DNA of 64,000 bases, taken from positions 1 through 64,000 of the forward strand of contig NZ_CANMPQ010000002.1 of NCBI RefSeq assembly GCF_947499695.1, given 5' to 3'. Made by a program: the position numbers and the translations under genes. The stretch's first letter is position 1, and each line of letters opens with the position of its first letter. Source of the stretch: an uncultured Allomuricauda sp. Lineage in GTDB: Bacteria; Bacteroidota; Bacteroidia; Flavobacteriales; Flavobacteriaceae. The notes beneath the pieces were generated by a model. It ran no database searches, was not told the DNA's origin, and saw only the letters and a program-made list of their open reading frames with translations. Shown piece after piece: positions 1 to 64,000 of the stretch.

Positions 1-296
1 GCAGGAAGTTCGAAGGAGTCGCATACGGTGACATCGGCAAGTACGTCAACCGTGGGCGTGCTGTTGACCGTCACGGTGAAGCTGCTCTCATCGGAGCAGT
101 TCGGGGTCGTCCCGGTCTCGGCGTAGATGAACACGGTCTGTGTCGTTAAGATGTCGTCACCGGCGCTCAGCGGTGTGCCCGTTCCCCCGGTGCCCGTGAA
201 GTAGTCCCCCGTCGTCAGGGCAGGAAGTTCGAAGGAGTCGCATACGGTGACATCGGCAAGTACGTCAACCGTGGGCGTGCTGTTGACCGTCACGGT
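1..296 (-). repeat. Tandem 219-bp coding repeat, one full unit plus the start of the next
   Basis: Bases 1-77 are identical to bases 220-296, giving a period of 219 bp (73 codons) inside the adhesin gene. The repeat encodes an Ig/PKD-like unit containing TVDVLADVTVCDSFELP. It is much richer in G+C than the rest of the gene: 74 of 120 bases at 61-180 versus 25 of 60 at 1201-1260. The array continues past the left edge, so copy number cannot be told. Confidence 0.9.
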
Positions 297-2489
297 TATG
301 GTCGCGAAGGTCTCGTTACATGGCGCCGTGGCCGTTATGGTGTAGACGAAGTCATAGCTTCCGGAAGCAACTGTTGAGAAATTCATGGCGGCAGCGGTGG
401 CATCAGTAATTGGTGAGTTTAACCCATTGCCCAAAACATTATTCACATCGGTCCAAGTCCCTCCTAGTTCTGGGACACCGCCCAAGCTGGCAGGAAGACT
501 TAATGGTGTAGCATCTCCTTCACAAATTTGCACTGTATTGTCATTTCCGGCATCGGGAGTAGTGTAAATAGTAATTGTTTGGAAGACATCCATGAAGTTA
601 CCTGAGGTATCAGTAACCCTATATGTCCGAGTGATGGTTTCTGGATTGGACATAAGATTTGACACATCACTTATATGAACCACGGTATCCACTGCACAAT
701 TGTCTGCTTCATCGGTAACCACAGAGGTGTCGGGCAGAGGAATGACCTCGCAAACGGTCAGAGGTGCGGGGTTGCTTGCCGTAGGAGGTTGGACATCTTC
801 AAGATAAGCGACCGTAAAAACATCTGTACCAACAAAATTTACATTGTAAAAAAATACATCTGAGCCTATTATGCTTGAAGCTTCTATAGATGTTATTACT
901 CCATCGCCAAAATTCCCATTTCCATCTTCGTCTATAATCAAAAATATCTCACAAGCCTCATAATTCAGTAAATCCGATCCTGTAAGATCTATCCGGACAC
1001 TTACATTGATAATTGGATTTGTACCACCAGAGCGGGTTTCAATAATTCTCCACTGCCTTGGAATTCTTCCATCAAAGCCTACAGGAGTATTAACGTTTGT
1101 GGGAAAAATTATATCTCCATGATCATTTCCCCATACCAAGTAGTTGAGTTCACGGGGCAATGAAAAATGAGATGCATCAATAGCTGTTCTGGTATCATCC
1201 AAATTATCCGCAGAGAAGTCTGAATTTGTTGATATGGTAACCCTAGCCTCTGCGTTTACGCTTTTTGAGATGCGTTGGTGTAGGTTATACCTTAATCGAT
1301 TGACACCACTATCATTAAACCTGTCTTTTCCTATACCGGCAATATCATATCGGTATGTGGCATCGAAAGGCCATATTATTGTGCCATCGGCCGCGAGATA
1401 ATTGTAAGAATCATTTCCATTAATGCTGCCCAAACCTCCAATCGCATTAAGTGTAATACCATATTTTATGGCCAAATAGCTTTCCAATCTTTGGATATGA
1501 TTTGCGTCCGAAATTCCTTCTACTAACATTACTTCTGCTATATAACCTGAAAGATTACTTGGGTCTGAAATACCACCAGGATCGGCATCATTAAAGTGCT
1601 TTCCCATTCTGTTGTAATAGAACAGGGATTCCTGCGCTGTTGGATCAAGGCGTGTTATATTAACGTCGTTCAACCCATTTACTCTTGTAGTTAAAGTTTC
1701 TTGTTGAACGGCTGGAAAACTTCTGGAAAGTACCCCGATGGTGGGGCGTTCCAATAAATCAATGCCGCCCGTTTGAAAGAATGTGCCCGAATCCCAAGTT
1801 CTACCCACAGAAAAGCGATTACCGCTTGAGACACCCAAGGAAAGATTGGTAATGGTATTTAAATGGTTGGTGATATCTCCACCAAACAGCAGGCTTTGAG
1901 TTTCTGCAGTAGTGCCGGCTCCAGGGGCTGAAAAGACAACGATGACCATAGACTCATCCCTGGCATGTGAGCGAAAGTACAGTGCTTCTCCTGCTCCGCC
2001 TCCTGAAGTACCATCAAATTGCACTGCCGGGTTAAAGTTCATGACATCCCTACGTAATGTTGGCACACCAGGTATAGCTCCTGTTGGAGTCAAAAACCCA
2101 GGACCGCCTGGGTGTTGAAAACCATGGTTAGGGTAATTCTCCCATGGCCGATTATAGTTGCCTGGATATGGTCCAGGCGGGTGTTCCATGGCATTCTGAG
2201 TGAAGTTAAAGTTGTAGTCTACCAATTCATACCATACATTGACCGGTGTGCCATCCGCCGGTGCGTATGGTGTGAAAAGAAACAAGTCACCAACAGGAGA
2301 AGGAGCATTTATAGCCCTGTCGGCAGAGTACCAGTTGTCCACTTCTTGAGCTGACAGGCTAAATACCGAGATAAGGCAAAATAGATATAATATCAATCTG
2401 CTTATTAGACTATGTATAGCGTAAGCGCGATTTGCCAATACAAAATTATTGGAGGAGAAAAAGTTGAAGGAATGTAAATGTTCAGTCAT
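1..2489 (-). CDS. Secreted repeat-containing surface adhesin (DUF8202-like plus Ig/PKD-like repeats), partial
   Basis: An uninterrupted minus-strand frame runs from an ATG at 2487-2489 off the left edge (829 codons seen, no stop), so the C terminus is missing. The leader is long: a hydrophobic stretch ends in SVFSLSAQ near residue 48, so a later TTG (for example at 2438) could be the true start. Residues about 50-540 resemble the lectin-like N-terminal region of Bacteroidota surface proteins, including LESYLAIKYGITL, typical of DUF8202. From about residue 590 the chain is Cys-containing Ig/PKD-like repeats (TVCEVIPLPD, TVQICEGDATPL, VTVCDSFELPALTTG). The last visible repeat is 73 residues and recurs tandemly. 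By family knowledge such proteins are usually exported by the type IX system through a C-terminal sorting domain; that part is outside the window, so surface attachment is inferred. Confidence 0.85.
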   Translation of the reverse strand, partial: MTEHLHSFNFFSSNNFVLANRAYAIHSLISRLILYLFCLISVFSLSAQEVDNWYSADRAINAPSPVGDLFLFTPYAPADGTPVNVWYELVDYNFNFTQNAMEHPPGPYPGNYNRPWENYPNHGFQHPGGPGFLTPTGAIPGVPTLRRDVMNFNPAVQFDGTSGGGAGEALYFRSHARDESMVIVVFSAPGAGTTAETQSLLFGGDITNHLNTITNLSLGVSSGNRFSVGRTWDSGTFFQTGGIDLLERPTIGVLSRSFPAVQQETLTTRVNGLNDVNITRLDPTAQESLFYYNRMGKHFNDADPGGISDPSNLSGYIAEVMLVEGISDANHIQRLESYLAIKYGITLNAIGGLGSINGNDSYNYLAADGTIIWPFDATYRYDIAGIGKDRFNDSGVNRLRYNLHQRISKSVNAEARVTISTNSDFSADNLDDTRTAIDASHFSLPRELNYLVWGNDHGDIIFPTNVNTPVGFDGRIPRQWRIIETRSGGTNPIINVSVRIDLTGSDLLNYEACEIFLIIDEDGNGNFGDGVITSIEASSIIGSDVFFYNVNFVGTDVFTVAYLEDVQPPTASNPAPLTVCEVIPLPDTSVVTDEADNCAVDTVVHISDVSNLMSNPETITRTYRVTDTSGNFMDVFQTITIYTTPDAGNDNTVQICEGDATPLSLPASLGGVPELGGTWTDVNNVLGNGLNSPITDATAAAMNFSTVASGSYDFVYTITATAPCNETFATITVTVNSTPTVDVLADVTVCDSFELPALTTGDYFTGTGGTGTPLSAGDDILTTQTVFIYAETGTTPNCSDESSFTVTVNSTPTVDVLADVTVCDSFELP

Positions 2490-2807
2490 AAGCTAGTAGG
2501 TTAAATTCTAGTTTTTCCTGTTATAGAAATTCCAAAATGTGATTGGGCAATAATAAAATAAGGCATTATTGACCTATGAAGGTTTGGTCAATTAATCTAT
2601 TAGAGTCGTGAATTGACGAAAGGGCATAATGAATTGATAAACCCAAAAATCCATTGATAATCAACATGTTAAATATGTAAGATTTTTCTTCATCCCGTTC
2701 TTTGTGCGCCATTAAACTCAATTCGTGTTCGATCAAAACAGAAAAATCCAGAAATAAAAAAACCCTGGAGGCATGCCTCCAGGGTTTTTGATTTTTTGTT
2801 TGGAAGT
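2490..2807. other. Intergenic region upstream of the adhesin
   Basis: This 318-bp AT-rich gap separates the adhesin start from the OmpA-family gene. It holds the strong hairpin terminator at 2758-2789 and must contain the adhesin promoter, since that terminator would end transcripts arriving from upstream. I did not find a convincing TTG/TAnnTTTG promoter pair on the minus strand. No coding frame or RNA gene was seen. Confidence 0.6.
2758..2789 (-). terminator. Perfect-palindrome hairpin terminator of the OmpA-family gene
   Basis: The stem is a perfect inverted repeat (left arm AAAAACCCTGGAGGCA, right arm its complement) with runs of A and T on the two sides, so it can act in either direction. 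It begins about 20 bp past the stop of the OmpA-family gene, which fits a Rho-independent terminator for that gene. Confidence 0.9.
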
Positions 2808-4961
2808 TTATTTTATTAGGTTTATTTCTACCCTTCTATTTTGTTTTCTTCCAATTCTTGTGCTGTTGGAAGCCATTGGTTTTTTTTCACCGTATCCAAT
2901 CGCATTCAATCTTTCTGAAGATATCCCTTCATTGATTAGAAAGTCTCTTACAGAATTGGCCCTTGCTTCTGAAAGTCGCTGGTTGCTTGCGCTACTTCCT
3001 ACACTATCGGTATGCCCTTCCACGGTGAATTTGGCATTGGGATATTCGTTAAGTATTTGGATAATATCTACCATCACGGTTACTGACTCTGGTTTTATGG
3101 TAGCCTTTCCTGTATCGAATAGAATCGTCTTGGCATAGTCATTCAATTGCTTTTGTATTTCAATTGTAACTTCTGGACATCCATAATTGTCTACAGGGCC
3201 AGCAGTATCTGGACACAGATCATCTATATCCACTAATGTGTCCCCATCTTTATCTGGACATCCCTTGTTTTCAATACTGCCCGGATTTTTGGGACAGCGA
3301 TCATCGGCGTCAGCTATACCATCGCCATCAGTATCAGGGCACCCATTAAACTCTTCAAGGCCTGAAATCATAGGGCAGTCATCATCCTTATCCAATACTC
3401 CATCCGAATCGGTGTCTTTCCATGGACACCCATTGTTTTCTTTAGGTCCAGCTACTTTAGGACAGTTGTCATCTTTGTCCAAAATTCCATCCGAATCAGT
3501 GTCTTTCCATGGACATCCTTTGTTTTCAATGGGCCCTGCAACATCTGGACAGCTATCTTCATCGTTAACTATGCCGTCATTGTCTCTGTCCTTTAACTTT
3601 GTTTGATATATCGGAATTTTAAGCCCTGCATATAAATCTGCGGCTTTGGTATTCTTCCCTGTGACAGCAGAAATAATGGACTGGGACCCCAAATATATCG
3701 GACCTAGCCTTAAACCTGCACCCCATTGGAAACCTACTCCTTCCAAATGACTTAATGGAGAGTAGATTCCTAACCATGGAAGCTCATATCTTGGAGTTAA
3801 TGTTACCTGATTCAGAATTCTACCGGTATTGATCTTATTTTTTGATGTCAAAGGAATATCTGCATTCAAGTTTAGGTAGAAGTTTGCGTTCATATTCCAA
3901 TCCACATTGGCATGAACGGCGGTTGGTAGGGTAATATCACTTGATTTAGTTTCAGATATTAAATCAAAGTTATCTTCGAGACCTTCCTCCAATACATCAC
4001 CATCAAAATCGTCAATGTTTTGTGTTCTGTTCAAATTATATAATCTATTTACACCATTGGCGTCTTTTATTTTTCCAATGTCCGTTATGGACAGTCCAAG
4101 TTTGAATTTATATTTATTAGCGCCTCTATCTACTATGGTTTTTCCTGAGACGTCTGTCTTATTGAACTTTTCAAATTCGGGCCTCCATTCATAAACAAAA
4201 CCTAAATCTGTACCAAAACCTGCTCCTCCACTAAAATCAAAAAAATTACCTCCGTTACCTGTATCATCTAAATTATCGGTATTCCCATAATTGAGCTGAC
4301 CTGTTGTTGTTATCTCGCGATTTGCAGCATCATAATCCAATGTTACATCGGTTCCATTAACATATACGTTACCCATACCCTGGATATATTTTAAGCTCAA
4401 TCCTCCCTTAATAAAGTTCTTGCCATCATTCATCAACACTCTTGCATATGAGATGCCAATCTCTCCCCAAAAATTAAAGGAGCCATTTACATTGCCTTGA
4501 TCTATAAAAAAATCTTGACTTTCATCAAAACCTCCTTCCTTATCCAAAATTTCACCACTGACATCGTAAAGATTAAAAATCGACCGCACTCGTGTGAAAA
4601 TTGTTAAGGATTGTTTCTCATTCAAACTTAGCATTACGGAGGGTCCTAAAACATCAATATTCCAAGCTAGGAAATTATCATTGGAAGGGAAGGTAGCAGC
4701 ATTATCAAAAGCCTCACTAAAATCACCAAAGGCATCGTTTAGGTTGAAGCCTATATAGTTATTACCGAAGAATGCGCTGACTCCAAACAGGTTTATATCA
4801 AGCTTAAGTCTAGAATCTGCAATGTTAGCTGGATTGGAAATTACTCCATGCATTCCACTGTAATTATCTGTAAGAAGACCTCCATACGATTGAGCTCTTG
4901 CGGAACATACGGCCGCAAGCAGTAAAAAGCCAAGCAATGTGTTTTTTGAAAACATGTTCAT
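2808..4961 (-). CDS. DUF5723 / thrombospondin type 3 repeat / OmpA-family outer-membrane protein
   Basis: 717 residues. A signal peptide ([13 protein letters not shown]) is followed by a long beta-rich region beginning [31 protein letters not shown], shown here only as its pieces [15 protein letters not shown] and [11 protein letters not shown], characteristic of DUF5723 outer-membrane proteins of Bacteroidota. Then come five acidic calcium-binding thrombospondin type 3 repeats (DRDNDGI, DTDSDGI, DTDSDGV, DTDGDGI, DKDGDTL, each closing with CP). Residues about 605-717 are an OmpA C-terminal domain with [11 protein letters not shown] and the RLSEARA peptidoglycan-binding segment. The likely role is a barrel anchored non-covalently to peptidoglycan. 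It lies upstream of the adhesin on the same strand but a strong terminator separates them. A second Met at residue 3 is an alternative start. Confidence 0.9.
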
Positions 4962-5202
4962 GGGGTTGAGACCAAAAAGATTTTTGGACAGGGTTATAAA
5001 TAAGGTTAATTATCGATTACAAAGAGAAGGCAAATGGTCTTTCGATAATTCTACCAATGAACAAATGGCTATTTTGGATTGACGAATGCCTTATTTGGTC
5101 CCATAGAGATACCTTTCAGCATTCATGTAAATGACAAAAATGGAATGGAATTAAGATGAGTAAACCCTAATTATTGTTACATCACAAGTGAGGTGATTGA
5201 GA

Positions 5203-7248
5203 TTAATTAAAAACAAGCTCATCCAAAAAGATAAAGCTGTTTCCGCCTGGCACAGCATGCCAATCTGGATTTTTAAGAGGGCTTTCAACCAGAAGACGCA
5301 CCTTTTTTAAGGCTATGGGGTCAAAATCAATATTGTAAGCTTTTCGCTCTATGATGACCGATGGTTGTTGAATACCTAGTTTTACTGTTTTAAGTTTGCT
5401 GAAAGTACTACCATCGGTGGAGCCCCAGACCGTATACCCAACAGGAAAAAATATCCAATTATTAGGGATTGAAAGGCTTCCAATTGAAATATTGGAAACC
5501 ACGGTTTGTTCCTTAAATTCAATAGTCGCGGTCATATGTTGCGCTTCAAAACCAACCCAGTTTCCATCTACAAAATTTGTTGTGCCGCGTTTGAGATCCA
5601 TAAGTGTTTTTCCCCCTTTTGCCTGATATTTTGGATGTGGTGATCTAGCTAAGGACACGTTGCTAATTTGAGCCTGGCTTTTCAGGAAATCGATAGAAGC
5701 AGGTTCGCTTGGCTCCCAACCATCCAAGCTGGTATATGCCTTTAATGTTGTAGTTTCATTTAGGTAAAATGGTTCGGTGTACTCCCTAGGTACAGTATCA
5801 TTTTTAGCATTTTCTGAAACATAATATACTTTTGCTCCTTCAAAAAATTGTTCTATGGCCACCTCAACCGAATCCGTGAAAATTTCATGTGCGGCCAATA
5901 TGGTTGGAGGGGCTAAGGTACTTGCGGCAAAAACGCTATCTGCAATCTGGCCTTGAACCGTTACTCCATTACTTTGGTCCTCAAAAGCCAAAATACCGTC
6001 CTTGGTCATTTTGGTTCTCCATGTAAAGACGGTTTTCAGATTGGGAAAATTCTCCAATATCTTCAGTGCCGAATCATCGAGTTCAGTACCATAAAGGTTT
6101 ACAGATTCCAAATAATCAAACTTCGCTAACTGCTTAATGGTTTCATTACTTATATCAGTGTGTTGTAATTGAAGTTTGGTGAGGTTCTTAAATGGCCTTA
6201 ACTGCTTTACGAGTTCATCATTAAAGTTGGTATAACCCAGATTCAGACCAACTATATTTTCTCTGTGTTCTTTCAATAACTCAAAGTCAGCCTCAGAAAT
6301 GTCCTTTCGTTTCTTAAAATTTACCGAAATCAAAGGCATATCTTCTGCAGCAAGTTGTGCCGACATTCTGTTTTGAGCCAGGGAAGTAATAAATTCCAAT
6401 GGAACCTCATCAACTTGTTCTGCAATCAAAGCCCTTGTAGAAGTATCTTTTTCCAAAGAAGCCAGAATGCCATCCAATTTTGCATCTCGAGGCAAATCTT
6501 TGGTGACACAGTCGAAACAATTCTGATTCTGAATCCACCATTCCATCAATTGCATTTCGTCTGAAGTCAACTGAACTTTCCCTTTTGGAGGCATGTGATC
6601 ATCATCTTCCAGCGGAAGTTCAAGGTGATACATGAAACGTGTTTTTTGTTCGACGCTTAAAGAATCAAACAACGAACCTGACTCACCTCCTGCAAGTAAT
6701 TCTTTCTCTGTAGTGAGGAGCAAATCTCCCTTGGATTTCCCTTGATTATGACAACTAACACACTTTCTCTGAAGAACGGGCTGAATAATGTCCGAAAAAA
6801 CCATCGCCTTGTCAACATCTTCAATTACCGGATCTTCATACTCCTCGTGAAACAGAAAGTCTTCTCCATGGGTAAGACTACCTCCATAATGTCCTGTCAA
6901 GGTCAACAACACCAAAACCACAATAAAAACTGGGAAATACGCTCGTTGAGCTATATTCTTCGGTGACTTTTTCAGAAAGAAGAGCAACAAACTCCCCACT
7001 GCAAAAGCCACAGCAATCCACCTATGATTGAACAGGAGAGCTTCGTCATATCCTCCACCATCACCTAAAAACCAACCAGACACTATAGAAAATACAGAAC
7101 TCAAAGCTCCTATGCCTAAAGCAAACAATATGGTTCCATTGTCCTTCGGAGCTGGCTTTTTTCTGTAATACAGTTCCATTAAGAAAGCTAGAACCAAAAT
7201 ACCAATGGGTAAATGGACAAATAAGGGATGTAAGTTGCCTAATTGCAT
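5203..7248 (-). CDS. Membrane-anchored DUF2231 - cytochrome c - LRR - chitobiase-C-like fusion protein
   Basis: 681 residues, last gene of the five-gene operon. The N terminus (LHPLFVHLPIGILVLAFLME) and three further hydrophobic segments to about residue 120 match DUF2231 membrane modules. A planctomycete-type cytochrome c segment follows with the haem c motif C163-VS-C166-H167 (KCVSCHNQGKSKGDLLL) and the downstream Met ligand candidate in DDHMPPKGK. Residues about 310-430 look like leucine-rich repeats (LKNLTKLQLQHTDISNETI). The C-terminal 230 residues hold a chitobiase/hexosaminidase C-terminal-like beta domain and an F5/8 type C-like module (GNWVGFEAQHMTATIEF). The C-terminal part is clearly homologous to the neighbouring lipoprotein at 7263-8102. 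It probably sits in the membrane with the haem in the periplasm. Substrate is unknown. Confidence 0.85.
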   Translation of the reverse strand: MQLGNLHPLFVHLPIGILVLAFLMELYYRKKPAPKDNGTILFALGIGALSSVFSIVSGWFLGDGGGYDEALLFNHRWIAVAFAVGSLLLFFLKKSPKNIAQRAYFPVFIVVLVLLTLTGHYGGSLTHGEDFLFHEEYEDPVIEDVDKAMVFSDIIQPVLQRKCVSCHNQGKSKGDLLLTTEKELLAGGESGSLFDSLSVEQKTRFMYHLELPLEDDDHMPPKGKVQLTSDEMQLMEWWIQNQNCFDCVTKDLPRDAKLDGILASLEKDTSTRALIAEQVDEVPLEFITSLAQNRMSAQLAAEDMPLISVNFKKRKDISEADFELLKEHRENIVGLNLGYTNFNDELVKQLRPFKNLTKLQLQHTDISNETIKQLAKFDYLESVNLYGTELDDSALKILENFPNLKTVFTWRTKMTKDGILAFEDQSNGVTVQGQIADSVFAASTLAPPTILAAHEIFTDSVEVAIEQFFEGAKVYYVSENAKNDTVPREYTEPFYLNETTTLKAYTSLDGWEPSEPASIDFLKSQAQISNVSLARSPHPKYQAKGGKTLMDLKRGTTNFVDGNWVGFEAQHMTATIEFKEQTVVSNISIGSLSIPNNWIFFPVGYTVWGSTDGSTFSKLKTVKLGIQQPSVIIERKAYNIDFDPIALKKVRLLVESPLKNPDWHAVPGGNSFIFLDELVFN

Positions 7249-7262
7249 GCTTCGTTCTTCGG

Positions 7263-8102
7263 TTATTCAATCAAAATTTCATCTACAAAAGTCCAAGGCA
7301 TGGTTCCTTTGCCAGGATGCCATTCTGGGATTCCATTCAATGCGTAGATTGTTATAGTGATTTGGTCATATTCTCCTTTTTCTATCGGAACTTCTGTGAA
7401 ACCCATTTTTTTGCTTTCACCATTTTCCGAAGGCTCAAGTTTTAACTTGCCTATAGATTTGCCGGATGTTGTTACCTCTATAGCATCCGGAAGAAAAATC
7501 CATGAGCCATGATCTTGTAGCAATCCCACCAACACTTTTTCCATTGGTTCTGAATCTGAAAAATCAAGATTTATAATAGTTTCGGCAGTCTGAAATCCTA
7601 ACCACCTAGCTTCGTTTCTGAAATTTACTCCCCCTTTTCTACCATCGATTAGGGTGTTTGGTCCATTTGCCTTATAATTTTCATGTGCTTCCGGCGTCAC
7701 CGAAACAGAAGCCCCGGAAATATCTTTTTTCATCTGAATGATTGTTCCTTTCACTGTTTCACTAGCATTAAAATCAGGATGAAACGCTTTTACTTTTAGA
7801 TGCGTTGTTGTTGAAACCACTATTGGAGCAATGTAGATTGGTGAACCAGAAGTCACCTCGCTGTTATCCAATGTATATCTGATGTTGGCCTCATTGCTTC
7901 CTGTAAATAATTTAAAATGTGCTGTCTTATTGAACAGAAGCGAATCAACTTCTATCCGTGGTGGGGCCAATTGTACTACTTCAGCTTTTAAAAAGTTTGC
8001 TTTTTTTGATTCGCAGGCTGTTATCGATATTAAAAAAGAACCAATCGCGACATAGTTGAGGATATGTAACCTCTGAAAATTCAATCCAAACCACCCCATC
8101 AT
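7263..8102 (-). CDS. Lipoprotein with chitobiase-C-like and F5/8 type C-like domains
   Basis: 279 residues. A signal peptide with lipobox SITAC predicts lipidation at Cys30. The mature protein has a chitobiase/hexosaminidase C-terminal-like fold (APPRIEVDSLLFN, IRYTLDNSE, TTHLKVKAF) followed by an F5/8 type C-like module (ENYKANGPNTLIDGRKGG, ARWLGFQTAETIINLDF). These are the accessory modules usually attached to GH20 hexosaminidases; no catalytic domain is present. The start overlaps the stop of the NHL gene upstream (ATGA), so translation is probably coupled. It is a paralogue of the C terminus of the next protein. A glycan-binding or complex-forming role is inference. Confidence 0.8.
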   Translation of the reverse strand: MMGWFGLNFQRLHILNYVAIGSFLISITACESKKANFLKAEVVQLAPPRIEVDSLLFNKTAHFKLFTGSNEANIRYTLDNSEVTSGSPIYIAPIVVSTTTHLKVKAFHPDFNASETVKGTIIQMKKDISGASVSVTPEAHENYKANGPNTLIDGRKGGVNFRNEARWLGFQTAETIINLDFSDSEPMEKVLVGLLQDHGSWIFLPDAIEVTTSGKSIGKLKLEPSENGESKKMGFTEVPIEKGEYDQITITIYALNGIPEWHPGKGTMPWTFVDEILIE

Positions 8103-9133
8103 ACCCTATATAATTTTATTGGATATGTGTTCCAGGAATTCCATTGTGCCACATAGATATTATCATCTTCATCTATACAAACATCATGAGGATGTCTGAA
8201 TATTTTTAGCGCCTGGTGCATATGACTCAAATTTCCATTCTCGTATGTGGGAGTACTCCCGCCTGGTGCGGAAATGAGTTTATTATTTTCATCAAGAATG
8301 GAGATAAATCCAGTTCCTTCAGAACCATCTCCAGACCAAATAGTTGCCAAATACACATTTTTGTTGTGTATTACAGGCCTGCAGATATATGCTCCCGGCA
8401 AATCGATGGTCTCCAGATATTCGCCCGACATTGAAAATCGTTTTAACTTATTCTGCTGTCTTGCAGTAATCAATAAAGTGGGATTGGATGCATCACGATT
8501 ATCAATACAGATACCATGAGCATTGTTGAACAGGTGATCTTCATCTCCTGGACCTCCAAAAACATTTTTGACTTTACCTTTGGCATCATAATGGGTAATA
8601 TACTGAGCTCCATATCCATCTGCTACATAAACATCACCATTATCTGCTATAGCGGTTTCGGTTGGAATATATTCCTCTTTCTTCTGATACTTTCCTGTTT
8701 CTATTGGAAAAGGAAATACTTGTATCACCTTTCCATCTAAAGTGGTTTTTATGACCTCGTGACGATTGTTATCGCTGATATATAAAAACTCCGTCCCATT
8801 TTCATCATGAAGCGTAAGACCATGGGCTCCTGGGTAATCTGTCCCCCATGAATCCAATAATTTTCCGGACTTATCATAAATTAGGACATTGTTTTGGGTA
8901 TGATTGGTAAGTAAAATTATCCGGCCCTTGGCATCCTGGGCCATTTCGTGACAATCTTGCACCGGGTAACGCTCACTATTGAGTTTTCCCCAATCCATAT
9001 CGACCTTGTATTTGTAGTCGCCATGTCCTATTATAGCATCTTTCATAAATCTTGGAGAAAATGATATGTTACCAACAGAAGCCAAACCAATACCTGCCAA
9101 ACTACTTTTCTCAATGAACTTCCTACGCTTCAT
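8099..9133 (-). CDS. Tat-exported NHL-repeat (six-bladed propeller) protein
   Basis: 344 residues. A twin-arginine leader (KRRKFIEKSSLAGIGLASVG) indicates folded export by Tat. The remainder is built of NHL-type blades with alternating DxxGxI and YVADxxxxxI patterns (DAKGRIILLTNHTQNNVLIY, NGDVYVADGYGAQYI, HPHDVCIDEDDNIYVAQWN). Such propellers occur in peptidyl-alpha-hydroxyglycine amidating lyase-like proteins and in many scaffold proteins; the enzyme role cannot be assigned from sequence. The ATG overlaps the upstream DUF1501 stop (TAATG) and its own stop overlaps the downstream start, so it is embedded in a translationally coupled operon. Confidence 0.85.
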   Translation of the reverse strand: MKRRKFIEKSSLAGIGLASVGNISFSPRFMKDAIIGHGDYKYKVDMDWGKLNSERYPVQDCHEMAQDAKGRIILLTNHTQNNVLIYDKSGKLLDSWGTDYPGAHGLTLHDENGTEFLYISDNNRHEVIKTTLDGKVIQVFPFPIETGKYQKKEEYIPTETAIADNGDVYVADGYGAQYITHYDAKGKVKNVFGGPGDEDHLFNNAHGICIDNRDASNPTLLITARQQNKLKRFSMSGEYLETIDLPGAYICRPVIHNKNVYLATIWSGDGSEGTGFISILDENNKLISAPGGSTPTYENGNLSHMHQALKIFRHPHDVCIDEDDNIYVAQWNSWNTYPIKLYRV

Positions 9134-10623
9134 TATGCCAAAATATCTTTTACGATATGACCCTCTACATCAGTTAATCTGAATCGTCGTCCCTGGTATT
9201 TATAGGTAAGTCTTTCGTGATCGATTCCGAGCAAGTGCAATAACGTTGCCTGGAAATCGTGGACATGAACAGGATTTTCGGTAATGTTATATCCGAAATC
9301 ATCGGTCTCACCATAAACAATTCCCGGTTTTATACCTCCACCGGCCAACCACATCGAAAAACATCTTGGATGATGGTCTCTTCCATAACTTTCTTCAGTC
9401 AAAATACCTTGCGAATAATTGGTTCGGCCGAATTCACCTCCCCAAATCACAAGGGTGTCTTCTAACATTCCCCGTTGTTTAAGGTCCGCGACCAAGGCTG
9501 CAGATGCTTGGTCTGTATCTTTTGCCTGCTTTTCAATGGCACCCGGTAAATTATCGTGCTGATCCCAACCCATATGATACAGTTGGATAAAACGTACATC
9601 CTGCTCTGCCAATCTTCGGGCCAAAAGACAATTCGCTGCATAAGTTCCCGGTATTTTCGCCTCTGCCCCATACATTTTGTAAATGTAGTCTGGTTCATTT
9701 TCTGTATTCATTACCTCTGGAACGGAAGTTTGCATCCGATAGGCCATTTCATATTGAGCTATTCTACTTTGAATTTCATCATCTCCAAATTCTTGATACT
9801 GCTTTTCGTTAAGCTCGGCCAGATTATCTAGAATACTTCTTTTTGTTTCTTTTGAAATTCCTTTGGGATCGTTCAAATAGAGTACAGGATCTTTTGCTGC
9901 CCTAAATTGCACCCCTTGATGTAGCGAATGTAAAAATCCATTACCCCAAAGTCGGGTATACAACGGTTGCCCATTTGGTCTTCCTGTTCCTCTAGAAAGT
10001 AAAACTGTAAAAGAGGGCAAGTTTTCATTTTCACTACCTAGGCCATAACTAAGCCATGACCCAATACTTGGTCGACCAGGTTGCTGCGAACCTGTTTGAA
10101 AAAATGTAACGGCCGGGTCGTGATTAATGGCTTCGGTAAACATCGATTTTACAATACAAAGGTCATCCACCATTTTGGCCGTATATGGCAACAAATCACT
10201 TATCCATGTTCCGTTCTTTCCATATTGCTTAAACCCAAAATTAGACCCCACCAATGGAAAGCTGTCTTGTCCTGAGGTCATTCCTGTTAATCGCTGTCCA
10301 TTTCGTATAGATTCTGGAAGGTCTTCCCCTCTTCTTTCGTTAAGCAATGGTTTATAGTCAAACAATTCGAGCTGAGAAGGACCACCACTCTGGAAAAGGT
10401 AAATTACCCGTTTTATTTTGGCAGGGTGGTGCGGGGAATGTAAGATTCCTTTGATTCCCATTGGGTTATCTGCCTTTGCCAATAGTTCCCCATCTTTTCG
10501 ATAAAAATTACACCCTAACAGTGTCCCCAAAGCGGCACCTCCAATTCCAAGCGCAGATTTTCCTAAAAACGCACGCCTGTTCAAGTTAAGGGCATTGTCG
10601 GCTAATATTTTCTTTTCTCCCAT
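9133..10623 (-). CDS. Tat-exported DUF1501 family protein (sulfatase/phosphatase-like fold)
   Basis: 496 residues. The leader has a twin-arginine motif (NRRAFLGK, Arg16-Arg17) and ends TLLGC at Cys38, so it may be a Tat-exported lipoprotein. The body matches DUF1501 (PF07394): [20 protein letters not shown] near residue 70, [31 protein letters not shown] and [24 protein letters not shown]1501 is distantly related to the alkaline-phosphatase/sulfatase superfamily, and its His/Asp-rich motifs suggest metal binding; no activity is established. DUF1501 and DUF1553 genes pair very commonly in Planctomycetota and some Bacteroidota. It starts one base after the upstream DUF1553 gene ends. Confidence 0.92.
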
Positions 10624-10624
10624 G

Positions 10625-12982
10625 TTATCCTCTTGATATGGTTTCGTCCAAATTTAAAATGGTATGTGCAGTTAAAGCCAAAGCCGCCAATTGATCGGCC
10701 GGAAGATTTTCAGTATTTTCAAACTCCCCGATAGAAAGATATTCATCCGGTATTACTTCACCTGTTTTAATTCTTTCCAAAGATGCCTCGTATAGGTTAT
10801 TGAGAATAGTGAGTTCTTCTTCATTAGGTTTTCTAGATGTCGCACTCTGGAAAATAAAACTTATTTGATCGTTGACATCTACCCCAGTTGCTCCTAATGT
10901 TTTTATGGCCAATGCCCTTGCCGCTTCGATCAACTGGGGATCGTTCAATAGCACTAAAGCTTGAAGTGGGGTATTGGTTTCTTGTCGTTGTACGGTGCAT
11001 AAATCCCTTGATGATGTATCAAATGTCATCATGCTTGGTGGGGGTACGGTTCTTTTCCAAAACGTGTACAGACTCTTTCGATAGAGATCTTTTCCTGAAC
11101 TCTGTACATAGGTTGCTGTACTACCTCCACCTCCACCTGTGGTCTCTTCCCAGATTCCGTCAGGTTGATATGGTTTTACGCTTGGCCCACCTACCTCAGC
11201 ATTTAAAAGGCCGCTTATTTTTAACGCTTGATCACGAATCATTTCAGCGCTTAGTCTTAAACGGGGAGCCCGAGCCAAATAGGTGTTCTCTGGGTCTTTC
11301 TCGTTCATTTCCGCAGAAATCTCCGTGCTTTGCTGATAGGTAGCTGACAACGCCATATATTTCATCATCTGCTTAATATTCCAACCTTCCGTTCTAAATT
11401 TTACTGCTAAATAGTCCAATAACTCTGGATGGGAAGGTAATGCTCCTTGGTTTCCAAAATCATAAGAACTTTCCACCAAACCTTTTCCGAACATACGTTG
11501 CCAGATACGGTTGATGGCCACCCGAGATGTTAGCGGATTCTTCTCATCAAAAAGCCATTTTGAAAGTCCCAATCTGTTTCGAGGAAGTTCTTCCGGGAAT
11601 GGCATAATATCTTCTGGTGTTCCCGGAAAAACTTGATCAGTTGGTTGGTCGTATACTCCTCTATTCAAAACAAAAGTCTCTCTTGGATTGGGCATATCTT
11701 GCATGACCATAATCTCAAGTTTAGGTTCTGAAACATTGGTCATGTTGATAAAATCCAACACCCCTTCTGCATCTTGTTTGGTGACAGCCATGTAAGGTTT
11801 CGGGATGACCTGCGCATTGGCCATTAGGCCATCCTCATCCAAATTGTTGAAAAACCCGAACAACTGGAAGTGGTCTTTTTGACTCACCGGGTCATATTTA
11901 TGATCATGACAACGGGCACATTCCAAGGTCATTCCCAAAAATGCTGTACCGAAGGTATTTGTGCGATCTTCTACATATTCAATGCGATATTCTTCAGGAA
12001 TGATTCCTCCTTCTGCGGTAATTTTATGGTTCCGGTTAAAGCCTGTAGCCAATATTGATTCTTTCGTAGCATTGGGCAACATATCTCCAGCAAGTTGATA
12101 GGTCACAAATTCATCATAACCCATATTCTTATCAAAGGCATGAATGACCCAATCACGCCAAGGCCACATCGTACGTTCAAAATCATCTTGATAACCATGG
12201 GTATCGGCATATCTCGCCACCTCCATCCAATCGGCAGCCATATTCTCGGCATAAGCCTTGGTGTTCAGTAAAGAATCAATGATTTTCTCATATGCGTTCT
12301 CAGAATTGTCATTTATAAAGGCATTTACTTGCTCTACTGCAGGAGGGAGACCCGTAATACTAAAAAAAGCTCTTCTGATCAAATATTCTTTATCTGCCTT
12401 TTTTGAAGGTGTAAATCCTTTAAGTTTTAACTTTTCTAGGACAAACTTGTCAATTTCATTTTCGCTCCAATCATCGGATTCAAGCTCAGGTATTTTAGAT
12501 TCGACCGGCGGTACAAATGCCCAATGTTTTTTGAAAACAGCTCCTTGATCCACCCATTTCTTCAACAATGCTTTTTCATATTCTGACAAAGTGAGGTTGG
12601 ATTCCGGCGGAGGCATCACCATATTGGGATCTTCTTCAAAAATACGTTTGATCACTTCACTCTTTTCAGAATCCCCAGGAACGATACCATATCTGTCTTT
12701 ATTTTCACCCAGAGCTATATAGGCATCCTCGGCTTTGTTTAATGAAAGGCCAGCTTCTATTGCGTTTTTATCTGGTCCATGACATGCAAAACATCTATCG
12801 GAGAGGATAGGCTTGATATGAAAAGAAAAGTCGACACTGTCTGGTAGCTGTCCGGGCGAGCCAGCATCGGAAACGGAAACATAGTTCCCTTTCTCATTTT
12901 GACAACCAATTATCGTTGCTACAAAAACAAATAGCAGAGCAACATAGGAGATTTTTTTTCTTGATATTGGATCAGCTGACAT
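10625..12982 (-). CDS. DUF1549/DUF1553 protein with planctomycete-type cytochrome c domain, lipoprotein
   Basis: 785 residues from the start chosen here. The frame is open to an ATG at 13096, but the ATG at 12980-12982 is preferred because it puts a normal leader and lipobox (FVATIIGC) at the N terminus. The haem c motif C64-FA-C67-H68 ([12 protein letters not shown]) lies in a PSCyt1-type domain with the MVMPPPES segment. DUF1549 follows ([36 protein letters not shown]) and then DUF1553 ([65 protein letters not shown]). It is the first gene of the operon. Its role is unknown; an electron-transfer function is implied by the haem site. Confidence 0.9.
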
Positions 12983-13138
12983 GTCAAGATAGATTACGTA
13001 ATATTTGAAACTAAAACTACCCAGATATTCTCTAATCCGGTAAAATTTTTCGACCAATAACAGGGCTGCAAAGACTAATGTGGAAATTGACAACAATAAG
13101 CAAATGCGTTATCAAGCCACCCGGACCACTAGTCCGTT

Positions 13139-13852
13139 TTAATTAGTTCCCTCGTTTAAAATTCGGCTTTTAGCTTCATTTAAGTAGCTTCTTCCGATAA
13201 TATATCGAATCCCATCAATTTCAAGGCTATTGCCCTCGATGGCCTCAACTTTATCTATGGCAATGGTATAAGATCTGTGAATTCGAATAAACTTATCGGA
13301 TGGCAATTCATCCGTAAAGCTTCCAAGCGTCCTATGGATAATATATTTTGCTGAAGTGGTCTTTATGCGAATATAATCTTTGAGACTTTCAACGACCACA
13401 ATCTCATCAATGAAAATCTTTTGCAACTTCTTTTTGTCCACCTTTACGAAGATACTTGGGTGCTCGTTGGATGAACCGCCAGATTTTATGGTTTCTTGCT
13501 TTAGGCCAATGATTCGATTTACTGCTTTAAGAAAGCGAGGAAATGGAATTGGTTTCACCAAGTAATCGATAGCCTCTAATTCAAAACTCTTCAATGCATA
13601 TTCTTCATGCGCCGTGGTGATTACAACCATTGGAACCACATTTAGGGATTTCAAGAATTCCATTCCATCCAAAATGGGCATATTAATATCTAAAAAAATG
13701 ATATCTACTTTGTTTTCCTGCAAAAAGGATGAGGCGTCAATAGCATTTGAAAACGTTTGAACAAGCTGAAGCTGATTTACTTGTTCCACATAGTTTTTCA
13801 GCACATTTATCGCCAAAGGTTCGTCATCCACAATAATTACTCGTAACTCCAT
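13139..13852 (-). CDS. LytTR-family response regulator
   Basis: 237 residues: an N-terminal receiver domain with acidic pocket Asp9-Asp10, phosphoacceptor Asp55 (FLDINMPILDG) and the conserved Lys in YLVKPIPF, then a C-terminal LytTR DNA-binding domain (IFIDEIVVVESLKDYIRIKT, FIRIHRSYTIAID). The start overlaps the kinase stop (TAATG), so the two are coupled. It lies between the DUF1553 operon, which starts 157 bp downstream on the same strand, and the divergent mannoside locus. Which of these it controls cannot be told from sequence. Confidence 0.95.
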   Translation of the reverse strand: MELRVIIVDDEPLAINVLKNYVEQVNQLQLVQTFSNAIDASSFLQENKVDIIFLDINMPILDGMEFLKSLNVVPMVVITTAHEEYALKSFELEAIDYLVKPIPFPRFLKAVNRIIGLKQETIKSGGSSNEHPSIFVKVDKKKLQKIFIDEIVVVESLKDYIRIKTTSAKYIIHRTLGSFTDELPSDKFIRIHRSYTIAIDKVEAIEGNSLEIDGIRYIIGRSYLNEAKSRILNEGTN

Positions 13853-14937
13853 TACACTTTTAGTTTTAAATCCACATGGAACATATTATCTTTTTCAAAA
13901 ATAGAAAGCTCGTAATCTTTGGGGTCGTAACCCAATTCCAATCTTTTTTTAACATTGGAAAGACCTATTCCTCCACCTCGACTTTCTGCTTTGCTTTTAC
14001 TGTCTTTTTTAGGAATTGTATTTGAGACTTTGAAATACAGAAAATCATCCGTTACATCTACATCCACCGAAATATGCATGTCTCCAATATTTTTGCTAGC
14101 ACCGTGTTTAAAGCAGTTTTCAATCAAAGGAACCAATAGCATCGGCGCTATGACTTTGTTGTCCATGTCACCGGAAACACCAACATCTATTTGAAGCGTA
14201 TCATTAAAACGTATACGTTCCAGGTCGATATAATTTTGAATGCAATCAATCTCACTTCGCAGGTCTTGCCTGCGCTGTCTAGTTGCATATAGCAAATATC
14301 GCATCATCTCTGAAAGCTTTAGAATAACCTCTGGTGCTTTTTTGGATTTTTCCAGTGTAAGTGAATAAATGTTATTCAGTGTATTGAAGAAAAAATGAGG
14401 GGATACTTGAGACCTCAGAAACTTCAGTTCCGTCAGTAATTGCCTCTTTTCAAGGTCGTGCAATTTACTATTCTCCCTTAACCAATCCACCGTCACTTTA
14501 ATCGCGGTCGCAAAAGCTACCACATAAAGCTCTCCAATCATCGTAGTAATTGCATAGTTAAACGTAATGCTGTCGGTCACCCCGGAGCCTTCTGGCATTA
14601 CATTGGTGCTGACTAAAAAGTAGGTGAGATTAAATTTCACCAAAAGCATAATAAAAAGTGATGCAACCATTAAAGCAGTATAGGTCACGTATTTCCTTGT
14701 GTATACAAACTTGGGCATCAAAAAATAAATGTTGAAATATGCCAGGGTAATATGAATGGGGAAACCAATAAGATTGGTTTTTAATGAAAGCCCAAAATCG
14801 TCGTGTACGCTTCCCCACCGTATGGTATTAATAGTGAGATATATAAGCCAGAAGACGATATGATGCTTATACGTAATGCGGTATTGTCGGGGTGTTTCGG
14901 CGTTTAAAAGCCCATCCAACTTATCATTTATATACAT
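13852..14937 (-). CDS. LytS-type sensor histidine kinase (His_kinase family)
   Basis: 361 residues. Four predicted membrane helices occupy roughly residues 27-150 with no large periplasmic sensor domain. The kinase core has the H-box FLRSQVSPHFFFNTLNNIYS with His181, the N-box LLVPLIENCFKHGASKN and the G-box GGGIGLSNVKKRLELGY. These are hallmarks of the LytS/YehU group that works with LytTR regulators. The gene is coupled to its regulator and diverges from the GH92 gene at 15161 across a 223-bp region with a candidate operator. The sensed signal is unknown. Confidence 0.95.
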   Translation of the reverse strand: MYINDKLDGLLNAETPRQYRITYKHHIVFWLIYLTINTIRWGSVHDDFGLSLKTNLIGFPIHITLAYFNIYFLMPKFVYTRKYVTYTALMVASLFIMLLVKFNLTYFLVSTNVMPEGSGVTDSITFNYAITTMIGELYVVAFATAIKVTVDWLRENSKLHDLEKRQLLTELKFLRSQVSPHFFFNTLNNIYSLTLEKSKKAPEVILKLSEMMRYLLYATRQRRQDLRSEIDCIQNYIDLERIRFNDTLQIDVGVSGDMDNKVIAPMLLVPLIENCFKHGASKNIGDMHISVDVDVTDDFLYFKVSNTIPKKDSKSKAESRGGGIGLSNVKKRLELGYDPKDYELSIFEKDNMFHVDLKLKV

Positions 14938-15057
14938 AGAATTCCGAGTATTTTTTTGTGCGGTTTTTCTGTTGTTTAGCCTTTAGGGCTTGTTATTGGT
15001 CTAAATTTATTCTTCTACGGGATAAAATTATAAATATTTAGAAATACAAAGTTTAAC

Positions 15058-15071
15058 ACCGTATTTACGGT
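15058..15071. promoter_or_regulatory. Inverted repeat, candidate operator between lytS-like gene and the GH92 locus
   Basis: The arms ACCGTA and TACGGT are exact complements separated by TT. The site lies about 90 bp upstream of the first GH92 start and about 120 bp upstream of the kinase start on the other strand. Position in a divergent promoter region suggests a regulator site, perhaps for the adjacent LytTR protein; this is inference. Confidence 0.4.
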
Positions 15072-15160
15072 AGAACCAGAACCTAACTATTGCCTTACTA
15101 ATTCAATCGCATCAGACGCTTTTTGTGGAAAAGTATAAAAAATACCAATACTGAGAGCCA

Positions 15161-17407
15161 ATGAATAAACACTTTTATATTGTTGTGTTGTTGGTAGTAT
15201 TTTTATGCTCATCCTGCCAACAACAGAACAAACCTAGTACTTCTGAAAAACTAACATCTTTCGTAGATCCCTTTATTGGAACCGGAGGACATGGGCATAC
15301 CTTTCCTGGGCCAACTGCCCCTTTTGGGATGGTACAACCCAGTCCGGACAATGGGACTGCAGGATGGGATTGGTGTTCAGGATATCATATAACAGATTCG
15401 ATAATCTCCGGTTTTGGACAACTTCATTTAAGCGGAACGGGTATTGGGGACCTAGCCGATATTTTACTTATGCCAACAAATGACTCCGTAGATGTGTCAT
15501 TATTTGGAACAAACAAAGACAGTCTTCCTTACACCTCCAATTTCTCACATGCCACGGAGATTGCATCGCCAGGATATTATAAAGTCCACTTGGACGACCC
15601 GAACATTAAGGTTGAATTGACCGCCAATTCCTATGTAGCGTTTCACAAATACACCTATGAAGCTGAAGGCAATCCTTCATTTATTTTGGATTTGGGTTAT
15701 GCAGTTAATTGGGACAAGCCTACTGAAAGCTCAATTCATTTGGAAAGTAAAACCTTGCTTACCGGTCATCGTTATAGCACGGGGTGGGCTAAAAATCAAA
15801 AAGTATTCTTTGCTATCGAATCTTCTGAACCAATCATCAAAACAACATTTGGATCGGAAGAAGATATTATTGACGAATCTGATAGCGTATCAGCGATAAA
15901 AACAGGGGGGCAATTCTTTTTTAACCCGGGGAAAGAAAAGGTAGTTGAACTTAAAATAGCGGTTTCATCAGTAAGTATTACAAATGCCAAACAAAACTTG
16001 AAACAGCATGGGTCAACAACTTCTTTTGAAACTATAAAAAATAGCTCAGCCCAACAGTGGGAAGAATTATTGTCCAAAATAAAAGTTGAAACGTCACAAG
16101 ATTCTTTAAAAACAATTTTTTACACAGCATTATACCATACGCAGATTGCTCCTGTCCTTTTTAGTGATACAAATGGAGAGTTCAGATTGCAGAATGACAG
16201 TATCGCCAAAGCCGATGGTTGGGAAGCCTACTCCACCCTATCCCTATGGGATACTTTCAGGGCGGAAAATCCTTTATTGAATATCCTCCAACCAGAAAAA
16301 GTCAATAGTATAATCCAATCCATGTTGACCTATTACGAAGAGCAGGGTCGACTTCCTGTCTGGACCCTTTATGCCAATGAGACCAACACCATGACTGGAA
16401 ACCATGGAGTTTCGATGATTGCTGAAGCGTTTTTAAAGGGAATTAGAAATTATGATATCGACAAGGCCTATGAAGCGGTCAAAAAAACCATGATGGATGA
16501 TATCCGTGGATTGAAGCCTTATAAAGAGTTTGGATTTATCCCATACACCGAGTTGGATGAGTCCGTCACAATCAGTCTTGAGTTTGCTTACAATGATTGG
16601 TGTATCGCTCAAATGGCAAAAGTATTGGGTAAAGATGAGGATTATGCCTATTTCATAAAGCGGTCAGAGGCATTTAAACATTTGTTCAATACGGAGACTG
16701 GATTTATGAGAGGTAGGTCCAAGGATAAAGAAAGTTGGAGAGCGCCTTTTGATCCAAAATATTCCAATCACAGATTGCATACCGATTACACCGAGGGAAA
16801 TGCTTGGCAGCATAGCTGGTTTGTGCTTCATGACGTTGCTGGCTTTATTGAATTGCATGGCGGAAATGAGCCTTTCACCGAAAAATTGGAACAACTTTTT
16901 ACAGAAAGTTCTGAAATCTCAGGAGACAATGTTTCCGCGGATATTTCGGGACTCATTGGACAATATGCACACGGTAATGAACCTAGCCACCACATTGCTT
17001 ATCTATTTAATCGAGCAAAAAAGCCATGGAGAACCCAACATTGGGTAAGAGAGATTTTAAATACCCAATATAGTGCCCAGCCAGATGGCTTGAGTGGCAA
17101 CGAAGATTGCGGACAAATGTCTGCCTGGTATGTATTCAGTTCCTTGGGATTCTATCCCATGAATCCTGCTTCGGGTCAATACGAGTTGGGAAGCCCGCTT
17201 TTTACCAAGGTAACTATTACCATATCCGAGAATAATAATTTTACCGTTCTCGCAGAAAATACCTCATCAATCAACAAATACATTCAATCAGTTAAACTAA
17301 ATGGAAAGTCATTGCAGCGTACATATATCACCCATGATGAAATCTTGGCTGGCGGTACGTTGGAATTTGAAATGGGTGCAAACCCTAATAAAAATTGGGG
17401 CCTTTAG
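15161..17407 (+). CDS. GH92 alpha-mannosidase, lipoprotein (first of four)
   Basis: 748 residues. The leader ends LCSSC, a lipobox. The GH92 N-terminal signature FVDPFIGTGGHGHTFPGPT starts near residue 34. Conserved catalytic-domain motifs are YTEGNAWQHSW with Glu545 (the position of the GH92 general acid), YAHGNEPSHHIAYL at about 602-615, and GNEDCGQMSAWYVFSSLGFY with Asp649 (catalytic base region). GH92 enzymes are calcium-dependent exo-alpha-mannosidases acting on alpha-1,2, 1,3, 1,4 or 1,6 bonds; linkage is not decided here. It opens an operon-like run, with the SSS transporter 19 bp downstream. It probably acts in the periplasm or on the cell surface. Confidence 0.95.
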   Translation: MNKHFYIVVLLVVFLCSSCQQQNKPSTSEKLTSFVDPFIGTGGHGHTFPGPTAPFGMVQPSPDNGTAGWDWCSGYHITDSIISGFGQLHLSGTGIGDLADILLMPTNDSVDVSLFGTNKDSLPYTSNFSHATEIASPGYYKVHLDDPNIKVELTANSYVAFHKYTYEAEGNPSFILDLGYAVNWDKPTESSIHLESKTLLTGHRYSTGWAKNQKVFFAIESSEPIIKTTFGSEEDIIDESDSVSAIKTGGQFFFNPGKEKVVELKIAVSSVSITNAKQNLKQHGSTTSFETIKNSSAQQWEELLSKIKVETSQDSLKTIFYTALYHTQIAPVLFSDTNGEFRLQNDSIAKADGWEAYSTLSLWDTFRAENPLLNILQPEKVNSIIQSMLTYYEEQGRLPVWTLYANETNTMTGNHGVSMIAEAFLKGIRNYDIDKAYEAVKKTMMDDIRGLKPYKEFGFIPYTELDESVTISLEFAYNDWCIAQMAKVLGKDEDYAYFIKRSEAFKHLFNTETGFMRGRSKDKESWRAPFDPKYSNHRLHTDYTEGNAWQHSWFVLHDVAGFIELHGGNEPFTEKLEQLFTESSEISGDNVSADISGLIGQYAHGNEPSHHIAYLFNRAKKPWRTQHWVREILNTQYSAQPDGLSGNEDCGQMSAWYVFSSLGFYPMNPASGQYELGSPLFTKVTITISENNNFTVLAENTSSINKYIQSVKLNGKSLQRTYITHDEILAGGTLEFEMGANPNKNWGL

Positions 17408-17426
17408 CTAGGGCCTGTACGAGCAT

Positions 17427-19304
17427 ATGGATGTAATAGACATTTCAATAATAGCGGTCTATATCTTGTTGACCCTTTTTATCGGCATTTGGGTTTCGAA
17501 AAAGGCATCAAAAGACCTAGACTCCTATTTTTTGGGCGGAAAGAATATCAAATGGTACTTTTTGGGCTTAAGCAATGGGTCCGGGCAGTATGATGTTTCG
17601 GGAACTGCCTGGATGGTAGGCATGCTATTTCTATATGGCACAAAGAGCTTTATGCACATGTGGACATGGCCTATTTTCAACCAAGTTTTTGTAATGATGT
17701 TTTTGGCCGTTTGGATTCGACGTTCAAATATCATGACAGGTTCCGAATGGATTTTGACCCGTTTTGGAGACGATAGGGCAGGTCGAGCCTCCCATATTAT
17801 TATTGCTATTTTCGCTGTAGCATCAGCCCTTGCCTTTATTTCTTATTTCTTTGAAGGTGCCGGAAAATTTTTAGCTGTTATTCTACCTTGGGATATCCCC
17901 TTGGAAATTGGTGAATCGGTCATTTTCACCTCTGAGCAATCATATGCGCTTATCATCATTTTCCTTACAACGGTTTACACGGTAAAAGGAGGAATGTTCT
18001 CTGTAGTGGCAACCGAAGTATTGCAATACATTATCATGGTAATCGGTGGAATTCTTATTGCTGGATACACATTTTTTGCTATCTCAGATGTTGAAATCAA
18101 TATGGTAATTTCAGAAGAATGGCGAAACATCTTTTTTAGCACTGAGTTAGGTCCACATTGGAGCAGTAAATATCAAGCATTCAATGATTTGATAGATACA
18201 CAAGGCTATAAAATGTTCGGAGCGTTTATTGGCATGTCACTTTTCAAAGGTTTCTTTGCCAGTATAGCTGGCCCAGTACCAAGCTATGATTTTCAACGGA
18301 TTTTGTCCACAAGAACCGTTAAAGAAGCGGCTTATATGAGTGGGTTTACCAATTTGGTGCTTTACATTCCAAGATACCTTTTAATTACTGGCATTGTGGT
18401 AATCGCCTTGGTGGTTTTAGCTCCTGAAATGGCATCCACCGCTGGATTCTCCAATGACCACCTAGAAGTTATTTTACCCAAAATTATCAATAATCATATT
18501 CCAATTGGGATAAAAGGATTGTTGTTGGCTGGTTTGCTCGCGGCATTTATGTCCACATTCTCAGCTTTCGTAAATTCTGCACCAGCATATATCGTCAATG
18601 ATATTTACAAAAAGTATTTCAAGCCTAAGGCAACAAACAAACACTATATAAAAGCGAGTTATATTGCCTCTTTTTCCGTAGTTGCCCTTGGTGTGATTAT
18701 GGGATTCTTTGCAGAATCAATCAATTCATTGACACTTTGGATCAGCACCTCACTTTATGGCGGCTATATCGCAGCCAATCTTTTAAAGTGGATATGGTGG
18801 CGGTTTAACGGATGGGGATATTTTTGGGGCATGTTGGCCGGTTTGGTAGTCGCAACCCTGCAGTTTTTCCTTGATCATAATAAGGACCATTTTATGGAAG
18901 GCACATGGTACTATGATATGGCACACATGCCGGCATTCTATCTCTTCCCGTTGATATTTGGATTTTCACTCTTAGGCTCCTTTTTAGGAACGTACCTTAC
19001 ACAACCCACCAATAAGGAAGTACTGAAATCATTTTATAAAAATGTAAATCCATGGGGCTGGTGGAAACCGGTGTCCGATGAGATCAAAAAAGAAGATGCT
19101 TCTTTTGAGAAGAACAATGATTTTTGGTGGGATATGATGAACTGCGCCATTGGAATCGTTTGGCAATCCAGCATGATTTTATTGCCCATTTATTTTGTCA
19201 TTAGAGATTATCCAAAAGCTATTTTAACATTGGTGATCTTTTTAATAACCTCTTTAATTTTAAAGTACACTTGGTTGAACAAGGTTCAAAAAATACCGAA
19301 TTAA
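17427..19304 (+). CDS. Sodium:solute symporter (SSS family), probable sugar importer
   Basis: 625 residues with about 13-14 hydrophobic segments. The N terminus (DISIIAVYILLTLFIGIWVSKK) and the DSYFLGGKNIKWYFLGLSNG segment are typical of SSS/SLC5 transporters, as are the YTVKGGMFSVVATEVLQY and GLLLAGLLAAFMSTFSAFVN regions, where sodium and substrate contacts usually lie. Placement between a GH92 and a GH130 gene suggests that it imports mannose or a small mannoside across the inner membrane. The hydrophilic C-terminal stretch (NPWGWWKPVSDEIKKEDASF) before the last two helices is seen in this subgroup. Confidence 0.92.
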   Translation: MDVIDISIIAVYILLTLFIGIWVSKKASKDLDSYFLGGKNIKWYFLGLSNGSGQYDVSGTAWMVGMLFLYGTKSFMHMWTWPIFNQVFVMMFLAVWIRRSNIMTGSEWILTRFGDDRAGRASHIIIAIFAVASALAFISYFFEGAGKFLAVILPWDIPLEIGESVIFTSEQSYALIIIFLTTVYTVKGGMFSVVATEVLQYIIMVIGGILIAGYTFFAISDVEINMVISEEWRNIFFSTELGPHWSSKYQAFNDLIDTQGYKMFGAFIGMSLFKGFFASIAGPVPSYDFQRILSTRTVKEAAYMSGFTNLVLYIPRYLLITGIVVIALVVLAPEMASTAGFSNDHLEVILPKIINNHIPIGIKGLLLAGLLAAFMSTFSAFVNSAPAYIVNDIYKKYFKPKATNKHYIKASYIASFSVVALGVIMGFFAESINSLTLWISTSLYGGYIAANLLKWIWWRFNGWGYFWGMLAGLVVATLQFFLDHNKDHFMEGTWYYDMAHMPAFYLFPLIFGFSLLGSFLGTYLTQPTNKEVLKSFYKNVNPWGWWKPVSDEIKKEDASFEKNNDFWWDMMNCAIGIVWQSSMILLPIYFVIRDYPKAILTLVIFLITSLILKYTWLNKVQKIPN

Positions 19305-19327
19305 GTCACAACCAAAGTCTATAGACT

Positions 19328-20317
19328 ATGAGCAATCAAGTTTCAACAAAAACAAATGAGATTCCGTGGCAGGAAAAACCAGCTAACATATCAGATGTTG
19401 TTTGGAGGTATTCCGAAAATCCAATTATCCAAAGAGATGCCATTCCAAGTTCCAATAGTGTGTTCAACAGCGCCGTTGTACCCTTTGAAGATGGTTATGC
19501 CGGAGTTTTTAGATGCGACAACAAGGCAGTGCAAATGAACATTTTTGCCGGTTTTAGTGAAGATGGAATCAACTGGGACATTGAACATGAACCTATTGTC
19601 TTTGGTACTGGGAATACCGAAATGATAGACTCCGATTACAAATATGACCCTCGCGTTACATTTATAGAAGACCGATATTGGATCACTTGGTGCAACGGAT
19701 ACCACGGGCCAACCATTGGTATTGGATATACTTTCGATTTCAAGGAGTTTTTTCAATGTGAAAATGCTTTTTTACCCTTTAATCGAAATGGAGTACTCTT
19801 CCCTGAGAAAGTCAATGGCAAATATGCCATGTTGAGCAGGCCCAGTGATAACGGACATACCCCTTTTGGTGATATTTATATAAGTTACAGTCCAGATATG
19901 AAATATTGGGGTGAGCATCGTTGTGTAATGAAAGCTTCACCCTTTGAAGACAGTGCATGGCAGTGCGCAAAGATCGGTGCCGGTTCCGTTCCCATTTTGG
20001 TAGATGAAGGATGGCTCATGATTTACCATGGTGTAATTAATACTTGTAATGGATTTAGATATTCTATGGGTGCAGCTATTTTGGACAAGAACAATCCAGA
20101 TCAGGTAAAGTATAGAACACAGCCCTATCTACTGTCTCCCCAAACTTCATATGAATGTATGGGAGATGTGCCCAATGTGGTGTTCCCATGCGCCACTTTG
20201 CATTCCACTGAAGAAGATAAAATAGCCATCTATTATGGCGCGGCCGATACCGTGGTCGGATTAGCTTTCGGACATATTTCCGAAATTGTAAAATTTACAA
20301 AAGAGAACAGTTTATAA
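19328..20317 (+). CDS. GH130 beta-mannoside phosphorylase-type enzyme
   Basis: 329 residues with no signal peptide, so cytoplasmic. Five-bladed propeller family GH130 is indicated by [29 protein letters not shown] with Asp107 (matching the catalytic Asp near 104 of characterised mannoside phosphorylases), [12 protein letters not shown] and [12 protein letters not shown]. The Arg and His residues expected for phosphate binding appear to be present, favouring phosphorylase over hydrolase. In Bacteroides N-glycan breakdown a GH130 enzyme converts Man-beta-1,4-GlcNAc to mannose 1-phosphate and GlcNAc; the GH92 neighbours make that the leading hypothesis. Exact acceptor specificity (GlcNAc, glucose or mannose) is not determined. 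Confidence 0.9.
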
Positions 20318-20322
20318 AATGT

Positions 20323-21414
20323 ATGATGGATAATGTTGGGAAACATAAAAAATTAATAAGCCTAGTACTTTTTTTGGTTTATGTAGGCTGTATAGTATTG
20401 TGCGCCCAAGAAAAGCCGAGAACTTATGTGGCGTATAAGGCCATGGATTCCATATTGATTGATGGAAAAGCGGATGAATCTTCATGGACAAAAGCACCTT
20501 GGTCCGATTTGTTTATCGACATCGAAGGAATCAAAAAACCAACGTATGACACCAGAATGAAAATGCTCTGGGACGAAAACAATGTGTACTTCTTTGCTCA
20601 ATTGGAAGAACCTCATGTGTGGGGCGATATTATTGAACATGATGCTGTGATTTTTCATAATAATGACTTCGAGATTTTTCTTGACCCAGAAGCAGATGTA
20701 CATGGTTATTACGAATTGGAGTGGAATGTTCTAAATACAGTTTGGGACCAATATATAACCGCTCCGTATAGAGCGGGCAACGAAACCATTAACGGATGGG
20801 AAGCCTTAGGGCTTCAATCTGCAATATCGGTGCAAGGCACTTTGAACGACCCTTCTGACATTGATAAGGGTTGGTCCATTGAAATTGCCATCCCATTAAG
20901 AGATTTGCGAACAGGGTACTATCAGAATAATGTACCAAAAAATCAATTTTGGAGAGTAGGTTTTTCCAGGGTCAATTGGGATTTTGATATTACCAATGGA
21001 AAATATGGAAGGAAGAAAGACCCAAAAACGGGTGAGTTTTTACATGAAAACAATTGGGTGTGGTCTCCCCAGTATGTAATCAATATGCATGAACCCGAAA
21101 AGTGGGGTTATGTCTTTTTTTCAGAAAATATAGTCGGAACCAAGTCTGACAATTTTGAGATTCCCAAAGACGAACATATCAAATGGTATTTGTATGAATT
21201 ATATCGGGATTTAATTTCTGAAAATAAACAAGAAATAACATGGGAGAAAACGGAAAATGCCTTCCAGGGTCCTTCAAAACAGATTTTTGGCAAAAAAATA
21301 ACCCCGGTACTTGAAAGGTACACCAAAGGTTTTATCCTTTCGGCAAAAAGCCCATTTACCCAAAAACTCTTGACCGTAACCAAAGAGGGCAAGTTTGAAA
21401 CCTATGAAGATTAG
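20323..21414 (+). CDS. Exported carbohydrate-binding family 9-like protein
   Basis: 363 residues, starting 5 bp after the GH130 stop. A hydrophobic leader (ISLVLFLVYVGCIVLCAQ) is followed by a CBM9-like domain over about residues 40-250: ILIDGKADESSWTKAPWSD, RMKMLWDENNVYFFAQLEEP, NNDFEIFLDPEADVHGYYEL, KGWSIEIAIPLRDL and FWRVGFSRVNWDF. This stand-alone form is common in Bacteroidota polysaccharide loci. No catalytic domain is recognised. A start at the next Met (20326) is equally possible. Glycan binding in the periplasm is inferred from the domain and the locus. Confidence 0.85.
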   Translation: MMDNVGKHKKLISLVLFLVYVGCIVLCAQEKPRTYVAYKAMDSILIDGKADESSWTKAPWSDLFIDIEGIKKPTYDTRMKMLWDENNVYFFAQLEEPHVWGDIIEHDAVIFHNNDFEIFLDPEADVHGYYELEWNVLNTVWDQYITAPYRAGNETINGWEALGLQSAISVQGTLNDPSDIDKGWSIEIAIPLRDLRTGYYQNNVPKNQFWRVGFSRVNWDFDITNGKYGRKKDPKTGEFLHENNWVWSPQYVINMHEPEKWGYVFFSENIVGTKSDNFEIPKDEHIKWYLYELYRDLISENKQEITWEKTENAFQGPSKQIFGKKITPVLERYTKGFILSAKSPFTQKLLTVTKEGKFETYED

Positions 21415-21484
21415 TTATTTGAACACTTTCATTTACCATAACTATTGAAATCAATTTGATAAAACTATAGAAGAACGATTAAAA

Positions 21485-23734
21485 ATGAAGTTGGATTTCG
21501 CATATATAGGTTTATTGATTTTGGTTTTTGGTTGTTCTACCAACACTCCAAAGGAAGCCCCATCAGAAAATCTTACAGACTTTGTTAATCCGTTTATTGG
21601 AACCGATGGCCCCGGTAACACCTATCCCGGAGCCACTACCCCATTCGGAATGGTACAATTGAGTCCTGATATTGGCATTCCTGGTTGGGACCGAATTGCA
21701 GGGTACTATTATCAAGATTCCATTATATCAGGGTTTTCCCATACCCATCTAACTGGGACTGGAGCTGGTGACCTCTATGACATTTTGGTCATGCCTACCA
21801 ACAGCAGGTTCTCTGATAGCATTCCAGAGAACAATTACAAACCATATTCAAAATTTGACCACCAAAAGGAAGGTGCATCTCCTGGTTATTATTGGGTAGA
21901 TTTATTGAATTATGGTATTAAAGCAGAATTAACTGCTACAAGTAGGGTTGGAATCCACAGATACACATTCCCAGAAGATAAGGACACCCAAATCCATGTC
22001 GATTTGGGATACTCTCTCAACTGGGACAAACCAACGGACACCTTCATCAAAGTGGTTAATGATTCTACCTTACAAGGACATCGAATGTCCACTGGATGGG
22101 CCAGAAACCAACGTCTATTTTTTGAAATGCAATTTTCAAAACCATTTAAAGCTTTTGAAATAATCCATGATAATGAAGGTAAACCGTCAAAAATCATCTT
22201 GAATTACGCAACTAAAGAGGGCGAACAAATTCAGATAAAGACAGGCTTGTCTTCAGTAAGCTCAGAAGCTGCGGGAAAAGCCATTCGAGTTGAAGCCCAG
22301 GAAGGTTTTGAAGCCATCAAGACAAAAGCGCAGGAAATATGGGAAAAAGAGCTTCAAAAAATCAGCATTGTATCCAAGGATTCTGATAAAAAGTCCATTT
22401 TTTATACGATGTTATATCAGTCCATGTTAGCTCCAACGTTGTACAGTGATAGCAATGGTGAATACAAAGCTGCCAATGATGCCAATGGGAAGCTCAAGGA
22501 CGGAACGGATTCAATAGCAAAAGCTGATGGCTTCAATAGATATGACACCTTTTCGTTATGGGATACCTTCAGGGCAGCCCATCCATTGTACACATTGATT
22601 CAGCCCGAAAAAGTACCCGACATGATTAAATCATTGTTGGCCCATTACACTGAAACGGGTGTTCTACCTGTTTGGTCTATGCATGGAAGTGAGACAAACA
22701 TGATGATCGGTTACCATGCTGTTCCAGTAATTGTAGATGCCTATTTTAAAGGTTTTCCGTTTGATTTTGATTTGGCCTATAACGCTTGCAAAGAAAGTGC
22801 AATGGTAAATGAGCGTCAGATAGATGTTTACAAAGAAAGAGGATACATTCCTGTTGATGAAGGCCACGAAAATTGGTCCGTTTCCAAAACCATGGAATAT
22901 GCCTATGATGATTGGTGTATTGCAATGTTTGCGAAAGACTTGGGTAAACAAGAAGATTATGAGTACTTTTTGAAGCGTTCTGAAAATTGGAAAAACCTAT
23001 ATAACGGTAAGAGGTCATGGTTGCAGCCCAAAGATCCCGATGGTAATTTCATTGAACCATTTATTCCCAAGGAATATTCTCCCTATTTCTGTGAAAGCAA
23101 TGCATGGCATTACTATTGGTACGTTCCACAAGACATTGCAGGACTTATTGAAAAAACAGGTGGAGAAGAACGTTTTGAACAGAAACTGGATTCCATGTTC
23201 AGTTATGCGCCAAGCCCAGAGGACAAATTGCCTGTATTTAGCACAGGAATGATTGGTCAATATGCGCATGGTAATGAACCCAGTCATCATGTTGCTTACT
23301 TATACAATTATTTAAACCAATCTTCCAAAGCGCAAAAATTGGTTCGGGAGATTTTAGAAAATCAATATAAAAATGAACCTAATGGGCATTGCGGTAATGA
23401 AGATTGTGGACAAATGTCATCTTGGTACATTCTTAGTTCGCTGGGATTCTATCCTATAAATCCCGCGCAAGGTGTTTATGATATTGGACTACCATTATTT
23501 GAAAAAGCAGAGATAAAAGTTGGAGATAATAAAACATTTACCATACAGAAAAAGGGTAATAGCGAAGATATGTTTGTAGAGTCCGTTGTTCTGAATGGAA
23601 AAAAATTGGAAAGAAGCTATATCACTCATAAAGAAATCATCAGCGGTGGAGAATTAATTTTTGTAATGACTCCAGACTCAAAAATCGCAGACAAAAATCG
23701 AACAACATCACCCGAAGTAAATAAAATCTACTAA
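21485..23734 (+). CDS. GH92 alpha-mannosidase, lipoprotein (second of four)
   Basis: 749 residues, lipobox VFGC near residue 17. Signature FVNPFIGTDGPGNTYPGAT starts near residue 36. Catalytic-region motifs are YFCESNAWHYYWYV with Glu537, YAHGNEPSHHVAYLY, and GNEDCGQMSSWYILSSLGFY with Asp640. It is closest to the first GH92 of the locus by eye, but replaces the common EGNAWQ with ESNAWH and carries an insertion (about residues 335-345) around NDANGKLKDGTDS. The next GH92 begins 14 bp downstream. It probably differs in linkage or aglycone preference from its neighbours. Confidence 0.95.
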   Translation: MKLDFAYIGLLILVFGCSTNTPKEAPSENLTDFVNPFIGTDGPGNTYPGATTPFGMVQLSPDIGIPGWDRIAGYYYQDSIISGFSHTHLTGTGAGDLYDILVMPTNSRFSDSIPENNYKPYSKFDHQKEGASPGYYWVDLLNYGIKAELTATSRVGIHRYTFPEDKDTQIHVDLGYSLNWDKPTDTFIKVVNDSTLQGHRMSTGWARNQRLFFEMQFSKPFKAFEIIHDNEGKPSKIILNYATKEGEQIQIKTGLSSVSSEAAGKAIRVEAQEGFEAIKTKAQEIWEKELQKISIVSKDSDKKSIFYTMLYQSMLAPTLYSDSNGEYKAANDANGKLKDGTDSIAKADGFNRYDTFSLWDTFRAAHPLYTLIQPEKVPDMIKSLLAHYTETGVLPVWSMHGSETNMMIGYHAVPVIVDAYFKGFPFDFDLAYNACKESAMVNERQIDVYKERGYIPVDEGHENWSVSKTMEYAYDDWCIAMFAKDLGKQEDYEYFLKRSENWKNLYNGKRSWLQPKDPDGNFIEPFIPKEYSPYFCESNAWHYYWYVPQDIAGLIEKTGGEERFEQKLDSMFSYAPSPEDKLPVFSTGMIGQYAHGNEPSHHVAYLYNYLNQSSKAQKLVREILENQYKNEPNGHCGNEDCGQMSSWYILSSLGFYPINPAQGVYDIGLPLFEKAEIKVGDNKTFTIQKKGNSEDMFVESVVLNGKKLERSYITHKEIISGGELIFVMTPDSKIADKNRTTSPEVNKIY

Positions 23735-23747
23735 CAATCAGTAAGTC

Positions 23748-26078
23748 ATGGGAACATATTATTTGAGAAAACATTTTTTGTTTTTAACAGCAATTACCGT
23801 TTTACTTTCGTGTCAAAAAGCAGAGGATAAAACTGCGGCATTGGAAAAAAACCAGGAAGAAGAGTCCCTACTTCAATATGTAAATCCATTGATGGGCACT
23901 GATTCCGACTTCAGCCTGTCCAATGGAAATACATATCCAGCCATTGCAACACCTTGGGGTATGAATTTTTGGACACCCATGACCTCAAAAATGGGAGATG
24001 GTTGGACCTATAAATATGATGAAAAAACCATTCGTGGAATCAAGCAAACGCATCAGCCCAGTCCGTGGATCAATGATTATGCAGCATTTTCATTAATGGC
24101 AGTAACCGGCGACCTAAAGTATAAAGAGGATGAACGTGTTTCGCACTTCTCACACAAGGCGGAGACTGTAAAACCCGATTATTATGGTGTCTATTTGGCC
24201 GATTATGATGTGTTGGCCGAAGTGACCCCTACAGAAAGAGCTGCTCATTTTCGATTCACCTTTCCAGAAACGGACGAAGCTTACATTATGCTCGATGCTT
24301 TTTTCAAAGGGTCCATGGTAAAAATTTTACCGGAAGAAAGAAAAATCATCGGCTATTGCAGAAATAACAGCGGAGGTGTTCCTGAAAATTTCCACAACTA
24401 TTTTGTGGCGGAGTTTGACAAAGATTTTGAACTTACCCATACCTGGGGTGATAATTGGGAATTACAAGAGAACTCTACCGACAACAAAGGAGAACATGTT
24501 GGCGCCATTATTGGTTTCAAAACTAAAAGAGGCGAAAAGGTAAATGTGAAAGTCGCCTCCTCTTTTATCAGTCCCGAGCAAGCCCAACTAAACCTCAGTC
24601 GAGAAATCGGAAGTCAAAGTTTTGAGGAAACGAGCGCAAAGGCCACCGAAGCTTGGGAAAAAGAACTGGGTCGAATTCAGGTCAGCACCAAAAACGTTGA
24701 TCACTTACGAACTTTTTATTCCTGTTTATATCGTGTGTTACTTTTCCCTAGAAAATTTTACGAATACAATGCTTCTAATGAAATAGTGCATTATAGTCCT
24801 TACAATGGCCAAGTCTTGCCAGGCTACATGTTTACTGATAATGGTTTTTGGGACACTTTTAGGGCCGTCTTTCCTTTTTTCAATATGATGTATCCCGAAC
24901 TGAACGGGCATATTATGGAAGGATTGGTCAATACCTACAATGAATCAGGATGGTTACCCGAATGGGCAAGCCCAGGACATCGCGATTGCATGATCGGTTC
25001 CAATTCCGCTCCAATAATTGCCGATGCCCACTTAATGGGAGTTGAAGGATTTGATAAGGACAAGCTCTTAGAAGCCATGCTCAAGAATGCCACTGTACCT
25101 GATGGAAGACCGGTGAACAGCGTTGGTAGAGCAGGCTTGGATTATTATAACGAATTGGGATATGTTCCTTATGATGTAGGTATCAATGAAAATGCGGCTA
25201 GAACGTTAGAATATGCCTACGCCGACTTCACTATAGCCCAAATGGCTAAATCCCTTGGTGATGATCAACTGGCCGAAACCTACTATAAAAAATCCCTCAA
25301 CTACAAGAAGTTATTTGACCCAACAACCAATTTAATGCGTGGTAAAAACAAAGATGGGCAATTTCAAACGCCATTTAATCCATTAAAATGGGGTGACGCC
25401 TTTACCGAAGGTAATAGTCTACATTACACTTGGTCGGTTTTTCATGATGTACAAGGACTTATCGATTTAATGGGCGGAGACAATGAATTTGTACGTATGC
25501 TTGATGGCGTTTTCAACATGCCTCCAGATTTTGACGATTCTTATTATGGTTTTACGATACATGAAATCCGGGAAATGCAGATTATGAATATGGGAAATTA
25601 TGCCCATGGCAACCAACCTATTCAGCACATGATTTACCTGTACAACTATGCCAAACAACCATGGAAAGCCCAAACCAAGGTAAGAGAAGTTTTGACTAAA
25701 CTCTACACTCCTGCCCCTGATGGTTATTGCGGAGACGAGGATAATGGTCAAACCTCGGCATGGTATGTTTTTAGCTCATTAGGATTCTACCCAGTAGCTC
25801 CTGCCACAAACCAATACGTAATCGGGAGTCCCTTATTCGACAAGGCTGTGCTACATCTTGAAAATGGAAACACTTTTACGATTTCAGCGGAAGGAAATGG
25901 AAAAAGAAACCCATTCATCCAAAACGCCAGTTTAAATGGCAATCCATTCAACAACACTTGGATTTCCACTGAGACCGTACAAAACGGAGGTGACCTTACG
26001 TTTATTTTAGGTTCCGAACCTGACAAAGATTGGGGAGTTTCAGACGCATCTGTTCCATACTCGTTGTCCAAAAATTAA
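23748..26078 (+). CDS. GH92 alpha-mannosidase, lipoprotein (third of four)
   Basis: 776 residues, lipobox LLSC. Signature YVNPLMGTDSDFSLSNGNTY near residue 43 is of the divergent type in which aromatic and asparagine residues replace the usual glycine-rich turn. Catalytic-region motifs are FTEGNSLHYTWSV with Glu554, YAHGNQPIQHMIYLY, and GDEDNGQTSAWYVFSSLGFY with Asp665. The change of NEPSHH to NQPIQH next to the active site suggests a different plus-subsite and therefore another linkage. No GH92 subfamily can be fixed without alignment. Confidence 0.94.
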   Translation: MGTYYLRKHFLFLTAITVLLSCQKAEDKTAALEKNQEEESLLQYVNPLMGTDSDFSLSNGNTYPAIATPWGMNFWTPMTSKMGDGWTYKYDEKTIRGIKQTHQPSPWINDYAAFSLMAVTGDLKYKEDERVSHFSHKAETVKPDYYGVYLADYDVLAEVTPTERAAHFRFTFPETDEAYIMLDAFFKGSMVKILPEERKIIGYCRNNSGGVPENFHNYFVAEFDKDFELTHTWGDNWELQENSTDNKGEHVGAIIGFKTKRGEKVNVKVASSFISPEQAQLNLSREIGSQSFEETSAKATEAWEKELGRIQVSTKNVDHLRTFYSCLYRVLLFPRKFYEYNASNEIVHYSPYNGQVLPGYMFTDNGFWDTFRAVFPFFNMMYPELNGHIMEGLVNTYNESGWLPEWASPGHRDCMIGSNSAPIIADAHLMGVEGFDKDKLLEAMLKNATVPDGRPVNSVGRAGLDYYNELGYVPYDVGINENAARTLEYAYADFTIAQMAKSLGDDQLAETYYKKSLNYKKLFDPTTNLMRGKNKDGQFQTPFNPLKWGDAFTEGNSLHYTWSVFHDVQGLIDLMGGDNEFVRMLDGVFNMPPDFDDSYYGFTIHEIREMQIMNMGNYAHGNQPIQHMIYLYNYAKQPWKAQTKVREVLTKLYTPAPDGYCGDEDNGQTSAWYVFSSLGFYPVAPATNQYVIGSPLFDKAVLHLENGNTFTISAEGNGKRNPFIQNASLNGNPFNNTWISTETVQNGGDLTFILGSEPDKDWGVSDASVPYSLSKN

Positions 26079-26104
26079 GATTTGAAAAACTAAATGAAAT
26101 ACTT

Positions 26105-28342
26105 GTGACTATAAAGTTCAGCCCCTTTTTATTTTTTTTGTTTGCTGCCTTGCTATGTGGTGCACAGGAAAGAATCATTGACCATGTAAATCCATTCATA
26201 GGAACTTCTAACTTTGGAACAACCAATCCAGGTCCCATTGCAGTAAGGGGAATGGCAAACGTTTCTCCTTTTAATGTTGCTGGACCTCAAAATCTCCCTT
26301 TCGAAAAAGACAGTCGTTGGTGGTCCACTCCATATTCATCCGACAATAGTTTTTTAACGGGTTTTAGTCATGTTAATCTCAGCGGGGTTGGCTGCCCAGA
26401 ATTAGGTGTCATTCTGGCTATGCCTACAACTGGAGAGATTGTTACTGACCATGTAGATTATGGTTCTACATATTCAGATGAAATCTCAAAGGTTGGCTAC
26501 TATGCCAATACACTAAACAAATACAACATTAAAACCGAAGCCACCGCTTCTACTCGCACAGGGGTTAGCAGATACACTTTCCCAAAAGGGAAGGCAAATA
26601 TTTTGTTGAATTTGGGACTGGGGCTTACCAACGAGCAAGGGGCTCAAATAAAAATTGTTTCTCCAACGGAAATTGAAGGAATTCGCAGTGTAGGCTCATT
26701 TTGTTACTACAAACCGGAAGAAGCGTATCCGGTTTATTTTGTGGCACAATTTTCCAAACCTGCTGAAGAATTCGGCGTTTGGAAAAAACCAACAACGTAC
26801 AAAGGAGAAGAGGCACAATGGATGGGGTATAATGGAAAAACCCGTTTAATGAAGGGTTATACCAAAGAAGTGGTTGGCGATAGTATTGGCGCATACATGC
26901 GATACGATTTTAAAGAACCGACTCAAGTAGAACTTCGAGTAGGAATTTCCTATGTAAGTATCGAAAATGCCAGAGAGAATCTGAACAAGGAAGTGTCGGG
27001 AAAAACATTTGACCAAGTGCTGAAAACAACTCAGGAAGAATGGGACGAACACCTTTCACGAATAGAAGTTGAAGGTGGTTCCCAAGATGACAAAATCATA
27101 TTTTATACAGCACTATATCACACACTGATTCATCCAAGTACTTTAAACGATATCAATGGAGAATATCCAAAGATGAAAACACGCGAAACCTTAAAAACCG
27201 ATGGGACCCGCTACACCGTCTTTTCTCTTTGGGATACGTATCGAAATTTGCACCAATTAATGAGCTTGGTATACCCTGAGCAACAGTCGAACATGGTCAA
27301 AAGTATGTTGCAGATTTATGATGAGTCAGGATGGTTGCCGAAATGGGAATTGAATGCAACGGAAACAACAACAATGGTAGGCGACCCAGCGGGAATTGTA
27401 ATTGCCGACACCTATTTGAAAGGTATACAAGATTTTGATGTAGAGAAAGCCTACGAAGCCATGTTAAAGAGTGCTGATCAATTGGATGAAAACCCGCTTC
27501 GCCCGGGAATCAAAGATTACATTACAAAAGGATATCTGACCACAAAAACAACCAAAAGTGGTTCCGTCTCAACTACCCAGGAATATAATATTTCAGATTT
27601 CGCCATAGCCCAACTTGCTAAAGCATTGAGCAAGAAAGAAGATTACAAGCGCTTTTCAGAGCGTTCCATTTCCTATAGGAAGCTTTTCGACAAAGAGTTC
27701 AATCTTCTACGACCTAAAAATGATGATGGTAGTTGGTTGACTCCATACAATCCAGAAACTGGGGCAAACTTTGTAAAAAATCTAGGTTTCATCGAAGGGA
27801 ATGCCTGGCAGTACACTTTTATGGTATCACATGATGTCAAAGGACTTATCAAGCTAATAGGTGGACAGGGGTCCTTTGCCAACAAGCTCCAGGAGGTGTT
27901 TGACAAGAACCAGTTTGACATGGCAAATGAACCTGATATTGGTTACCCTTATTTGTTCAATTATGCAAAGGGTGAGGCTTGGCGAACTCAAAAAACCGTC
28001 TCCGAACTGCTTTCCACCTATTTTAAGAATGCTCCGGATGGGCTTCCAGGCAATGACGATACCGGTACCATGAGTGCTTGGGCAGTTTTTTCAATGATGG
28101 GGATTTATCCCATAAGTCCCGCTGACCCAATTTATGCCATAACCCTTCCCGCTTTCGATAAGATTACCATCCGCTTAAATCCAAAATATTACAACAACAC
28201 TTCCATCAAAATAACAAAGGATGGAGGTCAAGGCAAACTTTTGAATTTACAATTGGATGGAAAGAGAATAAATGATCATTTCATCTCACACCAAAAACTG
28301 ACCAATTCAAGTCGTTTACACTTTGCATTGGACGAAGAATAG
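26105..28342 (+). CDS. GH92 alpha-mannosidase, secreted (fourth of four, most divergent)
   Basis: 745 residues from the GTG at 26105. The frame is open to an ATG at 26030, but that would overlap the previous gene by 49 bp and add 25 non-signal residues; the GTG gives a normal leader ending LFAALLCGAQ. Signature HVNPFIGTSNFGTTNPGP follows directly. Catalytic-region motifs are GFIEGNAWQYTFMV with Glu564 and GNDDTGTMSAWAVFSMMGIY with Asp652. The usual HGNEPSHH is replaced by MANEPDIGYPYLF, unlike all three neighbours. It is the only one of the four without a lipobox, so it may be free in the periplasm or secreted. Confidence 0.9.
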   Translation: MTIKFSPFLFFLFAALLCGAQERIIDHVNPFIGTSNFGTTNPGPIAVRGMANVSPFNVAGPQNLPFEKDSRWWSTPYSSDNSFLTGFSHVNLSGVGCPELGVILAMPTTGEIVTDHVDYGSTYSDEISKVGYYANTLNKYNIKTEATASTRTGVSRYTFPKGKANILLNLGLGLTNEQGAQIKIVSPTEIEGIRSVGSFCYYKPEEAYPVYFVAQFSKPAEEFGVWKKPTTYKGEEAQWMGYNGKTRLMKGYTKEVVGDSIGAYMRYDFKEPTQVELRVGISYVSIENARENLNKEVSGKTFDQVLKTTQEEWDEHLSRIEVEGGSQDDKIIFYTALYHTLIHPSTLNDINGEYPKMKTRETLKTDGTRYTVFSLWDTYRNLHQLMSLVYPEQQSNMVKSMLQIYDESGWLPKWELNATETTTMVGDPAGIVIADTYLKGIQDFDVEKAYEAMLKSADQLDENPLRPGIKDYITKGYLTTKTTKSGSVSTTQEYNISDFAIAQLAKALSKKEDYKRFSERSISYRKLFDKEFNLLRPKNDDGSWLTPYNPETGANFVKNLGFIEGNAWQYTFMVSHDVKGLIKLIGGQGSFANKLQEVFDKNQFDMANEPDIGYPYLFNYAKGEAWRTQKTVSELLSTYFKNAPDGLPGNDDTGTMSAWAVFSMMGIYPISPADPIYAITLPAFDKITIRLNPKYYNNTSIKITKDGGQGKLLNLQLDGKRINDHFISHQKLTNSSRLHFALDEE

Positions 28343-28528
28343 CTGGAGATCTGCATTACTAATAATTACTTAAAGCCTTTATTTTCTCAGGGGTGAAAAC
28401 AATTTTTCACGTTAGCCCCAAATTTCAAACGTTATAGTTTCAATGTCCTTTAGCTTTTCAATCTCGTTATTAGTCGAAATTATTTCCTATATACTAAAGG
28501 AATTTAAATTTTTATATATCAAATTATT

Positions 28529-28549
28529 TTAAGCTAACTTAAAGCTTAA
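28529..28549. promoter_or_regulatory. Inverted repeat just upstream of susC-like gene
   Basis: Arms TTAAGCT and AGCTTAA are separated by 7 bp and end 25 bp before the SusC start, so the element is probably in the leader of the mRNA or overlaps the promoter. A second hairpin-capable repeat, GTGAAAA and TTTTCAC with a 4-base loop, lies at 28393-28410. Either could be a regulatory site or an RNA structure. Confidence 0.35.
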
Positions 28550-28574
28550 CTAACAATAACCTAACTCTAACAGT

Positions 28575-31500
28575 ATGATCAAAAGACTTCATTACTTTTT
28601 AATGATTGTGTCGCTTTTATGTTTTCAAGGCATATCGGCACAAGGAAAAACCGTTTCAGGAACGGTTACTGATACAAGTACCGGAACTCCGCTTCCAGGT
28701 ATTAACGTTGTCGAAAAGGGTACCACAAATGGTACTTCGACCGATTTTGATGGTAACTACACCATCTCTGTATCCAATGATGCCTCAATTTTGGTATTCT
28801 CTGCAATTGGATACTCTGCTAAGGAGATATCCGTTAGCGGTCAATCAACTATCAATACATCTTTAGAGGAAAGCCTTGAAGCTTTAGGTGAGGTAGTTGT
28901 TACTGCATTGGGTATCAAAAAAGAAACTAAAGCACTGGGTTACTCTTTAACAGAGGTTGGTGGAGAAGAAATCTCAACAATCAAAACACCCAACGCCATT
29001 AATGCACTTCAAGGAAAGATTGCTGGTGTGAACATCACGCAAAATTCAACTGGTGCCGCTGGTTCAAGTAGGGTTATCATTAGGGGTAACAGTACATTGA
29101 CCGGTAACAACCAACCATTATATGTTGTTGATGGTATTCCAATCGGAAATGACAATAATGGATCCGCAAGTTTGTGGGGTGGAAATGACGGAGGTGATGG
29201 TATTTCCAGTCTTACAGCAGATGACATAGAATCTGTTTCCGTTTTAAAAGGTGGTTCGGCTACCGCACTTTACGGTTCTCGTGGTGGTAACGGTGTTATC
29301 TTGATCACGACCAAAAGTGGTAGAGGACAAGAAGGTTTTGGAGTAGAATTCAGTACTACCGTTAATTTTGATAAAGTAAATACTAACATCCAAGATTTCC
29401 AGACTTCATATGGTCAGGGTGTTAGAAACGAAAAGCCCGCCAACCAAGCCGCAGCATTGGATGCTGGACTTAGCTCTTGGGGTCCAAGATTGGATGGTTC
29501 TCAAGTTGTTCAGTGGGATGGGGTTGAAAGACCTTATTCTTACGTAGGAAGTAACTTAGACCATTATTACAGAACGGGTACAACTTTTATAAATACGCTA
29601 TCTCTGTCTAACGGTACTGAAAATTCCAATTTTAGATTTTCAATGTCAGATTTTTCAAATGATGACATTGTTCCAAATGCTGGAATGAACAGAAAGTCTT
29701 TTTCCTTAAATGCTGGTGCAGTGTTGAATGAGAAATTGACCGTTCAGATCAATTCAAAGTACATTATTGAAGATGTAATGAATAGACCGCGATTGTCAGA
29801 TGCGCCTGGTAATGCTAACTTCACAGTTGGACTTCTTTCTCCAAACGTGGACGTACGATTTATGGATCCTGGAGTCAATGAGGATGGTACGGAAAGACAA
29901 TATTCCAACAACATCTTCTCACAAAATCCTTATTTCGCCGCCTTCAACTTTAGAAATGAAGATGTAAGAAATAGAATAATCGCTTCCACATCGATTCGTT
30001 ATGACATTCTTGATTGGTTATATCTTACAGGACGTGTTGGTGTTGACCACTATAACAGAAAGCAAACTGGAGTTACTCCTTTTGGAACCGCTTTCCAACC
30101 TTTGGGAAGTATGTCAGAACAAGAAAGAATATATACTCAGGTAGATTCAGACCTTATTTTAGGTGCGGATAAAGATATTAATGAGCAATTTGGTATATCT
30201 GCTTTCGTCGGAGCTAACAATAACAAAATCACGTTCGAAGAGCTTAACTTAGGTGGAGGTAATTTTATCGTACCTGGCCTTGAAGATATTTCGAACCTAC
30301 AAAACCAAAACAGAAGTAGGAATTTTAATGAAAGAGAAATTGGTTCTTTGTATGGGTCCTTAGAAGTTTCATATAATGATTATGCCTATCTAACTTTCAC
30401 AGGAAGAAATGACTGGTTCTCCACTCTTTCATTCCCAGGAAAGACCACACCAAATAACGATTTTTATTCATCTGTAAATGCGAGTTTGATTCTTTCAGAC
30501 ATGTTTGAGTTGCCAACGTTTATTGACTTCTTCAAATTACGTGGTGGTTATGCCAACACAGCAGGTGGTGCAGATCAGGCATACCAATTAGGTCTACTTT
30601 ATGAAATATTTGATCAAGGTCACCTCGGACAGCCATTGGGTAGAATCTCTGGAGGAACCGTTCCGAATGCCAACCTGGTTCCTTGGAACAAGGATGAAAT
30701 CGAAATCGGTTTTGATGCAAGATTTTTTGGAAACAGATTGTCTTTTGACTTTGCATACTATACTAATGAAACTACCAATGATATTGTAAATGTTACAACA
30801 TCCGTTGCTTCTGGTTTCGGTGCTGCAACTGCAAACCTTGGTAAGATTGAAAACAAGGGTGTTGAACTTCTAATTTCTGGAACACCAATTCGATCGGCAG
30901 ACTTCGAGTGGAATACATCAATGAACGTTTCGTTCAACGAAGGTTTGGTAACAGCTACCAATGCTGACAATGCAGATATTAGTCTTGATGAGCCAAGAAC
31001 CAGAAACGTAAGAATCCAGCACATCGTTGGTGAGCGTTACGGAACAATTTTCGGAACCTCCTACGTGAGGGATAACGACGGTAATATCGTTTATGACATC
31101 GATGGCGACGGAGTGCCGATTGCACGTCAAGGAGAAAGAAAAATATTGGGAGAAGGTGTTCCACCATGGACATTTGGTTTCACCAATACTTTCCGTTACA
31201 AGAACCTTAGCGTTAACTTTTTGATTGATGGTAAATTTGGAGGTCAATTGTTCTCAGGTACCAATTCAATTGCTTACGGTACTGGATTGCACAAAAATAC
31301 AATCGAAGGTAGAGAAGGTGGTTTAGCAGTAACCGGCGTTGATGGGTCAACCTTTAATGCAGATACTGGGGCTGGAACATCTTTCACAACTACTGTAGCT
31401 CCGGAAAACCTTCAAACCTATTGGGGAAGAGTTAATGATATTGCTGAAGAGTTTGTTGAAGACTCAGATTATATCACATTCAGACAATTGAGCATTGGCT

Positions 31501-31706
31501 ATACTTTGCCATCCAAAATTTTGGAAAAAACTTTCCTAAATAGTGTTTCCGTAAATTTACTAGGACAAAACCTGTTCTTTATAAAAAGAAGCATTGACAA
31601 TGTTGACCCTGAGAGTGCATACAATGCAGGTAACTCACAAGGTCTGGAATATTTCGGTGTTCCTTCTACAAGAAGTTATGGTTTAAGTCTTAATGCTAAG
31701 TTTTAA
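28575..31706 (+). CDS. SusC/RagA-family TonB-linked outer-membrane transporter
   Basis: 1043 residues. Signal peptide (LLCFQGISAQ), carboxypeptidase-D-like domain at about 25-105 (TVSGTVTDTSTGTPLPGINV, TDFDGNYTISV), a plug domain from about 110 (EVVVTALGIKKETKALGYS, ALQGKIAGVNITQ, QPLYVVDGIPIG, GSATALYGSRGGNGVILITT) and a beta-barrel ending in an aromatic (SYGLSLNAKF). SusC proteins import oligosaccharides with a SusD lid using TonB energy. A 232-bp gap separates it from the GH92 genes, so it may have its own promoter. Its SusD partner starts 12 bp downstream. The substrate is inferred to be an alpha-mannoside or high-mannose glycan. Confidence 0.96.
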   Translation: MIKRLHYFLMIVSLLCFQGISAQGKTVSGTVTDTSTGTPLPGINVVEKGTTNGTSTDFDGNYTISVSNDASILVFSAIGYSAKEISVSGQSTINTSLEESLEALGEVVVTALGIKKETKALGYSLTEVGGEEISTIKTPNAINALQGKIAGVNITQNSTGAAGSSRVIIRGNSTLTGNNQPLYVVDGIPIGNDNNGSASLWGGNDGGDGISSLTADDIESVSVLKGGSATALYGSRGGNGVILITTKSGRGQEGFGVEFSTTVNFDKVNTNIQDFQTSYGQGVRNEKPANQAAALDAGLSSWGPRLDGSQVVQWDGVERPYSYVGSNLDHYYRTGTTFINTLSLSNGTENSNFRFSMSDFSNDDIVPNAGMNRKSFSLNAGAVLNEKLTVQINSKYIIEDVMNRPRLSDAPGNANFTVGLLSPNVDVRFMDPGVNEDGTERQYSNNIFSQNPYFAAFNFRNEDVRNRIIASTSIRYDILDWLYLTGRVGVDHYNRKQTGVTPFGTAFQPLGSMSEQERIYTQVDSDLILGADKDINEQFGISAFVGANNNKITFEELNLGGGNFIVPGLEDISNLQNQNRSRNFNEREIGSLYGSLEVSYNDYAYLTFTGRNDWFSTLSFPGKTTPNNDFYSSVNASLILSDMFELPTFIDFFKLRGGYANTAGGADQAYQLGLLYEIFDQGHLGQPLGRISGGTVPNANLVPWNKDEIEIGFDARFFGNRLSFDFAYYTNETTNDIVNVTTSVASGFGAATANLGKIENKGVELLISGTPIRSADFEWNTSMNVSFNEGLVTATNADNADISLDEPRTRNVRIQHIVGERYGTIFGTSYVRDNDGNIVYDIDGDGVPIARQGERKILGEGVPPWTFGFTNTFRYKNLSVNFLIDGKFGGQLFSGTNSIAYGTGLHKNTIEGREGGLAVTGVDGSTFNADTGAGTSFTTTVAPENLQTYWGRVNDIAEEFVEDSDYITFRQLSIGYTLPSKILEKTFLNSVSVNLLGQNLFFIKRSIDNVDPESAYNAGNSQGLEYFGVPSTRSYGLSLNAKF

Positions 31707-31718
31707 AAAAAAAGAATT

Positions 31719-33209
31719 ATGAAAAGATTTGTTTATTTTTTGTCGTTTGTACTTCTGTTAGGAGCGTGCGACGAAGGTTTTGAAGATTTGAACGTTAACC
31801 CCGCTAGACCTACCCAGGTAAGTGTGGCTAATAAATTGACCGCAGCACAGCTATTTGCCTCTAGTGAACGTTATGACAACTGGAGAGCCAATCTCATCTA
31901 TCAATCTACGATGATGCAGCATTTTGCAAACACCGCTGGATTTTGGGATGGTGATAAATATACATGGAACAGGGGTTATGCCTCTTCGTTAATGGATAGA
32001 TACTATGGTAATGCTGTAAAATCTTTAGAGGACATGCTGGTGCAAATGGACAACGAAGGTTCTCCCGATGAGATGAAAGCCATTACACGTATCATGAGAG
32101 TCTTTGTTTTCTCAAGATTAACTGATTTGTACGGTGATATTCCTTATAGTGAAGCAGGTAAGGCGGTATTAGAAGGTATTTTAACCCCTAAGTATGACCC
32201 TCAAAGTGAGATTTATGCTGATATGCTAAATGAGCTTAGCGAAGCCGCTGCAGCTTTAGGAACTGGCACGTCAGGTTTTGGTGACGCAGATATCATTTAC
32301 AGTGGCGACCAAGCCAAATGGCAACGTCTTGCATACTCCTTAATGTTACGTCTTGGTTTCCGTCTTATAAAAGTAGACCCAGCTGGGTCGCAACAATGGG
32401 TAACCCAGGCAATCAATGGAGGCGTAATGCAATCCAATGATGACATTTTCTTTGTTCCACATACCGAGGGACCAGCAGGTGTAAACCAAAATGGAAATGG
32501 TGAAGTTTTCTTGGCCGATGGAAGTCCAAGGATGAGCGCAACCTTTGTTGATTGGATGCAAGCTCGCAATGATCCAAGATTACCTGTTTTGGCATCAAGA
32601 AGAAGTGATGGTAGTACAGACCCTGCAGATTTAAAAGGTCTTCCAAATGGACTGGACAGTAATACGCTGGAAGCTGCAACAGGAGAAGTTGACACTGCTC
32701 CGTTCGCTGAACCAAACAGAAGTGTTATCACAGGTCTAGATGCTCCTATGTTCTTCCAGACGTATGCAGAGGTAGAATTTATGCTAGCTGAAGCAAATGT
32801 ACGTTGGGGCTTAGCCGGTGACGCTGAGACACATTACAACAATGGTGTAAGAGCCGCTATGGAAATGTTAGCAATGTACGGAACTGGAGGTGAAATAGCC
32901 TCAACAGATATTGATGACTATTTAGTTGCCAATCCTTACGATGCAGGTAATGCATTGGAGCAAATAAATACGCAGTATTGGGCTGTTACTTTCTTGAACG
33001 AATATGAAAGTTTCTCCAACTGGAGAAGAACAGGTTTCCCAGTATTAATACCGGTTAACTTCCCTGGTAATGTTACCAACGGTACCATTCCAAGAAGAAT
33101 GTCCTATTCAGAAAGCGAGCAAGTCAACAACCCTGCAAATTATGCAGAGGCCATTGCTAGGCAAGGTGCAGATGAGTTGACCACTCGAGTATGGTGGGAT
33201 GTAAATTAA
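31719..33209 (+). CDS. SusD/RagB-family outer-membrane lipoprotein (SusD_2-like)
   Basis: 496 residues, lipobox LLGAC near residue 18 followed by an acidic DEGFEDLNVNPARP typical of surface-exposed SusD-like lipoproteins. Helical TPR-like features are visible (YQSTMMQHFANTAGFWDGD, RIMRVFVFSRLTDLYGDIPYSEAG split as RVFVFSRLTDLYGDIPYSEA, AEVEFMLAEANVRWG). The WDGDKYTWN and DLYGDIPYSEA segments favour the SusD_2 (PF12771) branch. It forms the lid of the SusC importer and binds the glycan. It is followed by a strong terminator, which closes the susCD unit. Confidence 0.95.
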   Translation: MKRFVYFLSFVLLLGACDEGFEDLNVNPARPTQVSVANKLTAAQLFASSERYDNWRANLIYQSTMMQHFANTAGFWDGDKYTWNRGYASSLMDRYYGNAVKSLEDMLVQMDNEGSPDEMKAITRIMRVFVFSRLTDLYGDIPYSEAGKAVLEGILTPKYDPQSEIYADMLNELSEAAAALGTGTSGFGDADIIYSGDQAKWQRLAYSLMLRLGFRLIKVDPAGSQQWVTQAINGGVMQSNDDIFFVPHTEGPAGVNQNGNGEVFLADGSPRMSATFVDWMQARNDPRLPVLASRRSDGSTDPADLKGLPNGLDSNTLEAATGEVDTAPFAEPNRSVITGLDAPMFFQTYAEVEFMLAEANVRWGLAGDAETHYNNGVRAAMEMLAMYGTGGEIASTDIDDYLVANPYDAGNALEQINTQYWAVTFLNEYESFSNWRRTGFPVLIPVNFPGNVTNGTIPRRMSYSESEQVNNPANYAEAIARQGADELTTRVWWDVN

Positions 33210-33275
33210 AATATTCAGTTATTAACGATAATTCATTTGAGTTTTTTTAATTTTAAGTAGAGTTAGTAGTTCAAG

Positions 33276-33304
33276 TAAAGGAGAGGAAACTCTCCTTTAT
33301 TTTT
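33276..33304 (+). terminator. Rho-independent terminator after the susCD pair
   Basis: A perfect 10-bp stem (TAAAGGAGAG with its complement) closes on a GAAA tetraloop and is followed by five T residues. It lies 67 bp after the SusD stop and before the FG-GAP gene, so that gene is probably transcribed partly by read-through or from its own promoter. Confidence 0.92.
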
Positions 33305-33330
33305 GCTGCTACTGTCTTAAACCTATTTAG

Positions 33331-36300
33331 ATGATGATAAAAAGGCTGTATACTAAGTTCTTTTTGGTTCTCCTCTCAGTCGCACCTTTATGGCTTGCCT
33401 GTTCTCAAGAAGAAGATAAACAACCACGTTTTACTTTGTTATCATCGAATTACACCAACATTACCTTCTCCAACGACCTAATAGACAAGAAAGAACACAA
33501 CATTCTCAGATACGCCAATTTTTATGGAGGTGCCGGTGTAGGTATAGGTGATTTTAACAATGATGGTCTTCAGGATATATATTTTGCCGGAAATCAAGTT
33601 GATGATAAGCTATACTTGAACATGGGCAACCTTCAATTTAACGACATTACCGAAGAGGCAGGTATTTTAAATGATGGTGGATGGTCCACCGGAGTAACCA
33701 TTGCAGACATCAACAACGATGGCCTTGACGACATCTACATTAGTAGGGAATTGTATGATGACAAGCCAGAATGGCGCACCAATCTGCTTTACATAAACAA
33801 AGGAAATAACACTTTCGAAGAATCTGCAAAGGCCTACGGCGTTGACAATAGCGACCGCACCCGCCATGCTACCTTTCTAGATTACAACAAAGACGGGTTT
33901 TTAGACCTTCTTTTACTTACCCAACCTCCAAATCCAGGCAGTCTATCGGACTTCAAAGGTGCCGATTTATCAAAACCAGAATATGCGCTAAAGTTTTATC
34001 AAGGAAATGGCAATGGATTTAAAGATGTTACCAAAGAAGCCGGTCTGGACCTTGTAGGTTTCCCCAATGGTGTTTCTGCCAGTGATTTGAATGATGATGG
34101 TTGGACCGACCTTTATGTTGCCAATGACTTCTATGCTCCCGATTTTCTCTTTATCAACAACCAAGACGGGACATTTACCAATAAGGTAGACAGCGCTCTA
34201 AATCACATCTCATACTATAGTATGGGGGTGGATGTTGCAGACATAAATAATGACGGACTACTGGACATTTCTGTTTTGGATATGGTTGCTGAAGACAATT
34301 TCCGGCTTAAATCGAATATGAGTGGGATGGACCGAAATTCCTTTTGGGAAGTTTTAGACAATGGAGGTCATTACCAATATATGTACAACGCACTACAACT
34401 GAACAATGGAAATGCAACTTTTAGCGATGTTGCTCAACTAACCGGTACCGCAGCAACAGACTGGAGTTGGTCCAATTTAATAGCTGATTTTGACAATGAT
34501 GGGCATAAAGACATATACATTACCAATGGTTTGTTGAGGGATATCAGGAATACCGACGCAGACAAGAAAGTAGCCGAAATAATCAACAAAAGTCGACTCG
34601 ATTGGATTAAAAAGCATCCTGATGGTGGTAACATAAAATCCGTTTTCGACATTATAGATCTTAAAAAGACCCTGGCCCCGCTCCCATCACAACCCCTTAA
34701 AAATTATGCTTTCAGAAATAACAAAAATCTTGATTTTGAAAAAGTCATGGATACCTGGGGAATGAGCGAAGAATCTTTTTCCAATGGGGCAGCATACGCA
34801 GACCTGGATAATGACGGTGACTTAGATATCGTGGTTAACAATATCAATGCAGAAGCATTCGTCTACCGCAACAATTCGGACAAAAAAAGTAATTCCAATT
34901 ATTTGAGGGTACAGCTTAACGATGAAAAAAACAATTCCGTTTTTGGAGCTAGAATAACGCTGTATACCGATAATGAAAAACAAACTATTGAAACCTCCAA
35001 TGTCCGCGGTATTTATTCTACAAGTGAACCCATGGCCCATTTTGGATTGGGCAATGACACAAATGTTGATAGTGTAAAAGTTATGTGGCCTAACGGCAAG
35101 GTCAGCATTAAGAAGAATATAGAAGCAAATAAAACCATAAGTTTTGCATCAGGTGATGCTAGTCCAAGCGGAAAAAAAGGACAAACTACCAAAAAGCTGT
35201 TCACCAACATCCAATCAGCATTTCAACTTGCGCACCAGCATGTGGAAAATACATTTGATGATTACGAAAAACAGGTTTTACTACCCCATAAAATGTCGCA
35301 GTTTGGACCATCGATGGCTGTTGCAGATGTCAATGGAGATGGTTTAGAAGATGTTTACGTAGGAGGTGCTACGGGAAATAGTGCAAGCTTGTACCAACAA
35401 ACCGAAACAGGAGAGTTCGTGCAAACAAACAAAGACCTATGGGAGCGTGAAGCACCATATGAAGATGTTGATGCAATTTTTATAGATATCAATTTAGATG
35501 GTTTTCAGGATTTATTTGTGTTAAGTGGAGGGAATGAATTTCCAGCAAACGATTTTCATTACGCTGATCGGATATACTTTAATGATGGACAGGGCAACTT
35601 TACCAAAGGTGCGTTACTCAATGCATATAGAACAAGTGGGTCACGTGTAGTCGCAGAAGATTATGACAATGATGGGGATATTGATCTATTTGTTGGAGGA
35701 AGGCATCTTCCGCACCAATACCCAAAACCTGCCACAAGTTATCTGCTTCAAAACAACAACGGTCAACTGGTCAATGTGACTGAAGATGTTGCACCGGAGT
35801 TGTTAAACATAGGAATGGTTACGGACGCAGAATGGTCCGATTACGATAAGGATGGAGATTCCGATTTGATTCTTGTTGGTGAATGGATGTCCATTACGCT
35901 CTTTGAAAATAACAACGGAACATTGAGCAAAAAGGAAATTCCAAGTCTTTTAAACACTTCGGGCTGGTGGTTTAGTATTACCAAAGGTGATTTTGACAAT
36001 GACGGTGATGAAGATTTTATTGCCGGAAATCTTGGGTTAAACTATAAGTACAAAACCTCCGAAGAGGAACCATTTGATGTCTATTATAATGATTTTGACG
36101 GCAATGGATCTAATGACATCGTTCTTGGATATTATAACGATAACAAGCATTTTCCATTACGTGGTTTCTCCTGTTCATCAGAACAAGTTCCAGGTTTGAA
36201 AGAAAAAATCAAAAAGTACGATGTTTTTGCCTCATTAGAATTAGAAGCCGTTTATGACACCAAAAGTTTGGAGAACTCACTGCACTATAAGGCCAATACA

Positions 36301-36675
36301 TTTGCCTCTTCATATATTGAAAATCTAGGTGACGGTAGCTTCAAAATTTCCGAATTACCACGTCATGCACAATTATCCAATATCAATGACATGCTGGTGG
36401 CGGATTACAATGGGGATGGTCGGTTGGATGTTCTTAGTGTGGGCAACCTTTTTGTTTCTGAGGTAGAAACTCCAAGAAATGACGCAGGAACGGGACTCTT
36501 ACTTCTAGGAAATGGCCAAGGGTCTTTCACTGCAAACACAAGCCTTCAAAATGGCTTTTTCGTAAATGGAGATGCCAAAAAACTGGTGCCGTTTACACAA
36601 AAGGGGAACAAGATGATATTGGTTGCCCAGAACAATGATATGCTCAAAGCATTCACGATAAACCAAAATCCATAA
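33331..36675 (+). CDS. Large FG-GAP/VCBS-repeat lipoprotein with ASPIC/UnbV domain
   Basis: 1114 residues, lipobox LWLAC near residue 24. I count 14 calcium-type loops of the pattern Dx[ND]xDG or close variants, from DFNNDGLQD near residue 70 to DYNGDGRLD near 1030, spread over FG-GAP/VCBS blades that should form integrin-like beta-propellers. An ASPIC/UnbV domain is inserted at about 524-605 (NYLRVQLNDEKNNSVFGARI, MWPNGKVSIKKNIEANKTI). Such proteins are frequent beside SusCD systems of marine Flavobacteriia but have no proven role. Surface display and glycan or protein binding are inferred. It lies between susCD and the sugar porter, whose start is 14 bp downstream. Confidence 0.9.
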   Translation: MMIKRLYTKFFLVLLSVAPLWLACSQEEDKQPRFTLLSSNYTNITFSNDLIDKKEHNILRYANFYGGAGVGIGDFNNDGLQDIYFAGNQVDDKLYLNMGNLQFNDITEEAGILNDGGWSTGVTIADINNDGLDDIYISRELYDDKPEWRTNLLYINKGNNTFEESAKAYGVDNSDRTRHATFLDYNKDGFLDLLLLTQPPNPGSLSDFKGADLSKPEYALKFYQGNGNGFKDVTKEAGLDLVGFPNGVSASDLNDDGWTDLYVANDFYAPDFLFINNQDGTFTNKVDSALNHISYYSMGVDVADINNDGLLDISVLDMVAEDNFRLKSNMSGMDRNSFWEVLDNGGHYQYMYNALQLNNGNATFSDVAQLTGTAATDWSWSNLIADFDNDGHKDIYITNGLLRDIRNTDADKKVAEIINKSRLDWIKKHPDGGNIKSVFDIIDLKKTLAPLPSQPLKNYAFRNNKNLDFEKVMDTWGMSEESFSNGAAYADLDNDGDLDIVVNNINAEAFVYRNNSDKKSNSNYLRVQLNDEKNNSVFGARITLYTDNEKQTIETSNVRGIYSTSEPMAHFGLGNDTNVDSVKVMWPNGKVSIKKNIEANKTISFASGDASPSGKKGQTTKKLFTNIQSAFQLAHQHVENTFDDYEKQVLLPHKMSQFGPSMAVADVNGDGLEDVYVGGATGNSASLYQQTETGEFVQTNKDLWEREAPYEDVDAIFIDINLDGFQDLFVLSGGNEFPANDFHYADRIYFNDGQGNFTKGALLNAYRTSGSRVVAEDYDNDGDIDLFVGGRHLPHQYPKPATSYLLQNNNGQLVNVTEDVAPELLNIGMVTDAEWSDYDKDGDSDLILVGEWMSITLFENNNGTLSKKEIPSLLNTSGWWFSITKGDFDNDGDEDFIAGNLGLNYKYKTSEEEPFDVYYNDFDGNGSNDIVLGYYNDNKHFPLRGFSCSSEQVPGLKEKIKKYDVFASLELEAVYDTKSLENSLHYKANTFASSYIENLGDGSFKISELPRHAQLSNINDMLVADYNGDGRLDVLSVGNLFVSEVETPRNDAGTGLLLLGNGQGSFTANTSLQNGFFVNGDAKKLVPFTQKGNKMILVAQNNDMLKAFTINQNP

Positions 36676-36689
36676 AATAATACCAACCC

Positions 36690-38129
36690 ATGCCAACTAT
36701 TCCAAGTAGTGACCCAGTACAGACTGGGACAGCAACCAACTATCGTAAACCTTTCCTTACCATAACGTTTTTGTTCTTTATGTGGGGGTTTATCACAGTC
36801 ATGAACGACGTGTTGATTCCGCACTTAAAAGAAGTTTTTGAGTTAAGTTATTTTCAGGCAGCCTTGATTCAATTTGCCTTTTTCGGAGCATTTTTCATCA
36901 TTTCCCTGCTATATTTTATCGTTTCCGTAAGTAAGGGAGATCCCATATCAAAAATTGGCTATAAAAATGGGATAATCATCGGGTTACTCTTATGTGGTTT
37001 GGGGTGTTGTCTCTTTTATCCAGCCACAATTTTCCAGCGATATGGTATTTTCTTGAGCGCACTTTTTGTTTTGGCTTCCGGTGTTACCATATTACAGATT
37101 GCTGCCAATCCGTATGCGGCCATTCTAGGTAAGCCTGAAACAGCTTCAAGTCGATTGAATCTCGCCCAAGGATTCAACTCCTTTGGAGCTACACTCGCTC
37201 CACTAATCGGAGCTTTGTTACTCTATAAAGTCTTTTCCAACGGCGAAATCACGGTCGAATCTCTTAAAATTCCTTATTTAATCTATGGTGGATTATTCTT
37301 TGTTTTGGTCCTCATTATAAAAACCATAAAACTTCCTTCTTTTAAAAACACCGAATCCCTTGAAAAAGGGCTGCATGTTTTAAAATTTAGACATGTGGTG
37401 CTGGGAATGATTGCCATTTTTGTTTATGTAGGTGGTGAGGTCACCATTGGAAGTTTTTTAATCAATTTTTTTAAGTTGGATAACATTGCAGGCATGAGCG
37501 AATCCCAAGGAGGCGTTTTCCTTTCCTATTATTGGGGAGGCGCAATGATTGGTCGATTTTTAGGGTCTATTGCCATGGGTAGTATGACAGACCGAATACA
37601 AAAGTATACGCTAATGGCCGGACTCTCCATTTTATCCTTTTTGGTCATCTATGTCATCACAGGAGTACAAAATAATGATGGTGTCTTTTCACTGGAATTG
37701 ATTCCATTCGCGCAAATCCAATTTTTCTTGTTCTTTTTGGTCATCAATTATCTTGCATTTATGGTCGGCGGTTCGCGTCCTTCTCGAATACTTACTCTCT
37801 TCGCAAGTATTGTGATTATTTTACTTGCAATAATGATAATGGCCGATGGAACCGTTGCTTTTTGGAGTGCTATAGCAATTGGAGCATTCAATTCAATTCT
37901 ATGGTCCAATATTTTCACCTTGGCCATAAAGGATTTAGGAAAATATACCAGCCAAGCATCCTCTTTGTTGGTAATGATGATCGTGGGTGGAGCAATTGTT
38001 CCCATTATCCAGGGTGCAGTAGCTGACGAAATTGGCATACAACTTTCATTTATCGTACCCATAATCTGTTATGCCTATCTGATTTTTTATGGTCTCAGCG
38101 GATATCAGGTAAAACCTATAAAAGAATAA
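36690..38129 (+). CDS. Sugar MFS transporter of the FucP/GluP type
   Basis: 479 residues and about 12 membrane helices. The first helix carries FFMWGFITVMNDVLIPHLK, the signature of fucose/glucose/galactose:proton symporters of the FHS family, and FVLASGVTILQIAANPYAAIL follows in helix 4. It lies directly before a ROK sugar kinase (4-bp gap), suggesting uptake of free mannose or another hexose released by the GH92 enzymes and its phosphorylation. The locus thus has two different secondary sugar importers, this one and the SSS protein. Confidence 0.93.
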   Translation: MPTIPSSDPVQTGTATNYRKPFLTITFLFFMWGFITVMNDVLIPHLKEVFELSYFQAALIQFAFFGAFFIISLLYFIVSVSKGDPISKIGYKNGIIIGLLLCGLGCCLFYPATIFQRYGIFLSALFVLASGVTILQIAANPYAAILGKPETASSRLNLAQGFNSFGATLAPLIGALLLYKVFSNGEITVESLKIPYLIYGGLFFVLVLIIKTIKLPSFKNTESLEKGLHVLKFRHVVLGMIAIFVYVGGEVTIGSFLINFFKLDNIAGMSESQGGVFLSYYWGGAMIGRFLGSIAMGSMTDRIQKYTLMAGLSILSFLVIYVITGVQNNDGVFSLELIPFAQIQFFLFFLVINYLAFMVGGSRPSRILTLFASIVIILLAIMIMADGTVAFWSAIAIGAFNSILWSNIFTLAIKDLGKYTSQASSLLVMMIVGGAIVPIIQGAVADEIGIQLSFIVPIICYAYLIFYGLSGYQVKPIKE

Positions 38130-38133
38130 GGCT

Positions 38134-39072
38134 TTGGAAAAAGAAACCTATGTAATTGGTGTGGATGTGGGAGGAACGCATATTTCCTCCGCCGTCGTGG
38201 CAATGAATCAGAAACAACTATTGCAAAACACCTATGCAACCAGTCATGTTGCCAATATGGAACCTAAAGACAACATTTTGAAAACTTGGGCCAGTTGTGT
38301 GAATAAGACCCTTGCAGCGGCCAATGGATTGTCTTTAACCGGAATCGCTTTTGCCATGCCAGGACCCTTTGATTATTCCACTGGGACAGCAAAATATCCC
38401 GAAGGTTTTAAATACGGTAGTTTGTATGGAACCCAAATCGAAAAAAGCTTAAATCCCCTTTTGAATCACAACGAAGTTTTACCTATTCGTTTTTTGAACG
38501 ACGCCACTTCTTTTGCAGTAGGTGAGGCATGGCTGGACGAAGGCAAAGGCTATAAAAAACAGCTCTGCGTTACCCTGGGAACAGGTTTGGGGGCTGGTTT
38601 TACGGCCAATGGTATTCCGGTTACATCTGGAAACAATGTTCCTCCTGATGGCATTCTTTGGAATATTCCGCATAACGATGGCATTGCCGACGATTATTTT
38701 TCCACCAGGGGATGCGTTAATGCTTACGAGGAATTGTCTGGCAAAACCGTAAAAGGTGTGAAGGAATTGGCAGATGCTTTTGACAAAGAGCCAAAGGCGA
38801 AACAGGTACTTGAAAACTTCGGAAAGGATTTAGGAAATTTTCTTTCACCATGGCTGAAAAAGTTTGATGCAGATGCGTTGGTGTTGGGAGGAAACATTTC
38901 CAAAGCATATTCTCGTTTTGGAAGCACCCTACAACAAGTTTTTAACGCTAACGGACTATCTATAGCCATCCGAACATCCGAACATATGGAAAAGGGCGCA
39001 ATAATCGGTTGCACAAAATTGTTCGATGCTACTTTTTGGGCTGCTGTTAAAAACGACTTACCCAGTATTTAA
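38134..39072 (+). CDS. ROK-family sugar kinase lacking the usual zinc-finger cysteines
   Basis: 312 residues starting at TTG; no ATG or GTG fits better, as the ATP-binding motif IGVDVGGTHISSAV begins at residue 8. Catalytic Asp123 lies in RFLNDATSFAVGEAW and LGTGLGAGF is the second phosphate loop. The ROK consensus CxCGxxGCxE is reduced to DYFSTRGCVNAYEE, so two of the three zinc cysteines are absent. Hexokinase activity on mannose or glucose is inferred from the mannoside locus. The reduced zinc motif may mean different structure around the sugar site. Confidence 0.88.
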   Translation: MEKETYVIGVDVGGTHISSAVVAMNQKQLLQNTYATSHVANMEPKDNILKTWASCVNKTLAAANGLSLTGIAFAMPGPFDYSTGTAKYPEGFKYGSLYGTQIEKSLNPLLNHNEVLPIRFLNDATSFAVGEAWLDEGKGYKKQLCVTLGTGLGAGFTANGIPVTSGNNVPPDGILWNIPHNDGIADDYFSTRGCVNAYEELSGKTVKGVKELADAFDKEPKAKQVLENFGKDLGNFLSPWLKKFDADALVLGGNISKAYSRFGSTLQQVFNANGLSIAIRTSEHMEKGAIIGCTKLFDATFWAAVKNDLPSI

Positions 39073-39089
39073 TACTAAAAAATCTAATG

Positions 39090-39115
39090 AGGGTAGGTAT
39101 AACTTAAACTACCCT
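39090..39115 (+). terminator. Possible weak terminator hairpin after the mannoside locus
   Basis: Arms AGGGTAG and CTACCCT enclose a 12-base loop 18 bp after the ROK gene. There is no clear T run after it, so it is only a tentative 3' end for the locus. Confidence 0.35.
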
Positions 39116-39286
39116 TGAATCTTAGGCTTAATTTCCCGAACTTCACTTATCGGTCGATATAGCTAATTAAAACAAGTGATATCCAACCGTTAGGAAACAT
39201 ATTGAATAGCCTAAACCTATAATTTTATTAAAGAAACACCTACCATACGGTTCCAAAGTTCATCTGGTTCAAAATCCTTTTTTGAT

Positions 39287-40099
39287 TTGGTAACACTTGA
39301 AGAAGTTTTCAAGAAAACACCAAGTGATCATAAACAAACGGAGAACCATAGACTTTCTTTTTATGTTTTATTCATAATAACAAAAGGAAAAGGAATACAT
39401 ACGATTGATTACAAAAATTATCCTTACCAAAAAGGAACAGTGTTTTCCTTAAGAAAAGGCGTTACACATAAATTCACCAGAAGTAAATCCGAAGGAACAT
39501 TGTTGATTTTTAAAGAAGACTTTATATTTAAACATCTTGGCAGGAAAGAAGGATTAAAATCGCTTCAGCTTTTTAATGAATTGATAAAATCTCCAAAAAT
39601 TGATTTGAGTGCCACCCTCTTTAAGGAAGTTGAAACTATATTAAATCAATTTCGCATAGAAACAGAACTTGAAAAAGACTCGTATACTTCGGGCATTAAG
39701 AGAAGTTTTCTCCACGTTTTAATTTCAAAATTATATCGTGAAAAAACGAAAGATAAAACTGTTTTCACAAATACAAAATACTTAGATCAGTTTCTGAAAT
39801 TTCAAAATTTAATTGAAGAACAATGGTCCGAAAGCAGAACCGCTCTCCACTACGCCAAACAAATGTCCATTACTCCCAAAACATTAAACAACGTTGTAAA
39901 AAGTACAATTAACAAGTCTTCAAAATCTTTAATTGACGAAATTGTTACCACTCAAATCAAACATCTTTTGGTAAACACCGAATTATCCATTACCGAAATT
40001 GCCTATCAATCGGGATTTGATGATCCTACCAATTTTTTCAAGTACTTCAAAAAAAACACGAAGTTGTCTCCTAATCAATTTAGAGAAATTCATAAGTAA
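39287..40099 (+). CDS. AraC-family transcriptional regulator
   Basis: 270 residues from a TTG start. An N-terminal cupin-like sensing domain (HRLSFYVLFIITKGKGIHTI, YPYQKGTVFSLRKG) precedes a C-terminal double helix-turn-helix with the AraC signature ITEIAYQSGFDDPTNFFKYF and KLSPNQFREIHK. The frame remains open upstream to 39215 and reads IRFQSSSGSKSFFDLVTLEE, which looks protein-like but has no ATG, GTG or TTG before 39287, so the true start may be a rarer codon such as the ATT at 39227. It precedes a set of small genes on the same strand and probably regulates them. Confidence 0.9.
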   Translation: MVTLEEVFKKTPSDHKQTENHRLSFYVLFIITKGKGIHTIDYKNYPYQKGTVFSLRKGVTHKFTRSKSEGTLLIFKEDFIFKHLGRKEGLKSLQLFNELIKSPKIDLSATLFKEVETILNQFRIETELEKDSYTSGIKRSFLHVLISKLYREKTKDKTVFTNTKYLDQFLKFQNLIEEQWSESRTALHYAKQMSITPKTLNNVVKSTINKSSKSLIDEIVTTQIKHLLVNTELSITEIAYQSGFDDPTNFFKYFKKNTKLSPNQFREIHK

Positions 40100-40187
40100 T
40101 TCCCCTTTTTTACAGTATTTAGGTGCTTTCTTACCATATGCAAAATGGCTTATCAAATTAAGTTTGCAGAATTAACTGTTTAAAATT

Positions 40188-40598
40188 ATGTCCATGACAA
40201 ATAGAGAGGCATTGAATGCATTTTACGAAAAAGCATTGACTGTAAATGCCGAAACAACTCCTGACGCAATACTAAATACCATTTTGGCGGATAGTTTTGT
40301 TTCTAAAGGTTCTATTGAAAACAAATCAAAAGAACAATTAACCGGACAATTAGGTTTTTTTTGGAAGCTGATTCCAGATTTGCAATGGACACCTCAGGAG
40401 GTAATCAACGAAGGAAATAAATATGTTGTGAGAAGCCTTGCCTCAGGCACTCCCAAAGGAGATTTTATGGGCTTGCCCACGGATGGAACCAAATCATTTA
40501 GCATTATGACCATTGATGTGCATACGGTTATTGACGGAAAAGTTATGGAAGTATATCATTTGGAAGATTGGGGAACCGCCATGAAACAATTACAGTAA
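40188..40598 (+). CDS. NTF2-like (SnoaL/ester cyclase type) protein
   Basis: 136 residues, no signal peptide. The pattern of an N-terminal helix (REALNAFYEKALTVNAETTP), DSFVSKGSIENKSKEQL, LIPDLQWTPQEVINEGNKYV and VYHLEDWGTAMKQL is that of SnoaL-like NTF2 folds such as ester cyclases and polyketide cyclase homologues. Substrate is unknown. It is the first of a group of small genes downstream of the AraC regulator. The upstream ATG ATG-like context (ATGTCCATGACA) leaves residues 1 or 3 as the start. Confidence 0.85.
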   Translation: MSMTNREALNAFYEKALTVNAETTPDAILNTILADSFVSKGSIENKSKEQLTGQLGFFWKLIPDLQWTPQEVINEGNKYVVRSLASGTPKGDFMGLPTDGTKSFSIMTIDVHTVIDGKVMEVYHLEDWGTAMKQLQ

Positions 40599-40623
40599 TA
40601 ACATTTTTTAATTAAAAATCAAG

Positions 40624-41169
40624 ATGAAAAAATTAATAGTATGCATTGTCATGGCTTTAACTTTTGGGAGCTGTGAAACAGCTAAAAAAAATGATGTGAA
40701 AGCTGAACATGAAACAGCAACTGAAGTAAAAGAAATGACTGCAAATGATAAATTGCTTGAGCAATCACAAGCGACTTTAGATTTAGCAAATGCTTTTATG
40801 TCCGCTATGGGCAAAGGAGATATGCAAACGATGAGCAATCTTATGCATGAAGACATGGTGTGGCAAAATGCTGGAGATTCTGACCTACCGTGGATGGGCC
40901 CTTGGACGGGTAAAAAGGCAATATTGGAAGAATTTTTTCCTGCATTTGGAGCAGGTTTCGTTACCAAAAAATGGGAGCCAACAGATGGATTTGCAAGTGG
41001 TGATACAGCAGCATTCTTTGGACAAATGGTTGGATTACTAAGTCATTCAAATAAGGAAACAAAAGAGTTCACATATGCCTTAAGGGTAAAAGTAAAGGAC
41101 GGGAAGATAATACTATGGAATTGGTTTGAGGACAGTCTGGAGGTTTCCAAAACATATCATTCAAAATAA
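40624..41169 (+). CDS. NTF2-like lipoprotein (SnoaL-like domain)
   Basis: 181 residues. Leader with lipobox TFGSC at about residue 17, then a charged linker rich in Glu and Lys, then an NTF2/SnoaL-like domain from about residue 50 (LANAFMSAMGKGDMQTMSNL, MHEDMVWQNAGDS, WMGPWTGKKAILEEFFPAFG, FTYALRVKVKDGKIILWNWF). It is exported while its neighbour at 40188 is cytoplasmic, although both share the same fold. No catalytic residues can be assigned. Confidence 0.85.
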   Translation: MKKLIVCIVMALTFGSCETAKKNDVKAEHETATEVKEMTANDKLLEQSQATLDLANAFMSAMGKGDMQTMSNLMHEDMVWQNAGDSDLPWMGPWTGKKAILEEFFPAFGAGFVTKKWEPTDGFASGDTAAFFGQMVGLLSHSNKETKEFTYALRVKVKDGKIILWNWFEDSLEVSKTYHSK

Positions 41170-41172
41170 CTC

Positions 41173-41613
41173 ATGGCTATGGAAGCATTTGAAGTAATAA
41201 AAAATGGAGAAGGAGAAAATTACAATTATTCGCAAGATCATTGTTTTATAAAGCTTTCTTCTCGACACACAAAAGGAGCATTGAGTTTTGTTGAAGACAA
41301 GTTAAAGCCAGGTTTTTACCTCGCCAGACATCATCATAAAATTATGACCGAAATCTTCTATATACTAGAGGGAGAAGTTGAGTTGATTTTTGATAATGAA
41401 ACTATTATTGCAAAACCGGGAGACACGGTAACTGTACCTCCTAACGTTTGGCATGCCGCAAGCTGCAAGGATGGTGGTAAGATGCTATCTATTTTTCAGA
41501 AAGGTCAATTCGACCTGTACCTAGAGCGGTTATCAAAAATGTCAGATAGTGATTTTGAAGATGCAGAATTAATGAAATCCGTTTCCGCCGAATTTGATAT
41601 TTACGAGGATTGA
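41173..41613 (+). CDS. Small cupin-domain protein
   Basis: 146 residues, starting 3 bp after the preceding stop. The single cupin domain shows motif 1 as PGFYLARHHHKIMTEIFYIL with EGEVELI and motif 2 as PGDTVTVPPNVWHAASC, including the His and Glu residues expected for metal binding. Such cupins act as isomerases, dioxygenases or sensors; none can be chosen here. It is in the same run as the AraC regulator and NTF2-like genes. Confidence 0.9.
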   Translation: MAMEAFEVIKNGEGENYNYSQDHCFIKLSSRHTKGALSFVEDKLKPGFYLARHHHKIMTEIFYILEGEVELIFDNETIIAKPGDTVTVPPNVWHAASCKDGGKMLSIFQKGQFDLYLERLSKMSDSDFEDAELMKSVSAEFDIYED

Positions 41614-41630
41614 TTACCCTTTAATTAAAT

Positions 41631-42047
41631 ATGAGAACAATACAATTTTTATGTCTTTTTGCTTTTGGTTTTGCTTCCTTTTTACAGGCTCAAAACAGCT
41701 TGGATAAGGAAGAGCATTTATTGAATGGGACAAGTTTTACATTTCAATATCAAAACGCTGGTGCTATTGATATATCGTTTGAAAACGACAACATGACTTA
41801 TAAGTGGTTAAATGGAAGAAACATGGATCAACCTGCTAAAACCTATCCTTATAAATCTAAAAAGGTGGATTTCGGAATCTATTTAATTAATTGGCATGAA
41901 TCGGATACCAAAAATTTTGTGACTATGGTATATAATTTTAATAGCAACTCTTGTGCAGTCTCCGTCCTATCCAAATATACTAGTGAAAACCCTTTTTTAG
42001 GCTTTCAATCAGGTGTCATCGAACATGTAACCAAAAATAAAGAATGA
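41631..42047 (+). CDS. Exported MoaF-like protein (tentative)
   Basis: 138 residues with a signal peptide (FGFASFLQAQ). The body reads GTSFTFQYQNAGAIDISFEN, MTYKWLNGRNMDQPAKTYPY and VDFGIYLINWHESDTKNFVT, a beta-rich lipocalin/calycin-like pattern that recalls MoaF-family proteins. The family call is from memory and is not certain. Its stop overlaps the next start (ATGA), so the two are coupled. Confidence 0.65.
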   Translation: MRTIQFLCLFAFGFASFLQAQNSLDKEEHLLNGTSFTFQYQNAGAIDISFENDNMTYKWLNGRNMDQPAKTYPYKSKKVDFGIYLINWHESDTKNFVTMVYNFNSNSCAVSVLSKYTSENPFLGFQSGVIEHVTKNKE

Positions 42048-42517
42048 ACATGGGCACAACCTCTAAACTAAAGGACCTTAAAAAAGATGAAAAATTGTTT
42101 TTTATCGGACTTGTTATTTGGATTTTACTTCAGGTTTCTAGGTTTATTGCTATAAATTTAATTAATGACATTAATGGAGGAGAGGAATCATTAGCGTGGA
42201 TGTATCCGGCATACCTCGATATCTTTGCCGCAGTTTTAGCTCTGCCCCTTGTACTAAGTATCTTAAAATTTCGCGGATTATTAACTTGGACCTTTACCAT
42301 TGTATACCTAGTAATCTCAATTGTCGATCATTTCGGAAATTTTATCACGACCACTATTGTTGGACCTCCATCTATTGTTAAAGAGGGTATGAATCCCCTG
42401 CTCATACCAATAATTCAAACAATAATTGATTTTCTGTTTTTTGTTCTTTTATTAGCTCCAAAATATTATAAACTTTTCTTCAAAATTGGGAGGCAAAAAA
42501 ATATAGAATTCGTCTAA
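42044..42517 (+). CDS. Four-helix integral membrane protein of unknown function
   Basis: 157 residues with four predicted helices (LFFIGLVIWILLQVSRFIAI, YLDIFAAVLALPLVLSIL, LLTWTFTIVYLVISIVDHF, IPIIQTIIDFLFFVLLLA). I do not recognise a family. It is the last gene in the run that starts with the AraC regulator and is translationally coupled to the MoaF-like gene. Its second Met (residue 3 of the frame) is an alternative start. Confidence 0.7.
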   Translation: MNMGTTSKLKDLKKDEKLFFIGLVIWILLQVSRFIAINLINDINGGEESLAWMYPAYLDIFAAVLALPLVLSILKFRGLLTWTFTIVYLVISIVDHFGNFITTTIVGPPSIVKEGMNPLLIPIIQTIIDFLFFVLLLAPKYYKLFFKIGRQKNIEFV

Positions 42518-42728
42518 GAAAGTTTGATAGCATAGTAGTCAACAACAACTATTTAAGTATCTACCCAATGGTTTACGTTTTGTCGTTATCTCTTTTCCAA
42601 CATAAAAGTTAGTGTATAAAGTTTACTGTTTTTTACACACAAGGCTTATAAGTATATGTCTTACATAGACGGATAGTTTTTTTTCGGTTTACCTTAACAA
42701 TCCTGCTTTTTATTAGTAGTTTTCAGGT

Positions 42729-43667
42729 ATGAAGAAGGATAAGGACTATTTTTTTCATCTGTATGAAATAGCTAGTCACCTGAACAAGGAATTTTCGTTG
42801 CATTCCGCACTGCGTAAATCGTTGGAGAAGATGGTGGAAATCCTTGATTTGGAAACCGGATGGGTATGGCTTACCGAACCAGGCAACAAATCGGTTTATC
42901 TGGCTGCTTCCTATAACCTGCCCCCTGCTCTTAGCAATCATCCGGAACGCTTATCCGGAGGGTGCTATTGCATAAAACAGTACTTATCTGATGATATCGA
43001 CCAGGCCATGAACATTAGCGAGGTGGCCTGTACAAGGTTACAGAATATCGACTTCGGAACCCAAGGGCTTAAGTTTCATGCGACTATTCCAGTCATCGTC
43101 AACAAACAAAAGGTGGGCCTCATTAATTTATTGAGCAAGGAAACCCGTCAATTAACAGAAAAAGAACTCACGATTTTAAACACCGTTAGTGAATTGGTGG
43201 GTACCGCTGTGCAGCGTACCCGATTACAGCAATCTTATGGAGATCAAAACAAAGTATCCGACACATCGCTACATGATGTATTGGATCGAGTTTTTACTCC
43301 TCAAATGGAAGCCATTATCTCCAATCTTAAAAGTACCAAGAGTGATAAATCAAAAATAAAAGAAGCGCTCAAAACAACTACTGAGTTACAGGAACAACTA
43401 AGGCTACTGCTTACGGAAACGGAGCAATATGAATCAGGTTCTTCCCAAAGTAAGTTCAGCTATCCCGAAATGCCCTTGACCAAACGTGAGTTGGAAGTGC
43501 TAACCCTTATAAAAAAAGGACTCACCAATGAGCAAATTGGCAAACAGCTGTACATTACTGAGCGTACCGTAAAATTCCATGTCACGGCAATCCTATCAAA
43601 ACTTCATGCTGACAATAGAACCGAAGCCGTGGATGTAGCTCTAAAAAGAGGGCTTTTTAGTATCTAA
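42729..43667 (+). CDS. GAF-domain LuxR-type transcriptional regulator
   Basis: 312 residues. A GAF domain at about 20-165 (LHSALRKSLEKMVEILDLET, GLKFHATIPVIVNKQKVGLI) is followed by a linker and a C-terminal LuxR helix-turn-helix at about 245-310 (LTKRELEVLTLIKKGLTNEQ, GKQLYITERTVKFHVTAILS). The GAF domain has Cys79, Cys81 (GGCYCIKQYL) and Cys101 (VACTRLQ), a pattern also found in redox-sensing GAF domains of some histidine kinases; metal or cluster binding is inference. It faces the VOC gene downstream on the same strand, with a palindrome between them. Confidence 0.88.
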   Translation: MKKDKDYFFHLYEIASHLNKEFSLHSALRKSLEKMVEILDLETGWVWLTEPGNKSVYLAASYNLPPALSNHPERLSGGCYCIKQYLSDDIDQAMNISEVACTRLQNIDFGTQGLKFHATIPVIVNKQKVGLINLLSKETRQLTEKELTILNTVSELVGTAVQRTRLQQSYGDQNKVSDTSLHDVLDRVFTPQMEAIISNLKSTKSDKSKIKEALKTTTELQEQLRLLLTETEQYESGSSQSKFSYPEMPLTKRELEVLTLIKKGLTNEQIGKQLYITERTVKFHVTAILSKLHADNRTEAVDVALKRGLFSI

Positions 43668-43685
43668 AAAAAGACAACACCTTAC

Positions 43686-43701
43686 CTGTACTTAAGTACA
43701 G
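43686..43701. promoter_or_regulatory. Perfect 16-bp palindrome, candidate operator or terminator stem
   Basis: CTGTACTTAAGTACAG is a perfect palindrome, 19 bp after the GAF-LuxR stop and 78 bp before the VOC start. A further CTGTAC half-site occurs at 43710-43715. It could bind a dimeric regulator for the VOC gene, or, as a 6-bp stem with TTAA loop before a T-rich stretch, weakly terminate the regulator gene. Confidence 0.45.
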
Positions 43702-43778
43702 TATCTTTTCTGTACATAGGTTCGTTCCACACCTTCTTTTCTCTTTTCACCTTTGTAATTCACCAAAACAAAGTACTT

Positions 43779-44213
43779 ATGAAAACAAGGAATATCTATT
43801 TGGAACATGCCAATATCACTGTAAATAACATCCAAGAAGCCATTAATTTCTTTCAAACTGCATTCCCCCATTTTAAAATTAGGGGTGGCGGCAACGACAC
43901 TAGGGAATGGGTGCACCTCGGTGATGATGATACCTATATTGCGATTAACCAGGCAAAGTATAGTGACCTAAAAGCGAATAAGAACTATGACACCCTTGGA
44001 ATAAACCATATGGGTTTTGTTGTTGAGAATGTGGAAGAAATAGCACAAAACCTACTAGGCGCTGGATACAAACGAGATTATCCAAAGCAGGTTGAGCAAT
44101 TCAGAATCAGGGATTACTTTGCGGATGCCGATGGTAATCAGTTTGAGTTTGTGCAATACCTTAGTGAGTTGCCTGAAGAGCGCAACAACTATAGTAACCA
44201 AGTTACGGTATAA
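43779..44213 (+). CDS. VOC-superfamily (glyoxalase/dioxygenase-like) protein
   Basis: 144 residues, a single pair of beta-alpha-beta-beta-beta modules. His10 region (LEHANITVNNIQEAINFFQT), GINHMGFVVENVEEIAQNLL with a central His, and DADGNQFEFVQYL with the C-terminal Glu give the usual metal ligands of vicinal oxygen chelate proteins. The function could be glyoxalase, resistance protein or dioxygenase; nothing in the sequence decides. A candidate operator lies upstream. Confidence 0.88.
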   Translation: MKTRNIYLEHANITVNNIQEAINFFQTAFPHFKIRGGGNDTREWVHLGDDDTYIAINQAKYSDLKANKNYDTLGINHMGFVVENVEEIAQNLLGAGYKRDYPKQVEQFRIRDYFADADGNQFEFVQYLSELPEERNNYSNQVTV

Positions 44214-44225
44214 TCAAAAGGCGAA

Positions 44226-45068
44226 CTACTTGATCATTTTTAAGTTCACTACCTCCTGCTCGGTCAAATGGCGCCAGTGACCGCGTGGGAGGTCTTTTTT
44301 AGTAAGTCCGGCAAAAATTACTCGGTCCAATTTGGTCACTTTGTAGTCCAAATGTTCGAAAATGCGTCTTACAATACGATTTCGTCCACTATGGATTTCA
44401 ATACCAATCTCCTTTTTGGGAGCTCCTTGAATGTAGCTGACGTCATCCACGGAAACTTTACCATCGTCCAAGGTAAGTCCGTCTTGGATTTTCCGTAAAT
44501 CGGCCAAGGCCAGATTTTTATCCAAATGCACATGATAAATCTTTCGAACACCGTAGGTGGGATGCGTCAATTTCTTGGTGAGATCACCATCGTTGGTAAA
44601 AACCAACAATCCAGTGGTGTTGCGATCCAAACGTCCGACAGGAAGTAATCGGGAATTCGAGGCATTGGATACCAACTCCATTACCGTCCTTCTGCCCTTT
44701 TCATCACTGGTTGTGGTAATAAAGTTTTTAGGTTTGTTAAGCAGAATATATTCCTTTTTCTCTGGATTGAGTTTTCGTCCATCGAACCGCACATCATCGG
44801 ACAGCTTCACCTTGTATCCCATTTCTGTAACCACCTTACCATTGACCGAAACACTGCCAGCAGCAATATAAGTGTCCGCCTCTCTTCGGGAGCAGATACC
44901 AGCATTGGCAACATAGCGATTCAATCGAATTTCATCAGGGTTTGATTTCTGCGCCGGTTTTTGAGGTTTATTTCGAAATCCTTCTTTTTTAGGGAATGGT
45001 TTCTTTGGATTTCTTTTTTGTGAGTTTCCAGAAGGTCTTTTGCCTCTGTTATAGTCTGATTTCGCCAT
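44226..45068 (-). CDS. RsuA/RluB-family pseudouridine synthase
   Basis: 280 residues. A basic low-complexity N terminus (KRPSGNSQKRNPKKPFPKKE) precedes an S4 RNA-binding domain at about 47-95 (RLNRYVANAGICSRREADTY) and the catalytic domain with Asp148 in PVGRLDRNTTGLLVFTNDGD. The enzyme isomerises uridine to pseudouridine in ribosomal RNA; RluB-type 23S activity is likely, but RsuA or RluE/F are not excluded. It converges with the VOC gene, 12 bp apart. Confidence 0.93.
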   Translation of the reverse strand: MAKSDYNRGKRPSGNSQKRNPKKPFPKKEGFRNKPQKPAQKSNPDEIRLNRYVANAGICSRREADTYIAAGSVSVNGKVVTEMGYKVKLSDDVRFDGRKLNPEKKEYILLNKPKNFITTTSDEKGRRTVMELVSNASNSRLLPVGRLDRNTTGLLVFTNDGDLTKKLTHPTYGVRKIYHVHLDKNLALADLRKIQDGLTLDDGKVSVDDVSYIQGAPKKEIGIEIHSGRNRIVRRIFEHLDYKVTKLDRVIFAGLTKKDLPRGHWRHLTEQEVVNLKMIK

Positions 45069-45207
45069 CAGTCATAAATTTTTTGCAAAAGTAGTCCTTT
45101 TTATTTCCCCAAAGCATCTTATCAACAATCATTCAGTGTTGGATTTTTAGCTAAATTTTTCCGAACTTCATTTTTCATGGAATTTTCATCCTTTAAACAA
45201 AATCTAC

Positions 45208-45621
45208 ATGGAAGAAAAACTAAAAGCAGTAAAAACAATTCATATCGCCCTAATACTTGGTCTTGTTTTGGCCTATTTTTTTGCGGGTAACTTGCTAAAT
45301 TTTGATTTTTTCCAGATCCCAGAAATCGAATCATCAACGTATCCTTTTTTATTGATACCGGTAGCGGCCATATTTTTAGGCAACTTTCTGTACAAACAAC
45401 AACTTAAAAATGCAGATAAAAGATTACCGCTGGAAGACAAAATAGGGGTTTACCAAACTGCATCCCTCATACGATGGGCCGTTGTAGAAGGAGCTGCCTT
45501 TGTGATTCTTTTTGTAAAGCCCGAACTAATTGTTATTGGCTTATTACTGATTGTCTATTTGGTATTCCTAAAACCCTCAAAAGAGGGCATGAAAAGAGAC
45601 TTTGATGCTGTGATTCAATAA
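45208..45621 (+). CDS. Small four-helix membrane protein of unknown function
   Basis: 137 residues with helices at IHIALILGLVLAYFFAGNLL, YPFLLIPVAAIFLGNFLY, LIRWAVVEGAAFVILFV and LIVIGLLLIVYLVFL. A conserved-looking loop DKRLPLEDKIGVYQTASL separates helices 2 and 3. I recognise no domain. It diverges from the pseudouridine synthase gene with 139 bp between them. Confidence 0.75.
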   Translation: MEEKLKAVKTIHIALILGLVLAYFFAGNLLNFDFFQIPEIESSTYPFLLIPVAAIFLGNFLYKQQLKNADKRLPLEDKIGVYQTASLIRWAVVEGAAFVILFVKPELIVIGLLLIVYLVFLKPSKEGMKRDFDAVIQ

Positions 45622-45692
45622 GAGAGAAAAGGAGTGCCAATCTAAATTCCTCAACCATTAGTCAACCGGGAGGCAACATCCATAAACTGATA

Positions 45693-46055
45693 TTGAATTT
45701 TTATGGTAAGATTCCCGAACTTACTTCTCAAACCAATTTGGCATCAATTCATACCGTGGTGAAAAACAAAAGCAACATATTAAACAGTATATCAATACTA
45801 AGCCTATTAATTTTGGTACTACTTTTTTTATTGATTATTGAGGACAGCCCTTTCATTTGGAAGCTTTTCCCAGGTAATTGGGTGCTACTATTCCCTTTAT
45901 TATTTTTTATTCCGTTAATACTGTCCGTACTATCCTTGAAAAGCAAAAAAAATGTATTGGCTAAAATAGTACTGAGCATTGCAATACTATTATTAATTCT
46001 AACAGGCGGATGGGCTACTTATATATTTGTCTTGGGATCGGCCTGGCAAAATTAA
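45693..46055 (+). CDS. Small three-helix membrane protein of unknown function
   Basis: 120 residues starting at TTG; no ATG or GTG occurs in frame before the first helix. Three hydrophobic helices (ILSLLILVLLFLLIIED, WVLLFPLLFFIPLILSVLSL, IVLSIAILLLILTGGWATYI) follow a soluble N-terminal stretch of about 30 residues. No family is recognised, and the start is uncertain. Confidence 0.6.
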   Translation: MNFYGKIPELTSQTNLASIHTVVKNKSNILNSISILSLLILVLLFLLIIEDSPFIWKLFPGNWVLLFPLLFFIPLILSVLSLKSKKNVLAKIVLSIAILLLILTGGWATYIFVLGSAWQN

Positions 46056-46097
46056 TCCCTACAATTGTGCACGTGCCATCAACAAAACAATTTGGCA

Positions 46098-47048
46098 CTA
46101 ATCTTTAAATTGGACGGTAGATTGTCGCTCTCGATTCACTTTTAACTTTGTAACATCAGGCCTTGAGTAATGGCCAACTGGGTCAAAATTTTGCCTTTCT
46201 TCATACACACGATTAAAGTCCAATGTTTCGTAGATCAATCCTTCCTTGTCCACAACAGGCTCAACGATCCATTCTCCATCGGGGCCGGCAATTGCAGATC
46301 CTCCATTGGCCAAAATTGATGGTGCTTTCTCCAAGATTTTGTCCAAATGTGGAGTATCCTTTGGAAAATCGGAAGTACGCATCAAAGCCGAAACGGAAAT
46401 CACAAAACTTCGTGATTCACGGGCGATAAAGCGAGTAATGTCTTTGGTATTATGCAATCCGCCTGGCCATACGGCAACGTGTAAATTTTCGCCCTGCCCG
46501 TACAAAGCGGTTCTCGGTAAGGGCATCCAATTTTCCCAGCAGTTGAGTCCGCCTACGGTAAATTGTTTTAGAGGATGTACTTGAAGGCCATTCCCATCGC
46601 CAGGTGCCCAAGTCAGTCTTTCGTCATAAGTGGGTTGCAACTTACGGTGCACAGACTTTATTACGCCATTGGCATTGATATAAACCAAGGAACAATACAA
46701 ACTATGTCCTCCGCGATCTTTGGCCCGTTCCATCATTCCCAAATAAATGGCCATACTATTTTCTTTTGCCAGTTGGCATATGGAATCTAATTCTCCGGCT
46801 TCAATCTGAATAGAATTCCGAGTATAATGTGCGTGTAATTCTTTGTTAACTTTTAAATCCCAAGCGGCGCCTTCGGTATAGGCGAGCCAAAAGGGATATC
46901 CTGGCAAAAAAGCTTCGCCAAAAATCAACAGTTCCGTTCCATTGGAAGCAGCTTCTTGGATTGTCGATTTTATTTTTTCAATTGTTCCCTGCTTGTCCAA
47001 CCAAACTGGTGCCATTTGCGCCATGGCCACCTTCAAAAGATTCTCCAT
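46098..47048 (-). CDS. Nitrilase-type carbon-nitrogen hydrolase
   Basis: 316 residues. The Glu-Lys-Cys triad is visible: Glu45 in LLIFGEAFLPGYPFW, Lys136 in VHRKLQPTYDERLTW and Cys170 in GGLNCWENWMPLPRTALY. The CWEN context and the P-G-Y-P-F-W segment fit true nitrilases or cyanide hydratase-like enzymes rather than amidases. It would convert a nitrile to the acid and ammonia. The start overlaps the stop of the UbiA gene (TAATG), so it is translated with the isoprenoid genes although its chemistry has no obvious link to them. Confidence 0.92.
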   Translation of the reverse strand: MENLLKVAMAQMAPVWLDKQGTIEKIKSTIQEAASNGTELLIFGEAFLPGYPFWLAYTEGAAWDLKVNKELHAHYTRNSIQIEAGELDSICQLAKENSMAIYLGMMERAKDRGGHSLYCSLVYINANGVIKSVHRKLQPTYDERLTWAPGDGNGLQVHPLKQFTVGGLNCWENWMPLPRTALYGQGENLHVAVWPGGLHNTKDITRFIARESRSFVISVSALMRTSDFPKDTPHLDKILEKAPSILANGGSAIAGPDGEWIVEPVVDKEGLIYETLDFNRVYEERQNFDPVGHYSRPDVTKLKVNRERQSTVQFKD

Positions 47049-47953
47049 TATAAAATTCTATTTAAGACCAAATCCACATCAATCAATAAAATACTGAAAA
47101 CCCCAGCAACGATAACGAATTTGAGAATATTGTGAAGCCAAACATAATGCTTTTTGCCTTTGGACTTCCATAACAAAATAATAAAAAGACCTAGTAGAAA
47201 AATACAACCATAAAAGTAGATGTGCATATCTCCGATATCATAAAAATTGATGAGTAAAAGAGAAGGAACCAAGGTCAATAGGACAAGAAGACCAATTAGA
47301 ATTTTCGAAAATCTTGGGCCATATAAAATTGGAATAGTTTTATAATTCTGTGCCATATCTCCCGCCATATTCTCAAGGTCCTTTATCATTTCCCTAGCCA
47401 AAATGAGCAAAGTCAAAAACATGCCATGCACGAATATTACTTGTTCAAAATTTTGATAATACACAAAGACCACAAAAAAGGGAGCAATGGCCAATGAGGC
47501 AGAAACCAAATTCCCAATAAATGGAATCCGTTTTAGTTTATGGGAATACAACCAAATTCCAAAAATGTAAGCGGAAAAGAAAAAAACCGCTCTAAAAGAG
47601 ATGTAGCTAGCCGCAAATACCGCCAAAAGATTCAGAATAAAGTAGGTCGTAAGCTTAAACCGCTGGCTTACCAGTCTATCCAACATACTTTTGGTTGGCT
47701 TATTGATCAAATCCTTTTCAGCGTCGTAAAAATTATTGATGATATAGCCGCTTGCGATAACCAGTGCGGAGGCCGTTACAATTAGGAATAAATTAAGGTC
47801 AAGAATCACCTCGCGCAATCGCAAATTGGGTGATAGAATATAGATGGAAGCTAAATATTGGGCAATGGTGATTACCAAAATATTATATCCACGCACTACG
47901 GAAAATAAACTCAACAGCTTAAACAGCAGGAGTCTATTTTTTCTACTAAGCAT
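47048..47953 (-). CDS. UbiA-family prenyltransferase
   Basis: 301 residues with about 8-9 helices. The first Asp-rich motif is NNFYDAEKDLINKPTKSMLD and the second is DLENMAGDMAQNYKTIPILY, both needed to bind prenyl diphosphate and magnesium. It is next to mevalonate kinase and diphosphomevalonate decarboxylase, so it probably uses an isoprenoid product of that pathway. Flavobacterial members are often named geranylgeranylglycerol-phosphate geranylgeranyltransferase, but the actual acceptor in this group is not settled. Confidence 0.9.
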   Translation of the reverse strand: MLSRKNRLLLFKLLSLFSVVRGYNILVITIAQYLASIYILSPNLRLREVILDLNLFLIVTASALVIASGYIINNFYDAEKDLINKPTKSMLDRLVSQRFKLTTYFILNLLAVFAASYISFRAVFFFSAYIFGIWLYSHKLKRIPFIGNLVSASLAIAPFFVVFVYYQNFEQVIFVHGMFLTLLILAREMIKDLENMAGDMAQNYKTIPILYGPRFSKILIGLLVLLTLVPSLLLINFYDIGDMHIYFYGCIFLLGLFIILLWKSKGKKHYVWLHNILKFVIVAGVFSILLIDVDLVLNRIL

Positions 47954-47962
47954 ATACTGGGT

Positions 47963-48901
47963 TTAGAAGTGGTATACCACTTCCAATTTGTGTCCTTCAA
48001 GCGCTTTTTGCGCTTGTTCAAAGTCTTGTGTAAAGCCTAAAATATAACCTCCACCACCTGATCCGCAGAGTTTGAGGTAATAGTCATTTGTTTCAATTCC
48101 CTGACGCCATAAGTTGTGAAACTTACTAGGAATCATGGGCTTGAAATGATCAAAGGCTACATGTGAAAGTTGCTTTAAGTTGCCAAACAGTGACTTGATG
48201 TTACCACTCAAGAAATCTTCAACACAGGCATCAGTATGTTTCACAAACTGATTTTTAATCATATTCCTGAAACCTTCTTGCTTCATTTTTTCCATGAAAA
48301 TCTGCACCATTGGAGCCGTTTCGCCCGTCATTCCACTATCCAATAAAAAAACCGCCCCTTTGCCTTCTTTGTTTTGTGAAGGTATACTGGTCGACTCAAT
48401 ATTATCTTTGGAATTGATTAAGATGGGCAGGCTCAAATAACTGTTCAAGGGATCTAAACCGGAAGATTTACCATGAAAGAAAGATTCCATTTTCCCAAAA
48501 ATCTCCTTGAGCTTCAACAATTTCTCTCGAGTAAGATTTTCTAGGACTGTAATTTTTTCGTTGGCATATTTATCGTAGATAGCTGCCACCAAGGCTCCAC
48601 TACTCCCAATACCATATCCTTGTGGAATAGAGCTATCAAAATACATTCCGTTGGTTACATCTTTTTCCAAAGCTTCCAAATCGAACTGTACCAATCCTAT
48701 CTCTTCTTTTTCAAGATTTCTTAAATGCTCCGTGAAATTTTTTAGGCTTTTGTTGGATTCAATTGCCTGATTGGAGAGATTATCATCCGTCTTAAGAGCG
48801 CCCTTAAAAAAGTTATAAGGAATGGAGAGTCCTTTGGAATCTTTAATGATACCATATTCACCGAAGAGTAAAATCTTGGAATAAAATAAGGGTCCTTTCA
48901 T
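47963..48901 (-). CDS. Mevalonate kinase-like GHMP kinase
   Basis: 312 residues from the ATG at 48901; a longer frame begins at 48934, but the usual start of the family is close to FYSKILLFGEYGII. The ATP-binding GHMP motif is SIPQGYGIGSSGALVAA, preceded by the GLSIPYNFFKG segment, and the C-terminal motif is KLCGSGGGGYILGF. It phosphorylates mevalonate (or phosphomevalonate) in the cytoplasmic isoprenoid pathway. Its neighbours are diphosphomevalonate decarboxylase upstream and UbiA 9 bp downstream. Confidence 0.88.
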   Translation of the reverse strand: MKGPLFYSKILLFGEYGIIKDSKGLSIPYNFFKGALKTDDNLSNQAIESNKSLKNFTEHLRNLEKEEIGLVQFDLEALEKDVTNGMYFDSSIPQGYGIGSSGALVAAIYDKYANEKITVLENLTREKLLKLKEIFGKMESFFHGKSSGLDPLNSYLSLPILINSKDNIESTSIPSQNKEGKGAVFLLDSGMTGETAPMVQIFMEKMKQEGFRNMIKNQFVKHTDACVEDFLSGNIKSLFGNLKQLSHVAFDHFKPMIPSKFHNLWRQGIETNDYYLKLCGSGGGGYILGFTQDFEQAQKALEGHKLEVVYHF

Positions 48902-48977
48902 ATGCTGCACTAAGATACAATTATTTTTGTTCAATCACATTTATAAAACAATGAACAAAAATAATAGTTTATTGACT

Positions 48978-50060
48978 TTAATTTAGTTTTCGGGCTCCAT
49001 TGCCTATGCGATCGCAAATATAGTGTCCATTCTCGCAATGCGCAACCAATTCATTCTGAATAAATTGAATAGCCTTTTCTTTCACTGCCTCGGGATATAG
49101 CACATGCACATTTGCACCAGCGTCCAAGGTAAAGCAAATGGGGACTTTAGTCTCTTTTCTAAAACTCCATATTTTATTGATGATTTCCATGGTGTCTGGC
49201 TTCATAAGAATGAAATAAGGCATACTAGTCATCATCATGGCATGAAGTGTAAGTGCTTCACTCTCAACAATTTCAATAAATTTTTCCAAATCTCCCTCTG
49301 AAAAAATGGATTTAAGCTTATCAAGATTTCCATGAGCCTGTTTAAACCTATTCTGTGCAAAAGGATGGTCATGCATCAAATTATGCCCCACCGTACTACT
49401 CACTTGCTTTTCACCTTTATGTACCAATAAAATGGTGTCGTGATAATTTTTAAAGACCTCGTTGACTTCATATGGATACTGGATTCCAAACAAGTCGGAG
49501 CTTTTAGCTGTTCCGGTGTGCATTCCCCATTGAATCAAGTCACCTTCAATACTTCTGCAAGCGCTCCCGGACCCTAGCCGAGCCAAAAAGGAAGCTTTTT
49601 TATTGAAAAATTGTTGGTTCAAACTTGAATCAAGTTGCTTTTCAATATCCATTAAGCAAAGTGATAAGGCTGCCATACCACTTGCGGAAGAAGCAATTCC
49701 ACTGCTGTGTGGAAAGGTATTGGAGGTTTCAATTTTAAAATGATACGATTTTAAAAATGGGAGGAAATCATGGACACGTTCAAAAAAAGTCTGAATCTTA
49801 GGTTTAAAATCTTCTTTAGGTTCACCATCCAAGAGCAAATCAAATGAAAAACCAGTTTTATCTGCTTTTTTTGTAAAAGTAACAGTGGTGGTGGTTGCGC
49901 ATGCATCCAGTGTAAAGCTTATAGATGGATTAGCTGGAATTTGATTTTCTTTTTTGCCCCAATATTTTACCAAAGCGATATTGCTTGGTGCTTTCCATGT
50001 AATTTTTCCTTCAGTTGGCAAATCTGCATACTGTTTCGGCAGAAAGTCTTTTTGCGTCAT
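48978..50060 (-). CDS. mvaD: Diphosphomevalonate decarboxylase
   Basis: 360 residues. Signature WKAPSNIALVKYWGKKE with the family Lys in KYWGK, then NPSISFTLDAC, the GHMP loop NTFPHSSGIASSASGMAALS and GSGSACRSIEGDLIQWG. The catalytic Asp lies in CFTLDAGANVHVLYP. The enzyme makes isopentenyl diphosphate from mevalonate 5-diphosphate with ATP. It is the first gene of the cluster mvaD, kinase, UbiA, nitrilase on the minus strand, diverging from the TspO gene across 94 bp. Confidence 0.93.
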   Translation of the reverse strand: MTQKDFLPKQYADLPTEGKITWKAPSNIALVKYWGKKENQIPANPSISFTLDACATTTTVTFTKKADKTGFSFDLLLDGEPKEDFKPKIQTFFERVHDFLPFLKSYHFKIETSNTFPHSSGIASSASGMAALSLCLMDIEKQLDSSLNQQFFNKKASFLARLGSGSACRSIEGDLIQWGMHTGTAKSSDLFGIQYPYEVNEVFKNYHDTILLVHKGEKQVSSTVGHNLMHDHPFAQNRFKQAHGNLDKLKSIFSEGDLEKFIEIVESEALTLHAMMMTSMPYFILMKPDTMEIINKIWSFRKETKVPICFTLDAGANVHVLYPEAVKEKAIQFIQNELVAHCENGHYICDRIGNGARKLN

Positions 50061-50154
50061 GGACTAAACCTTTTGGACAAATATAATTGAAGCCGTCGGC
50101 ATCACATCTAACGGATACAAATAAATTCTTATTTTAGACGGAGTTGCGCCAACC

Positions 50155-50631
50155 ATGAAAAAAAAGAAAATTGTCAATATTGGAATTGCTGTAGCCATCT
50201 GTCTTTTGATAGGCTTTCTTTCCAGCTTTGCTACCCAAAGTTCGGTGAATGACTGGTATACAACCTTAAACAAGCCAAGTTTTAACCCGCCAAATTCCAT
50301 TTTTGCTCCTGTTTGGACCATCTTATATGTTCTTATGGGAATTTCAGCTGGTATAGTGTGGTCTAAAGGATTCCATCATGTTTGGGTGAAAACGGCCTTA
50401 TATCATTTTGGGTTCCAATTGCTGTTAAATGCACTTTGGAGTATTGTTTTTTTCGGATTGAAAAGTCCGTTTTGGGCACTCTTAGTGATTCTTGCCTTGC
50501 TCACCTTAATAATCTTGACAATGAGATGGTTCAAGGTAGTAAGTAAACTGGCTGCTTATTTATTGATTCCATATTTACTTTGGGTAAGCTTTGCCACGGT
50601 ACTCAACTATAACATTTGGATGTTAAACTAA
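50155..50631 (+). CDS. tspO: TspO/MBR-family membrane protein
   Basis: 158 residues with five helices. Family landmarks are WYTTLNKPSFNPPNSIFAPV with WTILYVLMGISAG directly after, FGFQLLLNALWSIVFFGL and YLLWVSFATVLNYNIWMLN. TspO proteins bind tetrapyrroles and sterol-like ligands and have regulatory or photoprotective roles in bacteria. It is a single gene, convergent with the DUF1697 gene. Confidence 0.95.
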   Translation: MKKKKIVNIGIAVAICLLIGFLSSFATQSSVNDWYTTLNKPSFNPPNSIFAPVWTILYVLMGISAGIVWSKGFHHVWVKTALYHFGFQLLLNALWSIVFFGLKSPFWALLVILALLTLIILTMRWFKVVSKLAAYLLIPYLLWVSFATVLNYNIWMLN

Positions 50632-50636
50632 ATGTA

Positions 50637-51176
50637 CTAGATACTTTTTACCAGTTCCGCCATTTTTTCCATGGTCCTGAGATTCCGGGCAGTAGCTTGA
50701 ACCTTTAATTTTCTTTCAATAAGGTTGTTACTTAGTTTAGCTTTTCCATATCCGGTTTTGCAGTTCAGATAAACGCAAGTGTCTGTAATGTTGAAATCTT
50801 CATTTTCAAATTCTACCTTAGAGAATTCACTGACCAAATCCGGGTCCGGTTTGGTTTTAAGAAGTACATAATACAGTCCTTTCTTTTCCTGTTCATTTGC
50901 ATAAGGGTTTTCCTTTAAAATCTTTGACAACACTTCTGAGCTCAAAACCAACACTGGAACATCATATCCAAATTTGGATAAGATCGTTTTGGCTATCGCA
51001 TCTTCAAGAATTCCACGGTTGGATTGATCGCTTTTAAAAACAATGTTTCCACTCTGAATATAGGTTTGAACCTCAGCGAATCCATTTTCTTCCAGGGCCA
51101 CCCTTAAATCGGCCATCTTAATTTTCTTCTGGCCACTGACATTTATCCCTCTGAGAAAGGCGATATACGATTTCAT
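50637..51176 (-). CDS. DUF1697 family protein
   Basis: 179 residues. The start KSYIAFLRGINVSGQKKIKM and AEVQTYIQSGNIVFKSD are the DUF1697 signature. The family is widespread and small, and its function is unknown. The length is normal. It is a single gene diverging from glpK. Confidence 0.92.
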   Translation of the reverse strand: MKSYIAFLRGINVSGQKKIKMADLRVALEENGFAEVQTYIQSGNIVFKSDQSNRGILEDAIAKTILSKFGYDVPVLVLSSEVLSKILKENPYANEQEKKGLYYVLLKTKPDPDLVSEFSKVEFENEDFNITDTCVYLNCKTGYGKAKLSNNLIERKLKVQATARNLRTMEKMAELVKSI

Positions 51177-51247
51177 GATTTGTTAATTATGTTCGATTAG
51201 CTTACCCAATTTATTTTATTAAATTCAGGCACGCTAAAATAACCACA

Positions 51248-52744
51248 ATGAGTCAATTTATTCTAGCCTTAGATCAAGGTACTACTAGCTCCCGAGCCGT
51301 GGTTTTTGACAAAAAAGGAACCATTATATCCGTTGCCCAGCAAGAATTTACACAAATTTTTCCGAAACCTGGATGGGTAGAGCACGATCCAAATGAAATT
51401 TGGGATACGCAAGCAGGAATGGTTGTTGAAGCACTAAACAAACAGCAGTTAACTGGAACTGATATCGCGGCTATTGGAATTACCAATCAGCGTGAAACTG
51501 TGGTCGTTTGGGATAAGGACACTGGAGAACCTATTTACAATGCCATTGTTTGGCAAGACAAACGCACCGCAACCTATTGTGATGAATTGAAAAGTCAGGG
51601 AAAGTCACAATGGATTCGAGAAAAGACAGGCTTGGTGATTGATGCCTATTTTTCGGGGACCAAGGTGAAATGGATTCTAGACAATGTAGATGGGGCTCGC
51701 AGCAAAGCTGAAGCAGGAGATCTTATCTTAGGCACAATTGACACATGGCTTATTTGGAAAATGACCAAGGGCTCCCTTCATATTACTGATGTCACCAATG
51801 CTTCCCGTTCCCTACTATTCAATATCAACTCCATGACATGGGATAAGGAACTTTTAGAATTGTTCAATATCCCGGAAAGCATGCTCCCGGAAGTAAGACA
51901 GTCTAGTGAAGTATATGGAAATAGCAGTTCTGATTTTGTGGTCTCTGATGTTCCAATAGCCGGCATCGCCGGGGATCAACAGGCAGCATTGTTTGGACAA
52001 ATGTGCACCAAACAAGGAATGGTAAAAAATACTTATGGGACAGGTTGTTTTATGCTAATGAACATTGGTGAAAAGCCCATTGTTTCCAAAAATAATCTCC
52101 TTACCACAGTAGCATGGAAGATAAATGGGAAGACAACTTACGCACTCGAGGGCAGCATTTTTATTGCCGGAGCCGTAGTGCAATGGTTAAGGGATGGTTT
52201 AAAAATAATAGAATCTTCTTCCGATATTGAAGCGTTGGCTGCTTCGGTAGAAAGTTCTGACGGAGTTTATTTCGTCCCAGCCTTCGCCGGTTTGGGCGCT
52301 CCACACTGGAATCAACATGCGCAAGGAACTATTTTTGGGTTGACTCGAGGCAGCACGGATGCCCATATCGCACGAGCATCTTTGGAATCAATAGCGTATC
52401 AAACTATGGATATATTAAAGGCAATGGAAGCGGACTCCGGTATTTCGGTCAAAGAGCTTCGGGTTGATGGCGGCGCCACAGTAAACAACATGCTGATGCA
52501 GTTTCAATCTGATGTATTGAATACCGTAACTGTTCGTCCAAAAATTGTGGAAACCACAGTAATGGGTGCAGCCTACCTAGCCGGACTGGCCGTTGGTTTT
52601 TGGAAAAGTCCTGAGGAAATACAGGATATCTGGCAAACTGACACCCGTTTTAGCCCATCTATTGAAAGAGAAACGATCGACTCGGGAATCAAAGGATGGT
52701 ACCGAGCGATTGAAGCTTTGGAACATTGGACAAAAAATAACTAA
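51248..52744 (+). CDS. glpK: Glycerol kinase
   Basis: 498 residues, the normal length. FGGY-kinase motifs are [19 protein letters not shown] at the N terminus, [64 protein letters not shown] and [20 protein letters not shown]. It phosphorylates glycerol to glycerol 3-phosphate. The facilitator gene follows after 11 bp, so the pair forms a glpK-glpF operon. No glpD dehydrogenase is in the window. Confidence 0.97.
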
Positions 52745-52755
52745 ACCAAATAAAT

Positions 52756-53484
52756 ATGACTCCTTTTATTGCCGAGATAGTCGGTACTTTTCTACTGATT
52801 TTACTAGGCTGTGGTGTGAATGCCAATGTTTCGCTTAAAGATACTTATGGTAGTAGTTCCGGATGGATTGTAATTACCACTGGATGGGCATTTGCAGTTT
52901 ACACCGGCGTAGTTGTTGCGGGTCCACATAGTGGTGCCCATCTGAATCCGGCAGTTACTATTGGACTTACAATAGCCGGAGAGTTTTCAATATTTGATGC
53001 ACCTAGTTACATCATTGCACAATTTATTGGTGCCATGCTGGGCGCCTTTATGGTTTGGCTAACACATAAACCTCATTTTGATGCCACAGAAGATGGGAAT
53101 ACCAAAAGAGGTGTTTTCTGCAATGCTCCCGCTATCAAAAACCTATTTTCGAATATCCTGACTGAAATCATAGGCACTTTTGTATTGGTCTTTGCCGTGC
53201 TTTATTTTACAGATGCGGTTTCTACAAAAGATAATACCATCATAGGATTGGGATCTTTGGGAGCTCTGCCAGTGGCTCTGATAGTATGGGGCATTGGCTT
53301 GTCGTTAGGTGGCACCACGGGATATGCTATTAACCCTGCAAGGGATTTAGGACCAAGAATTGTTCACGCTCTATTGCCCATTAAAAACAAAGGAAATAAT
53401 GGCTGGGGTTATTCATGGATTCCTGTTATTGGTCCTATTTTGGGAGCAGCAATAGCAGCCGGGATTGCGATTTTACTTCGTTAG
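52756..53484 (+). CDS. glpF: Glycerol uptake facilitator (aquaglyceroporin)
   Basis: 242 residues with six helices and the two NPA boxes, HLNPAVTIG and AINPARDLGPR. The Asp after the second NPA box (PARD) and the Arg of the filter fit glycerol-conducting aquaglyceroporins. It lets glycerol cross the inner membrane for phosphorylation by glpK. Its stop overlaps the stop of the convergent flavoprotein gene by 4 bp. Confidence 0.96.
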   Translation: MTPFIAEIVGTFLLILLGCGVNANVSLKDTYGSSSGWIVITTGWAFAVYTGVVVAGPHSGAHLNPAVTIGLTIAGEFSIFDAPSYIIAQFIGAMLGAFMVWLTHKPHFDATEDGNTKRGVFCNAPAIKNLFSNILTEIIGTFVLVFAVLYFTDAVSTKDNTIIGLGSLGALPVALIVWGIGLSLGGTTGYAINPARDLGPRIVHALLPIKNKGNNGWGYSWIPVIGPILGAAIAAGIAILLR

Positions 53485-54758
53485 CTTTTTTTTGAACTTA
53501 TGGACTGAGCAGCAATATATGCCCCTGTCCATGCATTCTGAAAATTGAATCCCCCTGTGATGGCATCAATATTTATGATTTCTCCAGCAAAATAAAGACC
53601 TGGAAATTTTTTGCTCTCAAAAGTTTTGAAGTTAATTTCCTTTAGGTCTACACCTCCAGCGGTCACGAATTCCTCCTTGAAGGTACTCTTCCCTTCTACC
53701 ATAAAGGAACATTCTGTCAATTGTTTTGCTAAATTTTGCAATTGTTCTTTGGTAACATCTGCCCATTTCAAATCCTTTTCAATTTCCGACGCACCTACCA
53801 AACTAACCCACAATCTTCTGGGTATCTCGACTGCTTTGGTCCTCAAAACTGTTTTTTTGGCCTCCACATTTTTAACCTCCCTTAGATAGTTTTCCATAGA
53901 TCCTGCGGTATAGTCGGGGGTCCAGTTGATAATGACCCTGAACCTATAATTATAGTCATGTAAAATATTGGCCCCCCAAGCAGAGAGTTTAAGAATTGCC
54001 GGACCACTTAGACCCCAATGGGTAATTAAAACAGGTCCTTCTGATTCCAATACTGGTTCTTCTTTATTCGCACTCCTGAGTTTTATTTTAATATCGGAAG
54101 CAAACATTTTTTTTGATGGAATATGAGCCATCGCTCTTGTGCTAACACCTTGGATTCCATCCAGTCTTTTATCATCAATATTGAAGGTGAACAAGGACGG
54201 TACTGGTGGAACTATCCGGTGTCCCAGTTCTTCCAACATCTTCCAAATCTTGGTATTACTTCCCGTTGTCAAAAGCAATTTATCCGTAAAATAGTGCTTG
54301 TTCATCGTGGTGACTTGCCATCTTTTGCCGTCATCAGCTATTTTTAACTGTTTTACAGCACTGTTCCTTAGCACTTTAATCCCCAAACGCTCTGTCTCTG
54401 ACAGAAGACAATCAATAATGGATTGAGATGAATCACTTTGCGGAAAAACACGGCCATCTTCTTCGATTTTTAGAGGTACTCCCCGCTCTTCAAAAAATGA
54501 CATCACATCGGAAGGAGCATAGGTATGAAACGGGCCCAATAGTTCTTTTTGCCCTCTGGGGTAGTTGGCAACCAATTCATTTGGCAAAAATTCTCCGTGG
54601 GTGACGTTACAACGTCCACCTCCCGATACTTTCACCTTGGAAAGCACGGTTTTTCCCCGTTCAAAAATTGCGATTTTAAGGTGAGGGGATTTTTCCGCAA
54701 TATGGATAGCAGCATAAAATCCAGCAGCTCCACCTCCAACGATTATTACATCAAACAT
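53481..54758 (-). CDS. BaiN/HI0933-family FAD-dependent oxidoreductase
   Basis: 425 residues. N-terminal dinucleotide-binding loop VIIVGGGAAGFYAAIHIAEK, the family motif KVSGGGRCNVTHGEF, the LLTTGSNTKIWKMLEELGH segment and the C-terminal FAGEIINIDAITGGFNFQNA with the closing NAWTGAYIAAQS. Members are flavoproteins of mostly unknown substrate. The ATG overlaps the stop of the glycerophosphodiesterase gene (TAATG), so both are co-transcribed. Confidence 0.95.
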   Translation of the reverse strand: MFDVIIVGGGAAGFYAAIHIAEKSPHLKIAIFERGKTVLSKVKVSGGGRCNVTHGEFLPNELVANYPRGQKELLGPFHTYAPSDVMSFFEERGVPLKIEEDGRVFPQSDSSQSIIDCLLSETERLGIKVLRNSAVKQLKIADDGKRWQVTTMNKHYFTDKLLLTTGSNTKIWKMLEELGHRIVPPVPSLFTFNIDDKRLDGIQGVSTRAMAHIPSKKMFASDIKIKLRSANKEEPVLESEGPVLITHWGLSGPAILKLSAWGANILHDYNYRFRVIINWTPDYTAGSMENYLREVKNVEAKKTVLRTKAVEIPRRLWVSLVGASEIEKDLKWADVTKEQLQNLAKQLTECSFMVEGKSTFKEEFVTAGGVDLKEINFKTFESKKFPGLYFAGEIINIDAITGGFNFQNAWTGAYIAAQSISSKKS

Positions 54759-55513
54759 TAATGCACCCGCTCTGGGAAATTGCTAATTATACCATCAACA
54801 CCGAGGTCTTTCATTTTTTGGATATCCTCAGCTTCGTTGACGGTCCAAGTGTAAATTTTAAATCCCGCATTGTGCATTTCTGGTACATTCTCTGGATTTA
54901 AGGTTTTAAAACCTGGATTTATGGCCTCTGCCTTAAGTTCTTTGGCAACTGGAATGGCATCAATTGGATTCTCTTCTGTTAAAATTGCAATTCTAATGCT
55001 ATTGTTCAATTCGCGCATTTTCCTTAATTCATCCCATTTAAAACTTGAGATGATGAAGTTTTCAGCGTTCCATCCTCTTTCCCTACTGTAATAATCAACA
55101 ATGAAATTTACCCTATCTGCGGTATCCGCACCTTTAAGTTCAATATTCAAAGCCGCTTGGTTATTTATAAGTTTCAGCACATCCTGCAACAAAGGTATTT
55201 TGTGGTTTCCATCTAAGGTAAGTTGCTTCATATCCACAATATTATATTCTTCAATGCGTCCACCTCCGTTGGATAATCTTTCGACCCTCTCATCATGAAA
55301 TACAACGATTTCTCCGCTTGCAATTTTGAATACGTCAATCTCTATCATGTCAACACCCAAATCCAAAGCCTTTTGAATCGATGCCAATGTATTCTCTGTC
55401 TCATGCCCCATCGCTCCCCGATGTCCTATAACCAATGTTGGGTCTTTCATATTGCAACTTGTACATAAAAAGGTAGCCATAGCGGCCCATAGTAGGTTTA
55501 TTCTCATTTTCAT
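54758..55513 (-). CDS. Glycerophosphodiester phosphodiesterase, lipoprotein
   Basis: 251 residues, lipobox FLCTSC near residue 20. Catalytic motifs are IGHRGAMGHETENTLASIQK, VDMIEIDVFKIASGEIVVFH and HDERVERLSNG, the conserved His/Glu/Asp set of the GDPD TIM barrel. It releases glycerol 3-phosphate from glycerophosphodiesters, probably in the periplasm or on the membrane. It is near glpK and glpF on the opposite strand, suggesting a shared role in glycerol supply. Confidence 0.95.
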   Translation of the reverse strand: MKMRINLLWAAMATFLCTSCNMKDPTLVIGHRGAMGHETENTLASIQKALDLGVDMIEIDVFKIASGEIVVFHDERVERLSNGGGRIEEYNIVDMKQLTLDGNHKIPLLQDVLKLINNQAALNIELKGADTADRVNFIVDYYSRERGWNAENFIISSFKWDELRKMRELNNSIRIAILTEENPIDAIPVAKELKAEAINPGFKTLNPENVPEMHNAGFKIYTWTVNEAEDIQKMKDLGVDGIISNFPERVH

Positions 55514-55663
55514 TTTTTTGGTTTGTAATAGTTTCTAAAAATACAATTTGAAAATGAAATTCTTGCCCTTTGTAAAATATGACAATATCAATTTTTTTGC
55601 TCCATTATATTATTTTGATAGTATATTGTGATTAATATTATTAATATGTTAAAATTTATTTGA

Positions 55664-55671
55664 TACTTTTG
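55664..55671 (+). promoter_or_regulatory. Bacteroidota-type -7 box (TAnnTTTG)
   Basis: TACTTTTG matches the TAnnTTTG consensus exactly and lies 29 bp upstream of the next ATG in an AT-rich region. No clear TTG -33 element was found at the usual distance, so it is only a partial promoter match. Confidence 0.5.
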
Positions 55672-55700
55672 CCAAATTAATAACCAATAAAATAACTAAC

Positions 55701-56123
55701 ATGTTTTCAAAATCTAACTTATTGGCCACCTTAGGTGCATTCGTAACAATGTTCCTTCTTGGGTACGGCATTTGGGAATTTTTGCTTGCCGATTTTTTTG
55801 CCGAGCATACGCTTAAGAATTTTTTGAATGAAAATATGAATATGGGGCTGATAGCAGCTTCCAATGTAATCATGGCTTTTGTACTTAGTTCTGTCTATAG
55901 TAAATGGGCCAGAGGCCATCATAGTGCTAAAGAAGGTCTCAAGTTTGGAGTATGGATTGGAGTCTTTATGGGATTTGGAATGGGATTGTTGAATCACGCC
56001 GTAATGGGAATGATGGACATGACCGGTACCTTGGTCAACAGCATTGTTGAAGTTGTTTTCTATGGAATTATCGGTGCCGTGATAGGATTGATATATCAAA
56101 AAACAGCTACCAAAGAGGGGTAA
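55701..56123 (+). CDS. Four-helix membrane protein of unknown function
   Basis: 140 residues with helices at LLATLGAFVTMFLLGYGIWE, MGLIAASNVIMAFVLSSVYS, FGVWIGVFMGFGMGLLNHAV and SIVEVVFYGIIGAVIGLIYQ. Histidines in GHHSAKEG and NHAVMGMMDM may matter but no family is recognised. It has its own -7 box and a strong terminator, so it is a single-gene unit. Confidence 0.8.
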   Translation: MFSKSNLLATLGAFVTMFLLGYGIWEFLLADFFAEHTLKNFLNENMNMGLIAASNVIMAFVLSSVYSKWARGHHSAKEGLKFGVWIGVFMGFGMGLLNHAVMGMMDMTGTLVNSIVEVVFYGIIGAVIGLIYQKTATKEG

Positions 56124-56149
56124 ATTAAACTAACCGACCCTAAACCATT

Positions 56150-56178
56150 GGTGGACCGCTTTGCGGTCCACCTTTTTT
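56150..56178 (+). terminator. Rho-independent terminator of the small membrane protein gene
   Basis: A 10-bp GC-rich stem (GGTGGACCGC and its complement) with a TTT loop is followed by six T residues. It begins 27 bp after the stop and runs up against the stop of the convergent GH13 gene. No T run is present on the other strand, so it serves the plus-strand gene. Confidence 0.93.
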
Positions 56179-58048
56179 ATTCCAGAATTCTAAAAATAAA
56201 TGATTCAAGGGGTTGCAGTTCCAATACCATACTTCCCTGTCCATCATTAATCTTTAAAGTTCCCCTATATTCTTTGTACAGTTCTTCTTCTAAAGTATAA
56301 CTACCTCCCTGGAGCTTCCATTCTCTAATGATGTTATTAGGAATTTTCAAATCAAAAGTATAGGAGTTTGTTTTGTCAAAATTGGAGATAACAACCAACT
56401 TTTCATTTTCCGACCAACGAACAAAAGACAATACTCTATGATCATAGTTAGCGGTATTTTCCTTGTTGAAAAAGTGAATTTCTTGATACCTCCCCATTAA
56501 GGCTTCACTGTTGATAGTAAAATTTAAAAGCCGCTTATAAAAATCTCTGAGCTTTTTCTCATCTTCTGAAAGTTGTCCTCCATCAAATTTTTTGTTGTTC
56601 ATCCAACGTTGATGGTGAGGTACTCCAATATAATCGAAGATGGATGTGCGCGTTGGTTTGCCAAATCCCGCATCCTCTGCCCCTGGCTCACCGACTTCCT
56701 GACCAAAATATATCATTGTGGGTGAGGTACTAATCGTAGCCGAAACCACCATGGCCGGTTTTGCCAATTCTGGATTGCCCACAAAATCGGTACTAGCTAT
56801 ACGTTGTTCATCATGATTTTCTAGAAAGTGCAACATGTGATGCTCAATATCGGCCATCCCTTTTTGCACTACCGGAATATGGTCTGTCCAACCATAACCT
56901 TTCATAATATGTTTAATGCTATCATACAGCTCAACTTTATCATAGAGGTAATCCATTTTTCCCTTATGAATATAATCCCGATAAAGGTTTGGGTTGTATA
57001 CTTCAGCCAACAAAAAGGTTTCTGGGTTTTTCATTTTGATGTTGGAATTGAGATAGCTCCAAAATTCGACAGGAACCATTTCGGCCATATCAAATCGAAA
57101 ACCATCTACTCCAAAATCCAACCAATACAAAGCAATATCTTTAAACTTGGTCCAGGAATCGGGAACGGTCTTTTCTTCCCAAAACGAGAAATGCGCTTTA
57201 TAATCTTCCTTATCAAAACCTTCAGGCAAGAGGTCAAAATCTTTGGTGCCATCCGGTCTTACCCCGTAGTTTACTTTTACAGTTTCGTACCAATCGTTAA
57301 AATGGGGTTGAGCCAGTCTGGAACCGTTCCCGGTCCATTTTGCAGGAACTTCATTAAACTTTCCGTTGGAAATTTTATGCTCTTCACCTCCCAAAGGGAC
57401 ATACTCGTTTTGCCATTCAGGTACTTCGAATTCTGAATTAGGGATGTAGTAGAAATTATTGTTGACATCATACTCAACCGAATTATTGTCATTGGCCCCA
57501 AAGTCGGATACTCCTTCAGGATTGGTCAATCCATGATAGTTACGCGCTACATGATTTGGAACAATATCAATCACAACCTTCATTCCCGCAGCATGCGTTC
57601 TGTTGATCAAAGCCTTGAATTCTTCCAATCGATTGGAAGGATCGAGTGCCAAATCAGGGTTTACATTGTAATAATCCTTTACGGCGTACGGTGAACCAGC
57701 ACGTCCTTTTACCACATCAGGATCGTCATTGGAAATACCATGTGCTGTATAATCATTGATTAGGGCATGATGGGGAACTCCCGTGTACCAAACATGGGTT
57801 ACTCCCAAATCCTTTATTTCTTGTAAAGCTTTTTCGTTGAAATCGGCAAATTTGCCAACACCATTATCTTCAATTGTCCCCCATGGCTTATTGGTGGTGT
57901 TGGTGTTTCCGAAAAGTCTGGTAAAAACCTGATAAACAACGGTCTTCTTTTTCATTGTGTATACTTCTGGTTTTTTATCGGTTTTATGTTGACATGACAA
58001 TACCACTCCAAGTACTAAACAACTTATACTAAGGAGGATTCTTTTCAT
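56177..58048 (-). CDS. GH13 alpha-amylase family enzyme, lipoprotein
   Basis: 623 residues, lipobox VVLSC near residue 19. The GH13 regions are visible: VVIDIVPNHVARNY, DGFRFDMAEMVPV with nucleophile Asp320, FLLAEVYNPNLY with acid Glu349 and HFLENHDEQRIAS with Asp413, followed by a C-terminal beta domain. The N-terminal VVYQVFTRLFGNTNT is typical of the flavobacterial maltose-locus enzyme. It would cleave alpha-1,4-glucans to maltose or similar in the periplasm or on the cell surface. Its start overlaps the GH65 stop (ATGA). Confidence 0.93.
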   Translation of the reverse strand: MKRILLSISCLVLGVVLSCQHKTDKKPEVYTMKKKTVVYQVFTRLFGNTNTTNKPWGTIEDNGVGKFADFNEKALQEIKDLGVTHVWYTGVPHHALINDYTAHGISNDDPDVVKGRAGSPYAVKDYYNVNPDLALDPSNRLEEFKALINRTHAAGMKVVIDIVPNHVARNYHGLTNPEGVSDFGANDNNSVEYDVNNNFYYIPNSEFEVPEWQNEYVPLGGEEHKISNGKFNEVPAKWTGNGSRLAQPHFNDWYETVKVNYGVRPDGTKDFDLLPEGFDKEDYKAHFSFWEEKTVPDSWTKFKDIALYWLDFGVDGFRFDMAEMVPVEFWSYLNSNIKMKNPETFLLAEVYNPNLYRDYIHKGKMDYLYDKVELYDSIKHIMKGYGWTDHIPVVQKGMADIEHHMLHFLENHDEQRIASTDFVGNPELAKPAMVVSATISTSPTMIYFGQEVGEPGAEDAGFGKPTRTSIFDYIGVPHHQRWMNNKKFDGGQLSEDEKKLRDFYKRLLNFTINSEALMGRYQEIHFFNKENTANYDHRVLSFVRWSENEKLVVISNFDKTNSYTFDLKIPNNIIREWKLQGGSYTLEEELYKEYRGTLKINDGQGSMVLELQPLESFIFRILE

Positions 58049-60348
58049 GCTTTGCTAATTTTTCCGGGAATTAAGGTTATTGGCTTATTGTTCACCAGAA
58101 TTATGAGTTCTTTATCCCCAGAAATTTCAAAATTCACTTCTTGGCCTGAAACAGTTATCGTAACAATCTGATTTCTAAAATTGACTTTAAAGGAATAGGA
58201 TTCCCACTGTTTTGGTATTTGGGGTGTAAAGCAAAGTTGGTCGTTTTGGATACGCATTCCGCCAAATCCTTCCACAATGCTCATCCAAGTACCTGCCATG
58301 GATGTAATATGCAGGCCTTCTTCCACTTCCTTGTTGTAATCATCAAGATCTAATCGGGATGTTCTCAAATAAAATGTATAGGCCTGATCCATTCTTCCCA
58401 ATTTAGCTGCTTGTATACTATGTACACACGGCGAAAGTGAAGATTCATGAACTGTAAACGGTTCATAAAAGTCGAAGTGTTTTTCTAGTTCTTCAATAGT
58501 GAAGTCACTTTCAAAGAAATAAAATCCTTGAAGCACATCGGCTTGTTTTATATAGGGGGAACGCAAAATTCTGTCCCAACTCCATTTTTGATTTATAGGT
58601 CGTTCTGATTTATCAAGATCATTGACTTTGATTAATTCTTTATCCAAAAATCCATCTTGCTGAAGATAAACTCCTTGTTTTTCAGCATACGGAAAATACA
58701 TATTGTTCGCAACATTTGACCAATCTCTTGTTTCGGTCTCGGTCAATCTTGTTTTGGATATAATCCGCTCATAATCCGAAGTATAGTCTGACTTCACCGT
58801 ATTTAATTGCTCCAAGGCATACTCAAGACACCACTTCGCCAAATAATTTGTATACCAGTTATTGTTGATATTGTTTTCGTACTCATTCGGTCCTGTTACA
58901 CCAAGCATAACATACTTATTCTTATCCTCCGAAAAGTTTACTCTTTGATGCCAGAATCTTGCTATACCAATCAGCACCTCCAGTCCCATTTTTGGGATAA
59001 AGCTATAATCTCCTGTGAACCTGTGATAATTATAAATTGCAAATGCGATCGCGCCGTTCCGATGGATTTCCTGAAAAGTGATTTCCCATTCGTTATGACA
59101 TTCTTCTCCATTCATAGTAACCATAGGATACAATGCCGCCCCATTTGAAAAGCCAAGTTTCTCAGCATTTTCAATAGCTTTTTCTAAATGATTGTAACGG
59201 TATTCTAAAAGACTCCAAGCTACCTCTTGGTTTTTTGTAGCCATGTAAAAAGGTAAACAGTACGCCTCTGTATCCCAGTAGGTACTACCTCCATATTTTT
59301 CTCCCGTAAATCCTTTTGGTCCGATATTCAATCGAGAATCCTTTCCTAAGTAGGTCTGGTTGAGTTGAAAAATATTGAATCTAATGCCTTGTTGTGCTTT
59401 CGTATCACCTTTTATGTTGATATCGCTCATCTCCCATATTTTGGACCAAGCATCTTTTTGTTTTTGGAGCAAGCCGTCAAATCCAATATCGGTTGCTTGC
59501 TGCAGTACTTCTTTAGCCGCATTGACCAATTCGGATTCTTTATGATTTCTTGAAACTGTGTAGCCCCCAAATTTAACAAGCGAAATTTTAGAGCCTTTGG
59601 TAATCTGCTCTTCAAAATCCAACGAAACATAAGTTTCTTCTTGTTTTCCCAATTTTGGATTCAAAGCGTTGCCCAAATATTGCGCATCTACCTGCATATA
59701 GGTACAGGTCGCAAAATTGGTCTTCATTGTATGCGCTTCTAAAAAGGCACGATTTCCTTCATATTGAATTCCGGTGGTATTCCAGAATTTGTCATCCCAA
59801 TTGGTGTCTTCATTAGTAATACCACTATCTAAATATGGCACTAACTTCACCTTTGTATCGGTGTTTAACAACTCCAATTCCATTTTAATAGCGCCGATTT
59901 CATCTAAATCCAAGCTTAAAAATCTAGTGATATTGACAGACACTTCGATTTCATTTGGCAAGGTGGCCTCGAAACTTCTTTGGTACCACCCTTCTTTCAT
60001 ATTTAGCTCACGTCGAAATTTTGAGACCTTGGTACAAGTGTTCAGATCCAATGGTTCGCCATCAATATATACATCAATACCAATCCAATTGGGTGCATTC
60101 AATACTTTAGCGAAATACTCGGGGTAGCCATTTTTCCACCACCCTACTCTGGTCTTATCTGGATAATACACTCCTGCGATATAGCTTCCTTGAAATGTTT
60201 CTCCGGAATAGTGTTCTTCAAAATTGGCCCGTTGCCCCATAGCTCCGTTACCTATACTGAAAAGACTTTCGGAGGATTTGACTGTTTCTGGGTCAAAACT
60301 ATCTTCGATAATGGACCACGGGTCCACCTTAATATAATCCTGGTTCAT
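58045..60348 (-). CDS. GH65 phosphorylase, probable maltose phosphorylase
   Basis: 767 residues, cytoplasmic. Family segments are PETVKSSESLFSIGNGAMGQ, KYGGSTYWDTEAYCLPFYMA, EECHNEWEITFQEIHRNG with Glu420 and Glu422 (the HNEWE segment carrying the general acid), and WDRILRSPYIKQADVLQGFY. The ECHNEWEITFQEIHRNG form is typical of maltose phosphorylases, which convert maltose and phosphate to glucose and beta-glucose 1-phosphate. A beta-phosphoglucomutase usually follows in such loci but none is in the window. LacI lies 59 bp upstream. Confidence 0.93.
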   Translation of the reverse strand: MNQDYIKVDPWSIIEDSFDPETVKSSESLFSIGNGAMGQRANFEEHYSGETFQGSYIAGVYYPDKTRVGWWKNGYPEYFAKVLNAPNWIGIDVYIDGEPLDLNTCTKVSKFRRELNMKEGWYQRSFEATLPNEIEVSVNITRFLSLDLDEIGAIKMELELLNTDTKVKLVPYLDSGITNEDTNWDDKFWNTTGIQYEGNRAFLEAHTMKTNFATCTYMQVDAQYLGNALNPKLGKQEETYVSLDFEEQITKGSKISLVKFGGYTVSRNHKESELVNAAKEVLQQATDIGFDGLLQKQKDAWSKIWEMSDINIKGDTKAQQGIRFNIFQLNQTYLGKDSRLNIGPKGFTGEKYGGSTYWDTEAYCLPFYMATKNQEVAWSLLEYRYNHLEKAIENAEKLGFSNGAALYPMVTMNGEECHNEWEITFQEIHRNGAIAFAIYNYHRFTGDYSFIPKMGLEVLIGIARFWHQRVNFSEDKNKYVMLGVTGPNEYENNINNNWYTNYLAKWCLEYALEQLNTVKSDYTSDYERIISKTRLTETETRDWSNVANNMYFPYAEKQGVYLQQDGFLDKELIKVNDLDKSERPINQKWSWDRILRSPYIKQADVLQGFYFFESDFTIEELEKHFDFYEPFTVHESSLSPCVHSIQAAKLGRMDQAYTFYLRTSRLDLDDYNKEVEEGLHITSMAGTWMSIVEGFGGMRIQNDQLCFTPQIPKQWESYSFKVNFRNQIVTITVSGQEVNFEISGDKELIILVNNKPITLIPGKISKA

Positions 60349-60407
60349 TAGTTAGTTATAATGAGTATACTTAAACAAATGTGTTCGCCTTTTTAAAGAC
60401 TATAAAA

Positions 60408-61430
60408 TTAATTGATTGTGGAGTTCCTAATTACTAGAGTGGGCTCCAAAATTTTGGTTTGGAAGGATTCTTCTTCTTTTTCACTTTCTACCTTATCTAT
60501 GAGCATCTGGGCAGCAATCTCTCCCATTTTTTCACCATGTTGAGCAACAACAGTCAGACTTGGGTTGGCGTATTTTGAGAGTTTGCCATCGGTAAATCCG
60601 ATGAACGATATATCATTTGGAATATTAAGCCCTTTTTCCTGCACCAATCGCATACTGTAAACTGTAAAAATTTCATTTACGCAGAGCACGGCATCAACTT
60701 CATTGGAGTCAAAAAATTCCTGAATACGTTCTTCGTCCACTATTCCCATAGTCGATAATTTAAGTATCCTAGACTCATTGATCTCTATGTCACTCTCTTC
60801 GAATGCTTTGCGATAGCCCTCTGTTCTTGCCTTACTAACACTTAGGTAATCGTCAGTCGTTATCAAGGCGATTTTTCTTCTTCCTTGGTCTATCAATTTT
60901 TTGGTAGCCATGTATGCCCCAAACTGGTCGTCAATAACAACCTTATCACAATCTATTTCATTGGTGATTCGGTCGAACAATACCACAGGGATTCCCTGTT
61001 CCGTTACTTCCTTAAGATGGTTATAGTCTCCCTTTTGTTGAGTTTCAGAGGAAAGTGACATAATAAACCCATCAATACTTCCATTTGCCAGCATTTCCAT
61101 ATTAATCACCTCTTTATCAAAGGACTCTTCTGAGAGGCATACTATGACATTATACCCATGGGCATTAGCGTATTTCTCAATTCCACGGATTACAGTAGTG
61201 AAAAAATGATGAACAATGGCCGGAATTACCACCCCAATATTCTTGGTTCTCTTATTTTTAAGGCTAATAGCAATGTTATTGGGCTTGTAATTGTACAGCT
61301 TTGCAAAAGCCTGCACTTTTTCTTTGGTATCCCTACTTATTTCCTCACTATTTTTTAGAGCCTTCGAAACCGTGGAAATCGAAACTTCCAATTCTCTCGC
61401 AATATCTTTTAAAGTAATTTTTGCTTTCAA
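60408..61430 (-). CDS. LacI-family transcriptional regulator of the maltose locus
   Basis: 340 residues. N-terminal LacI helix-turn-helix (ITLKDIARELEVSISTVSKA) and hinge (LKNKRTKNIGVVIPAI), then a periplasmic-binding-protein-like sensor domain (VVLFDRITNEIDCDKVVIDD, DISFIGFTDGKLSKYANPSL). It lies between the GH65-GH13 genes and the divergent susC, and a LacI-type palindrome is located in the divergent region. Control of both arms is inferred; activation and repression both occur in the family. Confidence 0.95.
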   Translation of the reverse strand: MKAKITLKDIARELEVSISTVSKALKNSEEISRDTKEKVQAFAKLYNYKPNNIAISLKNKRTKNIGVVIPAIVHHFFTTVIRGIEKYANAHGYNVIVCLSEESFDKEVINMEMLANGSIDGFIMSLSSETQQKGDYNHLKEVTEQGIPVVLFDRITNEIDCDKVVIDDQFGAYMATKKLIDQGRRKIALITTDDYLSVSKARTEGYRKAFEESDIEINESRILKLSTMGIVDEERIQEFFDSNEVDAVLCVNEIFTVYSMRLVQEKGLNIPNDISFIGFTDGKLSKYANPSLTVVAQHGEKMGEIAAQMLIDKVESEKEEESFQTKILEPTLVIRNSTIN

Positions 61431-61642
61431 TAGTGCTTCGCGTTTTGACTGTACAATTTAGTGCTAAAATTTGAATTAACTTATTTCATTTTGCAACAAT
61501 ACATCTTTGATTTGGAGTTTTAACAAAAGGTTAAAAAATTGAAACTAAATCCTTTCCAACCGTTAAACCGTCGAAATAAATAAAAATGGTATATTAGCCC
61601 AAAAATTACATTTTTCCTTTTTTTTCTATACCACGGTTGTGA

Positions 61643-61670
61643 TTTGTACAAAAAAAATCTTTAAATTTTG
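61643..61670 (+). promoter_or_regulatory. Weak promoter candidate for the second susC
   Basis: TTTG (61643-61646) and TAAATTTTG (61662-61670, one base more than TAnnTTTG) have roughly the spacing of Bacteroidota vegetative promoters. It would place the operator at 61702-61717 just downstream of the start of transcription. Low confidence. Confidence 0.3.
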
Positions 61671-61701
61671 TCAAACTTTCATGACACACAAAGTTATTAA
61701 C

Positions 61702-61717
61702 ACGAAACCGTTTTCGT
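61702..61717. promoter_or_regulatory. LacI-type operator candidate
   Basis: ACGAAACCGTTTTCGT is a 16-bp palindrome with one mismatched pair and the central CG typical of LacI/GalR operators. It lies 95 bp upstream of the susC start and 272 bp from the lacI start in the divergent region. Confidence 0.65.
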
Positions 61718-61811
61718 TCAATACTAATCAAACACTAAGATTTCGAATACTACTTTTTTTACATATGTTTAACACTTGAATTAAAATTAACTAAACTTAA
61801 ATTAATTATTT

Positions 61812-64000
61812 ATGAAGATTACGCTACTAAAAAGCCTGATGTTGCTTGGGGCATTCTTATGCTTCAATGCGGCCAAGGCACAGACGGTATCAGGTACTGT
61901 TTCTGATGCTAATGGTCCACTACCAGGAGCTAGTGTCTTGGTAAAAGGTACGACAAACGGTACCCAATCGGATTTTGATGGTAATTACACACTGAACGAC
62001 GTTGATAATGGTTCAGTTTTGGTTTTCAGTTATATTGGTTTCAGCACTCAAGAAATCTCTTATAACGGGCAGGCCTCCATCAATGTTACCCTTCAAGAAG
62101 ATGCGCAAGCATTGGATGAAGTGGTCATTATTGGTTACGGTACAACAACGGTAAAGGATGCAACAGGTTCGGTAACGTCTGTGTCGTCTGATGATTTTAA
62201 CGGTGGGGTAATTTCCTCTCCAGAACAATTGATCCAAGGTAAAACTGCTGGTGTCAACATCGCTCAAACAAGTGGTGAGCCTGGTGCTGGTATACAGGTA
62301 AACATTAGGGGTGCCAACTCGGTACGTGCCAACAACAATCCATTATTTGTTGTTGATGGTATTCCATTGTTTGGTCAAAACACGGATGCACAAGGTACTT
62401 CGGGTGGAGGACTTGATGATAACAGTGCGGTGGGTAACCCACTTAACTTCCTTAACCCTAATGACATCGAGAGTATCAGTATTTTGAAAGATGCATCTGC
62501 GACAGCCATTTACGGTTCTAGAGGTGCGAACGGTGTTGTAATCATTACAACCAAAAGTGGAAAAGCTGGTGCCGGTGGAACTCTTGAGTTCAGCACTAAC
62601 TTGAGTATTTCCACTCCGGTAAGAGAATACGATCTATTGGACAGAGAAGGTTTCCTAGGCGCTATTGTGGCTAACGGAGGAACCGCTGCTGGTGTAGATT
62701 TTGGAGGTAATACAAACTGGCAAGATGCTATTTTGAGAACTTCGGTATCCAATTCTAGTAACCTTGCTTATTCTCACAACTACGGTTCTGGAAATGTTAG
62801 AGCTACTTTCGGGTACCAAGATCAATTTGGTGTTGTAGAGAAATCTGAATTCGAGAGAATTTCAGGAAGATTAAATTGGAATCATAGGTTTTTGGATGAC
62901 AAATTGAAAGTTTCAGTCCAATCAACGATTTCAAGAACCAACAGGGAACAACCTCCATTGCAAGGTAATGCAGGATTTAGAGGTGACATCTTGGGTGCTG
63001 CTTATTCTGCTAACCCAACAATTCCAAATGATCCAACTGTAGATCCAGGTGGTGGTTTAACAAACCCAGCCAACTATCTTCAAAATACGCAGAACATTAC
63101 AAATACCAACAGACTTTTATTGAACGGATCCGTGGAGTATGATTTTACTCCAGAGCTAACCGGTAAAGTGAACCTTGGTTATGATGTTTCTGATAGTGAA
63201 AACGTTTCTGTGCTATCTAGCGACATTTTTAATGTCAACGGAATTTCGGGAATAGGTGCTGGAACATTCAACAGCCTTGAACGAGAAAACCAACTTTTGG
63301 AAGCCACGTTGAACTATAAAAAGGAATTTGATAACTCTAATCTTGATGTAATCGTTGGTTACGCCTACCAAGAATTTAGAAACTTTGGATTTAACTCAGC
63401 GGCTAGAGGTTTTGGTAGAACAGACCTTGACCTTATGGGAGCTGATATAATGCAGACTGTGAGTGATGCAAATGCAAGTATTGATGGTTCATTCCAACAA
63501 TTCTACTATGCACCAAACAGACCGGATTTGACAATTAACCGTCTTTTCCCGTCATCTGCGACTGATAATGTTGGATTCCAATTCAACAGAGGAGTTCAAT
63601 CTTTAGTGTTTGATAATTTTGACAACACTGATGAGTTACAATCTTTCTTTGGAAGGATTAATTACTCAATAAGTGGCAAGTATCTTTTTACCGCCACAAT
63701 GAGAGCTGATGGTTCTTCAAGATTTGGTCCTGAAAATCAATATGGATACTTCCCTTCAGGTGCTTTTGCTTGGCAATTGGGTGAAGAGGATTTTGTAGGT
63801 GATTCTTTTTCTACGTTGAAACTAAGATTAAGTGCCGGTATTACCGGTAACCAAGACGGACTTGGATATGGGCAGTTTGTTGCTAGACAACGTTTTGCGC
63901 TTCTAAATTTAGCATCAATCCAAAACAATGGAGATCTTAACCCGAATGGTTTGTCCATTGTAGCAACGGATCAGCCTGACTTAAGATGGGAAGAAACTAT
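61812..64000 (+). CDS. SusC/RagA-family TonB-linked outer-membrane transporter, partial
   Basis: The ATG at 61812 opens a frame that runs off the right edge (729 full codons, no stop). Signal peptide (LLGAFLCFNAAKAQ), carboxypeptidase-D-like domain (TVSGTVSDANGPLPGASVLV, SDFDGNYTLNDVDNG), then plug (EVVIIGYGTTTVKDATGSVT, NNPLFVVDGIPL, ISILKDASATAIYGSRGANG with VVIITTKSGKAG) and the start of the barrel. By position it is the importer for maltodextrins controlled by the adjacent LacI regulator; a SusD should follow outside the window. It is clearly distinct from the SusC at 28575. Confidence 0.95.
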   Translation, partial: MKITLLKSLMLLGAFLCFNAAKAQTVSGTVSDANGPLPGASVLVKGTTNGTQSDFDGNYTLNDVDNGSVLVFSYIGFSTQEISYNGQASINVTLQEDAQALDEVVIIGYGTTTVKDATGSVTSVSSDDFNGGVISSPEQLIQGKTAGVNIAQTSGEPGAGIQVNIRGANSVRANNNPLFVVDGIPLFGQNTDAQGTSGGGLDDNSAVGNPLNFLNPNDIESISILKDASATAIYGSRGANGVVIITTKSGKAGAGGTLEFSTNLSISTPVREYDLLDREGFLGAIVANGGTAAGVDFGGNTNWQDAILRTSVSNSSNLAYSHNYGSGNVRATFGYQDQFGVVEKSEFERISGRLNWNHRFLDDKLKVSVQSTISRTNREQPPLQGNAGFRGDILGAAYSANPTIPNDPTVDPGGGLTNPANYLQNTQNITNTNRLLLNGSVEYDFTPELTGKVNLGYDVSDSENVSVLSSDIFNVNGISGIGAGTFNSLERENQLLEATLNYKKEFDNSNLDVIVGYAYQEFRNFGFNSAARGFGRTDLDLMGADIMQTVSDANASIDGSFQQFYYAPNRPDLTINRLFPSSATDNVGFQFNRGVQSLVFDNFDNTDELQSFFGRINYSISGKYLFTATMRADGSSRFGPENQYGYFPSGAFAWQLGEEDFVGDSFSTLKLRLSAGITGNQDGLGYGQFVARQRFALLNLASIQNNGDLNPNGLSIVATDQPDLRWEET

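Follow-up and report, generated by a model that had tools for sequence, protein, structure and literature searches.

A conserved PSD1, DUF1501 and DUF2231-cytochrome core in Bacteroidota and its possible role in exported sugar oxidation

The window (the whole 64,000-nucleotide stretch of uncultured Allomuricauda sp. DNA analysed here) carries on its minus strand, at 5203-12982, five open reading frames (genes A-E; table 1) that are confirmed as one operon. Genes A (PSD1), B (DUF1501) and E (DUF2231-cytochrome) form a core that is conserved across Bacteroidota, and the propeller C and lipoprotein D are occupants of a variable slot outside this core. We tentatively propose that the operon may belong to a family of exported redox cassettes, found across Bacteroidota, that oxidize carbohydrate and pass electrons through E to the membrane.

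Table 1. Positions in the window of the operon, its conserved motifs and its neighbours.
Feature	Position	Strand	Description
Gene A	10625-12982	-	Dihaem lipoprotein PSCyt1-PSCyt2(DUF1549)-PSD1(DUF1553), 785 aa from ATG
Haem motif 1 of A	12779-12793	-	CFACH, residues 64-68; C64, C67, H68 each in 97% of 158 sequences
Haem motif 2 of A	11906-11920	-	CARCH, residues 355-359; C355, C358, H359 invariant in 158 sequences
Gene B	9133-10623	-	DUF1501; Tat motif then lipobox; alkaline-phosphatase fold
His168 of B	10120-10122	-	Aligned with catalytic Cys (formylglycine site) of sulfatases
Signature region of B	9373-9564	-	D354, H356, E397, R400, D416, H417; invariant in 177 sequences
Gene C	8099-9133	-	NHL propeller, Tat-exported by motif
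Gene D	7263-8102	-	Lipoprotein; free-standing protein related to the C-terminal module of E
Gene E	5203-7248	-	DUF2231 four-helix membrane domain, PSCyt1 cytochrome, LRR-like region, CHB_HEX-like and C-terminal module
Haem motif of E	6748-6762	-	CVSCH, residues 163-167; invariant in 84 sequences, with M219
LytTR response regulator	13139-13852	-	Pfam; upstream of A; also adjoins the cassette in genus loci, L041, L124
Membrane histidine kinase	13852-14937	-	Pfam; partner of the LytTR regulator; also in genus loci, L124
Divergent glycan locus	15161-39072	+	GH92 (four), SSF, GH130, CBM9, SusC/D, ASPIC/FG-GAP, MFS, ROK; context, outside the cassette

A sequence-only reading of this region had described five tightly packed genes with named domains, and both Pfam and the junctions (+1, -1, -4 and +14 bp in order from A to E) bear this description out. 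Its claims that all five products carry export or membrane signals and that two of them carry CxxCH also hold: simple sequence patterns place a lipobox in A (IIGC at 24) and D (ITAC at 27), a Tat motif followed by a lipobox in B (NRRAFL at 15, LLGC at 35) and a Tat motif without lipobox in C (KRRKFI), E has four hydrophobic helices, and the three haem-c motifs of the operon lie in A (at 64 and 355) and E (at 163).

Gene order was counted in 60 hand-picked Bacteroidota loci and in 32 loci not labelled Bacteroidota. A immediately precedes B in 56/60 and 22/32 of these, respectively, and E follows in 31/60 and 0/32. Among 296 Bacteroidota genomes, PSD1 is found in 38 and full-length E in 37, the latter comprising 37 of the 38 genomes with PSD1 versus none of the 258 without it; the conserved co-occurrence whose absence the earlier reading had named as grounds for its rejection is therefore present. 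Of 35 further genomes of the same genus, 8 have all five genes in this order, as do three loci beyond these genomes (L052, L124 and L149), and hence the arrangement is not due to chance. The idea of one fixed five-gene system, however, fails: C follows A-B in only 10 of the 60 Bacteroidota loci and D in 2, and the slot elsewhere holds a TIM-barrel protein, another propeller-type protein or a sulfatase, or is empty. Nor is DUF1501 mainly a planctomycete family, as had been supposed, for it is present in 25 of 61 sampled Bacteroidota genomes, in 24 of them beside DUF1800 only. Every DUF1501 in these 61 genomes adjoins either PSD1 or DUF1800; in a broader sample of 80 loci, both neighbours are missing from at least four. 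The source genome carries the DUF1501-DUF1800 type too, elsewhere.

The membrane protein E matches DUF2231 and PSCyt1 above the Pfam cut-off and CHB_HEX just below it. The DUF2231 and cytochrome parts of its proposed DUF2231-cytochrome c-LRR fusion thus stand; Pfam reports no LRR for the E of the window and reports it, partly under cut-off, for paralogues. Five invariant histidines lie on the outer face of the E helices. The E module and PSD1 are joined in a single protein at ten loci (one of them broken by a contig end), every one of which is adjoined by DUF1501; because such fusions exist, A and E likely touch each other. Of the slot proteins, D has a CHB_HEX_C_1/Fn3_assoc match, and C has an NHL match and an inner ring of His, Glu and Arg (invariant H62, H104, E159, H206, R252 and H316). 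The C profile resembles the peptidyl-alpha-hydroxyglycine amidating lyase 3fvz (E 4e-14), a likeness at the level of profiles, and its matches to Thin/TRIM-type NHL domains are stronger still (best 1.5e-17).

Protein A matches PF07635, PF07583 and PF07587 with 60.1, 276.5 and 336.5 bits, all exceeding the curated cut-offs (22, 29.8 and 28.5), and H361 is invariant in 158 sequences alongside the haem motifs. A fold search with its whole structure model (pLDDT 78) gave no PDB match beyond the N-terminal cytochrome, outside which VIA matches were weak and helical only, and A is therefore no more than a putative enzyme; a PDB sequence search with PSD1 returned no credible match. Dihaem enzymes were likewise missing from the fold list except as N-terminal cytochrome matches, a result that concerns the whole model rather than single domains and leaves room for a dihaem fold. 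Comparison of PSD1 with DUF1800 gave 1.8% with small profiles. Larger profiles aligned in two collinear segments, one at 20.7% (score 36.9) and one at 2.7% (score 27.9); none of 40 column shuffles scored above 23.6, and a real control profile that shares a haem motif scored 28.1. With the divergent fusion set as profile the value rose to 80.5% (score 49.3 versus at most 23.3 in 40 shuffles), this best value coming from a selected profile. On these profile comparisons, DUF1800 is probably related to PSD1, though remotely; it is nearly haem-free, with CxxCH in 1 of 54 proteins.

Protein B covers positions 2-390 of the 390 in the DUF1501 profile PF07394 (E 2e-156, 521 bits), and the fold of DUF1501 is that of the alkaline phosphatase superfamily. 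Aligned by hhalign with a full-length sulfatase set selected by a C-x-P-S-R-like pattern, DUF1501 scored 96.4%; earlier runs with poor profiles had given 65% and about 2%, and DUF1501 sequence profiles alone found weak PDB matches to ENPP4 and sulfatases (E 0.04-0.9). No profile similarity was found between DUF1501 and DUF1800. Members of the alkaline phosphatase superfamily have a Ser, Thr or Cys nucleophile where the catalytic helix begins; in B, the profile alignment puts His168 in that place, and a histidine occupies it in 177/177 DUF1501 sequences and 54/54 distant copies, as judged by sequence alignment and not by coordinates. The sulfatase CxPSR motif is also missing (B has HDPA opposite C-x-P-S), Pfam gives no match of B to the type I sulfatase family PF00884, and the Asp pair after strand 1 is without counterpart in the alignment. 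The signature residues of B are retained in the 54 distant DUF1501 proteins (E397 in 53), and this predicted active-site signature is common to both partner classes, PSD1 and DUF1800. DUF1501 thus looks like a phosphatase- or sulfatase-type protein with a rebuilt active site: it shares fold and profile similarity with ENPP and S1 sulfatases but differs from them in its invariant histidine and in an apparently rearranged set of metal ligands.

The evidence points to sugar oxidation outside the cytoplasm as the job of the cassette. A and B would together form an exported oxidoreductase acting on carbohydrate, most likely a mannose or N-acetylglucosamine fragment derived from the glycan on which the neighbouring GH92/GH130 locus acts. 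Electrons could run from the two haems of A to the c-haem of E and on through the five outer-face histidines to the quinone pool. A single complex, such electron flow and a metal centre, as in the earlier reading, are likewise putative. C may bind or process substrate or product through its inner ring, D and the C-terminus of E may bind glycan, and the kinase/LytTR pair would probably control operon and glycan locus jointly; the LytTR gene upstream of A is a probable regulator of the operon.

DUF1800, nearly always without CxxCH, also pairs with DUF1501, and the function of DUF1501 therefore need not be redox. DUF1501 might instead be a hydrolase of the sulfatase or phosphatase kind, acting on an ester or phosphodiester, with PSD1 or DUF1800 as its structural or chaperone subunit and the haems of the PSD1 branch serving partner assembly or redox control rather than substrate oxidation. 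Homology to sulfatases within the alkaline-phosphatase fold and the joint distribution of DUF1501 with a nearly haem-free partner (both families in 25/61 genomes, neither in 36/61) speak for such a hydrolase, which we nevertheless hold to be unlikely given the universal histidine at the nucleophile-aligned position, the unmatched Asp pair and the restriction of a dedicated membrane cytochrome to PSD1 genomes. The two CxxCH motifs of A and the tight pairing of the A and B genes would also suit a MauG-like dihaem PSD1 protein that modifies DUF1501, the working enzyme, after translation, but the near absence of CxxCH from DUF1800 partners makes this highly improbable.

The cassette could also be a sensor or adhesion device, its propeller, LRR-like and carbohydrate-binding-type modules recognizing glycans and its cytochromes signalling redox state to the kinase/LytTR pair. 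Binding-type modules are indeed present in C, D and E, and kinase and LytTR genes adjoin the operon; among the compared loci, however, these genes accompany the close form alone (genus loci, L124 and, with LytTR, L041) and were not seen at L052, L132 or L149, and core conservation falls on catalytic-looking residues in A and B, so that we regard a sensor as very unlikely. A bolder extension of the oxidoreductase proposal, which we rate as rather unlikely, makes DUF1501 the head of a new class of exported oxidoreductases: an alkaline-phosphatase scaffold whose nucleophile has become histidine, with D354, H356 and H417 together with E397 and H168 holding a redox metal; a usual helical partner from one superfamily (either DUF1800, which is nearly haem-free, or PSCyt2-PSD1, which bears haem); a PSD1 branch wired to the membrane by the DUF2231-cytochrome, sometimes fused; and swaps of slot genes that would alter substrate range.

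Related clusters are already noted in Planctomycetes and Verrucomicrobia. The consulted excerpts describe planctomycete-specific cytochrome/PSD1 proteins with PSCyt and PSD domain combinations in Rhodopirellula and freshwater Verrucomicrobia, a conserved unknown gene beside PSCyt2 genes, and a proposed sulfatase and carbohydrate-binding context (PMC2754498, PMC5615132); R. baltica alone is reported to hold PSD1 and PSCyt2 in 41 copies apiece (PMC2754498). We infer that the unnamed neighbour is DUF1501; the present cassette differs from these clusters in lying in Bacteroidota and in having a dedicated DUF2231-cytochrome membrane protein. Excerpts on a DUF1501 genomic module of PVC bacteria describe DUF1501 clustered with signal-peptide proteins (Kamneva et al. 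2012, via PMC4452313, PMC4960237), tied to intracellular membranes and preferential in compartmentalized PVC bacteria (PMC4960237). DUF1501 lies in a conserved cluster here too, PSD1 as the partner being our own reading, and it occurs here across Bacteroidota. A DUF1501-DUF1800 pair beside bacterial chitin synthases (PMC5122149, in excerpt) likewise combines DUF1501 bearing a Tat motif with an adjacent partner gene, but the partner here is haem-bearing PSD1. In the portions of the literature consulted, we found no earlier description of the membrane partner, the E-PSD1 fusions, the histidine substitution or the shared-partner pattern of PSD1 and DUF1800, nor of a function for these widespread families (DUF1501, PSD1 and DUF1800); the literature search found no paper naming both DUF1501 and DUF1553. 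For such families the cassette offers a small testable system (three core genes, or a natural two-gene fused form) with a predicted active-site signature and a candidate route for electrons, and the glycan locus next to it suggests a candidate class of substrate.

Several features of the surroundings count against the sugar-oxidation reading: some cassettes adjoin genes for EF-P, biotin carboxylase or ketoacyl synthase, all of them housekeeping functions, no family dominates among the 84 neighbours tallied out of 216 (SIS_2 and TIM barrel lead with five each), GH92 is missing beside the G015 copy and at L052 and L149, and E follows in only about half of the Bacteroidota loci counted. Pfam finds no SusC/SusD pair among the five operon genes, and the cassette is thus not itself a polysaccharide utilization locus; the divergent glycan locus has its SusC/SusD pair at 28575-33209.

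Rfam and tRNA scans were both empty, and the NCBIfam names ScyF and SO2930 fell far under cut-off. Between 4.8 and 15.4 kb, a Bacteroidota-type promoter pattern matches the minus strand once, within gene A, which is uninformative. An apparent LytTR-A gene fusion at L030 is an artefact, a run of N at 15284-15949 spanning most of the LytTR gene there, and a LexA-like Pfam match in that reading frame, under cut-off, was disregarded. The reading frame of gene A extends further back, to a TTG at 13096.

Five minus-strand genes were found where the sequence-only reading had placed them (window 5203-12982), with junctions of +1, -1, -4 and +14 bp. By Pfam, gene A has the architecture PSCyt1-PSCyt2 (DUF1549)-PSD1 (DUF1553), gene B is a DUF1501 protein, gene C an NHL propeller, gene D a CHB_HEX_C_1/Fn3_assoc protein and gene E a DUF2231-PSCyt1 protein whose CHB_HEX match falls slightly below the cut-off; D, as a separate protein, is related to the C-terminal part of E (25% identical across 248 residues, E 3e-19). 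The operon encodes three haem-c motifs (two in A, one in E), lipoboxes in A and D, a Tat motif followed by a lipobox in B, a Tat motif in C and four hydrophobic stretches in E. A histidine kinase and a LytTR regulator lie upstream on the same strand, and the divergent glycan locus (see table), judged from its gene content, looks like one for N-glycan or mannan use; GH92 and GH130 enzymes are the usual kit for mannose-rich N-glycans.

Within the genus, C was searched against 59 genomes (its own, 35 others of the genus and 23 of the order) and matched in 12. Orthologues of 75-84% identity occur in eight other same-genus genomes, all eight with the order A-B-C-D-E and seven with the kinase and GH92 adjoining the operon (the exception is genome G015); more distant copies occur in G011 (51%) and G033 (47%), and matches in G035 and G043 are weak and partial only. 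PSD1 is present in 10 of the 14 same-genus genomes scanned, own included, these being the identical ten with C at at least 47% identity, and is absent from the other four (G001, G005, G018 and G035); the operon is thus accessory in the genus. Among these orthologues D is far less conserved than B (38-49% versus 90-94% identity). Among the best 80 of 589 relatives taken from a DUF1501 profile scan, the nearest named DUF1501 to B belongs to a Maribacter metagenome bin (86% identical).

Those 80 loci were sorted by the lineage in their titles into 48 Bacteroidota and 32 others. A directly precedes B in 43 of the 48, which also hold E in 23 cases, C in seven and the full order in one (L052); in L041, C is split over two frames and the contig end falls inside D. 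The A-B pair recurs in 22 of the 32 loci without a Bacteroidota title, and neither E nor C was found in the A-B run in any of the 32. Fifteen of the 80 fail the strict A-B rule, six having a PSD1 frame nearby (L045, L060, L073, L081, L088, L104) and nine having neither PSD1 nor DUF1800 adjoining DUF1501 on re-examination. Two of the nine contain N runs (L080, L096) and three have little upstream DNA (L099, L111, L117); the remaining four (L091, L093, L097 and L120, the last with a distant PSD1 piece on the opposite strand) retain at least 4.4 kb upstream of DUF1501, indicating that DUF1501 can stand without a neighbouring partner.

In genomes of the genus, paralogous operons retain A, B and E and differ in the content of the B-E interval (see table). 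A phylum-wide sample gave PSD1 in 38 of 296 Bacteroidota genomes, spanning 27 genera. Sixty PSD1 places, hand-picked from 29 of the 38 and mostly on long contigs, have B directly after A in 56 cases; E comes later in the run in 31 loci, C in 10 and D in two, and two (L124, L149) have the full A-B-C-D-E order. The A-B rule is broken in L144, L162, L172 and L179. The last (G314:C67) is a tandem PSD1-DUF1501 array with PSD1 copies about 3-5 kb apart, and array-like PSD1 spacing is also seen by coordinates in genomes G223, G263, G302, G326 and G334.

Features located in the window and in fetched loci (L-handles; G-handles denote genomes, C-numbers contigs)
Feature	Location	Content or setting
OmpA-type protein	window 2808-4961	repeated D-x-D-x-D-G segments; adjoins large surface-type protein cut by window start
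Divergent glycan locus	window 15161-39072	GH92 x4, GH130, SSF transporter, CBM9, SusC/SusD, ASPIC/FG-GAP, MFS transporter, ROK kinase
Alpha-amylase-type and GH65 genes, adjoining	window 56177-60348	ordinary maltose or starch locus
Empty B-E slot	L031, L035, L036	
B-E slot with propeller and sulfatase	L033	
B-E slot with xylose-isomerase-like TIM barrel	L037	similar-looking gene in L040
B-E slot with Mala_s_1-like protein	L038	presumably a propeller family; similar in L039
Second DUF1501 of the window's genome, 570 aa	L034:7235-10463 (own genome C2, about 887.2-890.5 kb)	directly adjoins DUF1800 gene
Short PSD1 protein, 613 aa	L255:5608-7449 (G327:C1)	one CxxCH, the second haem motif; without PSCyt1; beside DUF1501

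E is tied to PSD1. A profile of its first 260 residues was run on 296 genomes, by their handles apparently the same draw as the PSD1 survey, scoring the best nine or fewer candidates per genome, such that a missed E is possible. Matches over all or nearly all of this profile, with E below 1e-50, were found in 37 genomes (that of G334 cut by a contig start), all among the 38 with PSD1, and full-length E in none of the 258 PSD1-free genomes among the candidates scored (Fisher p 2e-46, kinship of genomes ignored); most of the weaker matches listed cover just one half, either membrane or cytochrome. The one PSD1 genome without full-length E, G327, encodes the short PSD1 protein, possibly an intermediate between the PSD1 and DUF1800 types. 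In ten loci from ten genomes (L246-L254, L160) the E module and then PSCyt2-PSD1 form a single protein, an arrangement that favours direct A-E contact. The DUF2231-cytochrome module is complete in nine of these fusions (L254 is cut by a contig end inside it), and DUF1501 adjoins the fusion gene on the same strand in all ten, so that the system also exists in a two-gene version.

DUF1800 is present in each of the 35 further genomes of the genus that were searched for it, and all 53 DUF1800 loci fetched (the match plus 1.5 kb on either side) contain a DUF1501 frame. In a set of 61 Bacteroidota genomes, DUF1800 and DUF1501 occur in precisely the same 25, and all 37 DUF1501 places, the window's excluded, map by coordinates no more than about 1.2 kb from a DUF1800 match; the window's genome alone of these 61 appears among the 38 PSD1 genomes. 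PSCyt2-PSD1 is probably a distant relative of DUF1800, as suggested by a profile comparison (80.5% probability; score 49.3 versus at most 23.3 in 40 shuffles) in which the PSD1 profile was a selected set, the ten fusions plus the G327 protein, less selected profiles giving weaker similarity. Of the DUF1800 proteins encoded in the fetched Bacteroidota loci, 54 were checked for CxxCH and one carries it.

Invariance was scored on sequences above score and length limits, near-duplicates included, which are therefore not independent. E has invariant H7, H12, H75, H120, H127, CxxCH and M219 (84 sequences); the positions of the helices, together with positively charged loops following helices 1 and 3, would place these five histidines next to the cytochrome on the outer face. 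A keeps its second CxxCH and H361 without exception and its first CxxCH at 97% (158 sequences); in C the invariant residues are H62, H104, E159, H206, R252 and H316 (36 sequences), in our reading one per propeller blade. We take DUF1501 to be a member of the alkaline phosphatase clan in Pfam, which may already be on record.

We hypothesize that A, B and E would carry out an exported oxidation step and deliver electrons to the membrane, a reading in line with a dihaem A, a Tat-exported B and a membrane cytochrome E with five histidines. The available text of PMC5615132, PMC2754498, PMC11495043, PMC5122149, PMC4960237 and PMC4452313 yielded no description of the DUF2231 partner, the fusions, the alignment of invariant B His168 with the catalytic nucleophile of sulfatases or a relation between DUF1800 and PSD1, and supplements or Kamneva et al. 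2012 may hold one. In the available text of He et al. (PMC5615132), verrucomicrobial proteins of this kind are proposed to act in carbohydrate metabolism, and are reported to have conserved neighbours whose family is unknown. A link to sugars is suggested here by the neighbouring glycan locus, the binding-type modules in D and E, the slot genes of the paralogues, and L132 and L149, where a glucosamine-isomerase plus PIG-L protein comes after the cassette. Against such a link, however, housekeeping genes adjoin some cassettes, and the Pfam families of 84 of 216 operon neighbours are mixed, with SIS_2 and TIM-barrel leading at five each and sulfatases at two.
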